The notes under the pieces are model-generated. The model was not told the DNA's origin. It made no database searches and saw only the letters and a program-made list of their open reading frames with translations. A DNA stretch of 64,000 nucleotides from Erythrobacter sp. GTDB taxonomy: Bacteria > Pseudomonadota > Alphaproteobacteria > Sphingomonadales > Sphingomonadaceae. The stretch spans positions 930,001 to 994,000 of the forward strand of contig JAILWQ010000001.1 in NCBI GenBank assembly GCA_025698865.1. Reading direction: 5' to 3'. Positions 1 through 64,000 of the stretch are shown one piece after another; position 1 is the stretch's first letter, and each line of letters begins with the position of its first letter. A program made the position numbers and the translations under genes.

Positions 1-2
1 AC

Positions 3-935
3 GAAGCGGGTATCGCCCTCCAGCTGTTCCACGGCCGTGGCGGTTCGGTCGGGCGCGGCGGGGGCAGCGCCTTCGAGGCGATCCGGGGCCAGCCGCCGGG
101 CACGGTGGGCGGCCGCATCCGCATCACCGAACAGGGCGAGGTGATCGCCGCGAAGTACGGCATGCCCGAAACCGCGCAGGCCAATCTCGAAGCGATGACC
201 AGCGCCACGCTGCTGGCGACGCTCGAACCCGCACGGGTCGCCAGCGAGGACTACGCCCGCTTCTCCGATGCGATGGGCGAGCTTTCGGGGCGCGCTTTCG
301 CTGCCTATCGCGGGCTCGTCTACGAGACGGAGGGCTTCAATGGTTTCTTCCGCCAGATGACGCCGATCGCCGAGATCGCCACGCTCAATATCGGATCGCG
401 CCCGGCGAGCCGCAGCAAGTCCGACCGGATCGAGGATCTGCGCGCGATCCCCTGGGTCTTCAGCTGGTCGCAGGCGCGCGTGATGCTGCCGGGTTGGTAC
501 GGCGTCGGCAGCGCGCTCGCCGGGTTCGAGGACAAGGGCCTGCTGCGCGCCATGGCGAGCGAGTGGCCGCTCTTCGCCAACACGCTCGACAATATGGAGA
601 TGGTGCTGGCCAAATCGGACCTCGCCATCGCGCGGCGCTATGCCGGGCTGGTCGACGACAGCGCCTTTGCCGACGAAACCTTCGCCCGGATCGAGAGCGA
701 GTGGCAGCGCACGCACGACGCGCTACTCGATGCGACCGGCCAGTCGCGGCTGCTCAAACGCAATCCCCGGCTCGAGGCGTCGATCCGCCTGCGCCTCCCT
801 TATATCGAGCCTCTCAATCTGGTGCAGGTCGGCTTGATCCGGCGCCTGCGCGCGGGCGAGGACGATCCGCGCATCGCGGAAGGCATCCGCCTGTCGATCA
901 ACTCGATCGCCACGGCCCTTCGCAACAGCGGCTAG
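3..935 (+). CDS. ppc: Phosphoenolpyruvate carboxylase, C-terminal part (5' end outside window)
   Basis: Anaplerotic enzyme that carboxylates phosphoenolpyruvate to oxaloacetate in the cytoplasm. The frame is open from base 3 and opens with the family's glycine-rich active-site loop FHGRGGSVGRGGG (about residues 9 to 21 of the visible part), followed by IRGQPPG, RITEQGEVI, WVFSWSQ and LPGWYGVG. These are all hallmarks of the catalytic half. The C-terminus is variant: it ends NSIATALRNSG where many enzymes end in a conserved NTG. About 310 residues are visible of a usual 850 to 950, so the start lies upstream of the window. The stop is TAG at 933-935, and a convergent gene ends only 3 bases further on. 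The family call is secure; the true start cannot be seen. Confidence 0.95.
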   Translation, partial: EAGIALQLFHGRGGSVGRGGGSAFEAIRGQPPGTVGGRIRITEQGEVIAAKYGMPETAQANLEAMTSATLLATLEPARVASEDYARFSDAMGELSGRAFAAYRGLVYETEGFNGFFRQMTPIAEIATLNIGSRPASRSKSDRIEDLRAIPWVFSWSQARVMLPGWYGVGSALAGFEDKGLLRAMASEWPLFANTLDNMEMVLAKSDLAIARRYAGLVDDSAFADETFARIESEWQRTHDALLDATGQSRLLKRNPRLEASIRLRLPYIEPLNLVQVGLIRRLRAGEDDPRIAEGIRLSINSIATALRNSG

Positions 936-938
936 ACC

Positions 939-1553
939 CTAGGTATCGGTGCGGGCGAGCCGTTCGAGATCGGCCCTCGCATCGACATCCTCGATGCAAC
1001 CGGGATCGTCGACTGCGATGCGGACGACACCCGGCGTCGCTTCCAGAACCACGCGGGCACCCCGATCGCCGGACAGATGGCCGAGCGCACCGAACAGTTG
1101 CGGCGCGATCGCCACGGGATGGCCCGGCCTCCCTGCGAATTCGGGCATGGCGGCCGACGCTCCGGCAAGGACGCGTTCGAGCATGGCGTCGGCTACCGCC
1201 GCGCTGCAACGCGGCATGTCGCCGAGAAACATCGCGACCGCCCTGCTGTCGTCCGGCAGCGCGGCGAGCCCGCAGCGAAGCGAGGCGGACAGCCCTTCCG
1301 CCCAATCCTCGCACACTACGTTTCGCAGGCGCGGATCGTCGAACGGTTCGAGCGCTTCCCTCACCCGGTCCGCGCGCGCGCCAAGGACCACCGTGACCGT
1401 CTCGACCCGCGCTCCGAGCGCGGCAGCGACGGCCCAGCCGATCAGCGGCCGGTCACCCAGCGGAGCGAGCAGCTTGGCGCCGTCGAACCGCGTCCCCGCG
1501 CCGGCGGCGAGGACCACGGCGTGGCAGCCTGCGGGAATGTCAGGCGGCTGCAA
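939..1553 (-). CDS. mocA: Molybdenum cofactor cytidylyltransferase (MocA-like nucleotidyltransferase)
   Basis: Likely transfers CMP onto molybdopterin to form the MCD cofactor needed by xanthine-oxidase-family enzymes such as the one encoded just upstream. The protein begins with the nucleotidyltransferase signature VVLAAGAGTRF-GAKLL, then has LGDMP (metal-binding Asp) and GRPGHPV, as in MobA/MocA/IspD-like folds. Length about 204 residues, normal for the family. The frame runs further upstream inside paoD, but homology starts at the LAAG loop. The best start is TTG at 1553, which overlaps the paoD stop (1540-1542) and implies translational coupling; other rare starts are possible. It is the last gene of the operon. 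Function is inferred from the motif and from gene order matching E. coli paoABCD plus mocA. Confidence 0.8.
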   Translation of the reverse strand: MQPPDIPAGCHAVVLAAGAGTRFDGAKLLAPLGDRPLIGWAVAAALGARVETVTVVLGARADRVREALEPFDDPRLRNVVCEDWAEGLSASLRCGLAALPDDSRAVAMFLGDMPRCSAAVADAMLERVLAGASAAMPEFAGRPGHPVAIAPQLFGALGHLSGDRGARVVLEATPGVVRIAVDDPGCIEDVDARADLERLARTDT

Positions 1554-2529
1554 GCTGCTGCGCCTCGTTCGCGCTGCTGCTTTCGGCAGCGCGGCCCTGC
1601 GCGATGATCTCGCCGACGACCGAAACCGCGACCTCCCACGGCGATGCGGCCGGTATCGGCAGGCCAATGGGCGCGTGAAGGCGCGCGATCTGCGCCTCGC
1701 TCAATCCGGCAGCCACGAGCCCTTCGCGCCGCTGACCGAGCTTGCGCCGCGATCCGAGGACACCGACGTAACCCGCTTGTGACCGCAGGCTCGGCACCAG
1801 CGCTTCCTGATCGGCCTCCAGATCATGCGTCGCGACTGCGATGGCGGTCCACGGGTCAAGGTCGATTTCGGTGAGGGATTCCGTCAGCGCACGCCGGTCG
1901 CAGACGATCCCGAATGGCGGCTCTCCGGAGGGGCCGTACGGGCTGAGAAGCATGGTCTCCCAACCGATCGTCCGGCCCATGCCCGCAATGGCCAGCGCGA
2001 ACGGGTCGGAGCCCACCACCACCAGCCGCCGCGCCGGATCGTAGCGCTTGCTGATCGGATACGCGCGTCCCACGTCGCGTTCCTCCGGGTCGACACAAAC
2101 ACGCAGTCGTCCGTCGCTCAGCCAGAGCGTAGGACGCCTCGCCTTGGTGCGATCGCGCAAATCCCGCAGCGCCGGGTCATCCGGCCCGACGCGTTCGATA
2201 GCGACTTCGATCCGCCCGCCGCAGGGCAGGCGGATGTCGATGAAGGGGCTCCCCTCGCCATAGACAAGGGTGCGCGGCTCGCCCTCGGCGATGACCTCGC
2301 GCCCATGGCGGGCGACGTCGTCTTCGATGCACCCGCCCGAGAGGAAGCCGAAGGCGGACGCAGCGGTGATGACCATCTGCGCGCCTTCGGGACGCGGGCC
2401 GCCATCTGCGGCCACGATGGTCGCAAGGGCGAAAGCTTCGCATGCATCCATGGCAGCGAACATGCGGGGACGGACGTCGTCCTCTAGGCCGTGGATCGGC
2501 CAGTCGCCCGCTTCCCCTGTTTGCGTCAT
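1540..2529 (-). CDS. paoD: XdhC/CoxI-family molybdoenzyme maturation chaperone (PaoD-like)
   Basis: A cytoplasmic chaperone that binds molybdenum cofactor, promotes its sulfuration and inserts it into the large subunit; it is not part of the mature enzyme. It is 329 residues long. The N-terminal XdhC_CoxI domain has TIVAADGGPRPEGAQM and the conserved SGGCIEDDV with its cofactor-linked Cys. The C-terminal Rossmann-like XdhC domain has VVVGSDPFALAIAGMG and YVGVLGSRRK. ATG at 2529 is 2 bases after the stop of the large-subunit gene, which suggests coupling. The open frame extends further upstream, but that part only overlaps the large subunit. The position after PaoABC fits PaoD. Confidence 0.88.
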   Translation of the reverse strand: MTQTGEAGDWPIHGLEDDVRPRMFAAMDACEAFALATIVAADGGPRPEGAQMVITAASAFGFLSGGCIEDDVARHGREVIAEGEPRTLVYGEGSPFIDIRLPCGGRIEVAIERVGPDDPALRDLRDRTKARRPTLWLSDGRLRVCVDPEERDVGRAYPISKRYDPARRLVVVGSDPFALAIAGMGRTIGWETMLLSPYGPSGEPPFGIVCDRRALTESLTEIDLDPWTAIAVATHDLEADQEALVPSLRSQAGYVGVLGSRRKLGQRREGLVAAGLSEAQIARLHAPIGLPIPAASPWEVAVSVVGEIIAQGRAAESSSANEAQQLAAA

Positions 2530-2531
2530 GA

Positions 2532-4733
2532 TCAGGCGATCGCGGGCAGTCGGTCCAGATACTTGTCGAGCGTCAGCGGATAGTCGCGCACGCGGATACC
2601 GGTTGCGTTGTAGATGGCGTTCGCCACCGCGGCGCCCGGCCCGCAAATGCCCAGCTCGCCCACGCCCTTGGCCTTCATCGGCGAGATGATCGGGTCCAGC
2701 GTGTCGAGGAAGACGCATTCCTGGTGCGGAATGTCGGCATGGACCGGCACCTCGTATCCGGCGAGATCGTGATTGGCGAAGAAGCCGAAACGCTTGTCGA
2801 CATGAAGATCCTCCATCAGCGTGGCTCCGGCGGACATCACCATCGCCCCGATCACCTGGCTGCGCGCGGAAAGCGGGTTGAGAATGCGCCCGGCATCGCA
2901 GACCGACAGCATCCGCGTGATGTGGGTCTCGCCGGTGAAGGCATCGACTTTCACCTCGGCGAAGTGGCCGGCATAGGTGCCGACATCGTAGCCGTCCTTG
3001 AAGTCGCCATAGGTCATCTCGCCGTCTGCGCTCAGCGCGCCGGCGTCGGCGATCTCCCAGCTTTCACCGTTCAGGTTAGCTTTCCCGTCCTCGAAGGTCG
3101 CGGCGTCCGCATCGAAGCCGAGCTTCTCGCCGATGGCGCGGCGCAGGTTGACGCAGGCGGCATAGACGCCGGCGGTGCTGCTCGCCGCGCCCCACTGCCC
3201 GCCCGAGCCCGAGGATGCCGGGAAAGCGGAATCGCCCAGCTCGACGTTCACGCGCTCGAGCGGCACGCCCATGGTCTCCGCCGCGGTCTGCGCGATGATC
3301 GTGTAGGATCCGGTGCCGATGTCGGTCATGTCGGTTTCGACGGTGAAGCCGCCATCCGCGTCCATGCGCACGCGCGCTGCCGATTTCTCGGTCGGCCCGG
3401 CGCGATAGCCCGCAGCGCAGCCCATGCCGGTGAGCCAGCGCCCCCGCCGGTTGCCGCCCGCCTGCGGGTTGCGCTTGGACCAGCCGAAGCGCTCGGCCCC
3501 TTCGCGGAGACAGCGGACCAGATTGCGATCCGAGATTTTTGTGTCCGGATCGGCCGGGACCGTGTCCTTGGCATCATTGAGAACGCGCAGTTCGACAGGG
3601 TCCATGCCCAGCTTCTCGGCCAGCTCGTCCATCGCGACCTCGAGCGCAAGGTGCCCGACAGCCTCGCCCGGCGCACGCATCGCATTGCCTTCGGGAAGGT
3701 CGAGCTCGGCGACAAAGGATCGGGTCAGCCGGTTCGCGCCGGTATAGAGCTTGGGCGTCTGGAGCGTGCCGTCCTCCCCGCTCTCGCCGTCGAGATTGCC
3801 CGACCAGCATTCATGCGCGATGGCGGTGATACGGCCGTCCTGATCCGCGCCGAGGCGGACGCGCTGGATGGTCGCATGGCGATGGGTCGCGTTGTTGAAC
3901 ATCAGCGGGCGCTGCATCACCACCTTGACGGGGCGCCCGGCCGCCTTCGCGCCGAGCGCGGCCATCACCGCATCGGCGCGGACGAACAGCTTTCCGCCGA
4001 AACCGCCACCGATATAGGGAGAATCGACGCGAACCTTGTCCTCGTCGATCTTCAGGATGCTGGCGAGCGCCTTTTTGCCCCAGGCGATCATCTGGTTCGA
4101 AGTCCAGACCGTCAGCCGGTCGCCCTCCCAGGCAGCGATGCTTGCCATCGGCTCCATCATCGCATGGGATTCATCGGGCGTGGTGTAGGTCGCGTCGACC
4201 GTGGCTGCGGCGGAACCGTAGGCGCTGTCGAAATCGCCCAGCGTGGATTCGCTCTTGTCTCCGGAAAAGCCGGTGCCGACCTTCGATTTCTCCTTCGCCG
4301 TTTCGAGATCGAAACGCCCGTCGGCACTGTCGTAGCTGGTTCGGATCAGGCCGGCGGCGGCGCGCGCCTGCTCGAAGGTTTCGGCGACGACCACGGCGAT
4401 CGCCTGGTGGTAATGCGCAATATCCCGACCGCCGAACAGCGGGGCGATGTTCCAGTCGCTCGACCCGACCGCGTTATGCTCGGTCGCCGCGACGATGGCG
4501 ATGACGCCGGGTGCCTTGCGGGCCTCGTCTAGGTTCATCGAGCGGATGCGGCCCTTGGCGATGCCCGCACCCACGATCCAGCCATAGGCCTGGTTGGCCG
4601 CGACATCGTGCCGCTCGGCCGCGTAGGGTGCGCGCCCGGACACCTTCAGCGGGCCGTCGATGCGGCGCGTGGACTTGCCGACGACCTTGGAGCGGTCGAA
4701 CAGGTTCTCGCCTGCAGGAGCGTTGAATTCCAT
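2532..4733 (-). CDS. paoC: Periplasmic aldehyde oxidoreductase, molybdenum-binding subunit (PaoC-like)
   Basis: Catalytic large subunit of a xanthine-oxidase-family molybdenum enzyme that oxidises aldehydes to carboxylic acids using MCD cofactor. It is 733 residues, almost exactly the size of E. coli PaoC. Visible signatures are SPYIGGGFGGKLF (substrate/cofactor domain), RAPGEAVG, GSGGQWGA, and C-terminal KGVGELG in which Glu693 is the expected catalytic base. There is no signal peptide; in this family it is carried in folded form with the small subunit through the Tat pathway. ATG at 4733 follows the FAD-subunit stop by 4 bases. Substrate cannot be read from sequence; aromatic or aliphatic aldehydes are likely from the family, and an isoquinoline-1-oxidoreductase-like role is the main alternative. 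Confidence 0.9.
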   Translation of the reverse strand: MEFNAPAGENLFDRSKVVGKSTRRIDGPLKVSGRAPYAAERHDVAANQAYGWIVGAGIAKGRIRSMNLDEARKAPGVIAIVAATEHNAVGSSDWNIAPLFGGRDIAHYHQAIAVVVAETFEQARAAAGLIRTSYDSADGRFDLETAKEKSKVGTGFSGDKSESTLGDFDSAYGSAAATVDATYTTPDESHAMMEPMASIAAWEGDRLTVWTSNQMIAWGKKALASILKIDEDKVRVDSPYIGGGFGGKLFVRADAVMAALGAKAAGRPVKVVMQRPLMFNNATHRHATIQRVRLGADQDGRITAIAHECWSGNLDGESGEDGTLQTPKLYTGANRLTRSFVAELDLPEGNAMRAPGEAVGHLALEVAMDELAEKLGMDPVELRVLNDAKDTVPADPDTKISDRNLVRCLREGAERFGWSKRNPQAGGNRRGRWLTGMGCAAGYRAGPTEKSAARVRMDADGGFTVETDMTDIGTGSYTIIAQTAAETMGVPLERVNVELGDSAFPASSGSGGQWGAASSTAGVYAACVNLRRAIGEKLGFDADAATFEDGKANLNGESWEIADAGALSADGEMTYGDFKDGYDVGTYAGHFAEVKVDAFTGETHITRMLSVCDAGRILNPLSARSQVIGAMVMSAGATLMEDLHVDKRFGFFANHDLAGYEVPVHADIPHQECVFLDTLDPIISPMKAKGVGELGICGPGAAVANAIYNATGIRVRDYPLTLDKYLDRLPAIA

Positions 4734-4737
4734 GTCT

Positions 4738-5688
4738 CTAACCCTTCGCTTCGGCAAGGATGCCCGCCAGCGTACGTTCGGCCAGCGGAATCTTGAACTT
4801 GTTGTCTTCGGTCGGCCGGGCATCGGCAAAGGCCGTACGAACCACGGCGGCCGCGCCGTTGCGCAATTGAGCGTCGGCTTCGGGCAGACGCCATGGGCGC
4901 GGCGCCACGCCTCCGAACGCGACCTGTCCGGTTCCGTCCGACTGGATCACCGCCGCCACCGATACCAGCGCGAAGGCATAGGAGCGCCGGTCGCGGACCT
5001 TGCTGTAGAAGTGCCGGCCACCAAGTGGTGCGGGCAGGCGGACATGGGTGATGATCTCGCCCGGTTCGAGCACGGTCTCGACATGCGGCGTGTCACCCCA
5101 CAAGCGATGGAACTCGGCTGAGGGAATGGACCGAGCCGTGCCGTCGGGCTTCACGGTCTCGACCACCGCGTCGAGCACGCGCATGGCCACCGCCATGTCG
5201 CCGGGATAGGTGGCGATGCAGCTATCGGACGTACCGATCACGCCGAGCTGGCGCGAGGAGCCGCGAATGGCGGCGCAGCCATCGCCGGGCTTGCGCTTGT
5301 TGCACGGCATGTTGGTGTCGTAGAAATACGAGCAGCGGGTCCGTTGGAGCATGTTGCCCCCGGTCGTCGCCTTGTTCCTGAGCTGGCCCGACGCGCCCGC
5401 CTGGATCGCACGGGTCAGCACCGCGTAGTCGCGCCGCACCTTCGGATGCGCCGACAACGCCGTGTTGGAGACGAGCGTACCGATCCTGAGACCGCCCTCC
5501 TCGGTTTCCTCGATTGCGTCGAGCCCGAGGTCCTGCACGTCGACCAGATGGGTCGGCCGCTCGATCTCGAGCTTCATCAGGTCGAGAAGATTGGTTCCCC
5601 CGGCAATGAACTTGGCGCCTTGCGTGGCTGCGACGGCGCGGGCGGCATCGGCGGGGCTGGCGGCGCGTTCGTAGGTAAAGCTGCGCAT
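4738..5688 (-). CDS. paoB: Periplasmic aldehyde oxidoreductase, FAD-binding subunit (PaoB-like)
   Basis: Medium subunit that carries FAD and passes electrons between the iron-sulfur subunit and an external acceptor. It is 316 residues against 318 in E. coli PaoB. The FAD-binding signature is [14 protein letters not shown] (near 26-40) and [12 protein letters not shown]. It has cysteines at 119, 129, 138 and 157 in the pattern C-x9-C-x8-C, with [13 protein letters not shown]. In PaoB-type subunits this extra segment binds a [4Fe-4S] cluster not found in most xanthine oxidase FAD subunits. ATG at 5688 is 1 base after the small-subunit stop. The segment supports a PaoB-like assignment over an ordinary XdhA/CoxM one. 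Confidence 0.9.
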
Positions 5689-5689
5689 C

Positions 5690-6334
5690 TCAGGCCTCCG
5701 CTACCTGGGCCATCGCCTCGGCGATGTTCGAATAGGCCCCGCAACGGCAGATATTGCCGCTCATGCGTTCGCGCATCTCCATTTCCGTCGGACGCATCGG
5801 GCCGGTGAGGTCGTCGGTCACGTGGCTGGGGATGCCGCTGCGGATCTCCTCCAGAACGGCGACGGCCGAGCAGATCTGCCCCGGCGTGCAGTAGCCGCAC
5901 TGATACCCGTCATGCTCGACGAAGGCATCCTGCATCGGGTGGAGATCGTCGGGCGTGCCGAGCCCCTCGATCGTGGTCACCTCGTCGCCCTCATGCTGGA
6001 CCGCCAAGCTGAGGCAGGAATTGATTCGCTGCCCGTTCACCATCACCGTGCAGGCACCGCACTGTCCATGATCGCAGCCCTTCTTGGTGCCGGTCAGCTT
6101 CAGATGCTCGCGCAAGGTGTCGAGCAGCGTGGTGCGAGTGTCGAGATCAACCTCCTGCGGCGTTCCGTTGACAGTCATGCGAATGCGCATCGTGGATGGT
6201 CCTTCATTGCCCGACTGCGATCCGGGCATGGGTTGCTGTGCGCGCAGGATCGATGCCTGCGCGAGCGCGGCCGAGCCGACCCCGCCGGCAAGCACGCCCC
6301 TTCGCGAGACATTCAGGTATCCATCGTCGGGCAT
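5690..6334 (-). CDS. paoA: Periplasmic aldehyde oxidoreductase, [2Fe-2S] subunit with Tat signal (PaoA-like)
   Basis: Small electron-transfer subunit of the aldehyde oxidoreductase. The N-terminus carries a twin-arginine signal, SRRGVLAGG, then a short hydrophobic Ala-rich stretch, so the whole complex is predicted to be exported folded to the periplasm. The plant-type [2Fe-2S] domain has [11 protein letters not shown]; the C-terminal helical [2Fe-2S] domain has [10 protein letters not shown] and GNICRCGAY. Length 214 residues is typical. ATG at 6334 is preceded by GGAGAA at good spacing, and this is the first gene of the five-gene operon paoA-paoB-paoC-paoD-mocA. Confidence 0.92.
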
Positions 6335-6479
6335 AGTATTCTCCGCTGCGTGACGGTCAGCATGGTTCGTCCAAAAGTCGGTATATCGGCTTCAATGATC
6401 GGAAAGCCCGATGGCTCCGAGAGATCATCGGTCGGGTATGGCCGGAGCGATAGCGCGGATCGGGCGCGACCGGTAGCCC
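6335..6479. promoter_or_regulatory. Upstream region of the pao operon
   Basis: This 145-base gap between the minus-strand yihY-like gene and paoA is the only sizeable space upstream of paoA, so the operon promoter should lie here. It contains an AT-rich core (GTCGGTATATCGGC, about 6378-6391) that is nearly palindromic and could be an operator or -10 region. No strong sigma-70 hexamer pair was found. Confidence 0.3.
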
Positions 6480-7547
6480 TCACCCGTTTCTCGCGGTCCG
6501 CCTGGCCGCTCGCCGGGCGGCACGGCGCTGGCTTTTTTCCAGCCACTGCTCGATCGAGAGATCGCCTTCCGACACGTCCGCCAGCACCGCCCCGCGCTCC
6601 CCGGCAGGAAGCGGGGCTCCGGTGGTCGAATCGACCGATGTCTGGCGCTCGATCTCGGCGTTGAGCAGCGCGCCGGCCAGAACACCGTAGGCGCTCAGGA
6701 ACATCCACATCAGGAACACGACGATCGCGGACAGCGAGCCGTAGGTCGCATTGTAGTCGCTGACATAGGCGACGTAGAGCGCGAAACCGAAACTGATCGC
6801 GATCCACAGGATCGTCGCCAGCAGCGCGCCCGGCGCCAGCCAGCGCCAGCGCGCCGGGCTCCGGTCCGGCCCGTAACGCATGATGAGCGCGAAGCCCGCG
6901 CTGCCGAGCAGGATCGACATGGTCCAGGCGAGCGTCTTGAACAGGAACTCCCAGCCCTTGCCGATCACGCCTTCCGCCTGCGTCTGGAGCCAGGCGAAGC
7001 TGCCCGCGCTCGCGATCCCGACCAGCGCGATGAAGATCGCCGCCAGCGTCAGCGCCGCGACCCGCAATGTCAGCGGCACGATACCCCGCGTCTCGTGCTC
7101 CTCGTTGATGATATTGAGCGCGCCGATCAGCCCGTTGGCGGCGCGCATTCCCCCGTAGATGGCGAAAGTGAGCGCGATGATCAGTGCGAAACCGGTCACG
7201 CCCGAACTGGTCGTGACGGCGGCGATCAGCTGATCCTCGATCAGCCGGCGCGCCTCGGCCGGGAGAACGGTGGTCAGCGATCCGATCTGGCGTTGCACCA
7301 TCGCCACATCTCCGACCAATCCGTAGATCATCACGGTTGCCGCAAGCAGCGGGGTCAATGCCAGAAACGTGAAGAAAGCGACGCCCGCGCCGACCAGCGA
7401 CAGATTGTGGAATCCCCACATCGTGTAGACGCGCTTCAGGATGATTTTCCAGGCCGACCAGGGCATTGCCCATGGCGAATTGGCGGTTGCCCCCGGTGCC
7501 TGATTGCGCGATGACGGGTTTTCCGGGTCCGGGTAATCGCCATCCAT
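6480..7547 (-). CDS. YihY/virulence factor BrkB family inner-membrane protein
   Basis: Polytopic inner-membrane protein of the YihY/BrkB family (355 residues); molecular function is not settled for the family. Several hydrophobic segments are visible: SLVGAGVAFFTFLALTPLLA near 55, GVTGFALIIALTFAIYGG near 115, LRVAALTLAAIFIALVGIA near 165, MSILLGSAGFALIM near 210, ALLATILWIAISFGFALYVAY near 240 and SAIVVFLMWMFLSAYGVLAG near 275. The family's SLVGAGVAFF and the YGSLSAIVVFLMW helix are present. The C-terminal tail is Arg-rich (RRAARRAARRTARNG), likely cytoplasmic. The frame extends about 200 codons upstream but that part overlaps tamA antisense; ATG at 7547 gives a normal-length protein. Confidence 0.88.
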   Translation of the reverse strand: MDGDYPDPENPSSRNQAPGATANSPWAMPWSAWKIILKRVYTMWGFHNLSLVGAGVAFFTFLALTPLLAATVMIYGLVGDVAMVQRQIGSLTTVLPAEARRLIEDQLIAAVTTSSGVTGFALIIALTFAIYGGMRAANGLIGALNIINEEHETRGIVPLTLRVAALTLAAIFIALVGIASAGSFAWLQTQAEGVIGKGWEFLFKTLAWTMSILLGSAGFALIMRYGPDRSPARWRWLAPGALLATILWIAISFGFALYVAYVSDYNATYGSLSAIVVFLMWMFLSAYGVLAGALLNAEIERQTSVDSTTGAPLPAGERGAVLADVSEGDLSIEQWLEKSQRRAARRAARRTARNG

Positions 7548-7623
7548 GATTTCAGGGGGATGGCCGGTTGTCGGCTCGGTGATGTTCGGGGCCAAACCGG
7601 CTTCCTTTGGATGATTGGTACGA

Positions 7624-9972
7624 ATGGGGTCCTTCTCGCGTCTAACGGTCAAGCGCGGCAGTTGTGCCGGGCTTCGGCGCACTTTGATTGTCGGCAGCGC
7701 GCTCTCCCTCGCGTTGCAGAGCAACATGCTCTGCGCGCAAACCGTCGATCCGCAAGCGCAGGATCCCGAGAACGCCCCCACCGAAACCGCCACTCCCGAA
7801 GCAGCCGATCCCGCACCGCCAGCCGACATCGCGTTGCCGCAGGTGGAGCCCATCATTTCGGACGAGGAATTCGAAGAAGCGGTTCCCGCGCTCGATCCAT
7901 CCGAGGACGGGGCGCTCGACGGTCCGCTCGAATCGATCGAGGATTTCGAGCGACGGATCGCGGCCGAACAGGGCGACACCACTCCTGCGACCACGGACGG
8001 CGCGGAGGCTCCGCTTGGCGATCCCGCTCTGGCCGATGGTGACGCGGTCGAGGAAATCGGCGATGCGCCGGTTCGCGACGCGGAACTCGCCGCCCCGCTC
8101 CCGCCGCTGGAGAATTTCGAGGCGGCTCCGGTGGAATTCGCGGAGGATGCCACCGACGAGGAGGTGGTCGAGGTCGCCTATGGCGTGCAGATCGAAGGTC
8201 TCGAACCCGCCGACGAGGAAACCGATACCGACCTTGCCGGAATGTTCGACAGCCTCTCGGCGCTGGAGGATGGCGACGGCGAAGCGGCCAATGTCGCGCA
8301 GGTCGCCGCAAGGCTGACCGAGGACAGCGCGCTGCTGCAGCGCATTCTCGCCTCGGAAGGCTGGTACGAGGCGAGCGTCGCCACCCGCATCGACCGGTCC
8401 GAGGATGTCACCGGCCAGCCGCTCACCGCCGTGCTCGAGGTGGTGCCGGGCGATCGCTTCGTCTTTTCCGATATCGTCATCCAGGCCGATCCGGTCGAAC
8501 CGGCTGATCTCATCACCAGCAATCTCGCGCTGGAAGTCGGCCAGCCGATCATTGCCGAGCGGGTTCAGGGCGCGGAGACCAATGTCGCAGTGCGCCTGCC
8601 CGAAAACGGCTATCCCTTTGCCACTGTCGGCCAGCGCGACATCCTGCTGGATCAGGACACGAATGACGGTGTCTATACGCTGCCGATCGAAGTCGGTCCG
8701 CGCGCGCGCTTCGGCGGGATCGAGACCACCGGCGACCTCGCCTTCGATGCCGAGCATGTCGAAGTGCTCGCCCGGTTCGAGCGTGGCGAGCTCTACGACA
8801 GCCGCGATGTCGACGATCTGCGCCAGGCGCTCGTCGCCACCGGCCTGTTCAACACCATCTCCGTCGTGCCGCAGCAGACCGGCGAGACGGCGGGCGACGG
8901 CACCGAATACGCCACTATTCTCGTCGAACAGGATGCCGGCCCGCCCCGCACGCTCGCGGGAAGCGCGGGGTACGGCACGGGTCAAGGCTTCCGCGTCGAG
9001 GGCAGCTGGACCCATCGCAACCTCTTCCCGCCGGAAGGCGCGCTGATCGGCAATGTCGTCGCCGGTACGCAGGAACAGGGCGCGGGCGTCACCTTCCGCC
9101 GCTCCAATGCCGGGCGGCGCGACCGCACCTTCCAGCTGCGCGCCGAAGCGCTGCGCTCCGACTATGCGGCGTTCGAGGCCTTTACCGGCCAGCTTTCCGC
9201 GCTGATCAGCTACGATTCCACGCCGCTGTGGCAGAAGCCCTTCACCTATGCCTACGGCATCCGCCTGATCGGCACGAACGAGCAGGATTTCGATTTCGAC
9301 CTCGGCGAACTCAACCGGCGCACCTTCTTCATCGGTGGCCTGACCGGGCAGATCGGCGTCGATCGCACGGACAGCCTGCTCGATGCGACGCGCGGCTTCC
9401 GGGTGACCGCACTGGTCGAACCCGAGGGCTCCCTTCAGGACGGCTTCACGCCCTATGTCCGGGCAAGGCTCGACGCCTCTGCCTATTATTCGGCAACCGA
9501 TGCCATCGTGCTTGCCGGCCGCGTCCGGGTGGGCACGATCCAGGGCATCGATCGCTTCGACCTTGCCCCCTCGCGGCGTTTCTATGCGGGCGGCGGCGGA
9601 TCGGTGCGCGGCTTCGGCTTCCAGGAACTCGGCCCCAAGGTCGAGCTCGCCAATCCCGATTTCGACCCGGAAGATCCCGACGAAGAGGACGATCCCACCT
9701 ATTTCCGGCCGATCGGCGGGCTCAGCCTGAACGAGGTCGCGGCCGAGGTGCGCTATCGCTTCGGCAATTTCGGCGTCGTCGGCTTCGTCGATGCCGGCCA
9801 GGTCTACGAAGACACGACCCCCGATTTCTCCAACCTGCGCTACGGCGCGGGCATCGGCGGGCGGTACTACACCAATTTCGGCCCGCTGCGCTTCGACGTC
9901 GCCATGCCGCTCGACCGTCAGCCGGGCGAAAGCAGCTTCTCGGTCTACGTCTCGATCGGGCAGGCGTTCTGA
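7624..9972 (+). CDS. tamA: TamA-like outer-membrane assembly protein (BamA/TamA family)
   Basis: Outer-membrane beta-barrel of the translocation and assembly module, which works with TamB in outer-membrane protein insertion or lipid transport. It is 782 residues. An N-terminal signal ends near CAQTVD. An acidic, Pro/Ala/Glu-rich linker of about 160 residues follows. POTRA-like domains begin around VEVAYGVQIEGLEP and continue through GDRFVFSDIVI and ARFGGIETTGD. A C-terminal Omp85 barrel has GGGGSVRGFGFQELGP (lid-lock-type VRGF motif) and terminates in SVYVSIGQAF with the C-terminal Phe expected of BAM substrates. ATG 7624 is preferred over TTG 7615. Its TGA overlaps the tamB ATG by one base. 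The acidic linker is longer than in E. coli TamA. Confidence 0.9.
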   Translation: MGSFSRLTVKRGSCAGLRRTLIVGSALSLALQSNMLCAQTVDPQAQDPENAPTETATPEAADPAPPADIALPQVEPIISDEEFEEAVPALDPSEDGALDGPLESIEDFERRIAAEQGDTTPATTDGAEAPLGDPALADGDAVEEIGDAPVRDAELAAPLPPLENFEAAPVEFAEDATDEEVVEVAYGVQIEGLEPADEETDTDLAGMFDSLSALEDGDGEAANVAQVAARLTEDSALLQRILASEGWYEASVATRIDRSEDVTGQPLTAVLEVVPGDRFVFSDIVIQADPVEPADLITSNLALEVGQPIIAERVQGAETNVAVRLPENGYPFATVGQRDILLDQDTNDGVYTLPIEVGPRARFGGIETTGDLAFDAEHVEVLARFERGELYDSRDVDDLRQALVATGLFNTISVVPQQTGETAGDGTEYATILVEQDAGPPRTLAGSAGYGTGQGFRVEGSWTHRNLFPPEGALIGNVVAGTQEQGAGVTFRRSNAGRRDRTFQLRAEALRSDYAAFEAFTGQLSALISYDSTPLWQKPFTYAYGIRLIGTNEQDFDFDLGELNRRTFFIGGLTGQIGVDRTDSLLDATRGFRVTALVEPEGSLQDGFTPYVRARLDASAYYSATDAIVLAGRVRVGTIQGIDRFDLAPSRRFYAGGGGSVRGFGFQELGPKVELANPDFDPEDPDEEDDPTYFRPIGGLSLNEVAAEVRYRFGNFGVVGFVDAGQVYEDTTPDFSNLRYGAGIGGRYYTNFGPLRFDVAMPLDRQPGESSFSVYVSIGQAF

Positions 9973-12900
9973 TGGCCGAGGATATCGAACCCGCCCGCGA
10001 AGACGCGATCGACACCGGGACGGATACGCCGATGGAAGAGGCGCCGGCCGAGCGCCGCCATCGCGGCCGCACGATCCTCAAATGGACCGGCATCGTCTTC
10101 GCCTCGCTCGTCGCGCTGATTATCGCGGCAATCCTCCTGCTCGACACCGGTCCGGGCCGCCGCTTCGTAGTCAACCAGATCGAGGGGCTGGAATTCGAAA
10201 ACGGGATGGAGATCGGCATCGGCCGGATCGAGGGATCGCTCTATGGCGAGATGGTCCTGCACGATTTCAGCCTGTCCGACCCGACCGGCGCTTTCCTGAC
10301 CTCGCCCGAAATGCGGGTCGACTGGCGACCGTTCGCCTTCATCAATAGCCATGTCGACGTTCGCTCGCTCACTGCCGAGCGAGTGACGCTGCTGCGCCTG
10401 CCGGCCTTCAACGAGACCCCGCCGAGCAACGACCCGCTACTGCCCGATCTCGACATCGACATCGGCGAATTGCGGATCGACCGCTTCGTTGCCGAAGCCC
10501 CGGTCAGCGGCGAACAGCGCGTCGCCAGCCTTGCGGGCGAGGGGCATATCGCCAGCGGCCGCGCGCAGGTCACGCTCGACGGGCGCACGATCGCGGGACA
10601 GGGCCGCGCGGGCGGCGACCGGATCGCGCTCGAACTCGACGCCGTTCCGGAAGACAACCAGCTCGATCTCGATCTCGACCTTCAGGCGCCGGGCGACGGC
10701 GTGATCGCCGCGCTCGCCGGGCTCACCGATCCGCTGCGGGTGCAGCTGAACGGCGCGGGGACCTGGACGGAATGGAACGGCCGGCTCGACGCCAATCTCG
10801 CGGGCACGGAGTTCGCGCGTCTGCGCCTCGCCGCGCGCGACGGCACGTTCATGCTGAACGGCCCCACCCGGGTGGCGCGCCTGTTCGAAGGACCGACCGC
10901 CGCTCTCCTCGGCCCGATCCTCGAGGTCGATCTTAGCGCCGCGCTCGACGAGCGGCGTGTGGATCTCGCCGGGGGCGTCTCCAGCGATGCCTTCCGCCTG
11001 AACACCAATGGCGTCGTCGATCTCGCCGAAAGCGTGTTCGACGAATTGCGCCTGGGCTTCGTACTGCTCAAGCCTTCGGCGATCGCGCCCAATCTCTCGG
11101 GCAGCGGGCTGCGCGGACAATTGCTGCTCGACGGCGATTTCGCGACGCCGGGCGTACGCTACGAGCTGAACGCCGCGCGGCTCGTGATGAACGACATGGG
11201 CCTCCAGAACTTCACCGCCAGCGGCGCGGCGGAGGTCAATGCCGACCGCATTCTCATCCCCGTTCAGGCGCGCGCGGCGCGGATCACCGGCCTCGACACC
11301 GTGGCCGGCGGCACGCTCGCCAATGTCCGGCTCGACGGCGACATCGCGATCGAGGGAACGCGCATCCTGTCGGACAACATGCGCGTGCGTTCGGACCGGA
11401 TCGATGCGAACGTGATCCTCCTCGCCGACATGTCGACCGGGCTCTACACCGGCGCGATCGACGGGCGGATCGACAATTACCGGGTCGAAAGCGTCGGCGT
11501 CTTCAATATCGAGACCGATATCGATTTGCAGACCGAACCCTCTGGCTATGCGCTCGCGGGCCGGGTGCGGGCGCGCTCGACCAGCCTGCTCAACGAAAGC
11601 GTGCGCGATTTCCTCGGCGGCAATCTCCTCGCCTCGGCCGATGTGCGCTATGGCGGCGACGGGATCGCCCGGTTCCGCAATCTGCGCCTCACCTCGCCGC
11701 AGGTCCGCATCACGCAAGGTTCCGGCAGCTACGCGCCCGACGGGACCATCGCTTTCAACGCCGACGGGGTGACCGAGCAATACGGCGCGGTCGGCGTGCG
11801 CCTTGCCGGGACAATCGCCGATCCGCGCGCCACCATCACGGCGGAGCGACCCGGGTTCGGCATCGGTCTCGCCAATCTGCGCGCCAACATCAACGGCGCG
11901 CCCAACGGCTACCGCCTCGATGCGACCGCCGACACCGATTACGGCCCGCTGACCGCCGACGTGGTGCTTGGCACCGGGCCGCAGCTCACGCTCGACATCG
12001 CCAGTGCCAATCTCGCCGGGATCGACTTCGCCGGATCGCTGCGCCAGACGCCCGCCGGCCCCTTCGCAGGCCGGTTGACCGCCAATGGCCGCGGCCTCGG
12101 CGGCGTGGTCCGTCTGGACGCGCAGGGTCAGTATCAGGAGGCACTGGTCAATCTGCGGGCGCAGAACACCACGCTGCCCGGCCCGGCGCAGCTGTCGATC
12201 GGATCGGCTATCGTCGATGCGCGGGTGGTGCTCTATGACACACCCTATGTCGTCGCGGACGCGCAGCTCGCGCAGACCCGTTTCGGCAGCATCAACCTCA
12301 CCGCCGCGCGGGCCAAGATCGACTACCGCGACGGTCGCGGCAAGGCGCGCGTTCTCGCCGAAGGCGTCAGCGGCGTGCCCTTCCGCGTCGCCGCCAATGC
12401 CGACCTCGCGCCCGATCTCTGGCGCGCCGCATTGCAGGGCCGGGTGCGCGGCATCGATTTCCGCACCACCAGCCCCGCCCGGATCGTACCCGGCGACGGC
12501 AGCTACGAACTGCTCCCCACCCGCATCGATTTCGGCCAGGGCAATATCCGCCTCGCCGGCACCTATGGCGACGGGATCAGGCTCCAGAGCCGCCTTGAAT
12601 CGCTCGATCTCGAACTGGTGAACGCCTTCGTTCCCGGCCTCGGCCTCGACGGAACCGCCACGGGCAGTCTCGACTTCGCGCAGGCCAGCCCCGACGCCTT
12701 CCCACGTGCCGACGCGCGCCTGCTGATCGACGACTTCACGCGTACCACGGCCGTTTCGGTCAGCCAGCCGCTCGACATCAATTTCGTCGGCAAGCTGCTG
12801 GCGGACGGCGGCGAGGCGCGCGCCGTGATGCGCCGCCGGGGCAGCGTGATCGGCCGACTGGTCGCCTCGCTCAGCCCGCTGCCGCCTGGTTCGGGCAGCT

Positions 12901-14231
12901 GGACGACCCGCATGCTCGCCGCGCCGCTTTCCGGGGGCATCCGCTACAACGGCCCCGCGGATACGCTGTTCTCCTTCGCCGGTCAGCCTGATCAGCGCCT
13001 GTCCGGACCGATTGGTCTCGCGGCCGATTTCTCCGGCCGGGTGCAGGACCCGCAGATCACCGGCATCGTGCGGGCGAGCAGCCTCACTTACGAGAATCAG
13101 ACCTACGGCACCCGCCTTTCCAACATGGCGCTGCGTGGGCGTTTCTCGGGCGACCGTTTCGAGCTCGAGCAGCTGAACGCGACCGCGGGCGACGGCACGA
13201 TTGCCGCGCAGGGCTATGTCAGCCTCGCGGCGGATCGCGGCTATCCGATGAACCTCGCCGTCACGCTCGACGATGCGCGCCTTGCCCGCAGCGATGCACT
13301 CGCCGCCTCGGCCACCGGTCAATTGCGCTTGAGCAAGGAAGCCGGCCAGACCGCGCTCATCTCGGGCCAGTTGACGCTGCCCGAAACCCGCTACCAGATC
13401 GTTCGGCAGGGCGCCGCCCAGGTGCCCGAGTTGACCGGCGTACGGTTCAAGCCGCCTGTCGGCCCCCAGCGGATCACCGGCGACGAACCGGCCCAGCCAT
13501 CGCCCGGCATCTTTGACCAGCTGCGGCTCGACATCGCCCTGTCCGCGCCCGAGCAGCTCTACGTCTCCGGCATGGGTCTGGAAAGCGAGTGGAGCGCCGA
13601 TCTCAATCTTGGCGGGACCAGCACCGCCCCGCGGGTCACCGGCACGGTCGAGCTCGTGCGCGGCACGCTGGGCTTTGCCGGGCGCTCCTTCGAGCTCAAC
13701 GAGGGTCGCGTTCGCTTTACCGGCGGGACCACGATCGACCCGGTCATCACTCTCGCCGCGATCGAGGACATCGAGGACGTGACCGTCACCGTGAACGTGT
13801 CGGGCCGCGCGATGGACCCGCAGATCGCCTTCTCCAGCGTGCCGGGCCTGCCGCAGGACGAGATCCTCGCGCGCATCCTGTTCGGCAGCTCGATCGGCAA
13901 TCTCTCGACGCTGCAGGCGGTCCAGCTCGCCGCCTCGCTCAACTCGTTGCGTGGATCGGGTGGCGGTCTCAATCCGCTCGGCAAGCTGCGCTCGGCAGCG
14001 GGCGTCGACCGCCTCCGCATCCTCGGCGGCGACGAGACGCAGGGTCGCGGCACCGCGCTCGCCGTGGGCCAGTACCTGACCGACGATGTCTATGTGGAAT
14101 TCATCACCGACGCGCGCGGCTTCACCGCCACCCAGCTCGAAGTCGCGCTGACCCCGGCGCTCTCGATCCTGAGCCAGGCGGGCGGATCGGGGACCACCAA
14201 CGTCAACGTGCGCTACCGGAAGAACTACTGA
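9972..14231 (+). CDS. tamB: Translocation/assembly module protein TamB
   Basis: Very large envelope-spanning protein (1419 residues) anchored in the inner membrane and reaching TamA; related AsmA-like proteins form a hydrophobic groove for phospholipids. A Pro/Glu-rich cytoplasmic start is followed by one membrane helix (GIVFASLVALIIAAILLLDT, about residues 42-61), then long beta-helical repeats rich in D-G-N-L patterns. The conserved C-terminal DUF490/TamB domain has ILARILFGSSIGNLSTLQAVQLA and LRILGGDE, ending NVNVRYRKNY. ATG 9972 overlaps the tamA stop (TGATG), which is strong evidence for coupled translation and for the pair's identity. The antisense strand is also open for long stretches because of GC bias. 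Confidence 0.92.
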   Translation: MAEDIEPAREDAIDTGTDTPMEEAPAERRHRGRTILKWTGIVFASLVALIIAAILLLDTGPGRRFVVNQIEGLEFENGMEIGIGRIEGSLYGEMVLHDFSLSDPTGAFLTSPEMRVDWRPFAFINSHVDVRSLTAERVTLLRLPAFNETPPSNDPLLPDLDIDIGELRIDRFVAEAPVSGEQRVASLAGEGHIASGRAQVTLDGRTIAGQGRAGGDRIALELDAVPEDNQLDLDLDLQAPGDGVIAALAGLTDPLRVQLNGAGTWTEWNGRLDANLAGTEFARLRLAARDGTFMLNGPTRVARLFEGPTAALLGPILEVDLSAALDERRVDLAGGVSSDAFRLNTNGVVDLAESVFDELRLGFVLLKPSAIAPNLSGSGLRGQLLLDGDFATPGVRYELNAARLVMNDMGLQNFTASGAAEVNADRILIPVQARAARITGLDTVAGGTLANVRLDGDIAIEGTRILSDNMRVRSDRIDANVILLADMSTGLYTGAIDGRIDNYRVESVGVFNIETDIDLQTEPSGYALAGRVRARSTSLLNESVRDFLGGNLLASADVRYGGDGIARFRNLRLTSPQVRITQGSGSYAPDGTIAFNADGVTEQYGAVGVRLAGTIADPRATITAERPGFGIGLANLRANINGAPNGYRLDATADTDYGPLTADVVLGTGPQLTLDIASANLAGIDFAGSLRQTPAGPFAGRLTANGRGLGGVVRLDAQGQYQEALVNLRAQNTTLPGPAQLSIGSAIVDARVVLYDTPYVVADAQLAQTRFGSINLTAARAKIDYRDGRGKARVLAEGVSGVPFRVAANADLAPDLWRAALQGRVRGIDFRTTSPARIVPGDGSYELLPTRIDFGQGNIRLAGTYGDGIRLQSRLESLDLELVNAFVPGLGLDGTATGSLDFAQASPDAFPRADARLLIDDFTRTTAVSVSQPLDINFVGKLLADGGEARAVMRRRGSVIGRLVASLSPLPPGSGSWTTRMLAAPLSGGIRYNGPADTLFSFAGQPDQRLSGPIGLAADFSGRVQDPQITGIVRASSLTYENQTYGTRLSNMALRGRFSGDRFELEQLNATAGDGTIAAQGYVSLAADRGYPMNLAVTLDDARLARSDALAASATGQLRLSKEAGQTALISGQLTLPETRYQIVRQGAAQVPELTGVRFKPPVGPQRITGDEPAQPSPGIFDQLRLDIALSAPEQLYVSGMGLESEWSADLNLGGTSTAPRVTGTVELVRGTLGFAGRSFELNEGRVRFTGGTTIDPVITLAAIEDIEDVTVTVNVSGRAMDPQIAFSSVPGLPQDEILARILFGSSIGNLSTLQAVQLAASLNSLRGSGGGLNPLGKLRSAAGVDRLRILGGDETQGRGTALAVGQYLTDDVYVEFITDARGFTATQLEVALTPALSILSQAGGSGTTNVNVRYRKNY

Positions 14232-14431
14232 TGCGCCGGGCGGCACCGGCCCTGCTCGCCCTGCTGGCAGCGGCAACAGCGTGTCAGGAGGAGCCGAGTT
14301 TCGACGAACGCTACGACGCGGCGCAGGAGAGGATACGCGACACCGCGCAGGGCATCGACAACGATCTGGCGAAATCGAGTGCGGGCGAGGCACCGCCCAC
14401 CGAGGAAAGTCCCGCTGCTCCTGCGGATTAG
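14231..14431 (+). CDS. Small putative lipoprotein
   Basis: A 66-residue protein translated directly after tamB (TGATG overlap). The N-terminus MRRAAPALLALLAAATAC looks like a lipoprotein signal with Cys18 as the lipidated residue (lipobox ATAC, not ideal). The rest is hydrophilic and acidic, with FDERYDAAQERIRDTAQGIDNDL likely helical, then a Pro/Glu/Ala tail. I recognise no family. The tight coupling to tamB suggests an envelope role, but this is inference only. Confidence 0.65.
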   Translation: MRRAAPALLALLAAATACQEEPSFDERYDAAQERIRDTAQGIDNDLAKSSAGEAPPTEESPAAPAD

Positions 14432-14449
14432 GTTGCCGACCAGGACTTG

Positions 14450-14472
14450 CTGATCAGAAGACCGCCGATCAG
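14450..14472. terminator. Weak inverted repeat between convergent genes
   Basis: CTGATC (14450-14455) and GATCAG (14467-14472) form a 6-bp stem with an 11-base loop between the small lipoprotein and the convergent cysN. There is no clear T-run, so a terminator role is tentative. Confidence 0.25.
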
Positions 14473-16079
14473 ATGACCCAGGTCGCGGCGATCTCTTCGG
14501 GCGATCCGATCGCCTGAACCGGGGCGCCCTCCGGAAGCGGTGACCCACTCGCGATGACGATCGTCGCCCCCGTACGGGCCGCGATCCGGGCCGCCGCCAG
14601 CGCCCGGCGGGACCATTCCTCGCCCGGTCCGGAAAGATCGATGCAAAGATCGGCCCGAAGCAGCGCGTCGTCGATCACCGCGACGCGGTTGCCGCTCGCC
14701 GACAGCGCTTCGACGATCCGGGCCACATCGTCGTCGACCCGGCTCTTGCCGGTGGTGTCGAACCAGACGAGGTTTTCACGCTCGCGGGACAGGTGACGAC
14801 CGGCGCTTTCTTGCAATTCGCGGATCATCCCCGCGGCGACGGTCGCCTGGCTCTCCCGGTCGATCAGGATGAAGGCCCCGAGACGCGGCTCGGTGGCATA
14901 GGTCGCGGCGACGATCGGGCGCGCGGTGGTCAGATCCGCGGAAACGATATCGTTGAGGCCCGGCACCTGCCCTTCCGGGAAGCGCAGATCCGCGGCGTGG
15001 GTGCGGGTTGCGAGCTTGACCTGATAGTCGCGCGCGGCATCGAAGCTCCGCTCGTTCAGCCACACCAAATCGGCGGAGAAGCGCTGCACGACAGATCCGG
15101 CGGCATCGGCGGCGGCAATCACGTCGCCGCGCGAGCAATCGACCTGATCCGCCAGAACGAGCACGACCGCCTGCCCCGCATCCGCTTCGGCAAGATCGCC
15201 GTCGAATGTCACGATGCGTTCGATCGCGGTCGTCCGCCCGCCGGGCTGGATCGCCACCGCATCGCCCACCGCGATCCGGCCCGAAGCGATCGTCCCGGCA
15301 AATCCGCGAAAGTCCTCGTTCGGCCGCAAGGCGAGCTGGACCGGCATCCGGAACGGCGCATCCGCGCTCGCCGGATCGGCGCCGACCGGGATCGTTTCCA
15401 GCAATTCGAGCAGCGGCGGCCCATCATACCACGACAGGGCGGCAGAAGGCGCGGTGACGTTGGCGCCGGTCAGCGCCGCCAGCGGGATGGCCGAGAAGTG
15501 GCCGATTTCGGCGTTTTCGGCAAAGCGGGCGAAATTGCCGACCACCTCGTCGAACACCTCGCGCAGGAAACGCACCCGGTCCATCTTGTTGACCGCCAGC
15601 ACGATGTGGCGGACGCCCAGCATCTTCAGCACGCGGGCATGGCGCCGTGTCTGGTCGGTCAGGCCCTGCTGCGCGTCGACCAGCAGCACGCCCATATCCG
15701 CCTGCGAGGCGCCGGTGACCATGTTGCGCGTGTATTCCTCGTGACCCGGCGCATCGATCACGATGAACTTGCGCTGCGCAGTCGAGAAATAGCGATAGGC
15801 GACGTCGATCGTGATGCCCTGCTCGCGCTCGGCCGAGAGCCCGTCGACAAGCAGCGAGAGGTCGAGCGAGGCGCCTTGCGTGCCGAAGCGCCGGCTCTCT
15901 GCGGCCAGCGTTTCGAGCTGGTCGGCGGGCACGCTCCCGGTTTCGAACAGCAGCCGACCGATCAGCGTCGACTTCCCGTCATCGACCGAACCGCAGACGA
16001 TGAAGTGCAGCAGGTCCTTTTCCGCAGATGCGGTGTCGGGCCCGGCGGCGGCCGGCGTGCGGGCGGCGGAACCGTGCAT
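14469..16079 (-). CDS. cysN: Sulfate adenylyltransferase large subunit CysN with a degenerate APS-kinase-like C-terminal domain
   Basis: GTPase subunit of ATP sulfurylase: with CysD it makes adenosine 5'-phosphosulfate (APS) from sulfate and ATP, GTP hydrolysis driving the reaction. The GTPase motifs are intact: CGSVDDGKSTLIGRLL (P-loop, near 29-44), DAPGHEEY (G3) and NKMD (G4), then EF-Tu-like beta-barrels. It is 536 residues. Residues of about 434 to 536 resemble the APS kinase domain of CysNC fusions (ENLVWF-start, DDALLRADLCIDL, ATIVIASGSPLP). However, the ATP-binding P-loop GxSGxGKS is replaced by TTGKSRVDD and the domain is truncated, so kinase activity is not expected. ATG 16079 overlaps the cysD stop. 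It is the last gene of the operon. Confidence 0.93.
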   Translation of the reverse strand: MHGSAARTPAAAGPDTASAEKDLLHFIVCGSVDDGKSTLIGRLLFETGSVPADQLETLAAESRRFGTQGASLDLSLLVDGLSAEREQGITIDVAYRYFSTAQRKFIVIDAPGHEEYTRNMVTGASQADMGVLLVDAQQGLTDQTRRHARVLKMLGVRHIVLAVNKMDRVRFLREVFDEVVGNFARFAENAEIGHFSAIPLAALTGANVTAPSAALSWYDGPPLLELLETIPVGADPASADAPFRMPVQLALRPNEDFRGFAGTIASGRIAVGDAVAIQPGGRTTAIERIVTFDGDLAEADAGQAVVLVLADQVDCSRGDVIAAADAAGSVVQRFSADLVWLNERSFDAARDYQVKLATRTHAADLRFPEGQVPGLNDIVSADLTTARPIVAATYATEPRLGAFILIDRESQATVAAGMIRELQESAGRHLSRERENLVWFDTTGKSRVDDDVARIVEALSASGNRVAVIDDALLRADLCIDLSGPGEEWSRRALAAARIAARTGATIVIASGSPLPEGAPVQAIGSPEEIAATWVI

Positions 16080-16981
16080 CAGAAATAGCCTTCCTGTTTC
16101 TTGCGCTCCATCGAATCGAAGCTGTCGCGGTCGATCGCACGGCCCTGCCGTTCCGAAACGGTCGCCGCGAGCGTTTCGGCGACCACCTGGTCGAGCGTTT
16201 CTGCCCGGCTCTCCACCGCGCCCGTCAGCGGGTAGCAGCCGAGCGTGCGGAAGCGCACCCAGCGTTCTTCGGGCACCTCGCCCTCGCGCAGGGGAAAGCG
16301 GTCGTCGTCGACCATCAGGATCATGCCGTCGCGCTCAACCACCGGGCGCGGTGCGGCGAAATAGAGCGGGACGATGGGAATGTCCTCGGCCGCGATATAT
16401 TGCCAGATGTCACGCTCGGTCCAGTTCGAGAGCGGGAAGGCGCGGATCGTTTCACCGGGCGCGTGGCGGGCGTTGTAGAGGTTCCACAATTCCGGGCGCT
16501 GGCGGCGCGGGTCCCAGCGATGGCCGGGGCTGCGCACGCTGATCACGCGCTCCTTGGCGCGGCTCTTGTCCTCGTCGCGGCGGGCACCGGCGAAGGCGGC
16601 GTCAAACTCGTATTTGTCGAGCGCCTGCTTTAGGCCCTGCGTCTTCCACATGTCGGTGTGGAGCGGGCCGTGATCGAAGGGATTGATCCCCCGCGCGGCG
16701 GCTTCCTCGTTGCGATGGACGAGCAGTTCGACGCCGTATTCGTCCGCAATCCGGTCGCGGAAATCGTACATCGCGCGAAACTTCCAGGTCGTATCGACAT
16801 GGAGTAGCGGGAACGGGATCGGTGCGGGAAAGAAAGCCTTGCGCGCGAGATGCAGCAGCACGGCCGAATCCTTGCCGACCGAATAGAGCATCACCGGCTT
16901 CTCGGTCTCGGCCACGACCTCGCGGAAGATATGAATGCTCTCCGCCTCGAGCATTTCGAGGTGGCTCGTCTGTATCGTCAT
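16079..16981 (-). CDS. cysD: Sulfate adenylyltransferase subunit 2 (CysD)
   Basis: Catalytic subunit of ATP sulfurylase, forming APS and pyrophosphate from ATP and sulfate together with CysN. It is 300 residues, normal length. The PP-loop (ATP pyrophosphatase fold) is visible as [19 protein letters not shown] (about 33-51), followed by [23 protein letters not shown] and TERDIWQYI, all typical for CysD. The start ATG overlaps the preceding cysG-like stop by 4 bases (ATGA) and its own stop overlaps the cysN start, indicating coupled translation of an equimolar pair. Confidence 0.97.
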
Positions 16982-18417
16982 GCGGCGTCTTCCATGGCGT
17001 TTCCGGCCGCCTCGCGAGTTACCTGGCCGATCACGGCCAGCACAGGCGCGCCTTCGGGCAGGCCGGCGGCTTTTTGCGGGAGAGCGGCGAGCGAACAGCG
17101 GGTTTCGGCCTGCTGCGGCAATGTCGCCGAAGCGACGGCGAGCGCGGGCGTCAACGGGTCAAGCCCCGCCGCGATGGCGCGGCTGGCGAACTCGGCGAGC
17201 GTCGCGCGCGGCATGTAGACCACGGTGGTCGCGTGTGGATCGGCGATCGCGGCCCAGTCGATGTCCTCGGGCAAGGTCCCGCTCATCCCGTGCCCGGTGA
17301 CGAACTGGACGCGACGGGCGTGAACCCGTTCGGTCAGCGAGAAGCCGAGCGTGGCGGCCGCGCCTTGAGCAGCGGTGATGCCGGGCACGATCGCCACCGG
17401 AATGCCGGCGGCACGGCAGGCGTCGAGTTCCTCGGTCGCGCGCCCGAACACCAGCGGATCGCCGCCTTTCAGCCGGACCACCCGCTCGCCCGCGAGCGCG
17501 AAGCGGACGAGTTCGGCATCGATCTCGTTCTGGCCCACGGAAGGCCCGCGCGCCCGTTTGCCGACCGAAACGCGATGCGCCTCGCGCCGGGCGAGTTCGA
17601 GCACCTCGGGAGAAACGAGATCGTCGTAGAGGATGACACTCGCCGTCTGCAGCGCGCGGACAGCTTTCAGCGTCAGCAGTTCGGGATCGCCGGGCCCGGC
17701 GCCGACCATCGTCACGCTGCCGCCGGTCTCGCCCTCGTCCTTCAGGAGTTTGGCGAAGTCGCCCGCATCCGGCGCATGGGCGGGTCGCGCCCATGCGGCG
17801 GCGGTGAAGCGTTCCCAGAACCGGCGGCGGGCTTTTCCGTCGGGTACGATGCGCTTCAACCGCGCGCGCCAGCCTTGCGCGGCGGCGGCCCATCCGGCGA
17901 GGCCGGGGGGCAGCACCGCCTCGATCCGGCTGCGGATCGACTGGCCCAGCATCGGCGCGGCGCCGTCGGTCGAGATGCCGATGACCACCGGCGAGCGATT
18001 GACGATCGAGCCGATCTGGAAATCGCACAGGGCCGGCTTGTCGACGACGTTGACGAGGACACCCGCATCCCGCGCGGCGGCGGCGAAAGCCTCTCCCTGC
18101 GCCGCATCGAGATCGGCGATGGCGAGCGCGCAACCGGCCATGTCCTCGGGCGTCCAGTCGCGCACAAGCAGCGTGATCGGCCCGTCGACCGGAGTATCGA
18201 CCAGCCCGGCCCAGCGTCCCGAGTCGGGCGAAGGGCCAGCGAGAATCGTAACCTCGGCCCCCGCGGCACTCAGCAATTCGGCCTTCCAGCGCGAACCGTC
18301 GGTATCGCCCGCCACGATCACGCGGCGCCTGTCGAGCGCGTGGAACAGCGGCAGCTTGGCAAGCGACGCGATGCGCGGCGCGGTTCTGGTAGGTCGGCGG
18401 TTCACAGAGTCGGTCAC
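16978..18417 (-). CDS. cysG: Siroheme synthase CysG-like (precorrin-2 dehydrogenase / uroporphyrinogen-III C-methyltransferase)
   Basis: Makes siroheme, the prosthetic group of the sulfite reductase encoded two genes upstream. It is 479 residues. The N-terminal part (to about 200) is the Rossmann-type precorrin-2 dehydrogenase/ferrochelatase domain: [32 protein letters not shown] and [15 protein letters not shown]. The C-terminal part is the SAM-dependent methyltransferase: [28 protein letters not shown] and [12 protein letters not shown]. The GTG start at 18417 overlaps the cysH stop as GTGA; the longer open frame upstream has no homology. The usual glycine-rich VVGGG dinucleotide loop is altered to VAGDTDG, so the dehydrogenase half may be modified. 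Placement inside the sulfur operon couples cofactor supply to the enzyme. Confidence 0.9.
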
Positions 18418-19136
18418 AGGGCAGGCTCCTTCGCGCGGACGAATTTCCCGTCGGCCCCTACATGGAGGCCGCATTCCTTCGCCGCGTCCTGCTCCCACCA
18501 CCAGCGCCCGGCGCGTTCCGGCTCGCCCGGACCGACAGCGCGGGTGCAGGGCTGGCAGCCGATGGAGAGATAGCCCTCGGCGTGCAGCGGATTGATCGGC
18601 ACGTTCTCGGCAGCGCAGAATTCGGCCACATCCTCGCGCGACCAGTCGAACAGCGGCGCAGTCTTGATGAGGCTGTGGCCCTCGTCATACTCGATGCCCA
18701 TGATGTCGCCGCGCGCCTGCGACTGGTCGGCGCGCAGGCCGGTGACCCAAGCTTCCGCTCCGGCCAGCGCCTGTTTCAGCGGGCCGACCTTGCGCACGCC
18801 GCAACAGGCCAGCCGCGCATCCTTGGCATGGTAGAAGCCATTGGCGCCCCAATCGTCGAGCAGCTCCGCGAGCTCGGTCGGATCGGGATGGAACGAGCGG
18901 ATACGCAAGCCGTAGCGCGCCTCGGTCTCGGCCCAGAGCGCGTGGGTTTCGGCGAACAGCCGCCCGGTGTCGAGGGTCACGATGGCGATATCGAGACCGC
19001 CCTCGCGGATCATGTGCGTGAGCGCCTGATCCTCGAGCCCGAAGCTGGTGGTGAACACGATCCGTCCCGGCACGGCCTCGCGCAGGGCAGCGAGCCGTTC
19101 CTGCGGCGTGTCGCCATGAAGGACGGGCAGGTTCAC
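18414..19136 (-). CDS. cysH: Assimilatory adenylylsulfate (APS) reductase, CysH family
   Basis: Reduces activated sulfate to sulfite using thioredoxin or a similar donor. It is 240 residues. The PP-loop-like start is FTTSFGLEDQAL, followed by TLDTGRLF. The catalytic Cys222 lies in KECGLH near the C-terminus. Two cysteine pairs, Cys111-Cys112 (ACCGVRKV) and Cys194-Cys197 (CQPCTR), match the [4Fe-4S] ligands that separate APS reductases from the cluster-free PAPS reductases of enteric bacteria. The GTG start at 19136 overlaps the DUF934 gene stop (GTGA). This assignment fits the degraded APS kinase domain in the neighbouring CysN. Confidence 0.93.
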   Translation of the reverse strand: MNLPVLHGDTPQERLAALREAVPGRIVFTTSFGLEDQALTHMIREGGLDIAIVTLDTGRLFAETHALWAETEARYGLRIRSFHPDPTELAELLDDWGANGFYHAKDARLACCGVRKVGPLKQALAGAEAWVTGLRADQSQARGDIMGIEYDEGHSLIKTAPLFDWSREDVAEFCAAENVPINPLHAEGYLSIGCQPCTRAVGPGEPERAGRWWWEQDAAKECGLHVGADGKFVRAKEPAL

Positions 19137-19576
19137 GCCGCGCTCCGCCGCGCGAAGATGCCATCCGGCCCGACATAGGTGCGCGTGATCGTTTCGGCAG
19201 CGGCGAGCCACTGGTCGAGGGGCTGGCGCGCGAATTGCTCTTCGGAGATTTCGACCTGATCGATCCCGCAGGACAGGGCAAAGGCGAACTGGTCGGGGAT
19301 CAGCGGGCCGACCGCGCGGATCGTGCCGCCAAAGCCGCGCTCGCGCAGGGTGGCGGCGAGGCTGAACACCCGCCCGTCGCCGGTCTTCGGCACCTCGATC
19401 GCGATCAGCTCGGCCCCAGGAGCCTGCCGCGCGAGTTCTTCGCCGTCGGCATCGCAGGGAACGGTGACGCCGAAACGATCGCCCGGTCCGCGCCCGTCCC
19501 GCGCCGTTTCCAGCTCGTCGAGCGCGACAAGTTCGGTGGTGTCGGTGGTCAGGCCCTTGGCATCAAGCAGAGGCAT
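19133..19576 (-). CDS. DUF934 domain-containing protein of the sulfate-reduction operon
   Basis: A 147-residue protein with DUF934 features (GVTVPCDADGEELA, FSLAATLRERGFGGTIRAVG, IPDQFAFALSCGIDQVEI), found in many proteobacteria next to cysI and cysH. Its biochemical role is not established; a link with sulfite reductase or APS reductase function is inferred from near-constant gene order. The start ATG lies 14 bases inside the 3' end of cysI, and its stop overlaps the GTG of cysH. No signal peptide or membrane segment. Confidence 0.88.
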   Translation of the reverse strand: MPLLDAKGLTTDTTELVALDELETARDGRGPGDRFGVTVPCDADGEELARQAPGAELIAIEVPKTGDGRVFSLAATLRERGFGGTIRAVGPLIPDQFAFALSCGIDQVEISEEQFARQPLDQWLAAAETITRTYVGPDGIFARRSAA

Positions 19577-21242
19577 CGGCCGTCTCCTTCTTCGCTTCGA
19601 GGGCGGGCTTGAAGGGATCGTGGCCGACCCGCGCCAGCGTCGTCAGGAATTGCTCCTCCGGTCCTTCGCGCAGTTCGAGATAGGTGTCGACGATCGCCTC
19701 GATCGCGCCGGGCACTGCGTCTGCGTCGATCCCCGGACCGAGCCGTTCGCCCAGCGTGGTCGCATTGCCGGGATCGCCGCCCAGTGTGATCTGATAATTC
19801 TCGCGCCCCATCCGCTCGAGCCCGAGAATGCCGATATTGCCGACATGATGATGCCCACAGGCATTGATGCAGCCGGAAATCTTGATGCTGAGCTTGCCAA
19901 TCTCGGCCTGGCGCGCGGGATCGGCGAAGACGCGCTGGATGTCCTCGGCAATGGGGATCGAACGCGCCGTGGCCAGCGCGCAGTAATCCATGCCGGGGCA
20001 GGCGATGATGTCGGTGATGAGCGCGGCGTTGGGTTCGGCGAGGCCAGCCTCCAGCAGACGCTCGTGAATCGCCGGCACATCGTCCAGCCGGACATGGGGC
20101 AGCACCACGTTCTGCATGTGGGTGATCCGCATCTCGCCGTGCGAATACTGTTCCGCCAGATCGGCCAGCACGCGCATCTGTTCGGCGGTCGCATCGCCCG
20201 GGGGCTTGCCGATCGGCTTGACCGAGAGGACCAGCGCGGTGTGGCCGCGGACCTTGTGCGGCACCAGATTGTGCCGTGCGAACAGTTCGAGCGCGGGATC
20301 GGCTTCGCGAGCCTTGGCGAGCAAGTCGGACGGCTCGGCGCGCTCGTCCAGCGGGGGCGGCGCAAAATACTGCGCGATGCGGGCGAGCTCTGCCTCGGCC
20401 ACGGCGATCCCGTCGCGTTCAAGCTGGCGGTATTCCTCTTCCACCTGCGCGGTGAATTCGGCCGCGCCCAGTTCGTGGACGAGGATCTTGATCCGCGCCT
20501 TGTACTTGTTGTCGCGGCGCCCGTGGCGATTGTAGACGCGCAGGATCGCCTGGAGATAGTCGAGCAGTTCGACGCGCGGCAGAAAATCCCGCACGGTCTT
20601 GCCGACCATCGGCGTGCGACCCAGTCCGCCGCCCACGAGGATGCGGTAGCCGACCTCGCCCGCCTCGTTTCGAACGATGCGGATGCCGATATCGTGGACG
20701 GAGACCGCCGCGCGGTCCTCCTCGGCGCCGGTGACCGCGATCTTGAACTTGCGCGGCAGGTATTCGAATTCGGGATGCAGGGTCGACCATTGCCGGATCA
20801 GTTCGGCGGTCGGACGCGGGTCCTCGATCTCGTCGGCGGCGACGCCCGCGAAATGGTCGGCGGTCACGTTGCGGATGCAATTGCCCGAGGTCTGGATGGC
20901 GTGCATCCCGACATCGGCGAGCAGGCCGAGAATGTCCGGCACGTCGACCAGCTTCAGCCAGTTGTACTGGAGGTTCTGACGCGTGGTGAAATGGCCGTAT
21001 CCCCGGTCGTAACGCTCGGCGATCAGGGCGAGCTGGCGCATCTGCGCGGAATTGAGCGTGCCGTAGGGCACGGCCACGCGCAGCATGTAGGCATGGAGCT
21101 GGAGGTAGAGCCCGTTCATCAGCCGCAGCGGCTTGAACTCGTCTTCGGTGAGCGATCCGTCCAGCCGGCGCTCGACCTGGCCGCGGAACTGCTCGACACG
21201 CTCGCGCACGATCTGCTCGTCGAATTCGTCATAGCGATACAT
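19563..21242 (-). CDS. cysI: Assimilatory sulfite reductase hemoprotein (CysI/NirA family)
   Basis: Six-electron reduction of sulfite to sulfide at a coupled siroheme and [4Fe-4S] centre, in the cytoplasm. It is 559 residues. The two ferredoxin-like/heme halves are visible: N-terminal HFTTRQNLQYNWLKL and GNCIRNVTADHFAGV, and a C-terminal cluster signature CPGMDYCALATARS followed by KISGCINACGHHHVGNIGILG, which supplies the four cysteines. No cysJ flavoprotein gene is present nearby, so the electron donor may be ferredoxin or a distant reductase. ATG 21242 overlaps the stop of the upstream DUF2849 gene by one base. Confidence 0.95.
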   Translation of the reverse strand: MYRYDEFDEQIVRERVEQFRGQVERRLDGSLTEDEFKPLRLMNGLYLQLHAYMLRVAVPYGTLNSAQMRQLALIAERYDRGYGHFTTRQNLQYNWLKLVDVPDILGLLADVGMHAIQTSGNCIRNVTADHFAGVAADEIEDPRPTAELIRQWSTLHPEFEYLPRKFKIAVTGAEEDRAAVSVHDIGIRIVRNEAGEVGYRILVGGGLGRTPMVGKTVRDFLPRVELLDYLQAILRVYNRHGRRDNKYKARIKILVHELGAAEFTAQVEEEYRQLERDGIAVAEAELARIAQYFAPPPLDERAEPSDLLAKAREADPALELFARHNLVPHKVRGHTALVLSVKPIGKPPGDATAEQMRVLADLAEQYSHGEMRITHMQNVVLPHVRLDDVPAIHERLLEAGLAEPNAALITDIIACPGMDYCALATARSIPIAEDIQRVFADPARQAEIGKLSIKISGCINACGHHHVGNIGILGLERMGRENYQITLGGDPGNATTLGERLGPGIDADAVPGAIEAIVDTYLELREGPEEQFLTTLARVGHDPFKPALEAKKETADASA

Positions 21243-21553
21243 CAGGCGGTCTCTCCGAAGTCGATCGTGGGACCGGAGGCGCGGATCGCCTCGCGGTAAT
21301 GGGCGGGAGCGGGCCGCCCGTCCTCGCCCTTCGCCGCCGTCACCAGATAGGCGTCGACGACCACGCCCGCGCTGTCACCGGCAATGGTTTCGAGGCGGCG
21401 CGCGGTCGCCTCGTCCTCGGCCAAGGCGGCGCCGGACAGATCGCCGGTCCAGTCGCTCCCGTCGAAATAGACGACGTCGCCGTCGCGCAGACGATTGCCG
21501 GTCAGGACGAGCGGCAGCTTGGGCAATTTGGAAGATTTTTCCATCCCGCGCAT
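21242..21553 (-). CDS. DUF2849 domain-containing protein, first gene of the cys operon
   Basis: A 103-residue protein with the DUF2849 pattern: LTGNRLRDGDVVYFDGSDWTGDL near the start and VVDAYLVTA toward the C-terminus. The family is commonly found immediately ahead of cysI in alphaproteobacteria and has no proven function. It heads seven genes joined by overlaps of 1 to 14 bases, which strongly suggests one transcript. The start could be Met1 at 21553 or Met4 at 21544. No transmembrane segment is visible. Confidence 0.87.
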   Translation of the reverse strand: MRGMEKSSKLPKLPLVLTGNRLRDGDVVYFDGSDWTGDLSGAALAEDEATARRLETIAGDSAGVVVDAYLVTAAKGEDGRPAPAHYREAIRASGPTIDFGETA

Positions 21554-21659
21554 ATAGCTCTCTTGCCCCCGCCGCCCAATCCCTCCTTGGCAAAAGCATG
21601 GCGAATGCTAAGACCGGCGCTGAATTAGCAAATTCTTCCAATCGTCGGCGCACGCACGC
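21554..21659. promoter_or_regulatory. Divergent promoter and palindrome between cys operon and Lrp-type regulator
   Basis: The 106-base gap between divergent transcripts holds an interrupted palindrome GCTAA (21607-21611) and TTAGC (21625-21629), and an overlapping one, GAATT (21622-21626) and AATTC (21631-21635). Lrp/AsnC proteins typically bind such AT-rich imperfect palindromes, so the adjacent regulator is a good candidate to bind here and control both genes. Confidence 0.5.
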
Positions 21660-22109
21660 ATGGATGCCATCGATCTCGCCATATTGCGTCTTTTGCAGGA
21701 GGACGCCTCGCTGCCGGTCACGGAAATCGCGGCCCGCATCAACCTGTCGCAGACCCCGACCTGGCGGCGCATCCAGAAGCTCGAACAGGCCGGCGTGATC
21801 GCGCGCCGCGTGGCGCTGCTCGATCCTGCCGGGGTAGGGCGAGACATCACCGTGTTCGTCGACGTCGAGACGGGCGATCATTCCTCGCAATGGCTGGCCG
21901 ATTTCGCGCGCACGGTCTCCGACATGCCGCAGGTGATGGAGGTCTATCGCATGGCGGGCGAGATCGATTACACGCTTCGGATCTCGGTCGGATCGATGGC
22001 CGAATTCGATGCCTTCTATCGCGCCCTGATCGAGGCGCTGCCTCTGAAGAACGTCACCTCGCGCTTCGCCATGGAACGGATCAAATACACGACCGCCCTT
22101 GCGATCTGA
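21660..22109 (+). CDS. Lrp/AsnC family transcriptional regulator
   Basis: A 149-residue feast/famine regulator. The N-terminal helix-turn-helix is MDAIDLAILRLLQEDASLPVTEIA then INLSQTPTWRRIQKLEQAGVI. The C-terminal RAM (ligand-binding) domain has VFVDVETGDHS, MPQVMEVYRMAGEIDYTLRI and a conserved tail. It is divergent from the sulfate-reduction operon, with a shared 106-base intergenic region containing palindromes, so it probably autoregulates and controls the cys genes. A sulfur amino acid ligand is an inference. No clear Shine-Dalgarno sequence precedes the ATG. Confidence 0.92.
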   Translation: MDAIDLAILRLLQEDASLPVTEIAARINLSQTPTWRRIQKLEQAGVIARRVALLDPAGVGRDITVFVDVETGDHSSQWLADFARTVSDMPQVMEVYRMAGEIDYTLRISVGSMAEFDAFYRALIEALPLKNVTSRFAMERIKYTTALAI

Positions 22110-22143
22110 CATTCCGACATGGCGTCCGGACGCGAGAGAGGAT

Positions 22144-22162
22144 GGTTAGCCCATAATTAACC
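22144..22162. promoter_or_regulatory. Interrupted palindrome upstream of hybrid kinase gene
   Basis: GGTTA (22144-22148) and TAACC (22158-22162) flank an AT-rich core that includes CATAAT, a plausible -10 element. It lies 21 bases before the kinase ATG. An operator or promoter role is possible; no matching -35 is evident. Confidence 0.3.
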
Positions 22163-22183
22163 GCGATCGGGTAGCCCGGCCCG

Positions 22184-25100
22184 ATGCAGGTGGAATCCGG
22201 ATCGCAAATCATCGCCGGGGCGGGCGCCCCCCTTCCGCAGCGCGGGTGGAGCCTCGCCTGCTCCGTCCTTCTGGCCGTGCTCTACGGGGTCATGGCCTAT
22301 CTGATGATCCGGCTGACTTTCGATACGGGCCGCCTGGCCGCCTTCTGGGCCGGCAACGCCTTCGTAATCGGATTGCTGGTGCAGCGGCCACCATCCCAGC
22401 AGGTTGCCGGCGTCCTTTTGTGCGCGCTCGCCAATGTCACCGTGAACCTCATCGTGGGAGACGCCCCGGGCCAGGCCGCCGGCCTCGCCTTCGCCAATCT
22501 GGTCGAGAACACGCTCGCGATTGTCGCGGTCCAACGCCTGCTCGCCCGCGACCTGAATTTCGAAGGGCTGCGGCCCTTCTGGATCATCGCTCTCATCGCT
22601 CTCGCCGCGCCGCTGATCTCGGGCGTGATCGCGAGCGCCAGCCTGGCGCCCTACAGCGAAGCCGCGGTTCTGGCGCATTACGGACGCTGGCTGGCCTCGC
22701 ACTGCCTGCCGATCGCGATCTTCGCGCCGATGGTGCTGATCGCCCGCGATCCCGCCGCCCGGCCCCAACGCTACGACCGAGCGTTCCTGCGTCGTTCGGG
22801 CGCGGTGCTCGCGGCTGTGGCGATCGGGTTGCCGGTCACCTTCTTGCAAACGACCTATCCGCTGCTGTTTCTCGCCGCCCCGATCGTGATCTTCGCCGCC
22901 TTCCGGACCGGACGGCTGGGCACGGCCATCGTGGTCGCCATCCTCGCGGTCTTCGCCTTCCTTGCGACCATGGCCGGTTACGGTCCGATTACGCTGGTGA
23001 GGGGCGGCTCGCGCGAGGAAGCGATCGCGCTCCAGGCCTTTCTCGCCACCTGCATGGCGATCGGGCTGCCGGTGGCCACGGTCCTGTCCAGCCGCAACGA
23101 AATCCGCGACGAATTGCAGGAGAGCCGGGACTTCGTCACCGCCATCATCGACGGCCTCGACGACATGGTTTTCAAGGTCAACGCACAGTGGCGCTGGCTG
23201 TTCGTCAACAGCCAGTGGAAGGCCTATACCGGCCTCCCGGTGGAAACCGCCCATGGTGCGTCCGCCTTCGCTCGCGTGATCGAAAAGGATCACCGCAAGC
23301 TTCGGGACTGGAAATCGCGGATCGAGGCGGGGGAGGATGCCGGCCGGCTGACGGTGCGGATTCTCGCGGAGATTGGCGGATTGCGCCATGTCTCGGTCGG
23401 CATCGATCCGCATTGGGACGAGGCGGGCGGCTTTGCCGGCGGCGTCGGCACGTTCCGCGACGTCACCCAGAGCATCCAGCAGTCCCATGCCCTTGCCGAG
23501 AGCGAGAAGCGCTTCCGCCGCCTTGCCGAAGCCTCGCCGGTCGGGATTTTTCGGTCCGACCGTCACGGCCAGATCACCTATGTCAACGAACGGTGGATGG
23601 CGCTGGCGGGGCTGGAGGACGACGAATGGCGCGGGGGCAAGTGGATTTCCGCCCTTCACCCCGACGATATCGCCCGGGTGCGCGATTCCTGGACCTCCAC
23701 GCGCGCCGCGCAGGAGGGCGCGGACGACGAATTCCGCTGGGTCCGCAAGGACGGGTCCGTGGTCTGGGCCGAAGTCATGTTCAGGCCTGAATTCGATCCC
23801 GAGGGGCGGCGCTCCGGCTATGTCGGGATCGTCAGCGAGATGACGGCCCGCAAGAAGGCCGAGCTGGAACTCGCCCGCCGCGAGAAGCAGCTCAAGCTGC
23901 TCGCCGACAACGCGACAGATGCCGTGGTCCGCCTCGCGCTCAACGGGGTCTGCAAATACGCCTCCCCCTCCTCGCGCGAGATCTTGGGGATCGATCCCGA
24001 GCGACTGGTGGGCGAACAGCTCATCACCGGCTTTCTCGAGGAAGACCGGCAGAAGGTCGCGGATGCGTTCGCCCGTCTTGCCAGCGGACAGGACGAGCGC
24101 GTCCGGCTCGCTTTCCGCTCCTACAGTCTCGTCGAGCGTGGCAGATTCAACTGGCTCGAGGCGAATTGCGGCCTCGTCCGCGACCCGGCGACGGGCGAAC
24201 CGGAGGAGATCATCGCCTCCCTGCGCAGCATCAACGAGACCAAGCGGCTCGAGGCGGAGCTGCTCGCGGCAAAGGAAGCTGCCGAGCGCGCGGTTGACGC
24301 GAAATCCGCGTTCCTGGCCAATATGAGCCACGAGATCCGCACACCGATGAACGGCGTGATCGGCTTCACCGAGCTGGCGCTGGCGGGCGAGCTCGATCCC
24401 GAACAGCGCCAGAACCTGGAAATGATCTCGGAATCGGGGCGCTCGATGTTGCGGCTGCTCAACGACCTGCTCGATCTCGCCAAGATCGATGCAGGGCTGA
24501 TGACGGTCGCCTCGGAGCCGACCGACCTCAGGCACAAGCTGCGCGGCGCGCTGCGTCTGATGGAGCCGGTCGCCTCGCAGAAGGGGCTGGGCTTCACGCT
24601 CGATGTGGCGGACGACCTGCCGCAATGGGTGCTGTGCGACGCGATGCGTGTGCGCCAGATCGTCCTCAACCTGATCGGCAACGCGCTCAAATTCACCGAG
24701 GAGGGATCGGTGACGATCACCGCGGCGCGCGGCTCCGGCGAGACCATGGCGATCTCGGTCGCCGACACCGGGATCGGTATCCCGCCAGACCGCATCGCGC
24801 ATGTGTTCGAAAAGTTCACCCAAGCCGACGAGAGCACCGCGCGCCGCTATGGCGGAACCGGTCTCGGCCTGCCGATCAGCGGCGAGCTTGCCGCGCTGAT
24901 GGGCGGCAGGCTCGAGGTCGAGAGCACGCCCGGTCTCGGATCGACATTCACGCTCACCCTGCCCTGCCTGCCGTGCGAGGCGCCCAACGCCGAGGCCGCC
25001 GATCAGGACGGGGATGCCGAACCCCTGCGCGCAGGCGCCCGCATCCTCGTGGCCGAGGACAATCCCGTGAACCTGCGCCTGACGATGGCGATGGTCGCCC

Positions 25101-25759
25101 GGGCGGGCTGCGTGGCCGAGCCGGCGACCGACGGGGCGGTGGCGATCGCGATGATCGAACGCTCGATCACCGAGGACACGCCCTACGATCTCGTGCTGAT
25201 GGACATGCAGATGCCCAATCTCGACGGGCTCGAGGCGACGCGCCGCATCCGCGCGGCCGGTCACGCCGCCGGCGATCTCCCGATCGTCGCACTGACCGCC
25301 AATGCCTATGCCGACGACATCGCCGAATGCCGCGCGGCAGGGATGCAGGACCATCTCGCCAAGCCGCTGCGGATGCGCGATCTCGAATCCGCCCTGCGCC
25401 GCTGGATTGCCGGCAGCGCCGCCGCTCCCGCAGGGGACGACGCAATGCCGGACGACACCGGACCGGACGAAGCGGACGATCTGGTGGGCGATGCGGGACC
25501 GGACCTCTCGGCCATGTTTGCCGAACGCAAGCGGCTGGCGCTCGACGCCATCGATGCCGCCCTGCGCGATGGCCGGCTCGAAGGCGAGACGCTGGCGGAA
25601 ATCGCCGGCCTCCTCCACCAGATCGCCGGTGTGGCCGCTTATTTCGGAGAAGCCGAGTTAGGCGATGCGTCGAGCGATGCTGAATACCGGCTCGGCGAAG
25701 CGAGCGCGGAGACGGCGGCCGAACTGCTCGCCGGCATTCGCCCTCGCCTCGCCGCCTGA
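22184..25759 (+). CDS. Hybrid sensor histidine kinase with MASE1, PAS, REC and Hpt-like domains
   Basis: A 1191-residue complex phosphorelay protein. The N-terminal MASE1-like membrane sensor has about eight hydrophobic segments (residues about 20-300, with FWAGNAFVIGLLVQ). It is followed by three PAS/PAC modules (about 315-700; WLFVNSQWKAYTG, ITYVNERWMALAG, CKYASPSSREILG). The HisKA H-box is FLANMSHEIRTPMNG with His716, then the ATPase boxes LNLIGNALKFTEEG and DTGIGIPPDRI. The receiver domain has ILVAEDNPVNLRL and phospho-acceptor Asp1007 (VLMDMQMP). The C-terminal helical segment with LLHQIAGVAAYFG has His1145, consistent with an Hpt domain. No response regulator gene is adjacent, so the output partner is unknown. 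The ligand sensed is unknown. Confidence 0.92.
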   Translation: MQVESGSQIIAGAGAPLPQRGWSLACSVLLAVLYGVMAYLMIRLTFDTGRLAAFWAGNAFVIGLLVQRPPSQQVAGVLLCALANVTVNLIVGDAPGQAAGLAFANLVENTLAIVAVQRLLARDLNFEGLRPFWIIALIALAAPLISGVIASASLAPYSEAAVLAHYGRWLASHCLPIAIFAPMVLIARDPAARPQRYDRAFLRRSGAVLAAVAIGLPVTFLQTTYPLLFLAAPIVIFAAFRTGRLGTAIVVAILAVFAFLATMAGYGPITLVRGGSREEAIALQAFLATCMAIGLPVATVLSSRNEIRDELQESRDFVTAIIDGLDDMVFKVNAQWRWLFVNSQWKAYTGLPVETAHGASAFARVIEKDHRKLRDWKSRIEAGEDAGRLTVRILAEIGGLRHVSVGIDPHWDEAGGFAGGVGTFRDVTQSIQQSHALAESEKRFRRLAEASPVGIFRSDRHGQITYVNERWMALAGLEDDEWRGGKWISALHPDDIARVRDSWTSTRAAQEGADDEFRWVRKDGSVVWAEVMFRPEFDPEGRRSGYVGIVSEMTARKKAELELARREKQLKLLADNATDAVVRLALNGVCKYASPSSREILGIDPERLVGEQLITGFLEEDRQKVADAFARLASGQDERVRLAFRSYSLVERGRFNWLEANCGLVRDPATGEPEEIIASLRSINETKRLEAELLAAKEAAERAVDAKSAFLANMSHEIRTPMNGVIGFTELALAGELDPEQRQNLEMISESGRSMLRLLNDLLDLAKIDAGLMTVASEPTDLRHKLRGALRLMEPVASQKGLGFTLDVADDLPQWVLCDAMRVRQIVLNLIGNALKFTEEGSVTITAARGSGETMAISVADTGIGIPPDRIAHVFEKFTQADESTARRYGGTGLGLPISGELAALMGGRLEVESTPGLGSTFTLTLPCLPCEAPNAEAADQDGDAEPLRAGARILVAEDNPVNLRLTMAMVARAGCVAEPATDGAVAIAMIERSITEDTPYDLVLMDMQMPNLDGLEATRRIRAAGHAAGDLPIVALTANAYADDIAECRAAGMQDHLAKPLRMRDLESALRRWIAGSAAAPAGDDAMPDDTGPDEADDLVGDAGPDLSAMFAERKRLALDAIDAALRDGRLEGETLAEIAGLLHQIAGVAAYFGEAELGDASSDAEYRLGEASAETAAELLAGIRPRLAA

Positions 25760-25810
25760 ACGGATGCCAAAGCGGATGCCTGCGGATCGGCGGGAGCGTT
25801 CCGGCGTGGC

Positions 25811-27196
25811 TCAGGCGCGGATCGCAGCCGGCTGATACTCGGCGTAATCGCCGATCAGGTCGGACAGACAGCGTTCGGCCACCGGCTCGCTCAGCAGGAA
25901 GCCCTGGATGAACTGGCATCCCTCTCGGCGCAGGATCTCGCGCTGTTCGGGCAGTTCCACGCCTTCGGCAAGCGTGACCATGCCCAGCGCTTCCGCCAGA
26001 GTGGTGATCGCCCGGATCACGGCGTGGGCGTTGCCCTCTTCTGTCAGGTCGCGCACGAAACTGCGGTCGATCTTGACCTTGTCGAAGGGAAAGCTGCGCA
26101 GATAGCTGAGCGAGGAATAGCCCGTGCCGAAATCGTCGAGGGCGATCTTCACGCCGAGATCGCGCAGGCCGTGAAGCGCGCCCAGCGTCTTCTCGACATT
26201 GGTGATAAAAACGCTTTCCGTGATCTCGAGCTCGAGCCGGCTTGGCGAGAGGCCCGAGCGACCGAGCGCCTGAAGGACCGTGGAGGATAGGCCGGACGAG
26301 ACGAACTGCCTCGGCGAGATGTTGACCGCGACGGTGAGGTCGTCCGGCCACCGGGTCGCGGCACGGCAGGCCTCGTGAAGGACCCATTCGCCGATCGGCA
26401 CGATCAGCCCGGTCTCTTCGGCCAGTGGAATGAACTCCGCGGGACCGATCATGCCGCGCCTGGGATGCGGCCAGCGGATCAGCGCCTCGAAACCTTCGAG
26501 GCGATCGTCGCGGAGATTGTAGAGCGGCTGGAAATAGAGCTCGAACCCGCCATCGCGGATCGCGGTGCGCAGATCGAGTTCCATCTCGCGCCGCATCCGC
26601 GCCTGTTCGTCCAGCGCGGGTTCGAAGAAATGATGGCCGGCCTTGCCGTCGTGCTTCGAGCGATAGAGCGCGAGATCGGCGTTTTTCATCAGCGTGACCC
26701 CGTCCTCGCCGTCGCCGGGCGCAATAGCGATCCCGATGCTGGCCGAGGCTTCGATCGTCTGTCCATCGATGACGATCGCCCGCCCGAAACAGGCCTGCAT
26801 TTCGTCGGCGAGGGCGGCGAGATTGGCCTCCGGTTCGATCCCGTCGATCAGAATTGCGAATTCGTCGCCGCCGAGCCGCGCGATCTGCGCATCCGGCAGG
26901 CGCTCGCCCAGGTGCTCGGCGGTCTGGCGCAGCAGCGAATCGCCCGCCGGATGGCCGAGCGTGTCGTTGACCAGCTTGAAATCGTCGAGATCGACATAGG
27001 CGACGAGCAGCTGCTCGCCGTCCTTCCGGCGCGCCAGCGCGCGAGACAGCTGTTCGACGAAGAGCTTGCGGTTGGGCAGACCGGTCAGCCCGTCATGCAG
27101 GCCGACATGGACGATCTGCCGCTCGCGCTCCTCGATCGCGCCGACCATCGCTTGGAAATTCGCGGACAGCCGGCCGACCTCGTCCGTGGTTTTCAC
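25811..27196 (-). CDS. GGDEF-EAL cyclic-di-GMP enzyme, lacking its N-terminal sensor (5' truncated)
   Basis: Bifunctional diguanylate cyclase/phosphodiesterase-type protein. From GTG at 27196, 461 residues are visible: the end of a HAMP domain (KTTDEVGRLSANFQAM), a GGDEF domain with intact RLGGDEFAI (c-di-GMP synthesis), and an EAL domain with FEALIRW, DDFGTGYSSL and KIDRSF (c-di-GMP hydrolysis). Reading upstream in the same frame to 27316 gives a membrane helix and HAMP start (AVIALGFRVAGSITGPLSRL), after which the frame ends at an in-frame stop and the DNA becomes a different gene. The periplasmic sensor, first membrane helix and promoter are therefore missing. It may be a pseudogene, or be expressed as a soluble remnant from 27196. 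Confidence 0.8.
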   Translation of the reverse strand: MKTTDEVGRLSANFQAMVGAIEERERQIVHVGLHDGLTGLPNRKLFVEQLSRALARRKDGEQLLVAYVDLDDFKLVNDTLGHPAGDSLLRQTAEHLGERLPDAQIARLGGDEFAILIDGIEPEANLAALADEMQACFGRAIVIDGQTIEASASIGIAIAPGDGEDGVTLMKNADLALYRSKHDGKAGHHFFEPALDEQARMRREMELDLRTAIRDGGFELYFQPLYNLRDDRLEGFEALIRWPHPRRGMIGPAEFIPLAEETGLIVPIGEWVLHEACRAATRWPDDLTVAVNISPRQFVSSGLSSTVLQALGRSGLSPSRLELEITESVFITNVEKTLGALHGLRDLGVKIALDDFGTGYSSLSYLRSFPFDKVKIDRSFVRDLTEEGNAHAVIRAITTLAEALGMVTLAEGVELPEQREILRREGCQFIQGFLLSEPVAERCLSDLIGDYAEYQPAAIRA

Positions 27197-27296
27197 TTCG
27201 AGCGAGACCGCCTCGCCCCGGGCGAAAGCGCGAACGGCGGCGTCGAGGCGGCTGAGCGGCCCGGTGATCGATCCCGCTACCCGGAAGCCGAGCGCG

Positions 27297-27316
27297 ATGA
27301 CCGCTGCTTCCGCAGA
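27297..27316. other. Apparent junction joining two 5'-truncated divergent genes
   Basis: Left of this point the minus strand encodes the HAMP/membrane part of a GGDEF-EAL protein; right of it the plus strand encodes the middle of a DUF3034 protein. Neither coding sequence continues across: the DUF3034 frame meets TGA at 27298-27300 and the GGDEF-EAL frame meets a stop at 27317-27319. Both genes thus lose their 5' halves here. A deletion in the genome or a false join in the assembly would each explain it. Confidence 0.7.
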
Positions 27317-27759
27317 TCAGCCTCGGCATCCAGCACAAGCGCAGCCGCAACGATGCCGTCGTCACCGCGCTCGGCGCCGCGGAGGTGGAAGGCACGGACT
27401 TCTACGTTTCCGCGACCAAGCTGGTCCTTTCGCACAGTCTGCTTGCCAGCGGCACGCTGCGCCTGACCAAGGCCAACCAGAACGGCCTGCTCGGTTTCGG
27501 CAGCGCCGCCCAGCCCGATTACGGGCTCCAGTTCGAAGGCTCGCTCGCCTACCAGCTCTCCCGCCGCTTCGCCGTGGGCGCGGAATACCGCAGCAAGCCC
27601 GACAATCTCGGCCTCGGCGAGGATGACTGGATGGATGTGTTCGCGGCCTATGCGCCGACGGATTTTCTCACGCTCACCGCCGCCTATGCCGATCTCGGCT
27701 CGATCGCGACCTTCGGGGACCAGCGCGGGGCCTTCCTCCAGGCTCAGCTCGCATTCTAG
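27301..27759 (+). pseudogene. DUF3034 family outer-membrane-like protein, N-terminal half missing
   Basis: The readable frame (153 codons) begins LLPQISLGIQHKR and continues TDFYVSATKLVLSHSLL, LRLTKANQNGLLGF, FAVGAEYRSKPDNLG and AYADLGSIA, ending in F. This is the C-terminal half of DUF3034 proteins, which are normally about 280 residues, start with a signal peptide and look like beta-strand-rich outer-membrane proteins. The signal peptide and first half are absent, and an in-frame stop lies immediately upstream (27298-27300). A GTG at 27385 could start a 124-residue fragment, but it would not be exported. The stop is 11 bases before the hemoglobin gene, as expected for a once-intact operon. 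Confidence 0.75.
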
Positions 27760-27770
27760 GATATCTGCCG

Positions 27771-28301
27771 ATGCTTCTTCTCGCCGCGCCCGCAATCCTG
27801 TTGCTTCAGCAGACGCCTCCCGAAACCGTCGACTGGGATGCCGAATTCGGGGTCGAGGCGGAGGAGCCCGACCCTTTGACGGGGGAGCTTCCGGTTGAAC
27901 CGTACGAGCACAGCAACGCCAATGCCGGGGCCGCGCCTTTTGCCGGGGAACGCATGGCCCAGCTGTTCAACGGGCAGGCGGGCATTCGCCGCATCGCCGA
28001 CCGCCTGGTCGATCTAAACCAGGCCGATCCGCGCATCGCGGCGATCTTCGCCGGCCACGACATGGTTCGCCTGCGCCGCACCCTGTTCGAGCAGTTTTGC
28101 TTCATTCTCAACGCCGGTTGCGACTACACCGGCCGCGACATGCGCTCGTCCCACCAAGGGCTCGGCTCTCGCAAGGGCGACATGAACGCGCTGGTCGAGA
28201 ACCTTCAGATGGCCATGCACGAGGAGGGTGTGCCCTTTGCCGCGCAGAACCGGTTTCTCGCCAGGCTCGCCCCGATGTCGGGCGACGTGATCGAAAGATA
28301 G
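27771..28301 (+). CDS. Exported group 1 truncated hemoglobin-like protein
   Basis: A 176-residue protein with an N-terminal hydrophobic signal-like segment (LLLAAPAILLLQQTPP), an acidic linker, and a C-terminal globin domain: RIADRLVDLNQADPRIAAIFAGHD, LFEQFCFILNAGCDYTGRDM, then SSHQGLGSRKGDMNALVENL, where the His of HQGL is at the expected proximal (F8) heme ligand position, and GVPFAAQNRFLARLAPM. Group 1 truncated hemoglobins bind O2 or NO; an exported one is atypical. It follows the truncated DUF3034 gene by 11 bases. Whether it still has a promoter is uncertain because the upstream gene's 5' part is lost. Confidence 0.8.
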   Translation: MLLLAAPAILLLQQTPPETVDWDAEFGVEAEEPDPLTGELPVEPYEHSNANAGAAPFAGERMAQLFNGQAGIRRIADRLVDLNQADPRIAAIFAGHDMVRLRRTLFEQFCFILNAGCDYTGRDMRSSHQGLGSRKGDMNALVENLQMAMHEEGVPFAAQNRFLARLAPMSGDVIER

Positions 28302-28367
28302 GGCTTTACAGCCATCGCCCCAGCCACCACCCCCGCCCCTCTGGATTGGCTGGAAGGACCGGGCGCC

Positions 28368-29255
28368 ATGAGCGGCGATGAATGGGTGATCGGGATCGTC
28401 GGCGGGTCGGGCCTCTACGCCATCGACGCGCTCGAGGATGCGCAGTGGATCGCGGTCACATCACCCTGGGGCGAGCCGTCGGACGAGATCCTGTGCGGCC
28501 GCATCGGTCAGGTGCAGGTCCGCTTCCTCCCCCGCCACGGACGCGGACACCGCATCCTTCCCGGCAAGCTGAACGCGCGCGCCAATATCGATGCCCTGAA
28601 GCGCGCGGGGGCGACCGACATTCTCGCAATCAGCACCGTCGGCTCGCTCAACGAGGAACTTCCGCCGGGCCGCTTCGTCGCGGTCGACCAGTTCATCGAC
28701 CAGACGAAAGGGCGCGCCTCCTCCTTCTTCGACACCGGCTTCGTCGCGCATGTCTCGATGGGCGATCCCGTCTGTCCGCGCCTGTCGCGCTTCGCGGTCG
28801 AGGCGGTGCGGGCAGCGGGCGGCGAGGCGAGCGAGGGGGCGACCTATCTCGCCATGGAAGGTCCGCAATTCTCCACCCGCGCCGAAAGCAGGCTTTACCG
28901 CAGTTGGGGCGCCGACGTGATCGGCATGACCGGAATGCCCGAGGCGAAGCTCGCCCGCGAGGCCGAGCTGCCCTACGCCCTGCTCGCCGTGGTCACCGAC
29001 TGGGACAGCTGGCGCGACAGCGAGGCCGCCGTCGATGTCGGCGAGATCATCGCGCAGATGGACACCAACGGGGCTCTTGCACGCAGGGCGGTGGAAGCGT
29101 TCTGCGAGGCGCTGCCCGCCAACCGCACCCCCTCTCCGATCGACATCGCGCTCGACGATGCGGTCATCACCAACCCCGGCATGTTCGACCGCGAACTGGT
29201 CGCCCGGCTCGATCGGGTCGCGGGCCGTCTCTTCGCCCGGAACGGCAAGGGCTGA
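28368..29255 (+). CDS. mtnP: S-methyl-5'-thioadenosine phosphorylase
   Basis: Cleaves 5'-methylthioadenosine with phosphate to adenine and 5-methylthioribose-1-phosphate, recycling the by-product of polyamine synthesis. It is 295 residues. Family signatures visible: IGIVGGSGLYAI (phosphate loop) near the start, LPRHGRGHRILPGKLNARAN, GPQFSTRAESRLYRSWGADVIGMT (base and ribose binding) and a PNP-like tail. Closest alternative is a purine nucleoside phosphorylase, but RHGRGH and MEGPQFSTRAES favour MTAP. It is the first of three genes on the same strand; its stop is 1 base before the glpD start. Confidence 0.94.
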   Translation: MSGDEWVIGIVGGSGLYAIDALEDAQWIAVTSPWGEPSDEILCGRIGQVQVRFLPRHGRGHRILPGKLNARANIDALKRAGATDILAISTVGSLNEELPPGRFVAVDQFIDQTKGRASSFFDTGFVAHVSMGDPVCPRLSRFAVEAVRAAGGEASEGATYLAMEGPQFSTRAESRLYRSWGADVIGMTGMPEAKLAREAELPYALLAVVTDWDSWRDSEAAVDVGEIIAQMDTNGALARRAVEAFCEALPANRTPSPIDIALDDAVITNPGMFDRELVARLDRVAGRLFARNGKG

Positions 29256-29256
29256 G

Positions 29257-30726
29257 ATGATCGACCTGCTGGTCGTCGGTGGAGGGATCAACGGCGCGGG
29301 AATCGCACGCGATGCCGCGGGCCGGGGATTGCAGGTGACCCTGTGCGAGAAGGACGATCTCGCCTCTCACACCTCGTCCGCCAGCACCAAGCTGATCCAC
29401 GGCGGACTGCGCTATCTCGAGCAGTTCGAGTTCCGGCTGGTGCGCGAATCGCTGCGCGAGCGCGAGGTCCTGCTGGCCGCCGCACCGCATATCATCTGGC
29501 CGCTGCGCTTCGTGCTGCCGGTCGACGAGGGGATGCGCCCGGCCTGGATGCTGCGGCTCGGGCTGGCGCTCTACGACCAGCTCGGCGGCCGCTCGTCCCT
29601 GCCCGGCACACGGCCGGTCGACCTGCGCCAGCCGCCTCACCGCACCGTCCTCGACGACCGGCTGAAGCGGGGCTTCGAATATTCGGACTGCTGGGTAGAG
29701 GATGCCCGCCTGGTTGCCCTCGCCGCCGTAGACGCGCGCGAGCGGGGCGCAAACGTCCTGACACGCACCGAATGCATCGGACTGGAACGGCGCGGCGATC
29801 GCTGGCGCGCGCGGCTGAGGAATGCGGAGGGCGAATGGATCGTTGAGGCCCGCGCTCTCGCCAACGCGGCCGGTCCGTGGGTGGACCGTCTGGCGAAGAT
29901 GGCGCTCGGCAGCGGCACACCCGCACGCCTGCGCCTTGTCAAGGGCAGCCACATCATCGTTCCGCGCCAATATCCGGGCGACCACGCCTATATCTTCCAG
30001 CAGGGTGACGGGCGGATCGTCTTCGCCATTCCCTACGAGCGGGATTTCACTCTGATCGGGACGACCGACACTCCGTTCGACGGCGATCCCGGCAGCGTGG
30101 CGATCTCCGACGAGGAACGCGCCTATCTGCGCGAGGCGGCCGGGCGCTATTTCCGCAAACCCATTACAGCGGACCAGATCGTCCACAGCTACAGCGGTGT
30201 CCGCCCGCTCTACGAGGACAATTCGGCGCGCAACTCCACGGTTACGCGCGATTATGCCTTCGAGCTCGATGCCGATGGTGGCGCGCCGATCCTGTCGGTC
30301 TATGGCGGGAAGCTGACGACCTTCCGCAAGCTGGCGGAACATGCCCTCGCCCGGCTCTCGGCGCATCTGCCCATGGGCGGCGAATGGACTCGCGAGGCGC
30401 CGCTTCCCGGCGGCGAGATGGACGATTTCGCGCAATTCCTTGGTCAGGCGGCAAGCTGCTATCCTTGGCTACCCGACACGATGCTCGTTCGGCTCGCCCG
30501 CGCCTACGGCACGAGGATCGGGGCGCTGCTGGGCGATGCCGGATCGCTTGAAGATCTGGGCGAATGTTTCGGCGGCGATCTCTACGAGGCCGAGCTGCGC
30601 TATCTGATGCGCGAGGAATTCGCCCGCGATTCCGAAGATGTCCTCTGGCGCCGCAGCAAGCTCGGCCTGCATCTCCCGGCTGCGAGCCGGGAGCGGGTGC
30701 GCGCGTGGATGAGCGACAAAGGTTGA
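29257..30726 (+). CDS. glpD: Aerobic glycerol-3-phosphate dehydrogenase
   Basis: Membrane-associated flavoenzyme that oxidises glycerol-3-phosphate to dihydroxyacetone phosphate and feeds electrons to quinone. It is 489 residues. The FAD dinucleotide fold is LLVVGGGINGAGIARDAAGRG at the start, then SASTKLIHGGLRYLEQFEF, RLVKGSHII, IGTTDTPFDGD, YSGVRPLYED and YGGKLTTFRKLAEHAL, all strong GlpD marks. ATG 29257 follows the mtnP stop by 1 base, so the two are probably coupled. No glycerol kinase or facilitator is adjacent. Confidence 0.96.
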   Translation: MIDLLVVGGGINGAGIARDAAGRGLQVTLCEKDDLASHTSSASTKLIHGGLRYLEQFEFRLVRESLREREVLLAAAPHIIWPLRFVLPVDEGMRPAWMLRLGLALYDQLGGRSSLPGTRPVDLRQPPHRTVLDDRLKRGFEYSDCWVEDARLVALAAVDARERGANVLTRTECIGLERRGDRWRARLRNAEGEWIVEARALANAAGPWVDRLAKMALGSGTPARLRLVKGSHIIVPRQYPGDHAYIFQQGDGRIVFAIPYERDFTLIGTTDTPFDGDPGSVAISDEERAYLREAAGRYFRKPITADQIVHSYSGVRPLYEDNSARNSTVTRDYAFELDADGGAPILSVYGGKLTTFRKLAEHALARLSAHLPMGGEWTREAPLPGGEMDDFAQFLGQAASCYPWLPDTMLVRLARAYGTRIGALLGDAGSLEDLGECFGGDLYEAELRYLMREEFARDSEDVLWRRSKLGLHLPAASRERVRAWMSDKG

Positions 30727-30758
30727 ACGCCGCCGGTTGCCGGTCCAAGGCGCGCGCC

Positions 30759-33700
30759 ATGGCCACCGCTGTTTCCGATTCCCGCCCCGCACCCGCGATC
30801 CTCGATCGCCGCGCCGTCCGCCTTGCCTATCGCGAGGAAGAGGAAAAATGCGTGGCCGAACGCCTCTCGCAGGCGCGCCTCGCCTCGCGCGCGCATGACG
30901 AGGCCTCCGCACTGGCCGTGCGCCTGATCGAGGGCGCGCGGCGGCGCAAGGCGAGCGGGCTCGACGCCTTCCTCCAGCAATTCGGCCTCGCGACCGAAGA
31001 GGGCATCGCGCTGATGTGCCTCGCCGAAGCCCTGCTGCGCGTGCCCGACAGCCACACCGCCGACGCGCTGATCCGCGACAAGCTGGCCGATATCGACTGG
31101 TCGGAGCATCTGGGCGAAAGCTCCTCCACCTTCGTCAACGCGGCGACCTTCTCGCTTATGCTGACGGGCGAGGTGCTGGAACGCCCCGGCCCCAATCGCC
31201 GTCCGCTGGAAAAGACGCTCCGCGGCACCATCAACCGGCTCGGCGAACCGGTGGTCCGCAAGGCGACGCTGCAGGCGATGAAGATCCTTGGCGGCCAGTT
31301 CGTGTTCGGGCGCAATATCGAGGAAGCGCTCAAGCGCGCATCGCCCGAACGGGCGCGCGGCCTGACGCACAGCTTCGACATGCTCGGCGAAGCGGCGATG
31401 ACCTTCGAGGACGCCGAACGCTATCGCAAGGCCTATGGCAGCGCGATCGAGCGGCTGTCGCGCGAGGCGCGCGGCGGGGTCGGGGATTCGCCCGGCATTT
31501 CGGTGAAGCTGTCGGCGCTGCACCCCAAATACACCTTCCTCCACCAGCGCGAGGCCGTGGCGGCGCTCGTCCCGATCGTGCGCGAGCTGGCCATCAAGGC
31601 GCGCGATGCCGACATCCACTTCACCATCGATGCGGAAGAGGCCGATCGGCTCGAACCCTCGATGGACATTCTCGAGGAGCTGGTCGCCGATGACGAGCTG
31701 TTCGCCAACGGCACCGCACAGGGCTGGACCGGCTTCGGTCTCGCCATCCAGGCCTATCAGAAGCGCTCGGCCCCGCTGTGCGACTGGGTCGCCAAACTCG
31801 CCCGGCGGCATGGCCGCAAGCTCTTCGTCCGGCTGGTGAAGGGTGCCTACTGGGACACGGAGATCAAGCTCAGCCAGGTTGGCGGCTACACCGATTTCCC
31901 GGTTTTCACCCGCAAGGTCGCGACAGACGTGTCCTATCTTGCCTGCGCGGCGAAGCTGATCGAGGCGGGCGACGCGATCTATCCGGCTTTCGCCACGCAC
32001 AATGCGTACACGGTCGGCGCGATCAAGACGCTCGCGGCGCGCAACAACACGGCGTTCGAGTTTCAGCGTCTGCACGGCATGGGCGAGGACATTTACGACG
32101 CGCTCGCGCAGGTCGAGGGCAATTCCCGCACCCCCGTCCGCATCTATGCGCCGGTCGGAACGCACAAGGACCTGCTCGCCTATCTGGTGCGCCGACTGCT
32201 GGAAAACGGCGCGAATTCGAGCTTCGTCAACCGCATGGCCGATGCCGACATTCCGGCCTCGGACCTCGCGACCGATCCGGTGGAAGAACTCGCCGCGCTT
32301 CGTCCCAAGCGCAATCCCGACATTCCGCTTCCCGGCGACATCTTCCCCAACCGCTCGAATTCGGCTGGGGTCGACCTGTCCGATCCGCTCGTGCGCGAAC
32401 CACTGGAAAAGCGGCTGGAGGAACTGCGCGGTCGCCACTGGAACGCCGCGCCCACCCTGTCCTACGGCAATCCCGGTGAAATGGCGCCGATCACGCAGCC
32501 GCAGGACCTCTCGCACGAAGTCGGCACGCGCCGTGACGCGAACGAGGACGAGGTCCGGATCGCCATCGGCCGGGCGCAGGCGATCCAGCCGGGCTGGAAC
32601 GCGCTGGGCGGCGAGAAACGCGCCCTGCTGCTGGAAGCGGCGGCGGATGCGTTTGAGGCGAACACCGCCGAGATCCTTTCGCTCTGCCAGCGCGAGGCGG
32701 GCAAGACGTTGCCCGACGCGGTACTCGAACTGCGCGAGGCGGTCGATTTCCTGCGCTTCTACGCGAACGAGGCGCGCAGGCTCTTCACCGGCGCCTTCGC
32801 CCTTCCCGGCCCGACCGGCGAGGAGAACCGGCTGACCTTCAACGGGCGCGGCGTGTTCGCCACGATCAGCCCGTGGAACTTCCCGCTGGCGATCTTCATC
32901 GGCCCCGCCGCCGCTGCCTTGGCCGCGGGCAACACGGTCGTCGCCAAGCCCGCCGAACAGACGCCGCTGATCGCTGCGCTCGCCGTCCGTCTTTGCCATG
33001 AGGCCGGCATTCCCGAAGAGGTGTTCCAGCTTCTTCCCGGCGCGGGCGAGGTCGGCCAGTTCATCACCTCCGACCCGCGCCTCGCCGGAGTTGCCTTCAC
33101 CGGATCGACCGGAACCGCGCAGGCGATCAATCGCACGCTCGCCGCGCGTGATGGGGCCATCGCGACCTTCATCGCCGAGACGGGCGGCCAGAACGCGATG
33201 ATCGTCGACAGTTCGGCCCTGCCCGAACAGGTCACCCGCGATGTCGTCGCCAGCGCTTTCCAGAGCGCGGGCCAACGCTGCTCCGCCCTGCGGATGCTCT
33301 ATGTCCAGGACGATGTGGCCGACGAGATGCTGCGGATGATCCGCGGCGCCTTCGAAGCGCTGCATGTCGGCGATCCCGAAGACCTCGCCACTGATGTCGG
33401 CCCGGTGATCGATCCCGACGCCAAGGCCGCGCTCGAGCGACACGTGGCCCGGCGCGAGAAGAACGGCCGTTCCGTGTGGCGGCGCGAACTGCCGCACTCC
33501 ACCATCAAGGGCTGCTTCGTCGCGCCGACGATCATCGAAATGGATTCCATCCTCGATTTGAAGCGCGAGAATTTCGGACCGGTTCTGCATGTCGCCCGCT
33601 TCCCCGGGCACCAGCTCGAACAGGTGATGGAGGACATCAATTCGGTCGGCTACGGCCTCACCCTCGGGCTGCACAGCCGGATCAATTCCACCCGACGCCT

Positions 33701-33911
33701 GGTCGAGAGCATGGCCCGGGTCGGCAATTTCTACGTCAACCGCAACCAGATCGGCGCGGTGGTCGAAAGCCAGCCCTTCGGCGGAGAAGGCCTGTCCGGC
33801 ACCGGCCCCAAGGCGGGCGGCCCGAACTACGTGATGCGGTTCGCGACCGAGCGCGTGGTCTGCATCGACACGACGGCGGCCGGGGGGAATGCGAGCCTGC
33901 TGGCGAGCTAA
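30759..33911 (+). CDS. putA: Bifunctional proline dehydrogenase / glutamate-semialdehyde dehydrogenase (PutA)
   Basis: Converts proline to glutamate in two steps: FAD-dependent proline oxidation, then NAD-dependent oxidation of glutamate-semialdehyde with channelling of the intermediate. It is 1050 residues. The PRODH barrel shows VKLSALHPKY (near 248), FTIDAEEADRLEPSMD and RLVKGAYWDTEIK; the ALDH part shows ISPWNFPLAIFIG, VAFTGSTGTAQAI, AETGGQNAMIVD and catalytic Cys841 in GQRCSALR. No N-terminal ribbon-helix-helix DNA-binding domain is seen, so unlike E. coli PutA it should not repress its own operon. ATG 30759 lies 32 bases after glpD. The 3' end overlaps the convergent tetR-like gene by 4 bases. 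Confidence 0.95.
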   Translation: MATAVSDSRPAPAILDRRAVRLAYREEEEKCVAERLSQARLASRAHDEASALAVRLIEGARRRKASGLDAFLQQFGLATEEGIALMCLAEALLRVPDSHTADALIRDKLADIDWSEHLGESSSTFVNAATFSLMLTGEVLERPGPNRRPLEKTLRGTINRLGEPVVRKATLQAMKILGGQFVFGRNIEEALKRASPERARGLTHSFDMLGEAAMTFEDAERYRKAYGSAIERLSREARGGVGDSPGISVKLSALHPKYTFLHQREAVAALVPIVRELAIKARDADIHFTIDAEEADRLEPSMDILEELVADDELFANGTAQGWTGFGLAIQAYQKRSAPLCDWVAKLARRHGRKLFVRLVKGAYWDTEIKLSQVGGYTDFPVFTRKVATDVSYLACAAKLIEAGDAIYPAFATHNAYTVGAIKTLAARNNTAFEFQRLHGMGEDIYDALAQVEGNSRTPVRIYAPVGTHKDLLAYLVRRLLENGANSSFVNRMADADIPASDLATDPVEELAALRPKRNPDIPLPGDIFPNRSNSAGVDLSDPLVREPLEKRLEELRGRHWNAAPTLSYGNPGEMAPITQPQDLSHEVGTRRDANEDEVRIAIGRAQAIQPGWNALGGEKRALLLEAAADAFEANTAEILSLCQREAGKTLPDAVLELREAVDFLRFYANEARRLFTGAFALPGPTGEENRLTFNGRGVFATISPWNFPLAIFIGPAAAALAAGNTVVAKPAEQTPLIAALAVRLCHEAGIPEEVFQLLPGAGEVGQFITSDPRLAGVAFTGSTGTAQAINRTLAARDGAIATFIAETGGQNAMIVDSSALPEQVTRDVVASAFQSAGQRCSALRMLYVQDDVADEMLRMIRGAFEALHVGDPEDLATDVGPVIDPDAKAALERHVARREKNGRSVWRRELPHSTIKGCFVAPTIIEMDSILDLKRENFGPVLHVARFPGHQLEQVMEDINSVGYGLTLGLHSRINSTRRLVESMARVGNFYVNRNQIGAVVESQPFGGEGLSGTGPKAGGPNYVMRFATERVVCIDTTAAGGNASLLAS

Positions 33912-34507
33912 CGCGCGGCGATCCCCTCGCGCAGAAGCGCTTCGGCGGCCGCGGCGATCTCCTCGATCGTGCGCGAAGTATCCCACACGCCGAAGCGCAG
34001 GCCGAGAAACACGTTCATGCCCATGATGGCCCAGGCGCGGATCTCATTGTCGCCCGGCGTGACGACTCCTGCTGCCACGCTCTCGTCGAGCCTTGCCGCG
34101 ATGCGCTCCGCCGCGCCGGTGTAATGCTGGCGGTAGCTCGCCGGATCGGCGAATTCCGCCTCGTCGATGATGCGGTAGATTTCCTTGTGGTCGCGGGCGA
34201 AGGCGAGGAAGGCCGCCAGCGCCTCGCCCTCGCGCACCGTCCCGTTGCTGTCGTGCGACATTCCGGCGGTGGCAGCGCGGGCGACATGCTGGCTCATGTC
34301 TCCGACAAGCGCGGAATAGATCGCCTCCTTGCTGTCGAAATAGGTGTAGAAGGTGCCGAGCGCCGTGCCGGCCTGGCGGGTGATGCCGCTGATCGAAGCC
34401 TCGTGAAAGCCGCGCTCGCCGAACTCCCTGGCCGCCGCGTCGAGCAGCTTGCGCAAGGTCTCGCGCCCCCGTTCGGTGCGCGGTTCCTTGCCCGGACTTG
34501 CCGACAT
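33908..34507 (-). CDS. TetR/AcrR family transcriptional regulator
   Basis: A 199-residue one-component repressor. The N-terminal helix-turn-helix is ETLRKLLDAAAREFGERGFHEASISGI then AGTALGTFYTYFDSKEAIYSAL, the standard TetR DNA-binding region. The C-terminal ligand domain has IYRIIDEAEFADPASYRQHY, a pattern shared by many TetR proteins linked to lipid or hydrophobic ligand control; the ligand is unknown. ATG 34507 is backed by a good site (AGGGGAGA), so the longer upstream frame is rejected. It is divergent from a TonB-dependent receptor, the most likely target. Confidence 0.92.
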   Translation of the reverse strand: MSASPGKEPRTERGRETLRKLLDAAAREFGERGFHEASISGITRQAGTALGTFYTYFDSKEAIYSALVGDMSQHVARAATAGMSHDSNGTVREGEALAAFLAFARDHKEIYRIIDEAEFADPASYRQHYTGAAERIAARLDESVAAGVVTPGDNEIRAWAIMGMNVFLGLRFGVWDTSRTIEEIAAAAEALLREGIAAR

Positions 34508-34655
34508 CGCTCTCTCCCCTGTCCCGTGAAGTGGCCATTCGGACACATTTGGTAGGGACAGAATAACCACCGCGCAATTCTAAAGTTGAAAGGTGGTTCA
34601 TGTTTCAATAAAGCGGTCGGCAAGCGCTCGGATCAGGGCGCAGGAGGAGAGAGCC
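34508..34655. promoter_or_regulatory. Divergent promoter region with inverted repeats (tetR / TonB receptor)
   Basis: The 148-base gap contains an inverted repeat AACCACC (34565-34571) and GGTGGTT (34592-34598) with a 20-base spacer, and a second, TGTCCC (34520-34525) and GGGACA (34555-34560). A TTGAAA (34586-34591) could be a -35 for the receptor gene. These are candidate operators for the TetR protein; the assignment is untested. Confidence 0.4.
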
Positions 34656-37022
34656 ATGAAACTTGCACTGTCAGCCGTCACCAGCAGCCTCGCCTTGGCC
34701 ACCGCCATCGCGGGCCTCGGCGCGCCCGCCATGGCGCAGGACGTCTCCAACCAGCCGGGCGACGCGGTCGCTGATGGCGATGCTGCCGAGGACGGGGTCA
34801 TCATCGTGACCGCCCGCCGCCGCGAGGAAAGCCTGGTCGAGGTGCCAATCGCCGTCACCGCCTACAGCGGCGAGGCGCTGCGCCAGGCCGGTTCGATCGA
34901 CATCACCGACCTCGCGCAGACCACCCCGAACACCACGCTCGAAGCATCGCGCGGCACCAATTCGACGCTCAGCGCCTTCATCCGCGGCGTGGGGCAGCAG
35001 GACCCAGTCTCGGGCTTCGAGCAGGGCGTCGGCATCTATCTCGACGACGTCTATCTCAACCGCCCGCAAGCCGCCGTTCTCGATATCTACGACGTTGAGC
35101 GGATCGAGGTGCTGCGCGGCCCTCAGGGCACGCTCTACGGCCGCAACACGATCGGCGGCGCGGTCAAATACGTGACCCGCAACCTGCCAGAGGAGTTTGC
35201 CCTCACCGCCCGCGCGACCTACGGGACCTACAACCAGCTCGACGGAGTGGTAACGGTTTCAGCGCCGGTATCCGACATGATCCGCGTCGGCGGGGCTGTC
35301 GCGCGGTTGACCCGCGACGGCTTCGGCGAGAACCTCACCACCGGGCTCGACAATTACGACAAGGACATCTGGGGCGGCCGCGCGACGCTCGAGATCGGCG
35401 GCTATTCCGAACCCGTCCTCATCCGCATCACCGGCGACTACACCAAGGACGAGAGCAATCCGCGCGGCGGACACCGCCTGATCCCCGGCCTGCGCTCGGG
35501 TGCGCCGGTGCTCGACGACGTGTTCGATACGCGGGGCGGCCTCAACGATCCCGAGCAGGAGGTCGAGGCCTACGGTCTGGCGATGAATGTCAGCGCCGAA
35601 CTGACCGATGCGATCACGCTGCGCTCGATCAGCGCCTGGCGCAAGGACGACACCTTCACCCCGATCGATTTCGACGCCCTGCCGGCGGTCGATCTCGACG
35701 TGCCTGGTGCCTATTTCAACGAACAGATCAGCCAGGAATTCCAGGTTCTCTACGACAGCGGGCCGCTGTCCGGCCTGCTCGGCTTCTATTATCTCGACGC
35801 CCAGGCCGACACGCTGTTCGACACGCGCATCTTCACCACGGTGCCCGGTCTGACCGCCTTCACCAACGCCGCGGTCGACACCGAGACCTATGCGGTCTTC
35901 GCCGACTTCACCTACGACCTGTCGGATCGTCTCTCGCTGTCGGTGGGCGGACGCTACACCTGGGACGAGCGCAAGGCGGACATCCTGCGCCAGAGCTATC
36001 TCGGGGGCGGATCGCCCTTCTTCGGAGGAGCGGGCATCCCACTCGGCGCTCCGAGCACGAATTTCGACGGCAGCGCCGAGTTCGAGAAATTCACGCCGCG
36101 CGCATCGATCAGCTTCATGCCCACGCCGGAACACAATTTCTACGCGAGCTATTCCAAGGGCTTCAAGGGCGGCGGCTTCGACCCGCGCGGCGTCGGCGCC
36201 AACGCGCCCGACCTCGATGGAGACGGCTTCCGCTCCGATGCGGAAGTGGCCGATTTCCTCAGCTTCGAACCCGAGGAGGTCGACAGCTACGAGGTGGGCT
36301 ACAAGGGCGACCTGCTGAACGGCAATCTGTTCGTCGCCGCTGCCGGCTTCTATGCGGACTACACCAACGTCCAGATTCCCGGTTCCGTTGCCTGCACCGT
36401 GGCGGGTTTGCCGAGCTTCTGCGGCGTGGTTTCCAATGCGGGCAAGGCCGAGTTCTACGGGCTCGAACTCGAAGCCAACGCCAAACTCGGCCGCGACCTG
36501 ATGGCCGCCGGCGATCGGCTGACGCTTGCCGGGTCGGCGGGCTATATCAGCGCCGAGTACAAGGAATACATCACTCTCATCAACGGTCAGCCTACCGACG
36601 TCGCCGATTTCCGCGAGGTCCAGAACACGCCTGAATTCACCGGCAGCGCCACGCTCGGCTATTCGACCCCGGTGGGCGACGGCGATCTTGATTTCACGGC
36701 GACGGTGTCCTATCGCTCCAAGGTCTTCCAGTTCGAGATTCCGAACCCCTATCTCGATCAGGACGGCTTCGCCTTGTTCGACGCCAACCTCGTCTATTCC
36801 GCGCCGGGCGACCGGTTCAGCATCGGGGTGCACGGGCGCAATCTATTCGACAAGGAATACCGGACCTCGGGCTACACCTTCGTCAGAACCGATCCGGTGA
36901 CCGGCGAGATTCCGCTCGGGGCGAACGGTTTTCCGATCCCGACGCTCGGCCCGGAGGGCACACTAACGGCGTTCTATGGCAATCCGCGGCAGGTTTTCGT
37001 CACTGGGACGGTTCGTTTCTGA
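34656..37022 (+). CDS. TonB-dependent receptor
   Basis: Outer-membrane active transporter powered by TonB-ExbBD. It is 788 residues. A signal peptide (MKLALSAVTSSLALATAIAG to PAMAQ) is followed by a TonB-box-like segment VIIVTARRREES, the plug domain (VEVPIAVTAYSGEALR, IRGVGQQDP, VERIEVLRGPQGTLYGRNTIGGAVKYVTR), and a 22-strand barrel ending FVTGTVRF. The ribosome site AGGAGGAGA before ATG 34656 is excellent. The plug type (VPIAVTAYS, GRNTIGG) is the large sphingomonad group with unknown organic substrates rather than a classic siderophore receptor. Divergent TetR control is likely. Confidence 0.93.
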   Translation: MKLALSAVTSSLALATAIAGLGAPAMAQDVSNQPGDAVADGDAAEDGVIIVTARRREESLVEVPIAVTAYSGEALRQAGSIDITDLAQTTPNTTLEASRGTNSTLSAFIRGVGQQDPVSGFEQGVGIYLDDVYLNRPQAAVLDIYDVERIEVLRGPQGTLYGRNTIGGAVKYVTRNLPEEFALTARATYGTYNQLDGVVTVSAPVSDMIRVGGAVARLTRDGFGENLTTGLDNYDKDIWGGRATLEIGGYSEPVLIRITGDYTKDESNPRGGHRLIPGLRSGAPVLDDVFDTRGGLNDPEQEVEAYGLAMNVSAELTDAITLRSISAWRKDDTFTPIDFDALPAVDLDVPGAYFNEQISQEFQVLYDSGPLSGLLGFYYLDAQADTLFDTRIFTTVPGLTAFTNAAVDTETYAVFADFTYDLSDRLSLSVGGRYTWDERKADILRQSYLGGGSPFFGGAGIPLGAPSTNFDGSAEFEKFTPRASISFMPTPEHNFYASYSKGFKGGGFDPRGVGANAPDLDGDGFRSDAEVADFLSFEPEEVDSYEVGYKGDLLNGNLFVAAAGFYADYTNVQIPGSVACTVAGLPSFCGVVSNAGKAEFYGLELEANAKLGRDLMAAGDRLTLAGSAGYISAEYKEYITLINGQPTDVADFREVQNTPEFTGSATLGYSTPVGDGDLDFTATVSYRSKVFQFEIPNPYLDQDGFALFDANLVYSAPGDRFSIGVHGRNLFDKEYRTSGYTFVRTDPVTGEIPLGANGFPIPTLGPEGTLTAFYGNPRQVFVTGTVRF

Positions 37023-37066
37023 ACATTCCGGTTCAGTTCAGAACCACCGCTTGATAGGAGGCGGCC

Positions 37067-37594
37067 ATGCGTCGCCTCCTCTATCTTCTTTTCGCCACTC
37101 TCGCGCTCGCCTGGACTTCGGCGGCTTCGGCAGCGGTCACCATGTCCTTTCACAGCATCAACGGCTCGGTCCTCTTCGGGCGCTATCCGCATGCTTTCGT
37201 GGTGCTGGAAGGAACGCTCGATTCCACCGGAGAACGGGTGGACGAGAATTTCGGCTGGTCGGCAAAATCCGCCACGCCCGCCGTGCTGGCGGGGCCGGTC
37301 AAGCACATGATCCTGACCGAAACACCCAAAATGATCCGCAAGACCAACCGGCATTTCTCGGTCGAACTGAGCGACAGCCAGTATCGCCGGGTCAGGGCGA
37401 TGGTGGCGGACTGGCGCGATCAGCCGGGCAAGTATTACGACCTCGAAACGCGCAACTGCATCCATTTCGTCGGCGAGATCGGCAAGATCGCGGGCCTCAC
37501 TATCGACTACCCCTCCGACATGCTGCGCCGGCCCAAGCAGTGGCTGAACCACATCGCCACGCTCAACCCGAGGCTGGGCGCGAAACAGATCTGA
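37067..37594 (+). CDS. Exported protein with LRAT-like NCxHF motif, function unknown
   Basis: A 175-residue protein with a clear signal peptide (MRRLLYLLFATLALAW to ASA). The mature part has YPHAFVVLEG with His42, a middle section (NFGWSAKSATPAVLAG), and DLETRNCIHFVGEIGKIAG with Cys131 and His133. The order His then Cys, and the string NC-x-HFV, resemble the circularly permuted papain fold (LRAT/NlpC-P60 relatives), in which the His precedes the catalytic Cys. Activity could be an amidase, peptidase or acyltransferase in the periplasm; I cannot say which. It sits 44 bases after the TonB receptor with a strong ribosome site (AGGAGGCGGCC), so it may be cotranscribed with it. Confidence 0.7.
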   Translation: MRRLLYLLFATLALAWTSAASAAVTMSFHSINGSVLFGRYPHAFVVLEGTLDSTGERVDENFGWSAKSATPAVLAGPVKHMILTETPKMIRKTNRHFSVELSDSQYRRVRAMVADWRDQPGKYYDLETRNCIHFVGEIGKIAGLTIDYPSDMLRRPKQWLNHIATLNPRLGAKQI

Positions 37595-37654
37595 TCGGCG
37601 GATAATTTCCCGCCTTCGGTTGCAGGCGGCCGCCCCCTCGGGAATCGTCGCGGC

Positions 37655-38209
37655 ATGGCGATTCTCTCCGACAAATGGATTCGCGCCCGCGCGCAGGCGG
37701 ACGGCATGATCGAGCCCTTCGTGGAAGCCCAGCGGCGCGAGGGCTGCATTTCCTACGGCCTGTCGAGCTATGGCTACGACGCGCGGGTCGCAGACGATTT
37801 CAAGATCTTCACCAATGTCGATTCCGCCGTGGTCGATCCGAAGGATTTCGCCGCCAACAGCTTCGTCGACCGCAAGACCGACATCTGCGTGATCCCGCCC
37901 AACAGCTTCGCCCTGGCGCGCACGGTCGAATATTTCCGCGTGCCGGAGGATGTGCTGGTCATCTGTCTCGGCAAGAGCACCTATGCGCGCTGCGGCATCA
38001 TCGTGAACGTCACGCCGCTCGAGCCGGGCTGGGAGGGGCACGTCACGCTCGAATTCTCGAACACCACGCCGCTTCCGGCGAAGATCTACGCCAATGAAGG
38101 CGCCTGCCAGTTCCTGTTCCTGCAAGGCAACGAGCGGTGCGAGACCAGCTATAAGGACCGCGCCGGCAAATATATGGGACAGCGCGGCGTGACGCTCCCC
38201 CGCCTCTGA
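37655..38209 (+). CDS. dcd: dCTP deaminase
   Basis: Deaminates dCTP to dUTP, the precursor route to dTMP. It is 184 residues, standard length. Signatures: [20 protein letters not shown] near the start, [28 protein letters not shown] (active-site Arg and Glu region) and [13 protein letters not shown] trimeric enzyme in the dUTPase superfamily. It has its own short upstream gap and no obvious operon partner. Annotation is secure. Confidence 0.97.
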
Positions 38210-38229
38210 CCCGTCTTGCCGTAGCGGCT

Positions 38230-38258
38230 TTGACAGCGCCCGCCAGCGCGCGCATTCA
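38230..38258 (+). promoter_or_regulatory. Candidate sigma-70 promoter for the enoyl-reductase-like gene
   Basis: A perfect -35 TTGACA (38230-38235) is followed after 17 bases by CATTCA (38253-38258), which matches the -10 consensus poorly. It ends 21 bases before the ATG. Confidence 0.35.
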
Positions 38259-38279
38259 TCGCTGCGAAGGAGAGCGGGA

Positions 38280-39473
38280 ATGAGCGCGACGACAGACAGG
38301 GCGACACGGAAATTCGACATCGTGGTCTATGGGGCCACGGGCTACACCGGACGCCTCGTCGCCGAGCATTTCGTCCGCGAATACGGCGCCAGGTCGGATG
38401 CGCCGAAATGGGCGATGGCCGGGCGCAATCGCGCCAAGCTGGAGGATGTCCGCACGCTGATCGGCGCGCCCGAGGATACGCCGCTGATCCTCGCCGATGC
38501 CGACGATCCCGCGAGCCTCGATGCGATGTGCCGAAGCGCCCGCGTCGTCATCACCACGGTCGGCCCCTACCAGCTCTATGGCGACGCCTTGGTCGAAGCC
38601 TGCGCGCGGGCCGGGACGGACTATGCCGATCTGTGCGGCGAGCCGGCCTGGATGCGCGAGCAGATCGACCGCAACCACGACCTTGCCAAGGCCAGCGGCG
38701 CGCGGATCTGCTTCTCGTCCGGCTTCGATTCCATTCCTTTCGATCTCGGCGTCCTGATGCTTCAGAAGCACGCCGTGGCAACGCACGGCACGCCCGCACC
38801 GCGCGTTCGCGGCCGGGTGCGGGCAATGAAAGGCACGTTCTCGGGCGGCACGGCGGCGAGCCTCGGCGCGACGATGAAGGCGGCGGCGAAGAACCCGAGG
38901 ATCATCGGCCTGCTGCGCGATCCCTTCGCGCTTACCCCCGGCTTCGAAGGCCCCGACCAGCCGAGCGGCATGATCCCGGGCTACGAGAAGTATCTCGACA
39001 AATGGGCCGCGCCGTTCGTGATGGCGCCGATCAACACCAAGAACGTCCACCGCACCAATTTCCTGCGCGGCCATCCCTATGGCGAGGACTTCCGCTACGA
39101 CGAGATGGTTCTGACCAGCCCGGGCGAAGCGGGCCGGAAGATGGCCGAGGCCGCGGTCGAGATGATGAAGAACCCCTTCGGCGCCAAACCGCCCAAACCC
39201 GGCGAGGGCCCGACGGCAGAGGAGCGCGAGAACGGCTTTTACGACGTCGTCTTCATCGGCGAATATCCCGATGGCAAGACGATCCGCTACGCGGTGAAAG
39301 GGCGCTATGACCCCGGATACGGATCGACCAGCCGGATGATCGCGGAAACGGCGATGGGGCTGCTGAACAGCGATGCGGAAGGCGGCATCGGCACGCCCGG
39401 GTCGTTCCTTGGCGAGGCTCTGGTCGAGCGGTTGCAGGCCCACGCCGCGGTGAGTTTCGCGATCGAGAGCTGA
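38280..39473 (+). CDS. Saccharopine dehydrogenase-like / trans-acting enoyl reductase family protein
   Basis: A 397-residue NAD(P)-binding oxidoreductase. The N-terminal Rossmann fold has FDIVVYGATGYTGRLVAEHFV, and the central part VVITTVGPYQLYGDALVEACARAGTDYADLCGE, typical of the saccharopine-dehydrogenase NADP-binding domain shared with mycobacterial trans-acting enoyl reductases. It then has FSSGFDSIPFDLGVLML and SGGTAASLGATMK. Substrate is unknown; membrane-lipid modification is only a guess from distant relatives. The ribosome site GGAGAGCGGGA precedes ATG 38280. Confidence 0.88.
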   Translation: MSATTDRATRKFDIVVYGATGYTGRLVAEHFVREYGARSDAPKWAMAGRNRAKLEDVRTLIGAPEDTPLILADADDPASLDAMCRSARVVITTVGPYQLYGDALVEACARAGTDYADLCGEPAWMREQIDRNHDLAKASGARICFSSGFDSIPFDLGVLMLQKHAVATHGTPAPRVRGRVRAMKGTFSGGTAASLGATMKAAAKNPRIIGLLRDPFALTPGFEGPDQPSGMIPGYEKYLDKWAAPFVMAPINTKNVHRTNFLRGHPYGEDFRYDEMVLTSPGEAGRKMAEAAVEMMKNPFGAKPPKPGEGPTAEERENGFYDVVFIGEYPDGKTIRYAVKGRYDPGYGSTSRMIAETAMGLLNSDAEGGIGTPGSFLGEALVERLQAHAAVSFAIES

Positions 39474-39540
39474 AGACACTCGACGGAGCCGCGCTCCCGC
39501 GTCATGATCCTTTCCGAGTTAAAGCGGGGAGAACAAAGGC

Positions 39541-40044
39541 ATGGCAACTCTGGCAGCAATTATCGGCCGTATCCTGATCGCGGCGCTGTTCATTCTGGCG
39601 GGCCTCGACAAGGTCCTCGATACCGGGGCGACGGCCGAATATATCCGGAGCGCGACCAACCTTCCCGGTTCGCTCGCCCTGCCCACCGGCGTGTTCGAGA
39701 TCGCCGCCGGCCTGCTGCTGGCGAGCGGCATCGGCACGCGCCTTGCCTCGGGTGCGCTGATCGTCTTCACCGCGCTGGCCACGATCCTGTTCCACAACCG
39801 GATCACCGATCCGGTGCAGGCGCAGATGGCGCTCAAGAACCTCGCCGTCATGGGCGGTCTGCTGATGGTCTTCGCTTACGGACAGGTGCGCGGCAATCTC
39901 GGCACCTGGCGCGAGCGTGACCGTGCCCATGATGCCGAGGTCAAGGCCGCCCGCGCGGAAGGCCGGGCTGAAGCCACAACCCCGGTGGTGACGCCCGCGG
40001 CAACCCCAGCCGCGCCTCCGGCGGCGACCCGCCCTTCCGATTGA
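39541..40044 (+). CDS. DoxX family membrane protein
   Basis: A 167-residue integral membrane protein with about four helices: AAIIGRILIAALFILAGLDKVL at the start, ATNLPGSLALPTGVFEIAAGLLLASG, GALIVFTALATILFHN and LKNLAVMGGLLMVFAYG. DoxX-like proteins are linked to thiol/oxidative stress or quinone chemistry, but no function can be fixed here. The C-terminal tail is Ala/Pro/Thr-rich and soluble. It is convergent with the next gene, 28 bases away. Confidence 0.88.
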   Translation: MATLAAIIGRILIAALFILAGLDKVLDTGATAEYIRSATNLPGSLALPTGVFEIAAGLLLASGIGTRLASGALIVFTALATILFHNRITDPVQAQMALKNLAVMGGLLMVFAYGQVRGNLGTWRERDRAHDAEVKAARAEGRAEATTPVVTPAATPAAPPAATRPSD

Positions 40045-40072
40045 AGAGCAGGCCGCCGCGAGGTCGTCCGGT

Positions 40073-42283
40073 TCAGAAGCTCGAGCGCAGGCTCACGCGG
40101 AAATTGCGTCCGCCAAGCGGCACGAAATCCTTGGTGAAGCTGGTCGCGCGCCGGCCTTCGACGTCGAAGATGTTCTGGACCTGCGCGAGCAGGGTCACGT
40201 TGTCGTTGCCCTGCAGCGGACGGAACGCGACCGATGCGTTGACGAAGGTGAAGCCGTCGGTCGGCGTCTCGAACGGCGCGACCTTGTTCTGGTCGTCATA
40301 CCACTCGACCTCGCCGCGCACGTCGAAGCGGTCGCCCTGCAGCGACAGTGCGCCCGACAGGCCGAGCGGGGGGATGCGCGGCACGTTGGTGTCGTCGTCG
40401 AGCTCGGCGCGGACATATTCAGCGCGCAGATCGGCGTTCAGCGAGAGGCTCTCGTTGAACCGCGCGACCGGGAAGGCGACCTCGCCCTCGAAGCCGTAAT
40501 AGCGGGCATTGTCCTGAAGATAGGCGAAGACGGGCAGATCGTCCTCTTCCTCGCCGGTTGCCTGCAGGTAGATGTAATTGTCGAACCAGTTGTGGAAGGC
40601 GGCGATGTTGATCGTCGCCGGACCGACCGCGCCGCGGACATAGGCTTCGACGCCCCAGGCTTTTTCGAGCGCAAGGTCGACATCCCCGACTTCGAACGCC
40701 TGCGTGGCGATGTGCGGACCATTGGCGAACAGTTCCTCGCCCGAAGGCGCGCGGACCACCCGGCTGCCGTTGACGCCTAAGCGCAGGCCGTTTTCGATCT
40801 GGTAGGACACGCCAAGAGCGCCGGAGAAAGCATCGAAATCGCGATCGACTCCGAGCGTGAGCGATTCGACATTCGTTTTCTCGTAGCGGGCCGCGCCTTC
40901 GATCTGGAACGGGCCGGTGCCGTATTCCTGAAGAGCGAAGACAGCGAACTGGTCCGTCCGGTTGGGCGCGACGAAGGCTTCCTCGCCCACGGCCTGGAAA
41001 TCGCGATAGAGATATTGCGCGCCGATCGAGCCGCGCAGCGCCCCGCCCGAGTTCTGGACCAGTTCCGCCCGGGCCTCGATATTCTCGGTGTCGAAGACGG
41101 TGCCGACCTCGGTGCCTTCGAATTCGGTGTGGGTGTAGTCGCTGTAGCCCACGCGCGTCACCAGCGTTTCGAAGAAGCCGTCGCCAAGCGCCAGCTCGCC
41201 GCGATAATCGGCGCGGAACTGCTCGAGGCCGATCGAGACGCCGCCCTCTTCCTCCTCGCCGCCTTCTTCCTCGCCGCCTTCCTCACCCTCGTGGTGATGG
41301 CCGGCGCCCGGGCGCTCCGGAACGCCGTAGGTCGTGTCGTAATAGCCAGCGGACACGCCGAAATTGCTGTCACCCCGGAACAGCGAGAGCCCGCCGCCGA
41401 AGGAATAGGTTTCGAAGAAGCTGTTCGGCAGGACACCGCGCTGATTGGCGATTTCGCGCAACTCCGCCGCTTCGCCCAGCTCGCCCTCGGCCTCTTCCGC
41501 CGCGGCGTCGGCAAGCAGATCGGTCCGCAGCGCGTCGGACACGACATAGCCGGGAATCTCGAGGTTGCCGCCGTCGCGATAGGACCCATCGACATGCGCG
41601 ACCACGCCTTCGGCCAGCGCCACGTCCAGCGAGCCGCCGACATCGTACTGATCGTTGACGGTCTCGTAGCCACCGGCGACATCGAGATGGAACGGTTCGT
41701 CGAGCGGCGCGCGGGGTATGCGCTTGTCGAGCACGTTGACCGCCCCGCCGATGGCCTGACTGCCGTAGAGAAGGACCGCCGGTCCGCGCAGGACCTCGAT
41801 CCGCTCCACCAGCAGCGGCTCGATCGCCACGGCGTGGTCGTCCGAGGTGTTGGACACGTCGAAGGAGCCGAGCCCGTCGATCAGCGTGCGCACGCGCTCG
41901 CCGGAAAAGCCGCGCAGGATCGGACGCGAGGCGCCGGGCGAGAAGCCGCTGGAGCTGACGCCAGGCAGGCTCTCGAGCGTGTCGCCGAGCTGGCCGGTGA
42001 GATTGCGCTGAAGGTCCAGCCCCTGCAGCACCGAGGTCCCGGCAAGGATATCGAGATCGCGCACACCGCGCGCGCTGACGATGATCGTCGGACTGATGTT
42101 GTGATAATCTTCCGGATAGCTTTCGTCGCTCGACGCCCCGCTCGACGGATCGGGGGACTGACCCGATCCGCTGCTGTCCTGCGGAGCCTGGCGGGCCTGC
42201 TGTGCGGCCGCCGGACTGGCGAGCGCGAATGCGGCGGCGAGGAAGCAGGTGCCGGACAGCAGAGTGGTCTTGCGGAGGGTCAT
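40073..42283 (-). CDS. TonB-dependent receptor, ZnuD-type (probable zinc uptake)
   Basis: Outer-membrane receptor of 736 residues. Signal peptide MTLRKTTLLSGTCFLAAAFA; plug with IIVSARGVRDLDI, LEGLPGVSSSG-like segment (LESLPGVSSSGFSP), LRGFSGERVRTLIDGLGSFDVSNTSDDHAVAIEPL and VERIEVLRGPAVLLYGSQAIGGAVNVLD; barrel ends VSLRSSF. One extracellular loop is extreme: GHHHEGEEGG followed by runs of E and G (about 335-360), a His/Glu-rich metal-binding loop as in ZnuD. The combination of DDHAVAIEPLL plug and His-rich loop favours zinc over iron or vitamin B12. ATG 42283 chosen; the upstream part of the frame has no homology and crosses the tRNA region. Confidence 0.88.
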   Translation of the reverse strand: MTLRKTTLLSGTCFLAAAFALASPAAAQQARQAPQDSSGSGQSPDPSSGASSDESYPEDYHNISPTIIVSARGVRDLDILAGTSVLQGLDLQRNLTGQLGDTLESLPGVSSSGFSPGASRPILRGFSGERVRTLIDGLGSFDVSNTSDDHAVAIEPLLVERIEVLRGPAVLLYGSQAIGGAVNVLDKRIPRAPLDEPFHLDVAGGYETVNDQYDVGGSLDVALAEGVVAHVDGSYRDGGNLEIPGYVVSDALRTDLLADAAAEEAEGELGEAAELREIANQRGVLPNSFFETYSFGGGLSLFRGDSNFGVSAGYYDTTYGVPERPGAGHHHEGEEGGEEEGGEEEEGGVSIGLEQFRADYRGELALGDGFFETLVTRVGYSDYTHTEFEGTEVGTVFDTENIEARAELVQNSGGALRGSIGAQYLYRDFQAVGEEAFVAPNRTDQFAVFALQEYGTGPFQIEGAARYEKTNVESLTLGVDRDFDAFSGALGVSYQIENGLRLGVNGSRVVRAPSGEELFANGPHIATQAFEVGDVDLALEKAWGVEAYVRGAVGPATINIAAFHNWFDNYIYLQATGEEEDDLPVFAYLQDNARYYGFEGEVAFPVARFNESLSLNADLRAEYVRAELDDDTNVPRIPPLGLSGALSLQGDRFDVRGEVEWYDDQNKVAPFETPTDGFTFVNASVAFRPLQGNDNVTLLAQVQNIFDVEGRRATSFTKDFVPLGGRNFRVSLRSSF

Positions 42284-42330
42284 GGATATTCTTTCCGGAA
42301 ATACGGGACTGAGATGGCTTACGACTCGAA

Positions 42331-42351
42331 ACGATACAACGTTACGATACA
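42331..42351. promoter_or_regulatory. Direct repeat upstream of the ZnuD-type receptor gene
   Basis: ACGATACA occurs twice (42331-42338 and 42344-42351), centred on AACGTT, about 50 bases before the receptor start. A metal regulator site (Zur) would be expected for a zinc receptor, but the sequence does not clearly match a Zur palindrome I know, so only the repeat is reported. Confidence 0.3.
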
Positions 42352-42459
42352 GCCGCGCGTTCACCACAGCCGGTCGATGAATACAACCCACGAATGATAC
42401 GCGCCCGACGAACGGGCGGCATCGATCGACAAGGGCCGCAGCCACCGGTTCTGGGAAAA

Positions 42460-42534
42460 TGGAGCGGGCGAGGCGATTCGAACGCCCGACCCCAACCTTG
42501 GCAAGGTTGTGCTCTACCCCTGAGCTACGCCCGC
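42460..42534 (-). tRNA. tRNA-Gly (anticodon GCC)
   Basis: Reading the minus strand, acceptor arms GCGGGCG and CGCCCGC pair (42528-42534 with 42464-42470). The D-arm starts TAGCTCAGGGGTAGAGC; the anticodon stem CAACC/GGTTG surrounds loop TTGCCAA with anticodon GCC (42500-42502 on the plus strand). The T-arm contains the GTTCGAATC loop. Discriminator T is followed by an encoded CCA (42460-42462). All arms fold as a standard 72-base tRNA plus CCA. Confidence 0.97.
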
Positions 42535-42604
42535 TCACTGACGCTCCACGATGAAACATGTCATCGCTGGGGAGGCGCGCGATTAGCAACGCCTTCGTGA
42601 TGCT

Positions 42605-42630
42605 GCAAGGGGAAATTTTCGCCCCCTTGC
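42605..42630. repeat. Stem-loop between tRNA-Gly and the thioredoxin gene
   Basis: GCAAGGGG (42605-42612) and CCCCTTGC (42623-42630) form a perfect 8-bp stem with a 10-base AT-rich loop. A second, shorter palindrome ATGGGC/GCCCAT lies at 42656-42672. They could be a terminator or mRNA leader structure; neither has a T-run. Confidence 0.4.
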
Positions 42631-42710
42631 CCTCTTTGCCCTCGCCCTTCAAAGCATGGGCCAAGCGCCCATATACGGGCGAACCCTATAGAGAAGAGAA
42701 GGAACGCCGC

Positions 42711-43637
42711 GTGGCCACGCAGGGACTGACAGTCGAAGAACAGAAAGCCGTCGACGCTTTCCGCCAGAAAGTGGTCGAACCGTCGATGACGAAGCTCGTC
42801 ATCCTCGATTTCTGGGCGGAATGGTGCGGCCCGTGCAAGGCGCTGACGCCGGTGCTGGAGAAGGTCGCGCAGGATTATGCCGACAAGGGCGTCGTTCTCG
42901 CCAAGGTCAATGTCGACGAGGAACAGTTCATCGCGAGCCAGTTCCAGGTCCGTTCGATCCCGACGGTCTACGCGCTGTTCCAGGGCCAGCCGGTGGCCGA
43001 ACTCACCAATGCCCGCAGCGAAAGCCAGCTGAAGCAGGTCCTCGACCAGCTGCTCGAACAGCTCCCGGTCGAGGGCGGAAGCGCGGATAATGCCGGCGCG
43101 CAGACACAGGACGTGTCGCAATTCGTGACCATGGCCGAGCAGGTGCTGGCGGAAGGCGATGCCGAGCGCGCGGCGGGCATCTTCGGACAGGTCGTCGAGA
43201 TGGCGCCCGACAATGGCGCGGCGCAGGCCGGACTGGTCCGCGCTCTGGTCGAGGCGGGCCGGGTCGACGAGGCGCGGGCCGTGCTGGAAGTCGCGCGGCA
43301 GCACCCCTCCCTCCTCGACGATCCGCAGCTCGGCCTCGCCGAAAGCGCGCTTGAACTGGCGGGCAATGCCCCGGACGAGACCGAACTCGCCGCCCTGCGC
43401 GACAGGGCGCAGGATCGCGAGAACATGGAAGCGCGCCTCGAATATGGCGAAGCGGCCTTTGCGGCAGGTCAGCGCGATGCCGCCGCGGACGAGCTCCTCG
43501 CCATGATCGAACACGACCGCGAATGGAACGACGCCGCGGCGAAGGCGAAGCTCCTCCAGATCTTCGAGGCGGTCGGGCTGGAAGATCCGTGGGTGGTCGC
43601 GACCCGGCGCCGCCTGTCGCGAATCCTGTTCGGATAG
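42711..43637 (+). CDS. Thioredoxin-domain co-chaperone with TPR-like tail (YbbN/CnoX-like)
   Basis: A 308-residue protein: thioredoxin domain (residues about 5-115) with intact active site FWAEWCGPCKALTPVLEKVA and IPTVYALFQGQPV, then helical repeat units (MAEQVLAEGDAERAAGIFGQVVEMAP, ALVEAGRVDEARAVLEVA) and a C-terminal domain with AKLLQIFEAVGLEDPWVVATRRRLSRILFG. This is the YbbN/CnoX architecture, a holdase that hands substrates to chaperonin. Unlike E. coli YbbN, which has SxxC, both redox Cys are present, so it may also be an active thioredoxin. The start is GTG 42711 with upstream GAAGGAA; the longer frame passes through non-coding palindromes. A LON-domain gene follows 4 bases later. Confidence 0.9.
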   Translation: MATQGLTVEEQKAVDAFRQKVVEPSMTKLVILDFWAEWCGPCKALTPVLEKVAQDYADKGVVLAKVNVDEEQFIASQFQVRSIPTVYALFQGQPVAELTNARSESQLKQVLDQLLEQLPVEGGSADNAGAQTQDVSQFVTMAEQVLAEGDAERAAGIFGQVVEMAPDNGAAQAGLVRALVEAGRVDEARAVLEVARQHPSLLDDPQLGLAESALELAGNAPDETELAALRDRAQDRENMEARLEYGEAAFAAGQRDAAADELLAMIEHDREWNDAAAKAKLLQIFEAVGLEDPWVVATRRRLSRILFG

Positions 43638-43641
43638 ACGC

Positions 43642-44247
43642 TTGCGCCTCTCGATCTTCCCGCTTCCCGGCGCGATCCTATTTCCGGGCCTCCAGCTCCC
43701 GCTGCACATGTTCGAGGACCGCTATCGCGCGCTCACTTCGGACGCCCTGGCCCGCGACCGGCGGATCGCGATGATCCAGCCGCGGCGCGGAGGCGACGAT
43801 GCGGAACTCTACACCGTTGGCTGCATCGGCCGGATCGGCGATGTCGAGGCGTTGGAGGACGGACGTTTCAACCTCGTGCTTGAAGGCGAGAAGCGCTTCC
43901 GGCTGATCCGCGAACTCGATGTCGCCACCCCCTTCCGGCAGGTCGAGGGTGAGCCGATCGAGGATCCGCGATACGAGGCGCTGTCGAGCGTCGAGCGCGC
44001 CGCCTTCGAACAGGAAGCGCGGATCTTCGCCGATTTGCAGGGCTACAGCGTGGACTGGGATTCGGTCGAACGGCTCGATGATGAATCCCTCATCAACGGT
44101 GTCTCGCAGATCGCGCCCTTCGATGTCGCGGCTAAGCAGGCCCTGCTCGAAGCCCCGGACCTGTCGACCCGGTGCGAGCTCATCATCCAGCTGATGCAGT
44201 TCTTCGCCCTGCGCGACGGCGACGACGACCGCGCTACCTTACAATAG
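43642..44247 (+). CDS. Lon substrate-binding (LON) domain protein
   Basis: A 201-residue protein consisting only of a Lon N-terminal-type substrate-binding domain: RLSIFPLPGAILFPGLQLPLHMFEDRYRAL, IGRIGDVEALEDGRFNLVLEGEKRFRLI, and a helical C-terminal part. It lacks the AAA+ and protease domains of Lon. The start appears to be TTG 43642, only 4 bases after the thioredoxin/TPR gene, and the pairing with a YbbN-like gene recurs in alphaproteobacteria, suggesting protein quality control. Exact role unknown. Confidence 0.88.
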   Translation: MRLSIFPLPGAILFPGLQLPLHMFEDRYRALTSDALARDRRIAMIQPRRGGDDAELYTVGCIGRIGDVEALEDGRFNLVLEGEKRFRLIRELDVATPFRQVEGEPIEDPRYEALSSVERAAFEQEARIFADLQGYSVDWDSVERLDDESLINGVSQIAPFDVAAKQALLEAPDLSTRCELIIQLMQFFALRDGDDDRATLQ

Positions 44248-44249
44248 GA

Positions 44250-44873
44250 TCAGACCCCGAAACTCCCGCGCAGCCCGTCGATTACATACTGGGCCGCGAG
44301 CGCGGAGAGCAGCACGCCCAGCAACCGGGTGATCACCGCCTCGACCTTGTCGCCCAGCACGCGCAGGAGGGGGCCGGCGGCGACGAGCGCGGTGGCGGTG
44401 ATGATCATCACCGCAGCAAGCGCCCCGAACACGGCCATGGCCTCCTCGTTCGTGTCCGCTTCGTTCATCAGCAGCATGACGGCCGCGATCGCGCCGGGTC
44501 CGGCGAGCATCGGCATGGCCATCGGAAACACCGAAACGTCCTCGACCTCAGGGTCGGCGGCGAGCTTCTCCGCGCGTTCCTCGCGCCGCTGGGTGCGCTT
44601 TTCGAATACCATTTCGAAGGCGATGAAGAACAGCATCAGCCCGCCCGCGATGCGGAAGGCGTCGAGTTCGATATGGAGCGCGCCGAACAGCTCCTCCCCC
44701 AGGAAGGCGAAGAACACCAGGATCACCGTGGCGATCCCGCAGGCCCGCAGCGCCATGTTGCGCCGCTGGACGATGGTCGCCCCCTTGGTGAGCCCGGCAT
44801 AGATCGGGGCGCAGCCGGGCGGATCGATCACCACGAAGAGAGTGATGAAGGCGGAGATGAAGAGTTCGCTCAT
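44250..44873 (-). CDS. MarC family integral membrane protein
   Basis: A 207-residue polytopic protein with about six helices: LFISAFITLFVVIDPPGCAPIYAGLT (MarC signature with DPP), MALRACGIATVILVFFAFLG, IAGGLMLFFIAFEMVF, MAMPMLAGPGAIAAVMLL, AVFGALAAVMIITATALVAAG and a final helix. Despite the name, MarC proteins have no proven antibiotic role. ATG 44873 overlaps the upstream lipoprotein stop (ATGA); the longer upstream frame is an overlap artefact. It is convergent with the LON-domain gene 2 bases away. Confidence 0.92.
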   Translation of the reverse strand: MSELFISAFITLFVVIDPPGCAPIYAGLTKGATIVQRRNMALRACGIATVILVFFAFLGEELFGALHIELDAFRIAGGLMLFFIAFEMVFEKRTQRREERAEKLAADPEVEDVSVFPMAMPMLAGPGAIAAVMLLMNEADTNEEAMAVFGALAAVMIITATALVAAGPLLRVLGDKVEAVITRLLGVLLSALAAQYVIDGLRGSFGV

Positions 44874-45658
44874 TCTGCGTCGCCCGCCCGTGCGCCGAAG
44901 TCGAAGCTCGCGGCCTCCTGCCACTCGCCGCCCTGCCAGATGAACGAGCGGAACTGGCGCGATCCGCCCGCGCCCTGACGCCATTGCCAGACGAGCGATC
45001 CGTCGCCCGAGCGAGTGCCGCCGCTCTCGATTCCCGCACTCACTGGAGCAAAGGGCGCGGCAGGAAGCGTGGCACCGGGTCCGGAACAGTCGGCCACCTC
45101 GCCGCGCACCGTGTCCAGCGCGGTGACCACGATCACGTCGTCATCCTCCTCGCCGGCGGGCGGGGGCGGAGGCTGCGGATTGTCGAGCGCGCCGCCATCG
45201 TAGAGGTAACGATAGGTTCCGTCGCCCTGCCGCTGCCACACCGTGTTGAAGATGCCGACCTTCCCCTCGGGATCGCGAAACCGCCCTTGGCTGATCGCGA
45301 GACTGGCGTCGCAGCTCATCCACACCGTGCGCGGGCCCCACTGGACCGTCTTGGGCGGATTGCTTTGCTGCGCCAGCCACGGCTTCGCGGCGATCGGTCC
45401 GTTCTCGTTGTGAAGGACGCCTTGTTCGGCCGCGAAATGGGTGAAGGCCGTCCATTGCCCCTCGTCCCGCGCCATTCGCGCGAACGCTATCTCGGTCGCC
45501 ACGATGTTCGAAGGCTGGGCCGCCCCCGGCGCGCTGGAGAGCGCGCGTTCGATGCGGGCGATCTGGCGCGAGGTCGGCTTGCGCGGTCCCGAGGCGCACC
45601 CGGCCAGCAGGGCGGCACCGACCGAGAGCGCGATCGCGGCGGAGAACATGCGGCGCAT
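44870..45658 (-). CDS. Putative lipoprotein, function unknown
   Basis: A 262-residue protein with a lipoprotein signal MRRMFSAAIALSVGAALLAGCAS (lipobox LAGC). The mature part has IAFARMARDEGQWTAFTHFAAEQGVLHNENGPI and WMSCDASLAISQGRFRDPEGKVGIFNTVWQRQGDGTYRY, a layout like NTF2/SnoaL-type domains, plus a Pro-rich insert (PPPPPAGEEDDD). Ligand or enzyme activity is not identifiable. ATG 45658 is preferred: GGAAGGGA lies 10 bases upstream. It is placed between folD and marC with an overlap on the marC side. Confidence 0.75.
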   Translation of the reverse strand: MRRMFSAAIALSVGAALLAGCASGPRKPTSRQIARIERALSSAPGAAQPSNIVATEIAFARMARDEGQWTAFTHFAAEQGVLHNENGPIAAKPWLAQQSNPPKTVQWGPRTVWMSCDASLAISQGRFRDPEGKVGIFNTVWQRQGDGTYRYLYDGGALDNPQPPPPPAGEEDDDVIVVTALDTVRGEVADCSGPGATLPAAPFAPVSAGIESGGTRSGDGSLVWQWRQGAGGSRQFRSFIWQGGEWQEAASFDFGARAGDAE

Positions 45659-45663
45659 CGCGG

Positions 45664-46557
45664 TCAAATCCCTTCCGGAGCCGGCAGCCCGGCATTGCGG
45701 TGCGCGGCGACGAGCGTGTTACGCAGGAGAACCGCGATCGTCATCGGACCGACCCCGCCCGGCACCGGCGTGATAGCCGCCGCCACTTCGCTGGCCGGGC
45801 CGTAGTCCACGTCGCCCACCAGCCTGCCCTTGTCCTCCCCATCCGCGGGGGGCAGCCGGTTTATGCCGACATCCACCACGGTCGCGCCCGGCTTCAGCCA
45901 GTCGGCCTTGACCATTTCCGCCCGTCCGACCGCCGCGACCACGATATCCGCCCGGCGAACCACCGCGGCGAGGTCCTTGGTCCGGCTGTGCGCGATAGTC
46001 ACCGTGGCGTTGGCGTCGAGCAGGAGCTGCGCCATCGGCTTGCCGACGATGTTCGACCGGCCGACCACGACCGCCTCCAGGCCGGACAGATCGCCCAGCC
46101 GGTCGGTCAGCAGCATCATGCAGCCCATCGGGGTGCACGGCACGAAACCGGCCTGCCCCACGGCCAGCCGCCCGGCATTGGTCACGTGGAAGCCGTCGAC
46201 ATCCTTGTCGGGATCGATCGCGGCGATCACCGCCTGCGCGTCGATATGGCCGGGCAGCGGAAGCTGGACGAGGATGCCGTCGACCGCATCGTCGGCATTG
46301 AGCCGCTCGACCAGTGCGAGCAGGTCGTCCTGCGACGTGTGCGCATCCAGCCGGTGCTCGAAGCTGTTCATGCTGGCGGCGAGCGTGGCCTTGCCTTTCG
46401 AGCGGACATAGACCTGGCTCGCCGGGTCCTCGCCCACCAGAACGACCGCCAGCCCGGCCTTGCGCCCGGCCTTTTCCTCGAACCGCGCCGCCGCCTCGCC
46501 CACCCGTTCGCGCAAGCGCGCGGCGAAGGCCTTCCCGTCGATCCGCTCGGCCGCCAT
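45664..46557 (-). CDS. folD: Bifunctional methylenetetrahydrofolate dehydrogenase/cyclohydrolase
   Basis: Interconverts 5,10-methylene- and 10-formyl-tetrahydrofolate in one-carbon metabolism. It is 297 residues. Signatures: [22 protein letters not shown] near 35-55, [58 protein letters not shown] (NADP loop) and DVGINRLP, then [19 protein letters not shown]. The order of the conserved blocks is exactly that of FolD. ATG 46557 overlaps the yggT-like stop by one base. Confidence 0.97.
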
Positions 46558-46847
46558 CAGCTGTAGATGATGCCGCTGAGGACGATCAGGACGACGTTGA
46601 GCAGGATGATCAGCACCAGCGGCGAGAAGTCGATCGCCCCGGTGTTGGGCATGATGTTGCGGATCGGCCGCAGGATCGGGTCCATCAGCCGGTTGATCGC
46701 CATGTAGAAGCTGGAAAGGAACTCGTTCGAGCTGTTCACCACGTTGAAGGCGAACAGCAGCCCGATGATGAACTGGATGATGATCAGCATCACCAGCACA
46801 TTGGTGAGCATCGCGATGATTTCGTAGATCGTGTAGAGCGCCTGCAT
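46557..46847 (-). CDS. YggT family membrane protein
   Basis: A 96-residue membrane protein with two hydrophobic segments: [25 protein letters not shown] and [23 protein letters not shown], and the YggT motif [27 protein letters not shown] between them. The family is linked to envelope integrity or osmotic tolerance but is poorly defined. Its stop overlaps the folD start, so the pair is likely cotranscribed. Confidence 0.9.
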
Positions 46848-46922
46848 GCCGGTCCCGTCTTTTCGAGGGTGGAGTTCGTTTGCAACGCCCCGCTTACAGG
46901 CGGGGTGCCGGGTAGGAAAGGC

Positions 46923-47828
46923 CTAGCGCCCGTCTTCTTCGGCGCGGATGAGCGTTCCCGCACCCTGCTCGGTGAAGAACTCGAGCAGCATGGCGTGCGG
47001 CACCCGCCCGTCGAGGACCACTGCCGCATCGCATCCGTTCTCGACCGCGTGGACGCAGGTTTCGAGCTTGGGGATCATCCCGCCCCCGATCGTGCCCTCG
47101 GCGCGCAGTTCCGCGATGTCGGCGGGCGTCAGGTCGGTGAGCAGCTCGCCGCTCTTGTCGAGCACGCCGGCCACGTCGGTCAGCAGGAATAGCCGCGCCG
47201 CGCCCAGCGCCGCGGCGAGCGCGCCGGCCATGGTGTCGGCATTGATGTTGTATGTGTGCCCGTCCTCGCCCGCACCGATCGGAGCGACCACCGGGATCAG
47301 CCCGGCGGTGGTCACGGTCTCGATCACGCCCGTGTCGACATGGGTCGGCTCGCCGACGAAACCGAGGTCGAGCGCCCGCTCGATATTGCTCTGCGGGTCC
47401 TTCTGCGTCCGCTCGACCTTGGTTGCGGTGACGAGGCCGCCATCCTTGCCCGACAGGCCGAGCGCGCGGCCACCGGCGCGGGAGATCCAGCCGACGAGCT
47501 GCTTGTTGATCGCGCCCGACAGGACCATCTCGGCCACGTCGGCCGTGGCCTTGTCGGTCACGCGCAGGCCATCGACGAAGCGGCTCTCGACGCCCAGCTT
47601 CTCCAGCATCGCGCCGATCTGCGGGCCCCCGCCATGGACGACGACGGGGTTGATGCCGACCGCCTTCAGCAGCACCACGTCCTCGGCAAATTCGCGGGCG
47701 GCGCGCTCCTCTCCCATGGCGTGGCCGCCATATTTGACCACGAAGGTCCGCCCGGCATAGCGGCGCAGGTAGGGCAGCGCCTCGATCAGCGTTTCCGCCT
47801 TGGCGCGGATGGTGTCCATGTCGTTCAT
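46923..47828 (-). CDS. argB: Acetylglutamate kinase
   Basis: Phosphorylates N-acetylglutamate in arginine biosynthesis. It is 301 residues. Signatures: [13 protein letters not shown] (Lys/Gly loop), [48 protein letters not shown], and a C-terminal [21 protein letters not shown] and [24 protein letters not shown]. Hexameric, arginine-inhibited forms carry an N-terminal helix like the [17 protein letters not shown] segment seen here, so feedback inhibition is plausible. Met1 (47828) or Met4 (47819) may be the start. Confidence 0.96.
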
Positions 47829-47879
47829 CGGGGGCGCGCTTAGCCCTTTCCGGCGCGCCCCGCAAAGCCCAAGCGCGCG

Positions 47880-48179
47880 TTACTGCGTATCGGTCGGAGC
47901 CGGCGTGACAGTCCCCGGCGCAGCGGTCGGATCGGCGACGATGGTGTTCGCATCCTCGGCGCCGTTCACCGGGGGCAGGGATTCGGTATCGGGGGGCGAG
48001 ATCTCGGTGTTCAGCCGTTCCTCGGTGGTGGTGATCGCTTCGTCGGGGATGGTTTCGAGATCCTCGTCGCCATCGGCGTTGAGGAAGAAGATCACCGCGG
48101 CCACGGCCAGCAGCACCAGCACGCCGACCCACAGCCACTTGGTGCCGGAGGGGCCGTCTTCGGGAAGGGGATCGCTCAT
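47880..48179 (-). CDS. Small single-span membrane protein with acidic tail
   Basis: A 99-residue protein: short polar N-terminus (MSDPLPEDGPSGTK), one membrane helix (WLWVGVLVLLAVAAVIFFLN, about 15-34), and an acidic, Pro/Thr-rich tail probably in the periplasm. No family recognised. Start ATG 48179 has an AGGAGA site; the frame extends upstream without support. Confidence 0.7.
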   Translation of the reverse strand: MSDPLPEDGPSGTKWLWVGVLVLLAVAAVIFFLNADGDEDLETIPDEAITTTEERLNTEISPPDTESLPPVNGAEDANTIVADPTAAPGTVTPAPTDTQ

Positions 48180-48237
48180 CTTGGGGGTTCTCCTGTTGCT
48201 TACCCGAGACAATGGCTTACCGCTCCACCCGTTCCGT

Positions 48238-48270
48238 CAAGGTGCCCCGGCCGACAAGGTGCCCCGGCCG
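48238..48270. repeat. Tandem 16-base repeat
   Basis: CAAGGTGCCCCGGCCG occurs at 48238-48253 and again at 48255-48270, separated by one base, in the gap between two small minus-strand genes. It may be a slippage product. Confidence 0.75.
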
Positions 48271-48409
48271 GTGTTGGAGATGGACCGGGTGTTACACTGT
48301 CCAGAAGCGGGAAAAACCGCCCGATTTGCCGCGATCTCCCCGCCCGATCTTCGTCCCCGGCCCCATGGACCGGAAGCGCCCCTGTAGGAAAGCGGCAACC
48401 GGCGCAGGG

Positions 48410-48718
48410 TCAGTCGAACAGTTCCTCCAGGAAGCTCTTCTTGCGCTTGCCCGGCTTGCCGTATCCGTGGCCATAGCCCGAATGGCCGTGACCGCCGTGC
48501 CGGGCGTAGCTCGGCTGCGGGCGGCTGCGCGGAGCAGCCGAGCCTGCCCCCATCTGCGGCGCGCTGCGCTCGATGATCTTGTCGAGCTCGCCGCGATCGA
48601 GCCAGATGCCCCGGCATTGCGGGCAATAGTCGATCTCGATCCCCTGCCGGTCGCTCATGGCGAGCGGGACCTGGCAGACGGGGCACGGCATGGCGGCGAC
48701 TTCGGCTTCGGTACGCAT
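48410..48718 (-). CDS. zf-TFIIB-type zinc ribbon protein
   Basis: A 102-residue protein with a zinc ribbon at residues about 10-35: MPCPVCQVPLAMSDRQGIEIDYCPQCRGIWLDRGELDKI (CxxC...CxxC), which is the TFIIB-type zinc finger fold, and a low-complexity His/Gly/Tyr tail (HGGHGHSGYGHGYG) ending KKSFLEELFD. A similar architecture is seen in many alphaproteobacterial small proteins of unknown role. ATG 48718 has GAGAGGAA upstream; the longer frame is not supported. Confidence 0.88.
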   Translation of the reverse strand: MRTEAEVAAMPCPVCQVPLAMSDRQGIEIDYCPQCRGIWLDRGELDKIIERSAPQMGAGSAAPRSRPQPSYARHGGHGHSGYGHGYGKPGKRKKSFLEELFD

Positions 48719-48858
48719 GGAATTCCTCTCGGGTGTCGTGGCGCCCGAGATGGGATGCGGCGCGCCGCGATCAAGCACGGGCGGAACGCACCTTGCCTCT
48801 TGCCCCGCCGCGCCGGAAGCGCATGACAGCGCATATCCATCGAAAGAGGAGGTGCCCG

Positions 48859-49413
48859 ATGACGTGCGAACCCGCCCGCAAGGCAATCGCGACCAGCCTT
48901 TTCGCTGTCCTCTTCGCCGCAGCGGCCCCCGCCACCCCGGCCACCGCGCAGGCCGAGGCTGCGCCCGCGCTGCCGGGGGATACGATCACCAACCCCTCGC
49001 CCACGGCCGAGGATCTGGCGCTGGGCCGCGCGCTGGCCGAGACCGGCACGCTCGCCGCGCTGGCGCCGCTGCTGACGGAGCAGGAGACCGCGCAGATGCT
49101 GGCCGCCCTCCCCGACCTCACCCCGGCCGAGCAGGCGCGGCTGCGCGCCATCGCCGCCGCCACCGCCGCGGCGGGGCGCGACCGGCTGCTGGATGCGCTC
49201 GGCCGGCAATACGCGATGCGGCTGAACGCGGAGGACATGAGCGCCCTCGCCAGTTTCGCCCGCACCTCCGCCGCGCAGCGGATGCAGGCGGCGCTCCCCT
49301 ACACCATCGCCGGGACGATGCAGGCCATGGAGCAGGAGGGAGGCGCGATCGACTTCAAGAGCGAGACCCTCGCCGCCTTCTGCGCGGAGACGGGCCAGGG
49401 GTGCGAGGACTAG
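48859..49413 (+). CDS. DUF2059-like exported protein
   Basis: A 184-residue protein with signal peptide (ATSLFAVLFAAAAPATPATAQA). The mature part is helical and Ala-rich, with LALGRALAETGTLAALAPLLTEQETAQMLAALPDLTPAEQARLR and FARTSAAQRMQAALPYTIAGTMQAM, a pattern like DUF2059 proteins. A role in the envelope is likely but undefined. The frame begins earlier, but ATG 48859 with GAGGAGGTGCCC is the supported start. Confidence 0.75.
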   Translation: MTCEPARKAIATSLFAVLFAAAAPATPATAQAEAAPALPGDTITNPSPTAEDLALGRALAETGTLAALAPLLTEQETAQMLAALPDLTPAEQARLRAIAAATAAAGRDRLLDALGRQYAMRLNAEDMSALASFARTSAAQRMQAALPYTIAGTMQAMEQEGGAIDFKSETLAAFCAETGQGCED

Positions 49414-49435
49414 GAAAGCCGGTCTCGCCCCAAAG

Positions 49436-49735
49436 TCACGGCATCAGGAACACGCCGAGCCCGACCAGCGCGGCGATCTGGAGAATGGCGATCGTGTGGA
49501 GCTGGCTCGAAAAGGGCTGCTTGCGGGTCTTGTGCCGGAACAGCTTGCGCCCGGCATAGGCGCCGGGCGTCCCGCCGATCAGCGCCAGAGCGAGCAGGTT
49601 CGCCTCGCTCGTCCGCCGCCACCCGTTCTCCGCCCGCGCCTTGTCGATCCCGAAGCTGGCGAAGGCGACGAAGTTGATCGCGATCAGGTAGAGCGCGATG
49701 TTGAGCGGGGTGAGGAGGGGGATGAGCAGGTCCAT
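49436..49735 (-). CDS. DUF1294 family membrane protein
   Basis: A 99-residue membrane protein of the DUF1294 family: MDLLIPLLTPLNIALYLIAINFVAFASFGIDKARA, then RTSEANLLALALIGGTPGAYAGRKLFRHKTRKQPF and a last helix IAILQIAALVGLGVF. The family motif GIDKxxA...GGTPGAYxGxxLFRHKTRK is complete. No known function. It is convergent with the DUF2059-like gene. Confidence 0.92.
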   Translation of the reverse strand: MDLLIPLLTPLNIALYLIAINFVAFASFGIDKARAENGWRRTSEANLLALALIGGTPGAYAGRKLFRHKTRKQPFSSQLHTIAILQIAALVGLGVFLMP

Positions 49736-50069
49736 CGGCGGGGGGTAGCGCGACGATGGTTAGCGGCCGGTTTCGATCTAATTGCCGATCGTCGAGGAGC
49801 TTCAACAACGCCCGGCATAGGCACCAAGCGTCGAGAGAATCAATGCAACCCCGGCTCGATCAACCCCGCTCGCTATCGCAGACGGGACCACACGCTGATC
49901 GAAAAGGCAACGCGACCAAGTTCTGGAAGTTGACGTCCACGACTTCGGCGCCTTCAATCAGGCACTGGTGAAACACGACAAGGCCCGAGACAGGGCATCG
50001 CCGGTCTAGATATGAGGGAACCTGCCACGGCCCGCGGACCCTTTGAGAAAGCACAAAAGGAGATACTGT
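49736..50069. other. Intergenic region before the orphan histidine kinase
   Basis: This 334-base stretch holds no gene I can support. A 14-base match (CGCCCGGCATAGGC near 49810) also occurs in the DUF1294 gene (near 49547), so it could contain a degenerate fragment of it; chance is possible. A short frame ending at a TAG (50007-50009) reads VDVHDFGAFNQALVKHDKA, which I do not recognise and which might be the end of a lost gene. Confidence 0.4.
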
Positions 50070-51365
50070 TTGAACCGCCCGCTATCCCCTCGCTTCGCGT
50101 TCCATATCGCAATCGTTTTTCTTGCGCTTGGTCTGGTGCAGCTGGCGGGTAGTCTGGTGTTCTATCAGATCATAGACCGGCAGACCCTGCGCGATGACCA
50201 TGCGCGCAGAGTGGCCGAGTTGCTCGTCGTCGGAGAGCGCATGTATGCGATCGCACCGGATGAGACGGCGGGAAACATGTCGACCCGGTATCTGCTCGCC
50301 GAAGTGTCGGATGCCCCTACGATTTCAAGCCCGGCCGACGACGATATGCTTGCCGACATCGCGGACCGGATCGTTGCGTGGGAGCCTTCGCTTGCCGAGC
50401 GACCTCTTCACCTCGCCACTGTTGCTATCAATGGGCAAGGCAGAAATCTGGTAGGTTCGCTGCAACTGGCAGATGGAAATTGGTTCAACTTCCAATCTCG
50501 CGACATCGCGAGCATGTGGCCGGTGGCGTGGCGGGCGATGGTCCTGACCATGCTGCTTGCCGCCGCGTTCATGTGCATCGGACTGATTGCGCTCCATCGC
50601 ATAAGCAAACCGCTACGCCGCCTGACCGATGCTGCCGAAATCATCGGACAAGGACAGCAGATCGAGATTTCCGAAACCGGCCCCAAAGATCTGCGTGATC
50701 TCGCCCATGCGATGAACGTCATGCAAGATCGGGTTGCCCGCCTGCTTCGCGACCAGGCGGCCGCGTTCGAAGCGATAGGGCACGATCTGCGTACGCCGTT
50801 GTCTAGGCAGTTGGTTGTGACGGGCCTTGTCGATGACGAAGAACTCTCCCGGCTTCTCAAAGACAGTATCACTGAGATGACCGAACTTCTGGACTCGCTT
50901 CAGCACTTTCTGCGCGCGCAGCACCTAACCTCCGAATCCGAGACGATCGAGCTTGCCGCATTTTTGCGCGCCGAGCTGTCCGGGTTCGGGAATGCGATCA
51001 CGACTGTCGCACCCGATCATGCGGTGGTCAGGACGTTCCGCGAACCGATTACGCTGGCCTTGCGGGCCTTAATCGAAAACGCGCTTCAATATGCCGAGGA
51101 AGCCGTCGTGACATTGCATGAGCACGAAGGCGATTGGGTGATCGACATTTCGGATAATGGTCCGGGCCTGGCGGAAAAGCACTTCGAGCCCGTGCTTGAA
51201 CCGTTTTTTCGGGTCGACGAAGCAAGGCAACGCAACACGAAAGGTTTCGGCTTGGGAATTCCCACCGTCCACCGCCTGATGATGCGGTTCAACGGAGGGC
51301 TCAGCTTTTCGTCGCCCGAGAAGGGCGGCCTCACGGTCCGGCTCACGGTTCCAAAAGGCCGTTAG
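50070..51365 (+). CDS. Orphan sensor histidine kinase (lower-GC region)
   Basis: A 431-residue sensor kinase. Two membrane helices (about 10-32 and 150-172) flank a periplasmic domain of about 115 residues; then comes a HAMP segment (HRISKPLRRLTDAAEII), the HisKA box FEAIGHDLRTPLSRQ with His238, and an ATPase domain with RALIENALQYAEEAV, ISDNGPGLAEKH and FFRVDEARQRNTKGFGLGI. The start is TTG at 50070, chosen because AAGGAG (50056-50061) lies at the right distance; the TTG at 50043 has no such site. No response regulator is adjacent, and GC is lower than in neighbours, so it may be recently acquired. Signal unknown. Confidence 0.88.
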   Translation: MNRPLSPRFAFHIAIVFLALGLVQLAGSLVFYQIIDRQTLRDDHARRVAELLVVGERMYAIAPDETAGNMSTRYLLAEVSDAPTISSPADDDMLADIADRIVAWEPSLAERPLHLATVAINGQGRNLVGSLQLADGNWFNFQSRDIASMWPVAWRAMVLTMLLAAAFMCIGLIALHRISKPLRRLTDAAEIIGQGQQIEISETGPKDLRDLAHAMNVMQDRVARLLRDQAAAFEAIGHDLRTPLSRQLVVTGLVDDEELSRLLKDSITEMTELLDSLQHFLRAQHLTSESETIELAAFLRAELSGFGNAITTVAPDHAVVRTFREPITLALRALIENALQYAEEAVVTLHEHEGDWVIDISDNGPGLAEKHFEPVLEPFFRVDEARQRNTKGFGLGIPTVHRLMMRFNGGLSFSSPEKGGLTVRLTVPKGR

Positions 51366-51375
51366 GGTATCCGCG

Positions 51376-51402
51376 GAATGATCTCGAAGCGGAACATCAT
51401 TC
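51376..51402. terminator. Possible bidirectional hairpin between kinase and nrdB
   Basis: GAATGAT (51376-51382) and ATCATTC (51396-51402) pair perfectly over 7 bp with a 13-base loop, in the 44-base gap between the convergent kinase gene and nrdB. No strong T-run follows on either strand, so the terminator call is tentative. Confidence 0.35.
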
Positions 51403-51409
51403 GATCGCC

Positions 51410-52474
51410 CTACTCCGCCGCTACGCTTGCCGAACCCTCGTCCCCGAACAGCCCCGGACCCTCGTCGCTCGCGACCACTTCCTCGTTCGCGGCGCGGGCC
51501 TTGTTGCGCTTGTCGAAACTCGACCAGACGTCGTTCCAGTTGCCGCGCGTCGCGCCCTTCGAATACTCCGTCGCGCGGGTTTCGAAGAAATTGGCGTGCT
51601 CCACCCCGTTGAGCAGCGGCGTCAGCCAAGGCAGCGGGTGATCCTCGACCATGTAGATCGGCTGCAGGTTCAGCTGCCCCAGACGCCAGTCGGCGATGTA
51701 GCGGATGTACTTCTTGATCTCCTTCGCCGTCATGCCGGGCACCGGGCCCATCTCGAAGGCGAGGTCGATGAAATTGTCCTCCAGCCGCACGGTCTTCTGG
51801 CAGATGTCGATGATGTCTTCCTTCACCGCACGGGTAAGGCAGTCGCGCTCGCGCACGAATTCGTGGAACATGCGGATGATGCCTTCGCAATGCAGGCTCT
51901 CGTCGCGCACCGACCAGCTGACGATCTGGCCCATCCCCTTCATCTTGTTGAAGCGCGGGAAGTTCATCAGCATGGCGAAGCTGGCGAACAGCTGCATGCC
52001 TTCGGTAAAGGCGCCGAACATCGCCAGCGTGCGAGCGATATCCTCGTCATTGTCGACACCGAACTGCTGCATGTAATTGTGCTTGTCGGCCATTTCCTCG
52101 TAATCGAGGAAGGCGCTGTATTCGCTTTCGGGCATGCCGATCGTGTCGAGGAGGTGCGAATAGGCGGCGATGTGCACCGTTTCCATGTTGCTGAACGCGG
52201 TCAGCATCATCTTGACCTCGGTCGGCTTGAACACGCGGCCGTACTTGTCGTGGTAGCAATCCTGCACCTCGACATCGGCCTGTGTGAAGAAACGGAATAT
52301 CTGGGTGAGCAGGTTGCGCTCGTGTTCCGACAGTTTCTGCGCCCAGTCGCGGCAGTCCTCGCCCAGCGGCACTTCCTCGGGCATCCAGTGGATCTGCTGC
52401 TGCCGTTTCCAGAACTCGTAGGCCCAGGGATATTCGAAGGGCTTGTAGGTCTTGCGGGCTTCGAGAAGGGACAT
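51410..52474 (-). CDS. nrdB: Class Ia ribonucleotide reductase, small (radical) subunit NrdB
   Basis: Beta subunit that holds the diiron site and tyrosyl radical used by NrdA to make deoxyribonucleotides. It is 354 residues. Visible iron ligands and radical Tyr follow class I spacing: an Asp in QADVEVQDCY, Glu and His in METVHIAAYSHLL where Tyr four residues after His is the radical site, and DESLHCEG for the second Glu/His set. The tail (ANEEVVASDEGPGLFGDEGSASVAAE) is flexible, as needed to dock on NrdA. Start ATG 52474 with CCGGAG upstream; the longer upstream frame is unsupported. A NrdR-like site lies about 90 bases upstream. Confidence 0.95.
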   Translation of the reverse strand: MSLLEARKTYKPFEYPWAYEFWKRQQQIHWMPEEVPLGEDCRDWAQKLSEHERNLLTQIFRFFTQADVEVQDCYHDKYGRVFKPTEVKMMLTAFSNMETVHIAAYSHLLDTIGMPESEYSAFLDYEEMADKHNYMQQFGVDNDEDIARTLAMFGAFTEGMQLFASFAMLMNFPRFNKMKGMGQIVSWSVRDESLHCEGIIRMFHEFVRERDCLTRAVKEDIIDICQKTVRLEDNFIDLAFEMGPVPGMTAKEIKKYIRYIADWRLGQLNLQPIYMVEDHPLPWLTPLLNGVEHANFFETRATEYSKGATRGNWNDVWSSFDKRNKARAANEEVVASDEGPGLFGDEGSASVAAE

Positions 52475-52562
52475 GGGGCGAAAACTCCGGGCAATGCTTC
52501 GTGGACGGTCGGCGCGAATTCGGCGCGCGGGCAGAAACCTAGTGGGTATTGCCGGGTAAGAG

Positions 52563-52580
52563 CAACCACATATTGTGTTT
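52563..52580. promoter_or_regulatory. NrdR-box-like operator upstream of nrdB
   Basis: CACATATTGTG (52567-52577) is a near-palindrome matching the core of the NrdR consensus (ACACwATATATwGTGT). A weaker second half-site (ACCTAGTGGGT, 52537-52547) is centred about 30 bases away, close to the usual one-helical-turn-multiple spacing of NrdR box pairs. NrdR would repress nrdB when dATP/ATP is high. Confidence 0.5.
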
Positions 52581-52696
52581 CCGGCCACGCGGTATGCGAC
52601 TCATATAATGGATCGGCAGCGGGAATCGAAGGCGCGGGCGGGGAAGGTTCGGGGATAAGCGGGCAGGCGTTTGCGACAAACCGCAGAACGTACAGG

Positions 52697-52722
52697 GGAA
52701 CGCGCGGGCGCGCGAGGCCGTT
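52697..52722 (+). promoter_or_regulatory. EcfG-type general stress promoter for the hydrophilic protein gene
   Basis: GGAAC (52697-52701), 17 bases, CGTT (52719-52722). This is an exact match to the alphaproteobacterial EcfG consensus GGAAC-N16/17-CGTT, and lies 22 bases before the ATG at 52745. Confidence 0.7.
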
Positions 52723-52744
52723 GGATGGGGGAAAGGAAACTCCC

Positions 52745-53311
52745 ATGGGACAATACGAACCAGACGACAGCCGCGACGTCACGCTGACCGACGGACACGA
52801 GCCGGGCGGGATCAAGCGCACCGGCCCGCGCGAAGGCGAGGCGCGGCGGGAGGCGGAGAAGAAGGACGGCGGCAAACCGCTCCCGCAGCAACAGCAGCAG
52901 GGCCAGCAGTCGCAGAACCAGTCCTCCGGCTCGGGCCAGCGCCAGAGCCAGGGCGGCAACCCCGAAAACGCGCTCGACGATCCCCCCGGCGACCCGCGTC
53001 CCGAATACGACCAGTACGCGGTCAACCAGCCGGACAATATGAGCAAGCCGGGCATCTTCCAGACCGAGGCGCAGGAAGGGGGCGACAGCCCCGCACAGGA
53101 TCGGGACCAGCCCAGCGCTCCCGACCCGGAGGCTCGCGCCGCCTACGGCAACTCGCAGGACGAGGCCGGTCATCGCGAGGAACAGGAGGCCGATCCCGAC
53201 CAGGCGAAACGCGCACGCCAGGCTGCGGGCGAGGAACCGGTGGGCGAAACCTCCGGCGATCCCGCCGCGCGCGCCAAGGCCGACGCCTCCCGCCCGCTCG
53301 GCGAAAGCTGA
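52745..53311 (+). CDS. Hydrophilic, disordered stress-type protein
   Basis: A 188-residue, almost fully charged/polar protein: VTLTDGHEPGGIKRTGPREGEARREAEKK, a Gln/Ser/Gly run (PQQQQQGQQSQNQSSGSGQ), then NPENALDDPPGDPRPEY and an Asp/Glu/Gln-rich C-terminus with no Cys or Trp. It resembles intrinsically disordered, hydrophilin-like stress proteins. No enzymatic domain. The EcfG-type promoter 22 bases upstream and good site AAAGGAAA (before ATG 52745) support a stress-induced role. A long extension of the same frame upstream overlaps nrdB and is not coding. Confidence 0.8.
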   Translation: MGQYEPDDSRDVTLTDGHEPGGIKRTGPREGEARREAEKKDGGKPLPQQQQQGQQSQNQSSGSGQRQSQGGNPENALDDPPGDPRPEYDQYAVNQPDNMSKPGIFQTEAQEGGDSPAQDRDQPSAPDPEARAAYGNSQDEAGHREEQEADPDQAKRARQAAGEEPVGETSGDPAARAKADASRPLGES

Positions 53312-53353
53312 GCCGCTTCGTCAGCGAGCCGTGCCTGAACCTCGACGAAATGT

Positions 53354-53378
53354 GGAACGGGCGGGTCGCTGGCTCGTT
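53354..53378 (+). promoter_or_regulatory. EcfG-type general stress promoter for the first DUF2171 gene
   Basis: GGAAC (53354-53358), 16 bases, CGTT (53375-53378), exact to the EcfG consensus. The -10 is 35 bases before the ATG at 53414. Confidence 0.75.
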
Positions 53379-53413
53379 AATCCAGCATACACCGAATAAC
53401 GAAAGGCAATTAC

Positions 53414-53644
53414 ATGTTCGAGAAGCTCCGCATCAAGGAACACATGGAAGTCACCGACGCCAACGGCCAGCATCTGGGCACCGTAGACGAGGTTAAGGAT
53501 GACACCATCAAGCTGACCAAGTCCGACAGTTCGGACGGCATGCACCACATGGTGAAGCTGGACGATGTCGAGAAGATCGACGACAACCGTGTCTACCTGA
53601 AGGCCGGTGCGACCGTGCCGAGCGGAACCGGCGCCAACGCCTGA
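53414..53644 (+). CDS. DUF2171 domain protein (stress-linked)
   Basis: A 76-residue protein with the DUF2171 pattern: IKEHMEVTDANGQHLGTVDEVKDDTIKLTKSDS and MVKLDDVEKIDDNRVYLKAGA, resembling the PRC-barrel family. The function is unknown. It has an exact EcfG-type promoter and is followed by a terminator-like hairpin, so it is likely a separate stress-induced transcript. A paralogous gene follows at 53781. Confidence 0.9.
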   Translation: MFEKLRIKEHMEVTDANGQHLGTVDEVKDDTIKLTKSDSSDGMHHMVKLDDVEKIDDNRVYLKAGATVPSGTGANA

Positions 53645-53666
53645 TCCCCTCGCAATCGCGAAAACC

Positions 53667-53698
53667 GAACCCCGTCAGCCCAAGGGCCGGCGGGGTTC
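53667..53698 (+). terminator. Probable terminator after the first DUF2171 gene
   Basis: GAACCCCG (53667-53674) and CGGGGTTC (53691-53698) form an 8-bp stem containing a smaller GCCC/GGGC stem, preceded by A's and followed by GTTGC. The T-run is short, but the position 23 bases after the stop is typical. Confidence 0.6.
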
Positions 53699-53780
53699 GT
53701 TGCATCTGGAGCAGATTTCGGGAGCGAAGTCGGCCCAGGCGGATTGAACAGGGTGGATCAACCCCGACAAGGAGAGCGAC

Positions 53781-54047
53781 ATGAGCGATGCCAGCCAGAT
53801 CAGGGAACACATGGAAGTAATCGGCGCCGACGGCGTCCATGTCGGCACCGTCGACCGCATCGAGGGCGACCGCATCAAGCTGACGAAGAAGGATTCGGGC
53901 GCGCAGATCGAGGGCGCCACCGGTGCCCACGAAAACCACCACCACTACATCTCGACCGGCCTCGTGGCCGAGATCGAGGGCAATACCGTACGCTTGAGCG
54001 CGACAGGAGCGAACGCCGTCACCTTCGAGCAAGAAGGCGACGCGTAG
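53781..54047 (+). CDS. Second DUF2171 domain protein
   Basis: An 88-residue paralogue of the protein at 53414: QIREHMEVIGADGVHVGTVDRIEGDRIKLTKKDSG aligns with the same core, but a His-rich insert (AHENHHHYISTG) is unique. A PRC-barrel-like fold is expected. A tandem pair of short proteins of this family is a recent duplication in origin. No EcfG consensus lies directly upstream, so it may rely on read-through or another promoter. ATG 53781 has GGAGAGC upstream. Confidence 0.85.
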   Translation: MSDASQIREHMEVIGADGVHVGTVDRIEGDRIKLTKKDSGAQIEGATGAHENHHHYISTGLVAEIEGNTVRLSATGANAVTFEQEGDA

Positions 54048-54063
54048 CGTCTCGTGCAGAGGA

Positions 54064-54082
54064 GTGCGCGAGTGCCGCGCAC
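54064..54082. terminator. Hairpin between second DUF2171 gene and convergent gene
   Basis: GTGCGCG (54064-54070), 5 bases, CGCGCAC (54076-54082): a perfect 7-bp stem in the gap between convergent stops. No T-run; weak terminator or chance. Confidence 0.3.
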
Positions 54083-54099
54083 CCCGCTCACCTGTCGGA

Positions 54100-54474
54100 T
54101 CAGGCGGCGTCCGGGTCTCTCACCTCGACGCCGAACGGGGTCTGCTGGTGCTGCACCACCACCCAGTTCTCGTGCGAGATCCGCCGCAAGGTGCTGGTGC
54201 ACAACGCGTGGTAATCCTCCTCGTCACGGCGCGCATGGGCACGGTAGCCGATGACGATCAGGCCTTCATCGGGCCGGGTCACGCGGGTGTCGGCGAATTC
54301 GACCTCGCTCCAGCGCGGCGTATTCTCGACCGCCTCGGTCGCGGCCCGGTGATCGTAGAGAAACGGTTCGGCGGGCAGCGCCATCACGCAATCCTCCGCC
54401 ACGTTCTCGCGATAGACATCCCCGCCCCCGAGCCACAACTCGCGTTCGAATTCCCAGATGCGATCGTCATTCAT
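54100..54474 (-). CDS. NTF2-like (SnoaL/DUF4440-type) small protein
   Basis: A 124-residue protein with NTF2-like layout: RIWEFERELWLGGGDVYRENVAEDCVMALP at the start, RWSEVEFADTRVTRPDEGLIVIGYRAHARRDEE and LRRISHENWVVVQHQQTPF. Such proteins are cone-shaped barrels with ligand or enzyme roles that cannot be predicted here. The upstream region has TGAAC-N16-CGTT on its strand (54532-54508), one mismatch from the EcfG consensus, so it may belong to the same stress group. Confidence 0.75.
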   Translation of the reverse strand: MNDDRIWEFERELWLGGGDVYRENVAEDCVMALPAEPFLYDHRAATEAVENTPRWSEVEFADTRVTRPDEGLIVIGYRAHARRDEEDYHALCTSTLRRISHENWVVVQHQQTPFGVEVRDPDAA

Positions 54475-54507
54475 GCGTATCTCCTTCGTGTGTCCGTTCG
54501 CTTGAGT

Positions 54508-54532
54508 AACGGACGGGACGCGAAGGGGTTCA
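54508..54532 (-). promoter_or_regulatory. Near-match EcfG promoter for the NTF2-like gene
   Basis: On the minus strand TGAAC (54532-54528), 16 bases, CGTT (54511-54508). The first base of GGAAC differs. The -10 lies about 34 bases before the ATG at 54474. Confidence 0.4.
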
Positions 54533-54616
54533 CGATGAAGTTCGCCAGCACCCGGTAAGAGGAATTCGACCGCAATGGCGGTAGTTGCGCGACCCTGTTG
54601 CGATCAACCAAGATTG

Positions 54617-54645
54617 TTGACATCCTTGGCACGATCGACACCAAA
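54617..54645 (+). promoter_or_regulatory. Candidate promoter for the small membrane protein gene
   Basis: TTGACA (54617-54622) with a 17-base spacer to ACCAAA (54640-54645). The -35 is perfect, the -10 weak; 18 bases before the ATG at 54663. Confidence 0.3.
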
Positions 54646-54662
54646 TTCGAGGAGCGCGATCG

Positions 54663-54920
54663 ATGAGACAGACCAGATGGTCTCGCCGCCTGACATTTCT
54701 GGGGCTGGGGATCGGGATTGGCCTTCCGGGCCTGATGCGCCTGACAGTTGGCGAAGGTCTGGTTCCGGCGCGAGGAACGTTGACCGCGCTGGCTGTCGGC
54801 ATCGGCGCCCTGTGTATTCTGGGTGGCTATCTTGCCTATCGAGCTGCTGCCGACCAGGTGCAGGAAGATCGAGAGGAGATCGGCCTCGATGGCGGATCAC
54901 CTCCCGGCGTTGGACGGTAG
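54663..54920 (+). CDS. Small two-helix membrane protein
   Basis: An 85-residue protein with two hydrophobic segments (LTFLGLGIGIGLPGLMRL near 10-27 and LTALAVGIGALCILGGYLAYRAA near 40-62) and an acidic tail (DQVQEDREEIGL). No family recognised. A GAGGAG site precedes the ATG at reasonable distance. Real coding status is plausible but not certain. Confidence 0.55.
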   Translation: MRQTRWSRRLTFLGLGIGIGLPGLMRLTVGEGLVPARGTLTALAVGIGALCILGGYLAYRAAADQVQEDREEIGLDGGSPPGVGR

Positions 54921-55076
54921 CGCCCTCCGCCAACCGCCCGTTATCGGCCATCGAGCCGACGCCGGCGCAAACCGGCCGGCACAACAGCCACCTGGCCGAA
55001 TGGCCGTCATCGCAAACGAGCGATACCAGTCAGGAACACTGTCACCGCGGGCGATGAGCGAATGCCGCCCGCCCGT

Positions 55077-57119
55077 TTACTGGCAGGCCAGGCATTCCTC
55101 GTAATCGGTCTGCTCTCCGGCGCCCGCCATCAGCTCGTACTTTGCCGCGTCGGAGGTGTTGTCCGCCTCGACGCCGCCCGCGAAGCCGGCGCGCTGGACG
55201 CTCTTGGAGCGCAGGTAATAGAGCGACTTGATGCCCTTCTCCCATGCCTGGAAGTGCAGCATCATCAGGTCCCACTTGTCGACATCGGCCGGGATGAACA
55301 GGTTCAGCGACTGCGCCTGATCGATGAAGGGCGAGCGGTCGGCGGCGAATTCGAGCAGCCAGCGCTGGTCGATCTCGAAGCTGGTCTTGAAGGTCGCCTT
55401 TTCCTCCGGCGTCAGGAAGTCGAGGTGCTGGACGCTGCCGCCCCGCTCGAGGATCGAGTTCCACACCGCGACCGAGTTCTTGCTCTTCTTGTCGAACAGC
55501 TTTTCGAGATACGGGTTCTTGACCACGAAGCTGCCCGACAGGGTCTTGTGCGTGTAGATATTGGCCGGGATCGGCTCGATGCAGGCGCTGGTGCCGCCGC
55601 AGATGATGCTGATCGAGGCGGTCGGCGCGATCGCCATCTTGCAGCTGAACCGCTCCATGGCGCCGGTTTCCTCGGCGTCCGGGCACGGCCCGCGCTCGTT
55701 GGCGAGGACCATGCTGGCCTCTTCCGCCTTGGCGCTGATGTGTTTGAACATTTTCAGGTTCCACACCTTGGCCATCGGGCTTTCGAAACCGATGTTCTTC
55801 TTCTGCAGGAAGGAGTGGAAACCCATCACGCCCATGCCGACGCTGCGTTCGCGCGCGGCGGAATATTTGGCGCGGGCCATCTCGTCCGGCGCGCGGTCGA
55901 TATAGTCCTGCAGCACGTTGTCGAGGAAACGCATCACGTCCTCGATGAAGCGCTTGTCGCCTTCCCACTCTTCCCATTTCTCAAGGTTGAGCGAGGACAG
56001 GCAGCAGACCGCCGTACGATCGTTGCCGAGATGGTCGATGCCGGTCGGCAGGGTAATTTCCGAGCACAGGTTCGAGGTCGAGACCTTGAGGCCGAGTTCG
56101 CGGTGATGCTTGGGCATCATCCGGTTCACCGTGTCGGAGAAGACGATATAGGGCTCGCCCGTGGCCAGCCGGGTCTCGACCAGCTTCTGGAACAGGCTGC
56201 GCGCGTCGACCGTCTTGCGGACCGAACCGTCCTTGGGGCTGACGAGGTCGAACTCGGCGCCCTCGCGCACCGCTTCCATGAAGGCATCGGTCAGCAGCAC
56301 GCCGTGGTGCAGATTGAGCGCCTTGCGGTTGAAATCGCCCGAGGGTTTGCGGATCTCGAGGAATTCCTCAATCTCGGGATGACTGACGTCGAGATAGCAC
56401 GCCGCCGAACCGCGCCGCAGCGAGCCCTGGCTGATCGCCAGCGTCAGGCTGTCCATCACGCGGACGAAGGGAATGATGCCGCTGGTCTTGCCGTTGAGAC
56501 CCACCGGCTCGCCGATGCCGCGGACATTGCCCCAATAGGTGCCGATGCCGCCGCCCTTGGAGGCGAGCCAGACATTCTCGTTCCAGGTGCCGACGATCCC
56601 GTCGAGGCTGTCGGAAACCGAGTTGAGATAGCACGAGATCGGCAGGCCGCGCGTGGTGCCGCCGTTCGACAGCACCGGGGTGGCGGGCATGAACCACAGC
56701 TTGGAAATGTAGTCGTAGAGCCGCTGGGCATGCTCCTGATCGTCGGCATAGGCATCGGCCACGCGCGCGAAGAGGTCCTGGAACGTCTCGCCGGGCAGCA
56801 GATAGCGGTCGATCAGCGTCTCCTTGCCGAATTCGGTGAGGTTGGCGTCGCGCGCCTGATCGGTCTCGACCGTGAAGCGACGGTCGAGCACCTTCTTGCT
56901 GTCGGGCGCGGGCGCGGCGGCGAGCGCCTTGGCCGCTTCGCCCATCGCCGATGCGGTCGCGCTGGTGAGCGCTTCGCTGTCCGTGTCTTTCGCGTCCATG
57001 GTCACTGCCTTCTCCGGCTTGCCCGCCGGTGCCTGCGTGGGAGCGGGCGCATCGCGCTCGATTTCCTGTGTCTCGCTATCGAGATTCATCGCCGCATCGT
57101 CCCCAATTCTGAAATCCAT
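55077..57119 (-). CDS. nrdA: Class Ia ribonucleotide reductase, large (catalytic) subunit NrdA
   Basis: Catalytic alpha subunit that reduces ribonucleoside diphosphates. It is 680 residues. After a flexible Ala/Asp/Glu-rich N-terminus of about 75 residues come the conserved core (RFTVETDQARDANLTEFGKETLIDRYLL), the active-site Cys region SNGGTTRGLPISCYLNSVSDSL, the NLCSEITLPTG loop, MGFHSFLQ, PTASISIICGGTSACIEP, and a C-terminal redox pair ECLACQ. The N-terminal ATP-cone (overall activity site) common in NrdA is absent here and in NrdB. ATG 57119 has GGAG nearby; the frame extends upstream without homology. A NrdR-like box lies about 160 bases upstream. Confidence 0.95.
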   Translation of the reverse strand: MDFRIGDDAAMNLDSETQEIERDAPAPTQAPAGKPEKAVTMDAKDTDSEALTSATASAMGEAAKALAAAPAPDSKKVLDRRFTVETDQARDANLTEFGKETLIDRYLLPGETFQDLFARVADAYADDQEHAQRLYDYISKLWFMPATPVLSNGGTTRGLPISCYLNSVSDSLDGIVGTWNENVWLASKGGGIGTYWGNVRGIGEPVGLNGKTSGIIPFVRVMDSLTLAISQGSLRRGSAACYLDVSHPEIEEFLEIRKPSGDFNRKALNLHHGVLLTDAFMEAVREGAEFDLVSPKDGSVRKTVDARSLFQKLVETRLATGEPYIVFSDTVNRMMPKHHRELGLKVSTSNLCSEITLPTGIDHLGNDRTAVCCLSSLNLEKWEEWEGDKRFIEDVMRFLDNVLQDYIDRAPDEMARAKYSAARERSVGMGVMGFHSFLQKKNIGFESPMAKVWNLKMFKHISAKAEEASMVLANERGPCPDAEETGAMERFSCKMAIAPTASISIICGGTSACIEPIPANIYTHKTLSGSFVVKNPYLEKLFDKKSKNSVAVWNSILERGGSVQHLDFLTPEEKATFKTSFEIDQRWLLEFAADRSPFIDQAQSLNLFIPADVDKWDLMMLHFQAWEKGIKSLYYLRSKSVQRAGFAGGVEADNTSDAAKYELMAGAGEQTDYEECLACQ

Positions 57120-57276
57120 CTGTGCCCGCTCCGCTGCTTGCCGAACCGGCGCCTGGCGCCATCTGTTCCGCATGTGTTCGATTCGAACGGGCAAGCCCCG
57201 CTCTAGCATTCTGACCGGGCGGCGGGGGCTAAACTTTTCCCCCGGTTTGACCACAAGGCACCTTTCGCGCCGTCTC

Positions 57277-57292
57277 GCCGCAATATGGGTAT
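57277..57292. promoter_or_regulatory. NrdR-box-like operator upstream of nrdA
   Basis: CGCAATATGGG (57279-57289; CCCATATTGCG on the other strand) shares the CATATTG core with the site before nrdB. A second possible site (CTAGGTCTTGTGGG, about 57307-57320) is centred about 30 bases away. Together with nrdB this suggests shared NrdR control. Confidence 0.45.
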
Positions 57293-57569
57293 GCGGCCTG
57301 ACGACGCTAGGTCTTGTGGGTCCCCCTGCTGCCCGGACCTAAATACTGAATCACTCAGCCCGTCTATGCAAGGCCGTCGATGGATCTTCGACCCCAATCG
57401 GCAGCCGCCAGACCACGTGTATTGCAGCGATGCAACGCAGCGACGCGTGGACCAAGCTGGACTTCGCGAGGGCGCAAGCACGAAAATGAATCCGTGAAAA
57501 AATTTTGGCGGGCAAAAGCGCGCGGCGCGGCTTGTGAAGCAATCGAATCCGCACCGGCAATTATCGAAT

Positions 57570-57586
57570 CCGGCAGCGCTTGCCGG
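57570..57586 (-). terminator. Hairpin after the alpha/beta hydrolase gene
   Basis: CCGGCA (57570-57575) and TGCCGG (57581-57586) form a 6-bp stem with a 5-base loop, 10 bases beyond the hydrolase stop on the minus strand, followed by an AT-rich stretch without a T-run. Confidence 0.4.
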
Positions 57587-57595
57587 GGATGGTGA

Positions 57596-58483
57596 TCAGG
57601 CGGCTCTGGCTGCGTGCTCCGCGATCGCGTCGGCCAGTTCGTCGACCAGTTCCGCCGGCAGGTCGTGGCCCCAGCCGGGAATCGTCTTCAGCCGTGCGCC
57701 GGGAATCGCGGCGGCGGTGTCCCTGCCGCCCTCGGGACGGACCAGAGGATCGGCCTCGCCATGAAGCACGAGCGTCGGGACCTTCACCTCCGCCAGTCGC
57801 GCCCGGCGATCGCCATCGTCGATGATCGCGGCCATCTGGCGCGGGAGCCCGGCGGGATAGACCGAGCGGCGCACGTTCTCGCGGACTCGTTCGCGCAGCC
57901 GTTCGGGATCGGGGCGGTAGCCGGGGCTGCCGATCGCCCCGGCGACTCGCAATCCGTGGTCGACCAGCGCCTCTTCCTCCAGCGAGGCGGGCCGCGCGGT
58001 CAGGGCCTGAATCGCGGCGCGCTCGGCCGCCGGCAGGCGGGGATTGCCGGTGGTCGACATGATCGAGGTGAGCGAAAGCAGGCGCTCGGGATGATTCACC
58101 GCCATCAGCTGTGCGATCATCCCGCCCATGCTTGCGCCCACGACATGCGCGCGGGCGATGTCGAGCGCGTCGAGCAGCCCGATCCCGTCCGCCGCCATGT
58201 CGGCGAGCGTGTAAGGCACCGCGGGGCGAAACCCGATCCGCCGCATGATCATGTGCCGCACCATGCCCGGCGCCTTCGCCCCGTCCATCTTCTGGCTGAG
58301 GCCGATGTCGCGATTGTCGTAGCGGATCACGCGGTAGCCCCGCTCCACCAGCGCCTCGACCAGCTCGATCGGCCACAGCGTCATCTGCGCGCCCAGCCCC
58401 ATGACCAGCAGAAGCGGCGGGTTCGCCGGATCGCCGTGGTCCTCGTAATGAAGCGTGATCGAATTGGCGGTGGTCTCGGGCAT
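57596..58483 (-). CDS. Alpha/beta hydrolase
   Basis: A 295-residue alpha/beta-fold hydrolase. Oxyanion/strand region LLLVMGLGAQMTLWP, then RVIRYDNRDIGLSQ, nucleophile elbow VVGASMGGMIAQ (Ser of GASMGG), acid in LVLHGEADPLV, and catalytic His in GWGHDLPAEL. The family is large (epoxide hydrolases, esterases, carbon-carbon hydrolases), so the substrate is unknown. ATG 58483 gives the usual length; the longer frame is not supported. Confidence 0.92.
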   Translation of the reverse strand: MPETTANSITLHYEDHGDPANPPLLLVMGLGAQMTLWPIELVEALVERGYRVIRYDNRDIGLSQKMDGAKAPGMVRHMIMRRIGFRPAVPYTLADMAADGIGLLDALDIARAHVVGASMGGMIAQLMAVNHPERLLSLTSIMSTTGNPRLPAAERAAIQALTARPASLEEEALVDHGLRVAGAIGSPGYRPDPERLRERVRENVRRSVYPAGLPRQMAAIIDDGDRRARLAEVKVPTLVLHGEADPLVRPEGGRDTAAAIPGARLKTIPGWGHDLPAELVDELADAIAEHAARAA

Positions 58484-58570
58484 GGCAGGCGGATGCTCCT
58501 CAAACGGTTTCGCGGGCGGCAGCCTCACCGAAGTCGCTCACCGCGTCACGCACGGGTGCCGGATAACAGT

Positions 58571-59503
58571 TCAGCGCCAGTCCGGCCCGGCGACATCGAA
58601 CCCCTGCGCTGCAAGCTGGTCCAGCACGCCGCCTTCCTCGGCCAGCACGCGCAGCGGGACGACGGCCATCGTCGCCCCTTCCTCTCGGCTCGCGCTCGCG
58701 ATCGCGGAGACCCATTGCTGGCGCAGCTCCCCGCCCAGATCGACATCCGCCCAGGGCCAGCATTTTCCGAGCGCGATCTCCAGCGGGTTGGCCATGACGT
58801 CCGGCACACGGAAATTGCGCCAGTCCGCACCGCGGCGGGCGATCAGTTCCGGGCCGATCTCGACGGCCGTCATGGCCGCTTCGAGACAGGGAATGTGCGA
58901 CCGCGGATCGCCCTCGGCGAGACTGTCGAGCATGTCTTCGCCGCGAACCGAGCCGACCGGCTGTGTGGGCACATCGGCCTTGCGTGCCGCGCGCCGGACG
59001 ACCCGCGAGGCACCGTCCGCCGTGTCGCGATTGAAGCGCAACCGGCGTCCGAGCAGATCGAAGGCGGTCAGTAGGAAGCTTCCGCGCGAATGATCCTGAT
59101 CGTAGGTCCGCTCCAGCGCCTCGAGCCGCGCGAGCTGTCCCGGCTCGAGATAATCGGCCGCCACCGTGCCCTTGGGCAGATTTCTGATCCGTCCGCCGGC
59201 AAAGATGACCCGCAGAATATCGCCCGGCGAAACCTTGCCCTCGACGCCCAGTATCACGCGCTGCGTGTCGGCGGTCGCTTCCTCCAGCCGATCGGGCTGC
59301 CAGTCGGTCGCCTTGGGCACGGCCGCGATCTCGCCGACCAGCAGCACCACGCCAGACGGTGTTTCGACCGTCCACATCGGCGCACCCGATCGCTTCGCCG
59401 TGACCACGATCGCCTCGTCGGCCGCAGGAGGTTCCTGCGCCCCGGCAGAGACGGGCACGAGAAACGACAGAGCCGCGGACGCGGCGAACAGTGTTTTCAT
59501 CAT
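58571..59503 (-). CDS. TraB/GumN family protein with signal peptide
   Basis: A 310-residue exported protein of the TraB/GumN family, distantly related to metallopeptidase-like Tiki proteins. N-terminal signal MKTLFAASAALSFLVPVSAGAQ; core motifs PMWTVETPSGVVLLVGEI (the GxH/GE region of TraB has a conserved Glu-Ile here), YLEPGQLARLEALE, and GKCWPWADVDLGGELRQQW. The function is unknown in bacteria. Start chosen at ATG 59503 (or 59500); longer frame overlaps nadB antisense. Stop lies 87 bases before the hydrolase start. Confidence 0.8.
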   Translation of the reverse strand: MMKTLFAASAALSFLVPVSAGAQEPPAADEAIVVTAKRSGAPMWTVETPSGVVLLVGEIAAVPKATDWQPDRLEEATADTQRVILGVEGKVSPGDILRVIFAGGRIRNLPKGTVAADYLEPGQLARLEALERTYDQDHSRGSFLLTAFDLLGRRLRFNRDTADGASRVVRRAARKADVPTQPVGSVRGEDMLDSLAEGDPRSHIPCLEAAMTAVEIGPELIARRGADWRNFRVPDVMANPLEIALGKCWPWADVDLGGELRQQWVSAIASASREEGATMAVVPLRVLAEEGGVLDQLAAQGFDVAGPDWR

Positions 59504-59574
59504 CGCGCCAGCTCGTGCAGCGCGCCGAATGAACCGCATCTGTCCCGTTTGGCGCGGCAACTCGCGGCAGCCGT

Positions 59575-61161
59575 TCAGGGCACCAGCACCGTGTCGCGCG
59601 CCACGGACGCGGTTTCGGGATAGTCCATCGTATAATGCAGCCCCCGGCTTTCGTGGCGCTTCAGTGCGCTCTGCACGATCAGCCCGGCGGCCTGGTGGAG
59701 ATTGCGAAGTTCGATGAGGTCGGTCGTCACGCGGAAGCTGCCGTAATAATCCTCGATCTCCTTGCCGAGCATCTCGATCCGGTTGGCCGCGCGCTCCAGC
59801 CGCTTGGTGGTCCGCACGATGCCGACATAGTTCCACATGAAGCGGCGGATCTCGGTCCAGTTCTGCTTGATGACCACTTCCTCGTCGGAATCGGCGACGC
59901 GGCTCTCGTCCCATTCGAGGATTTCGGGCGGTGCCTCCAGCCCATTCCACTGGGCGAGGATGTCGCGCGCCGCCGCCTCGCCGAAGACGAAGCATTCGAG
60001 CAGCGAGTTGGAGGCGAGGCGATTGGCGCCGTGGAGCCCGCTCTCGGTGCATTCGCCCGCCGCCCACAGGCCCGGCAGGTCGGTCCGCGCGTCGAGCCCG
60101 ATGACCACGCCGCCGCAGGTGTAATGCTGGGCCGGCACGACGGGGATCGGCTCCTTCGTCATGTCGATGCCGAGCGAGAGCAGCTTTTCATGGATGGTCG
60201 GGAAATGCCCGCGCACGAAATCGGCGGGCTGGTGGCTGATGTCGAGATGGACGAAATCGAGGCCGTAGCGTTTGATCTGGTCGTCGTTCGCCCGGGCGAC
60301 GACATCGCGCGGCGCGAGTTCCATGCGTTCGGGATCGTAGCGCTCCATGTAGCGCTCGCCGGTTTCCGGATTGATCAGCCGCCCGCCCTCGCCGCGCACC
60401 GCCTCGGTGATAAGGAAGTTCTTGACCTCGAGATTGTAGAGGCAGGTCGGGTGGAACTGCATCATCTCCATGTTGGAGACGCGCGCGCCGGCGCGGTAGG
60501 CCATGGCGATCCCGTCTCCGGTCGCGCCGCGCGGCGCGGTGGAGAACTGGTAGACGCGCCCCGCCCCGCCCGCGGCCAGCACGGTGGCGCGCGCGACGTG
60601 CTTGACCACTCGCCCGCTCGCCTCGTCTAGGGCATAGACGCCCCAGACCCGGCCTGCGGCGGAGAAATCGACCTGGTTGCGCCCGGTGATGAAGTCGATG
60701 CAGGTCTGGCCGGGCACCAGGGTGATGTTCGGATTGGCGCGCGCGGCGTTGAGCAGCGCCTCCTGCACCGCCCAGCCGGTCGCATCGTCGACATGGACGA
60801 TCCGGCGGTGGCTGTGCCCGCCCTCGCGGGTGAGGTGGAGATTGCCGCTTTCGCGGTTGAAGGGCACGCCGAGCTCGGACAGCCGGTCGATGCTGGCGGG
60901 CGCGCGCTCGATGACGAATTCGACGACCTCGCGGTCGTTCAGCCCCGCCCCCGCGATCATCGTGTCGCGCACGTGATCCTCGAAGGTGTCGCCGGCGTCG
61001 AGGACCGCGGCGATCCCCCCTTGCGCCCAGGCTGTGCTGCCGCCGGTCAGGCTGCCCTTGGCGAGAACGCAGACCTTGCGGGTTTCGGCGAGCGCGAGCG
61101 CGGCGGTCAATCCGGCCGCGCCCGAGCCGATGACAAGCACGTCGTGCGTGTGAGAAGGCAT
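59575..61161 (-). CDS. nadB: L-aspartate oxidase
   Basis: First enzyme of bacterial NAD biosynthesis: oxidises L-aspartate to iminoaspartate using FAD, with O2 or fumarate as acceptor. It is 528 residues. Signatures: VLVIGSGAAGLTAALALAE (FAD loop), GSTAWAQGGIAAVLD, EGGHSHRRIVHVDDATG, FHPTCLYNLE, LAPRDVVARA, HYTCGGVVIG and ESGLHGANRLASNSLLECFVFG. Start ATG 61161 is favoured over ATG 61167 because the GGAGG site lies 6 bases upstream of it but would touch the earlier one. No nadA/nadC adjacent. Confidence 0.96.
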   Translation of the reverse strand: MPSHTHDVLVIGSGAAGLTAALALAETRKVCVLAKGSLTGGSTAWAQGGIAAVLDAGDTFEDHVRDTMIAGAGLNDREVVEFVIERAPASIDRLSELGVPFNRESGNLHLTREGGHSHRRIVHVDDATGWAVQEALLNAARANPNITLVPGQTCIDFITGRNQVDFSAAGRVWGVYALDEASGRVVKHVARATVLAAGGAGRVYQFSTAPRGATGDGIAMAYRAGARVSNMEMMQFHPTCLYNLEVKNFLITEAVRGEGGRLINPETGERYMERYDPERMELAPRDVVARANDDQIKRYGLDFVHLDISHQPADFVRGHFPTIHEKLLSLGIDMTKEPIPVVPAQHYTCGGVVIGLDARTDLPGLWAAGECTESGLHGANRLASNSLLECFVFGEAAARDILAQWNGLEAPPEILEWDESRVADSDEEVVIKQNWTEIRRFMWNYVGIVRTTKRLERAANRIEMLGKEIEDYYGSFRVTTDLIELRNLHQAAGLIVQSALKRHESRGLHYTMDYPETASVARDTVLVP

Positions 61162-61282
61162 GCCCATCCTCCGGCTTCAACACGCAAGCAGGGCGCGGCG
61201 CAAGAGGCTGCGCCTCTGTCCGGACGGCGAGCATGCCGCGCCCGACCGTATCAGGCGCGCGGGATGCTCGCCGAACGCGGGA

Positions 61283-61849
61283 TCAGAGCAGCATTTCGAG
61301 GTTGCGCCGCTCGGCCCCTGCAAACTGGCTGGTGAAGGCCGCGATCACCTCGGACACGTCGGGCCGGGCCGCTTCGCCCGCCGCGACCGCCTCGGCGGGC
61401 CCTGCGGAAACAGTGCTGCTGGCGGCGACCTGCTCGGTGATCGACCCCTTCGACGCGGTCAGCGTGCTGGCTTCCCCGAGCGGCGGCGCGCTGCGGCTCG
61501 GCCGCTCGGCAGTGCTGCTCGCGACCGGCGCGGACGAGGTGGTGCCGGAAGCCGGCGGGGAGACCGGTTCGGCGGCGGACGGCGCTTCGGGAGACGCCGA
61601 CTGCGCGGGCGGCGGCGCTTCGTAGGTCACCGGCTCGCTCGGCGCAGGCGAGGGCTGATAGGTCACGCCGGGTTCGCTGGGCGGAGGGTTCCCCTGCGAG
61701 CCTGCGCCATTCGACGACGGTTCGCTGGCTGCGGGCGGCGGCGGGCTGGAGGTTTCCGCCGCGGGTGAAGGCTGCGGCGAGGGGGCCGGTGCCGGTGCGG
61801 GGGTCGGTGTGGGTCGGGGGCCGAAGCCGATGACGGAAAAAAAGCTCAC
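61283..61849 (-). CDS. Proline/serine-rich low-complexity protein
   Basis: A 188-residue protein. The first 10 residues (MSFFSVIGFG) are hydrophobic, followed by long Pro/Ala/Ser/Thr-rich repeats and an ordinary helical C-terminus (EVIAAFTSQFAGAERRNLEML). No family recognised. It lacks a clear export signal. Codon pattern matches neighbours, so it is likely real. Confidence 0.65.
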   Translation of the reverse strand: MSFFSVIGFGPRPTPTPAPAPAPSPQPSPAAETSSPPPPAASEPSSNGAGSQGNPPPSEPGVTYQPSPAPSEPVTYEAPPPAQSASPEAPSAAEPVSPPASGTTSSAPVASSTAERPSRSAPPLGEASTLTASKGSITEQVAASSTVSAGPAEAVAAGEAARPDVSEVIAAFTSQFAGAERRNLEMLL

Positions 61850-62087
61850 GCTGCTGCTCCTTTCGGGAGTTTGGAATGGGCCATCCTAAGTCCCGGAGGA
61901 TTTACGCAATTCCCCCCGAAGCAGGATAAAAAACTCTTAACATTCGCGAGTTTGCGACGTCTCCGGCCCCGTTTGCCGCATTTGTGTCGCAATTCTCCAA
62001 CGACTCGCCTCCGCAGGGTTGGACAGTCGGCCGCTCCCGGATAGCGGGCGGACGGGGGCCAGACATCTTTCGGGAGGGTTGCAGCGA

Positions 62088-62276
62088 ATGAAGCTGGCTT
62101 ATCTTACTTGCGCGCTCGGCAGGCACAGCGTCGATCTCACCAATGCCCGGCGCACCCATGGCGGCCGCGTCGGCCGGTGCCGGCATTGCGCCACCGCGCT
62201 GGAAGAGGTCGCGCCGTTCGTCTGGAAGGCGCAGAAGGTTCACGATGCGGGGCTCGGCCACAGGCGCATGGGCTGA
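62088..62276 (+). CDS. Small zinc-ribbon-like protein
   Basis: A 62-residue protein: MKLAYLTCALGRHSVDLTNARR near the start, then GRVGRCRHCATALEEVAPFVWK. Cys8, His13 and CxxC (CRHC) would make a compact zinc site of the CxLGxH-CxxC type seen in many small proteobacterial proteins. GGGAGG lies 11 bases before ATG 62088. No functional assignment. Confidence 0.75.
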   Translation: MKLAYLTCALGRHSVDLTNARRTHGGRVGRCRHCATALEEVAPFVWKAQKVHDAGLGHRRMG

Positions 62277-62321
62277 TGCCCGGGCCGGCACGTCGTCCCC
62301 CGGCCCGCAAATCCCCGCCCC

Positions 62322-63257
62322 CTAGCCCGCGCCGGTCAGCTGGACGAACACGTCCTCCAGATCGGCTTCCCGCGTGGTGACATCCTCGATCGCATAGCCA
62401 TGCTGCTGGAGCAGCGCGAGGACCTGGCCCGCGCTGGTCTTGTCGCGATCGTAGGTGATCTCGATCCGGCGCGGCTCCACCACTTCGGCCTTGAGGAACG
62501 CCTCTTCCATCGGCGGGCCGGCGATATCCTTGTCGACCGTGATCGCGACGATCTTCTCGCGCGCCATGCCGATCAGGTCGCGGGTCGGCTTGTTGGCGAT
62601 CAGTTCGCCATGATTGATGATCGCGATCCGGTCGCACAATTGCTCGGCTTCCTCGAGATAGTGGGTGGTGAGGACCACCGTCACGCCCTCGCGGTTGAGC
62701 TCGGTCACCAGCTCCCACAATTGCCGTCGCAGCTCGACATCGACGCCCGCGGTCGGCTCGTCCAGCACCAGGATCGGGGGCGAGTGAACCATCGCCTTGG
62801 CGATCAGCAGGCGGCGTTTCATCCCGCCCGACAGCGTGCGGGCATAGGCATCGCGCTTGTCCGCCAGATGGACCGCGCGCAGCAGCTCCTCGCTCCTCCG
62901 CTCGCCCTTGCCGATGCCGTAGAAGCCACCCTGATTCTCCAGCACCTCGAACGGGGTGAAGAAGGGATCGAAGACGATTTCCTGCGGGACGATGCCGATG
63001 CTGCGCTTGGCATTGCGGGGGTGCTCGTCGATGTCGAAGCCCCAGATCTCGGCATTGCCCGATGTCTTGGTGACCAGCCCGGCGAGGATGTTGATCAGCG
63101 TCGACTTGCCTGCGCCGTTGGGGCCGAGCAGGCCGAAGACCTCGCCCTGCGGCACGTCGAAGCTGACGCCCTTCAACGCCAGCTTGTCCTCGCCACTCCC
63201 CGTTCCCGCATAGCGCTTCACGAGATTGTCGATGCGGATCGCGGGCTGTCCAGTCAT
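62322..63257 (-). CDS. ABC transporter ATP-binding protein
   Basis: A 311-residue ATPase of the ABC-2 type (drug or antibiotic export-like). Walker A: LGPNGAGKSTLINILAG; Q-loop IVPQEIVF; signature LSGGMKRRLLIAKA; Walker B ILVLDEPTAGVDVE; switch His in VLTTHYLEEAE. The C-terminal domain (EDVTTREADLEDVFVQLTG) is typical for exporter subunits, e.g. of multidrug or YadG-like systems. No permease lies within the window, but the gene ends the region before it on the minus strand, so a partner may have been lost or lie elsewhere. Start ATG 63257. Confidence 0.95.
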   Translation of the reverse strand: MTGQPAIRIDNLVKRYAGTGSGEDKLALKGVSFDVPQGEVFGLLGPNGAGKSTLINILAGLVTKTSGNAEIWGFDIDEHPRNAKRSIGIVPQEIVFDPFFTPFEVLENQGGFYGIGKGERRSEELLRAVHLADKRDAYARTLSGGMKRRLLIAKAMVHSPPILVLDEPTAGVDVELRRQLWELVTELNREGVTVVLTTHYLEEAEQLCDRIAIINHGELIANKPTRDLIGMAREKIVAITVDKDIAGPPMEEAFLKAEVVEPRRIEITYDRDKTSAGQVLALLQQHGYAIEDVTTREADLEDVFVQLTGAG

Positions 63258-63313
63258 GGCCCTGCGCCGTATAGGCTTGAGAGCGGGAGCGAAACCCACT
63301 ATCCGCCCCGGTC

Positions 63314-63574
63314 ATGAGCCTGCCCCCGCCCGAAGTCACCAAGGTCACCACACGCCGCGTCTGGTGCGACGGCGCGACCGACATCCGCAGCGGACAGCTC
63401 TACCGCGCCGCCGCGCTCGGCCATCCCAAGATCTATCTCCAGATCGACGAGCACGGCTATGTCGATTGCGGCTATTGCGACCGCCGCTTCGTGCTCGAGG
63501 GCGGCCCGGCGGACGGAGTGGATCAGGCGCAGCTGACCGACATTTCCGAAGGCGCGGACCCCGGACACCGCTAG
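63314..63574 (+). CDS. NDUFS6-type zinc-finger domain protein
   Basis: An 86-residue protein with a zinc finger: KIYLQIDEHGYVDCGYCDRRFVLEGG (CxxC plus upstream Cys/His), matching the bacterial NDUFS6-like family, in mitochondria part of complex I assembly. In alphaproteobacteria its role is unclear. Divergent from the ABC ATPase, 56 bases apart. Confidence 0.9.
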   Translation: MSLPPPEVTKVTTRRVWCDGATDIRSGQLYRAAALGHPKIYLQIDEHGYVDCGYCDRRFVLEGGPADGVDQAQLTDISEGADPGHR

Positions 63575-63607
63575 CGCGCACGGCGGGGAATGCCTACATC
63601 GCAAGGC

Positions 63608-64000
63608 ATGACCGCGACCTCCGCAAATTCGGCGACCGACGCCACCAGCCTGCTCTACAAGTCCGGGCAACTCGACTCCGACGAGGCGAAAGCGCTCACT
63701 GCCCGGCTGCTGTCTGGCACCGATGACGGCGAGCTGTACCTTCAGTTCATCGCGTCGGAGAGCTTCGCCTTCGACGACGGGCGGCTGAAGACCGCCGACT
63801 ATTCGCGCGATTCCGGCTTCGGCCTGCGCGGCGTGAGCGGCGAGACGACCGGCTTTGCCCATGCCAACGAGATCAGTGCGGCGGCGATCGCCCGCGCGGG
63901 CGAGACGCTGCAACTGCTCGATCCCGCGAAGGGCCAGCCGGCCCCGCCGCCGGCGCGCACCAATCGCTTCATGTACACCGATGCGAGCCCGCTCGACCTC
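63608..64000 (+). CDS. tldD: TldD/PmbA family metallopeptidase-like protein (3' end outside window)
   Basis: The first 131 residues of a TldD-like protein. Conserved elements in order are ELYLQFIASESFAFDDGRLK, GFGLRGVSGETTGFAHANEI and RFMYTDASPL, typical of the TldD N-terminus. TldD and PmbA (TldE) form a heterodimeric protease that processes modified peptides such as microcins. The start ATG 63608 has AAGG upstream. The frame runs off the window at 64000. Confidence 0.88.
   Translation, partial: MTATSANSATDATSLLYKSGQLDSDEAKALTARLLSGTDDGELYLQFIASESFAFDDGRLKTADYSRDSGFGLRGVSGETTGFAHANEISAAAIARAGETLQLLDPAKGQPAPPPARTNRFMYTDASPLDL

Follow-up and report, generated by a model that had tools for sequence, protein, structure and literature searches.

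Membrane enzymes of the dCache_3-HAMP-GGDEF-EAL type, copper proteins such as amicyanin, pseudoazurin, copper nitrite reductase and plastocyanin, and the outer-membrane barrels FapF and OmpG offer the nearest comparisons for the proteins of the locus described here, and small chromosomal deletions by illegitimate recombination offer the nearest comparison for the lesion that it carries. No description of a function for DUF3034, or of a module of these four genes, was found in the literature covered, a scope outside which most subscription papers fall. Within that scope, DUF3034 is mentioned in a figure legend on retrons, in a text otherwise concerned with DUF3037 (PMC12548924), and in a table, in the row for a membrane protein of Streptomyces (PMC4255298).

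The window, meaning the whole stretch of 64,000 nucleotides that was analysed (G000:C1:930001-994000), belongs to a draft assembly of an Erythrobacter sp. (G000) with 38 contigs, 3.16 Mb and an estimated completeness of 99.97%. Comparisons drew on a panel of 60 genomes of the genus, a sample of 298 genomes of the family and a draw of 398 genomes across the phylum. Among the genomes seen, G071, regarded here as Qipengyuania spongiae, is the nearest relative and shares 83-88% DNA identity; BLASTN of window positions 20001-36000 against it served as the synteny reference. A protein search with the GGDEF-EAL gene, in which 7997 candidates were scored, returned Q. spongiae (86%) and Qipengyuania sp. 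MTN3-11 (84%), both of 765 aa, as the best matches after the window's own, and no intact copy from the same species is present among the 120 proteins listed of the 1054 that passed. The protein cluster to which the remnant belongs has two member sequences, all on one contig. Five shorter relatives from the same search (P0069, P0070, P0093, P0095 and P0108) could be additional truncations or pieces cut off at contig ends. The features of the locus are collected in Table 1.

Table 1. Features around the junction, in window coordinates
Feature	Position	Strand	Basis
MASE1-PAS-histidine kinase-receiver protein, convergent neighbour	22184..25759	+	Pfam; collinear in G071
GGDEF-EAL remnant (HAMP, GGDEF, EAL)	25811..27300	-	Pfam, translation, tblastn, ORF list
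Probable deletion junction	27300..27301	.	BLASTN breakpoints against G071; base-by-base comparison with G071, G052, G023 and G007
DUF3034 remnant	27301..27759	+	PF11231, tblastn, ORF list; strands from the L062 protein model
Globin-like gene (PF01152), fourth of the module, full length	27771..28301	+	Pfam; 83% to G071 over 176/176 residues
Nucleoside-phosphorylase-like gene	28368-29255	+	Named by reading; BLASTN block 27301-35341 with G071, tblastn
GlpD-like gene, from ATG at 29257 to 30726	29257-30726	+	Named by reading; BLASTN block with G071, tblastn

A conserved four-gene module and its described counterparts

The genes for a cupredoxin, a GGDEF-EAL enzyme, a DUF3034 protein and a globin stay together in Sphingomonadales and Caulobacteraceae, and likewise in further classes of the phylum. 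Among 80 fetched loci, the best of 376 confirmed matches, 67 have the GGDEF-EAL and DUF3034 genes in divergent orientation and the cupredoxin gene immediately between the two, which bears out the statement in the first-pass annotation that in some proteobacteria such genes sit divergently around another gene. A divergent cupredoxin gene adjoins DUF3034 in 74 of the 80. The complete arrangement, with cupredoxin and GGDEF-EAL divergent from DUF3034 and the globin gene behind DUF3034, occurs at 64 loci and likewise at one more near a contig end; two lack only the globin gene, at a contig end, and six have a divergent cupredoxin gene and a GGDEF-EAL gene in some other orientation. The cupredoxin gene is present and no GGDEF-EAL gene is detected at L138, and the cupredoxin gene lies farther off at L091. 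Cupredoxin and GGDEF-EAL are both missing from five loci, in three for want of upstream sequence and also at L098 and L139. Among eight loci read from the phylum-wide draw, five from other classes (L173-L177) carry all four genes in one direction, with a second GGDEF-EAL-like frame in L173 and L175; L179 has the divergent layout, L172 is the truncated locus of G619 described below, and at L178 long frames that overlap one another match DUF3034, globin and cupredoxin, with nothing matching GGDEF-EAL. In G025, from another family, DUF3034 and globin are present, and the 13.5 kb read hold neither a cupredoxin nor a GGDEF-EAL match at 45% or above.

Within the genus panel, 19 of the 60 genomes carry the whole module, three have internal deletions (G000, G001 and G045), and 38 are without a detected module gene, that is, without cupredoxin, globin or a GGDEF-EAL/DUF3034 pair among the matches listed; the DUF3034 protein was searched in 25 of the 60 and in those drawn in the family sample, and lower-scoring GGDEF-EAL matches (e.g., in G062 and G068) were set aside as paralogues by score. 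The 19 genomes with the cupredoxin are the same 19 that have the full module, including G012, which was counted as whole with its module split over two contigs and the cupredoxin gene cut by a contig end. A GGDEF-EAL orthologue covering most of the retained part is found in 21 of the 60, G000 and G001 being the two without the whole module. A weak globin match in G058 was rejected as chance (E 3.4e-4, 29%, four stops), and a stop in the GGDEF-EAL alignment of G009 is not counted as a lesion, falling at residue 23 of a long frame, ahead of where the 765-aa form begins.

The GGDEF-EAL proteins belong with the dCache_3-HAMP-GGDEF-EAL membrane enzymes: the G071 orthologue and two Phenylobacterium loci have all four domains, whereas the window remnant keeps HAMP, GGDEF and EAL and is without the sensor and the anchor. 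The best NCBIfam equivalog of the intact G071 protein is DibA, at 428 bits against a cut-off of 980, and the protein therefore has no named equivalog.

DUF3034 (PF11231) is present in 39 of the 398 genomes drawn across the phylum and in 31 of the 298 of the family sample. A structure model of a full-length relative (L062; 39 of 67 extracted proteins aligned) has 12 predicted strands at a mean pLDDT of 77, and Foldseek places FapF first, with OmpG also high. Identity to these barrels is only 10-15% and the TM-score about 0.40-0.53 on the query, and sequence search assigns DUF3034 to no barrel family; the modelled likeness is thus one of predicted fold and not of family membership. Pieces of DUF3034 with a TAG stop also occur in G445 (C3:72638-73313), a genome with a full DUF3034 match on another contig.

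The gene between the divergent pair is a predicted cupredoxin, as judged on its relatives by fold and copper-ligand residues. These relatives run to about 200 residues and have at the C-terminus a carboxypeptidase-regulatory-like part that scores under the family cut-off; they give weak sequence matches to copper proteins and none to any Pfam cupredoxin model. His94, Cys130, His133 and Met136, which we take to be the type 1 copper ligand set, are invariant in all 37 aligned sequences (37 of 56 proteins extracted). The structure model has a mean pLDDT of 93, and its best PDB matches by Foldseek are amicyanin, pseudoazurin, copper nitrite reductase and plastocyanin; unlike amicyanin, pseudoazurin and plastocyanin, the proteins carry the extra C-terminal part and are hit by no Pfam cupredoxin model. 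The globin has a hydrophobic N-terminus by reading, and in the window its gene is intact despite the loss of the region upstream of DUF3034.

The junction and the missing block

The window departs from this arrangement at a single point. In BLASTN against G071, a left block of 7.3 kb (20001-27300, 83%) and a right block of 8.0 kb (27301-35341, 88%) are collinear, and the gap between them is zero in the window and 2,026 bp in G071. The 2,026 bp comprise the first 170 codons of DUF3034, 73 bp between divergent starts, a cupredoxin gene of 207 codons and the 5' portion of GGDEF-EAL, which encodes the membrane anchor and the dCache_3 sensor. In the window, the left flank stops within GGDEF-EAL, close to where the second membrane helix ends, and the right flank opens at DUF3034 codon 171. 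The first-pass annotation, made from the window alone, had proposed that two head-to-head genes lose their N-termini at one point near 27300 through a deletion of both 5' ends and any gene between or through an assembly mis-join, and had suggested comparison with close relatives; the comparison with G071 agrees with the deletion on each point, with the extra sequence lying exactly at the junction and holding both ends and a divergent cupredoxin gene. The TGA stops that it had placed at 27317-27319 in the minus frame and at 27298-27300 in the plus frame are likewise present. Since the alignments to G071 break at 27300|27301 on both sides, both stops sit in foreign sequence beside the join.

The GGDEF-EAL remnant aligns by tblastn to residues 305-802 of the 802 of the G071 protein at 86%, and the DUF3034 remnant to residues 171-322 of 322 at 89%. 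In the Pfam-searched minus frame (25814-27316), which is open up to 27316, the GGDEF and EAL domains score 127.5 and 251 bits, against 130.7 and 253.3 bits in the intact G071 protein, and dCache_3, present in the G071 orthologue, is missing. The earlier description of this frame as running through HAMP into a membrane helix holds for HAMP, and for the helix only as far as the last few residues of the second one, by reading of the sequence. Its estimate that about half of each protein is missing fits DUF3034, which has lost 53% (170/322 residues), and overstates the loss from the GGDEF-EAL protein, about 35% (some 268 residues out of 765 in the intact relative P0002). The window's DUF3034 is a remnant and an incomplete member of PF11231: its last 152 codons and stop are kept, and the plus frame 27301-27756 scores 185.7 bits, above the cut-off, over positions 104-255 of 255 only. 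The lost part takes in the N-terminal region together with strands 1-4 of the 12 predicted in the full-length relative.

Neither the missing block nor a duplicate of the join is seen elsewhere in the genome. The 2,026-bp block of G071 has no match anywhere in the G000 assembly, the same query detecting it in six of eight genomes tested; the other genome without a match is G001, which bears a deletion of its own. By search, the cupredoxin protein is also absent from G000. The 27-mer across the junction is single copy in G000 and, even with up to 3 mismatches allowed, is absent from the remaining 59 genomes of the genus panel. When positions 25800-28300 were searched against G000, none of 12 non-self matches spanned the junction (40 of 238 candidates scored), a search that repeats shorter than about 40 bp would escape. 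Microhomology at the junction is 0-1 bp relative to G071, G052, G023 and G007, making it near-blunt, which is compatible with non-homologous end joining. A Ku gene is present at G000:C11:162112-162651 (176 bits, cut-off 25; the same search was positive in one of 14 control genomes), so that end joining is possible, as an argument of compatibility only. The loss of a single block, the 0-1 bp of microhomology and a Ku gene in the genome are shared with small chromosomal deletions by illegitimate recombination; the mechanism is not unusual among these, and what stands out is that one module has been hit repeatedly.

Lesions in related genomes and the origin of the junction

Comparable lesions are found at the same locus in other genomes. 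In G001 (L049 6867-8924), GGDEF-EAL residue 215 adjoins globin residue 66, with DUF3034 and the cupredoxin gone, and its relative G054, whose flanks are 90-91% identical, has 2,385 bp at the G001 junction. In G045 (L180 3850-4269), GGDEF-EAL residues 675-780 lie head to head with globin residues 141-176, only the 3' ends of these two genes being kept, a near-complete loss of the module. Flank alignments overlap by about 7-10 bp in G001 and G045, not all of them exact. An uncultured Erythrobacter (L098 5923-6459) has DUF3034 from about residue 145 beside the globin gene, and G619, from another class (L172 8155-8733), has DUF3034 profile positions 127-296 of 296, again beside globin; neither cupredoxin nor GGDEF-EAL was detected near these two truncated genes, which may reflect simple deletions or larger rearrangements. 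As the breakpoints in G000, G001, G045, L098 and G619 differ, they represent separate events. The DUF3034 breakpoints in G000, L098 and G619 fall, very roughly and in mixed numberings, within 26 of 298 residues, an observation made post hoc for which no clustering is claimed.

A recent chromosomal deletion of about 2.0 kb very probably made the junction in the window. The ancestor would have had an intact divergent module, with the DUF3034 barrel and the globin on one side and the cupredoxin and the membrane GGDEF-EAL enzyme on the other. A single deletion would have removed the cupredoxin gene and both 5' ends between the divergent transcription units, and the ends would have been joined almost bluntly, possibly through Ku-dependent end joining. 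This would have left two gene remnants without starts of their own, an intact globin gene and a c-di-GMP unit deprived of its sensory input; the remnants would presumably have lost expression and function, and the deletion would exist in the cell and not in the assembly alone.

The rival accounts of the join fare less well. That the 2 kb are present in the cell and were dropped or mis-joined in a 38-contig draft, with the remnant known from one contig of the one assembly found for its species, is a small chance, given that no repeat spans the junction among the matches scored, that the junction 27-mer is single-copy, that the missing block lies on no other contig at so high an estimated completeness, and that other genomes are comparably scarred at this locus. 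Mobile elements can leave deletions behind, and a transposase-like frame near the G001 locus (L049 5688-6650) was noted by reading; even so, insertion of such an element and its imprecise loss are a very improbable source of the join, as the junction shows nothing of an element's sequence and the G071 segment consists of module genes only. Still less credible is the view that both are true short genes with natural starts at this point. Each frame does have a GTG past the join, at 27196 and at 27385, yet both frames break at the same base, and the full-length proteins starting at this point that the first-pass annotation had named as contrary evidence were not encountered: 19 of the 21 GGDEF-EAL orthologues seen in the genus are full length, and 30 of the 31 DUF3034 proteins in the family sample align with that of G071 from no later than residue 79 through to 321-322, with only that of G000 starting at 170.

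Fate of the remnants and significance

The deletion, if it arose as proposed, appears to be recent. Relative to G071, dN/dS is 0.130 for the GGDEF-EAL remnant (bootstrap 0.091-0.169) and 0.116 for the DUF3034 remnant (0.057-0.213), compared with 0.136-0.192 for four intact neighbours, and neither remnant has acquired a stop or frameshift. Such values imply either that the loss is recent or that the GGDEF-EAL part is still in use. When changes in GGDEF-EAL were polarised, 25 amino-acid and 21 synonymous changes fell on the G000 branch and 12 and 37 on the G071 branch (Fisher p = 0.0034); three other outgroup sets gave p = 0.058, 0.026 and 0.10, and the same test gave p = 0.67 for DUF3034 and p = 0.57-0.76 for three intact neighbours. 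These counts are suggestive of relaxed selection on the GGDEF-EAL remnant, in a manner that depends on the outgroup. No promoter-like or terminator-like sites were found at 26900-28400 for the restricted promoter types scanned; since shuffled sequence would also be expected to give no hits in the promoter scan, this result says little about promoters. On balance, the remnants are likely to be non-functional and are probably decaying.

An adaptive reading, which competes with decay alone, would hold that the truncation was selected for a sensorless, soluble GGDEF-EAL enzyme, translated for example from the GTG at 27196. This codon is the first ATG, GTG or TTG of the frame and would give an open product of 461 aa (the corresponding GTG of the DUF3034 remnant, at 27385, would give 124 aa); the near-intact GGDEF and EAL scores and the low dN/dS of the remnant accord with continued use, as does G001, which also retains the catalytic part and in which that part evolves slowly, with 7 amino-acid and 34 synonymous derived changes against 4 and 40 in G054. 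The start in question, however, falls inside the HAMP segment, the excess of amino-acid changes on the G000 branch points, if anything and not robustly, to relaxation, and G045 keeps only the last part of GGDEF-EAL, with none detected at L098 or L172. Selection for such an enzyme is accordingly considered unlikely, and decay after the deletion is preferred.

The lesion is an instance of ordinary gene loss, but a precise one, recent when set against the divergence from G071, and accompanied by an intact close relative. Together with the lesions in G001 and G045, and with those in L098 and G619, it points to a conserved four-gene c-di-GMP unit that is apparently undescribed. On a tentative reading, to which we give somewhat less than even weight, the cupredoxin, the dCache_3-GGDEF-EAL enzyme, the DUF3034 outer-membrane barrel and the exported globin would form one envelope system of this phylum, which would detect outside the inner membrane a signal of redox or metal type (copper, nitric oxide or oxygen) and set c-di-GMP accordingly; conditionally costly, it would be dismantled repeatedly by internal deletions, of which the window would be a fresh example. 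That the four proteins work together is what we infer from their association. The scarred genomes, standing beside intact relatives, would serve as natural knock-outs for finding the function of the unit.
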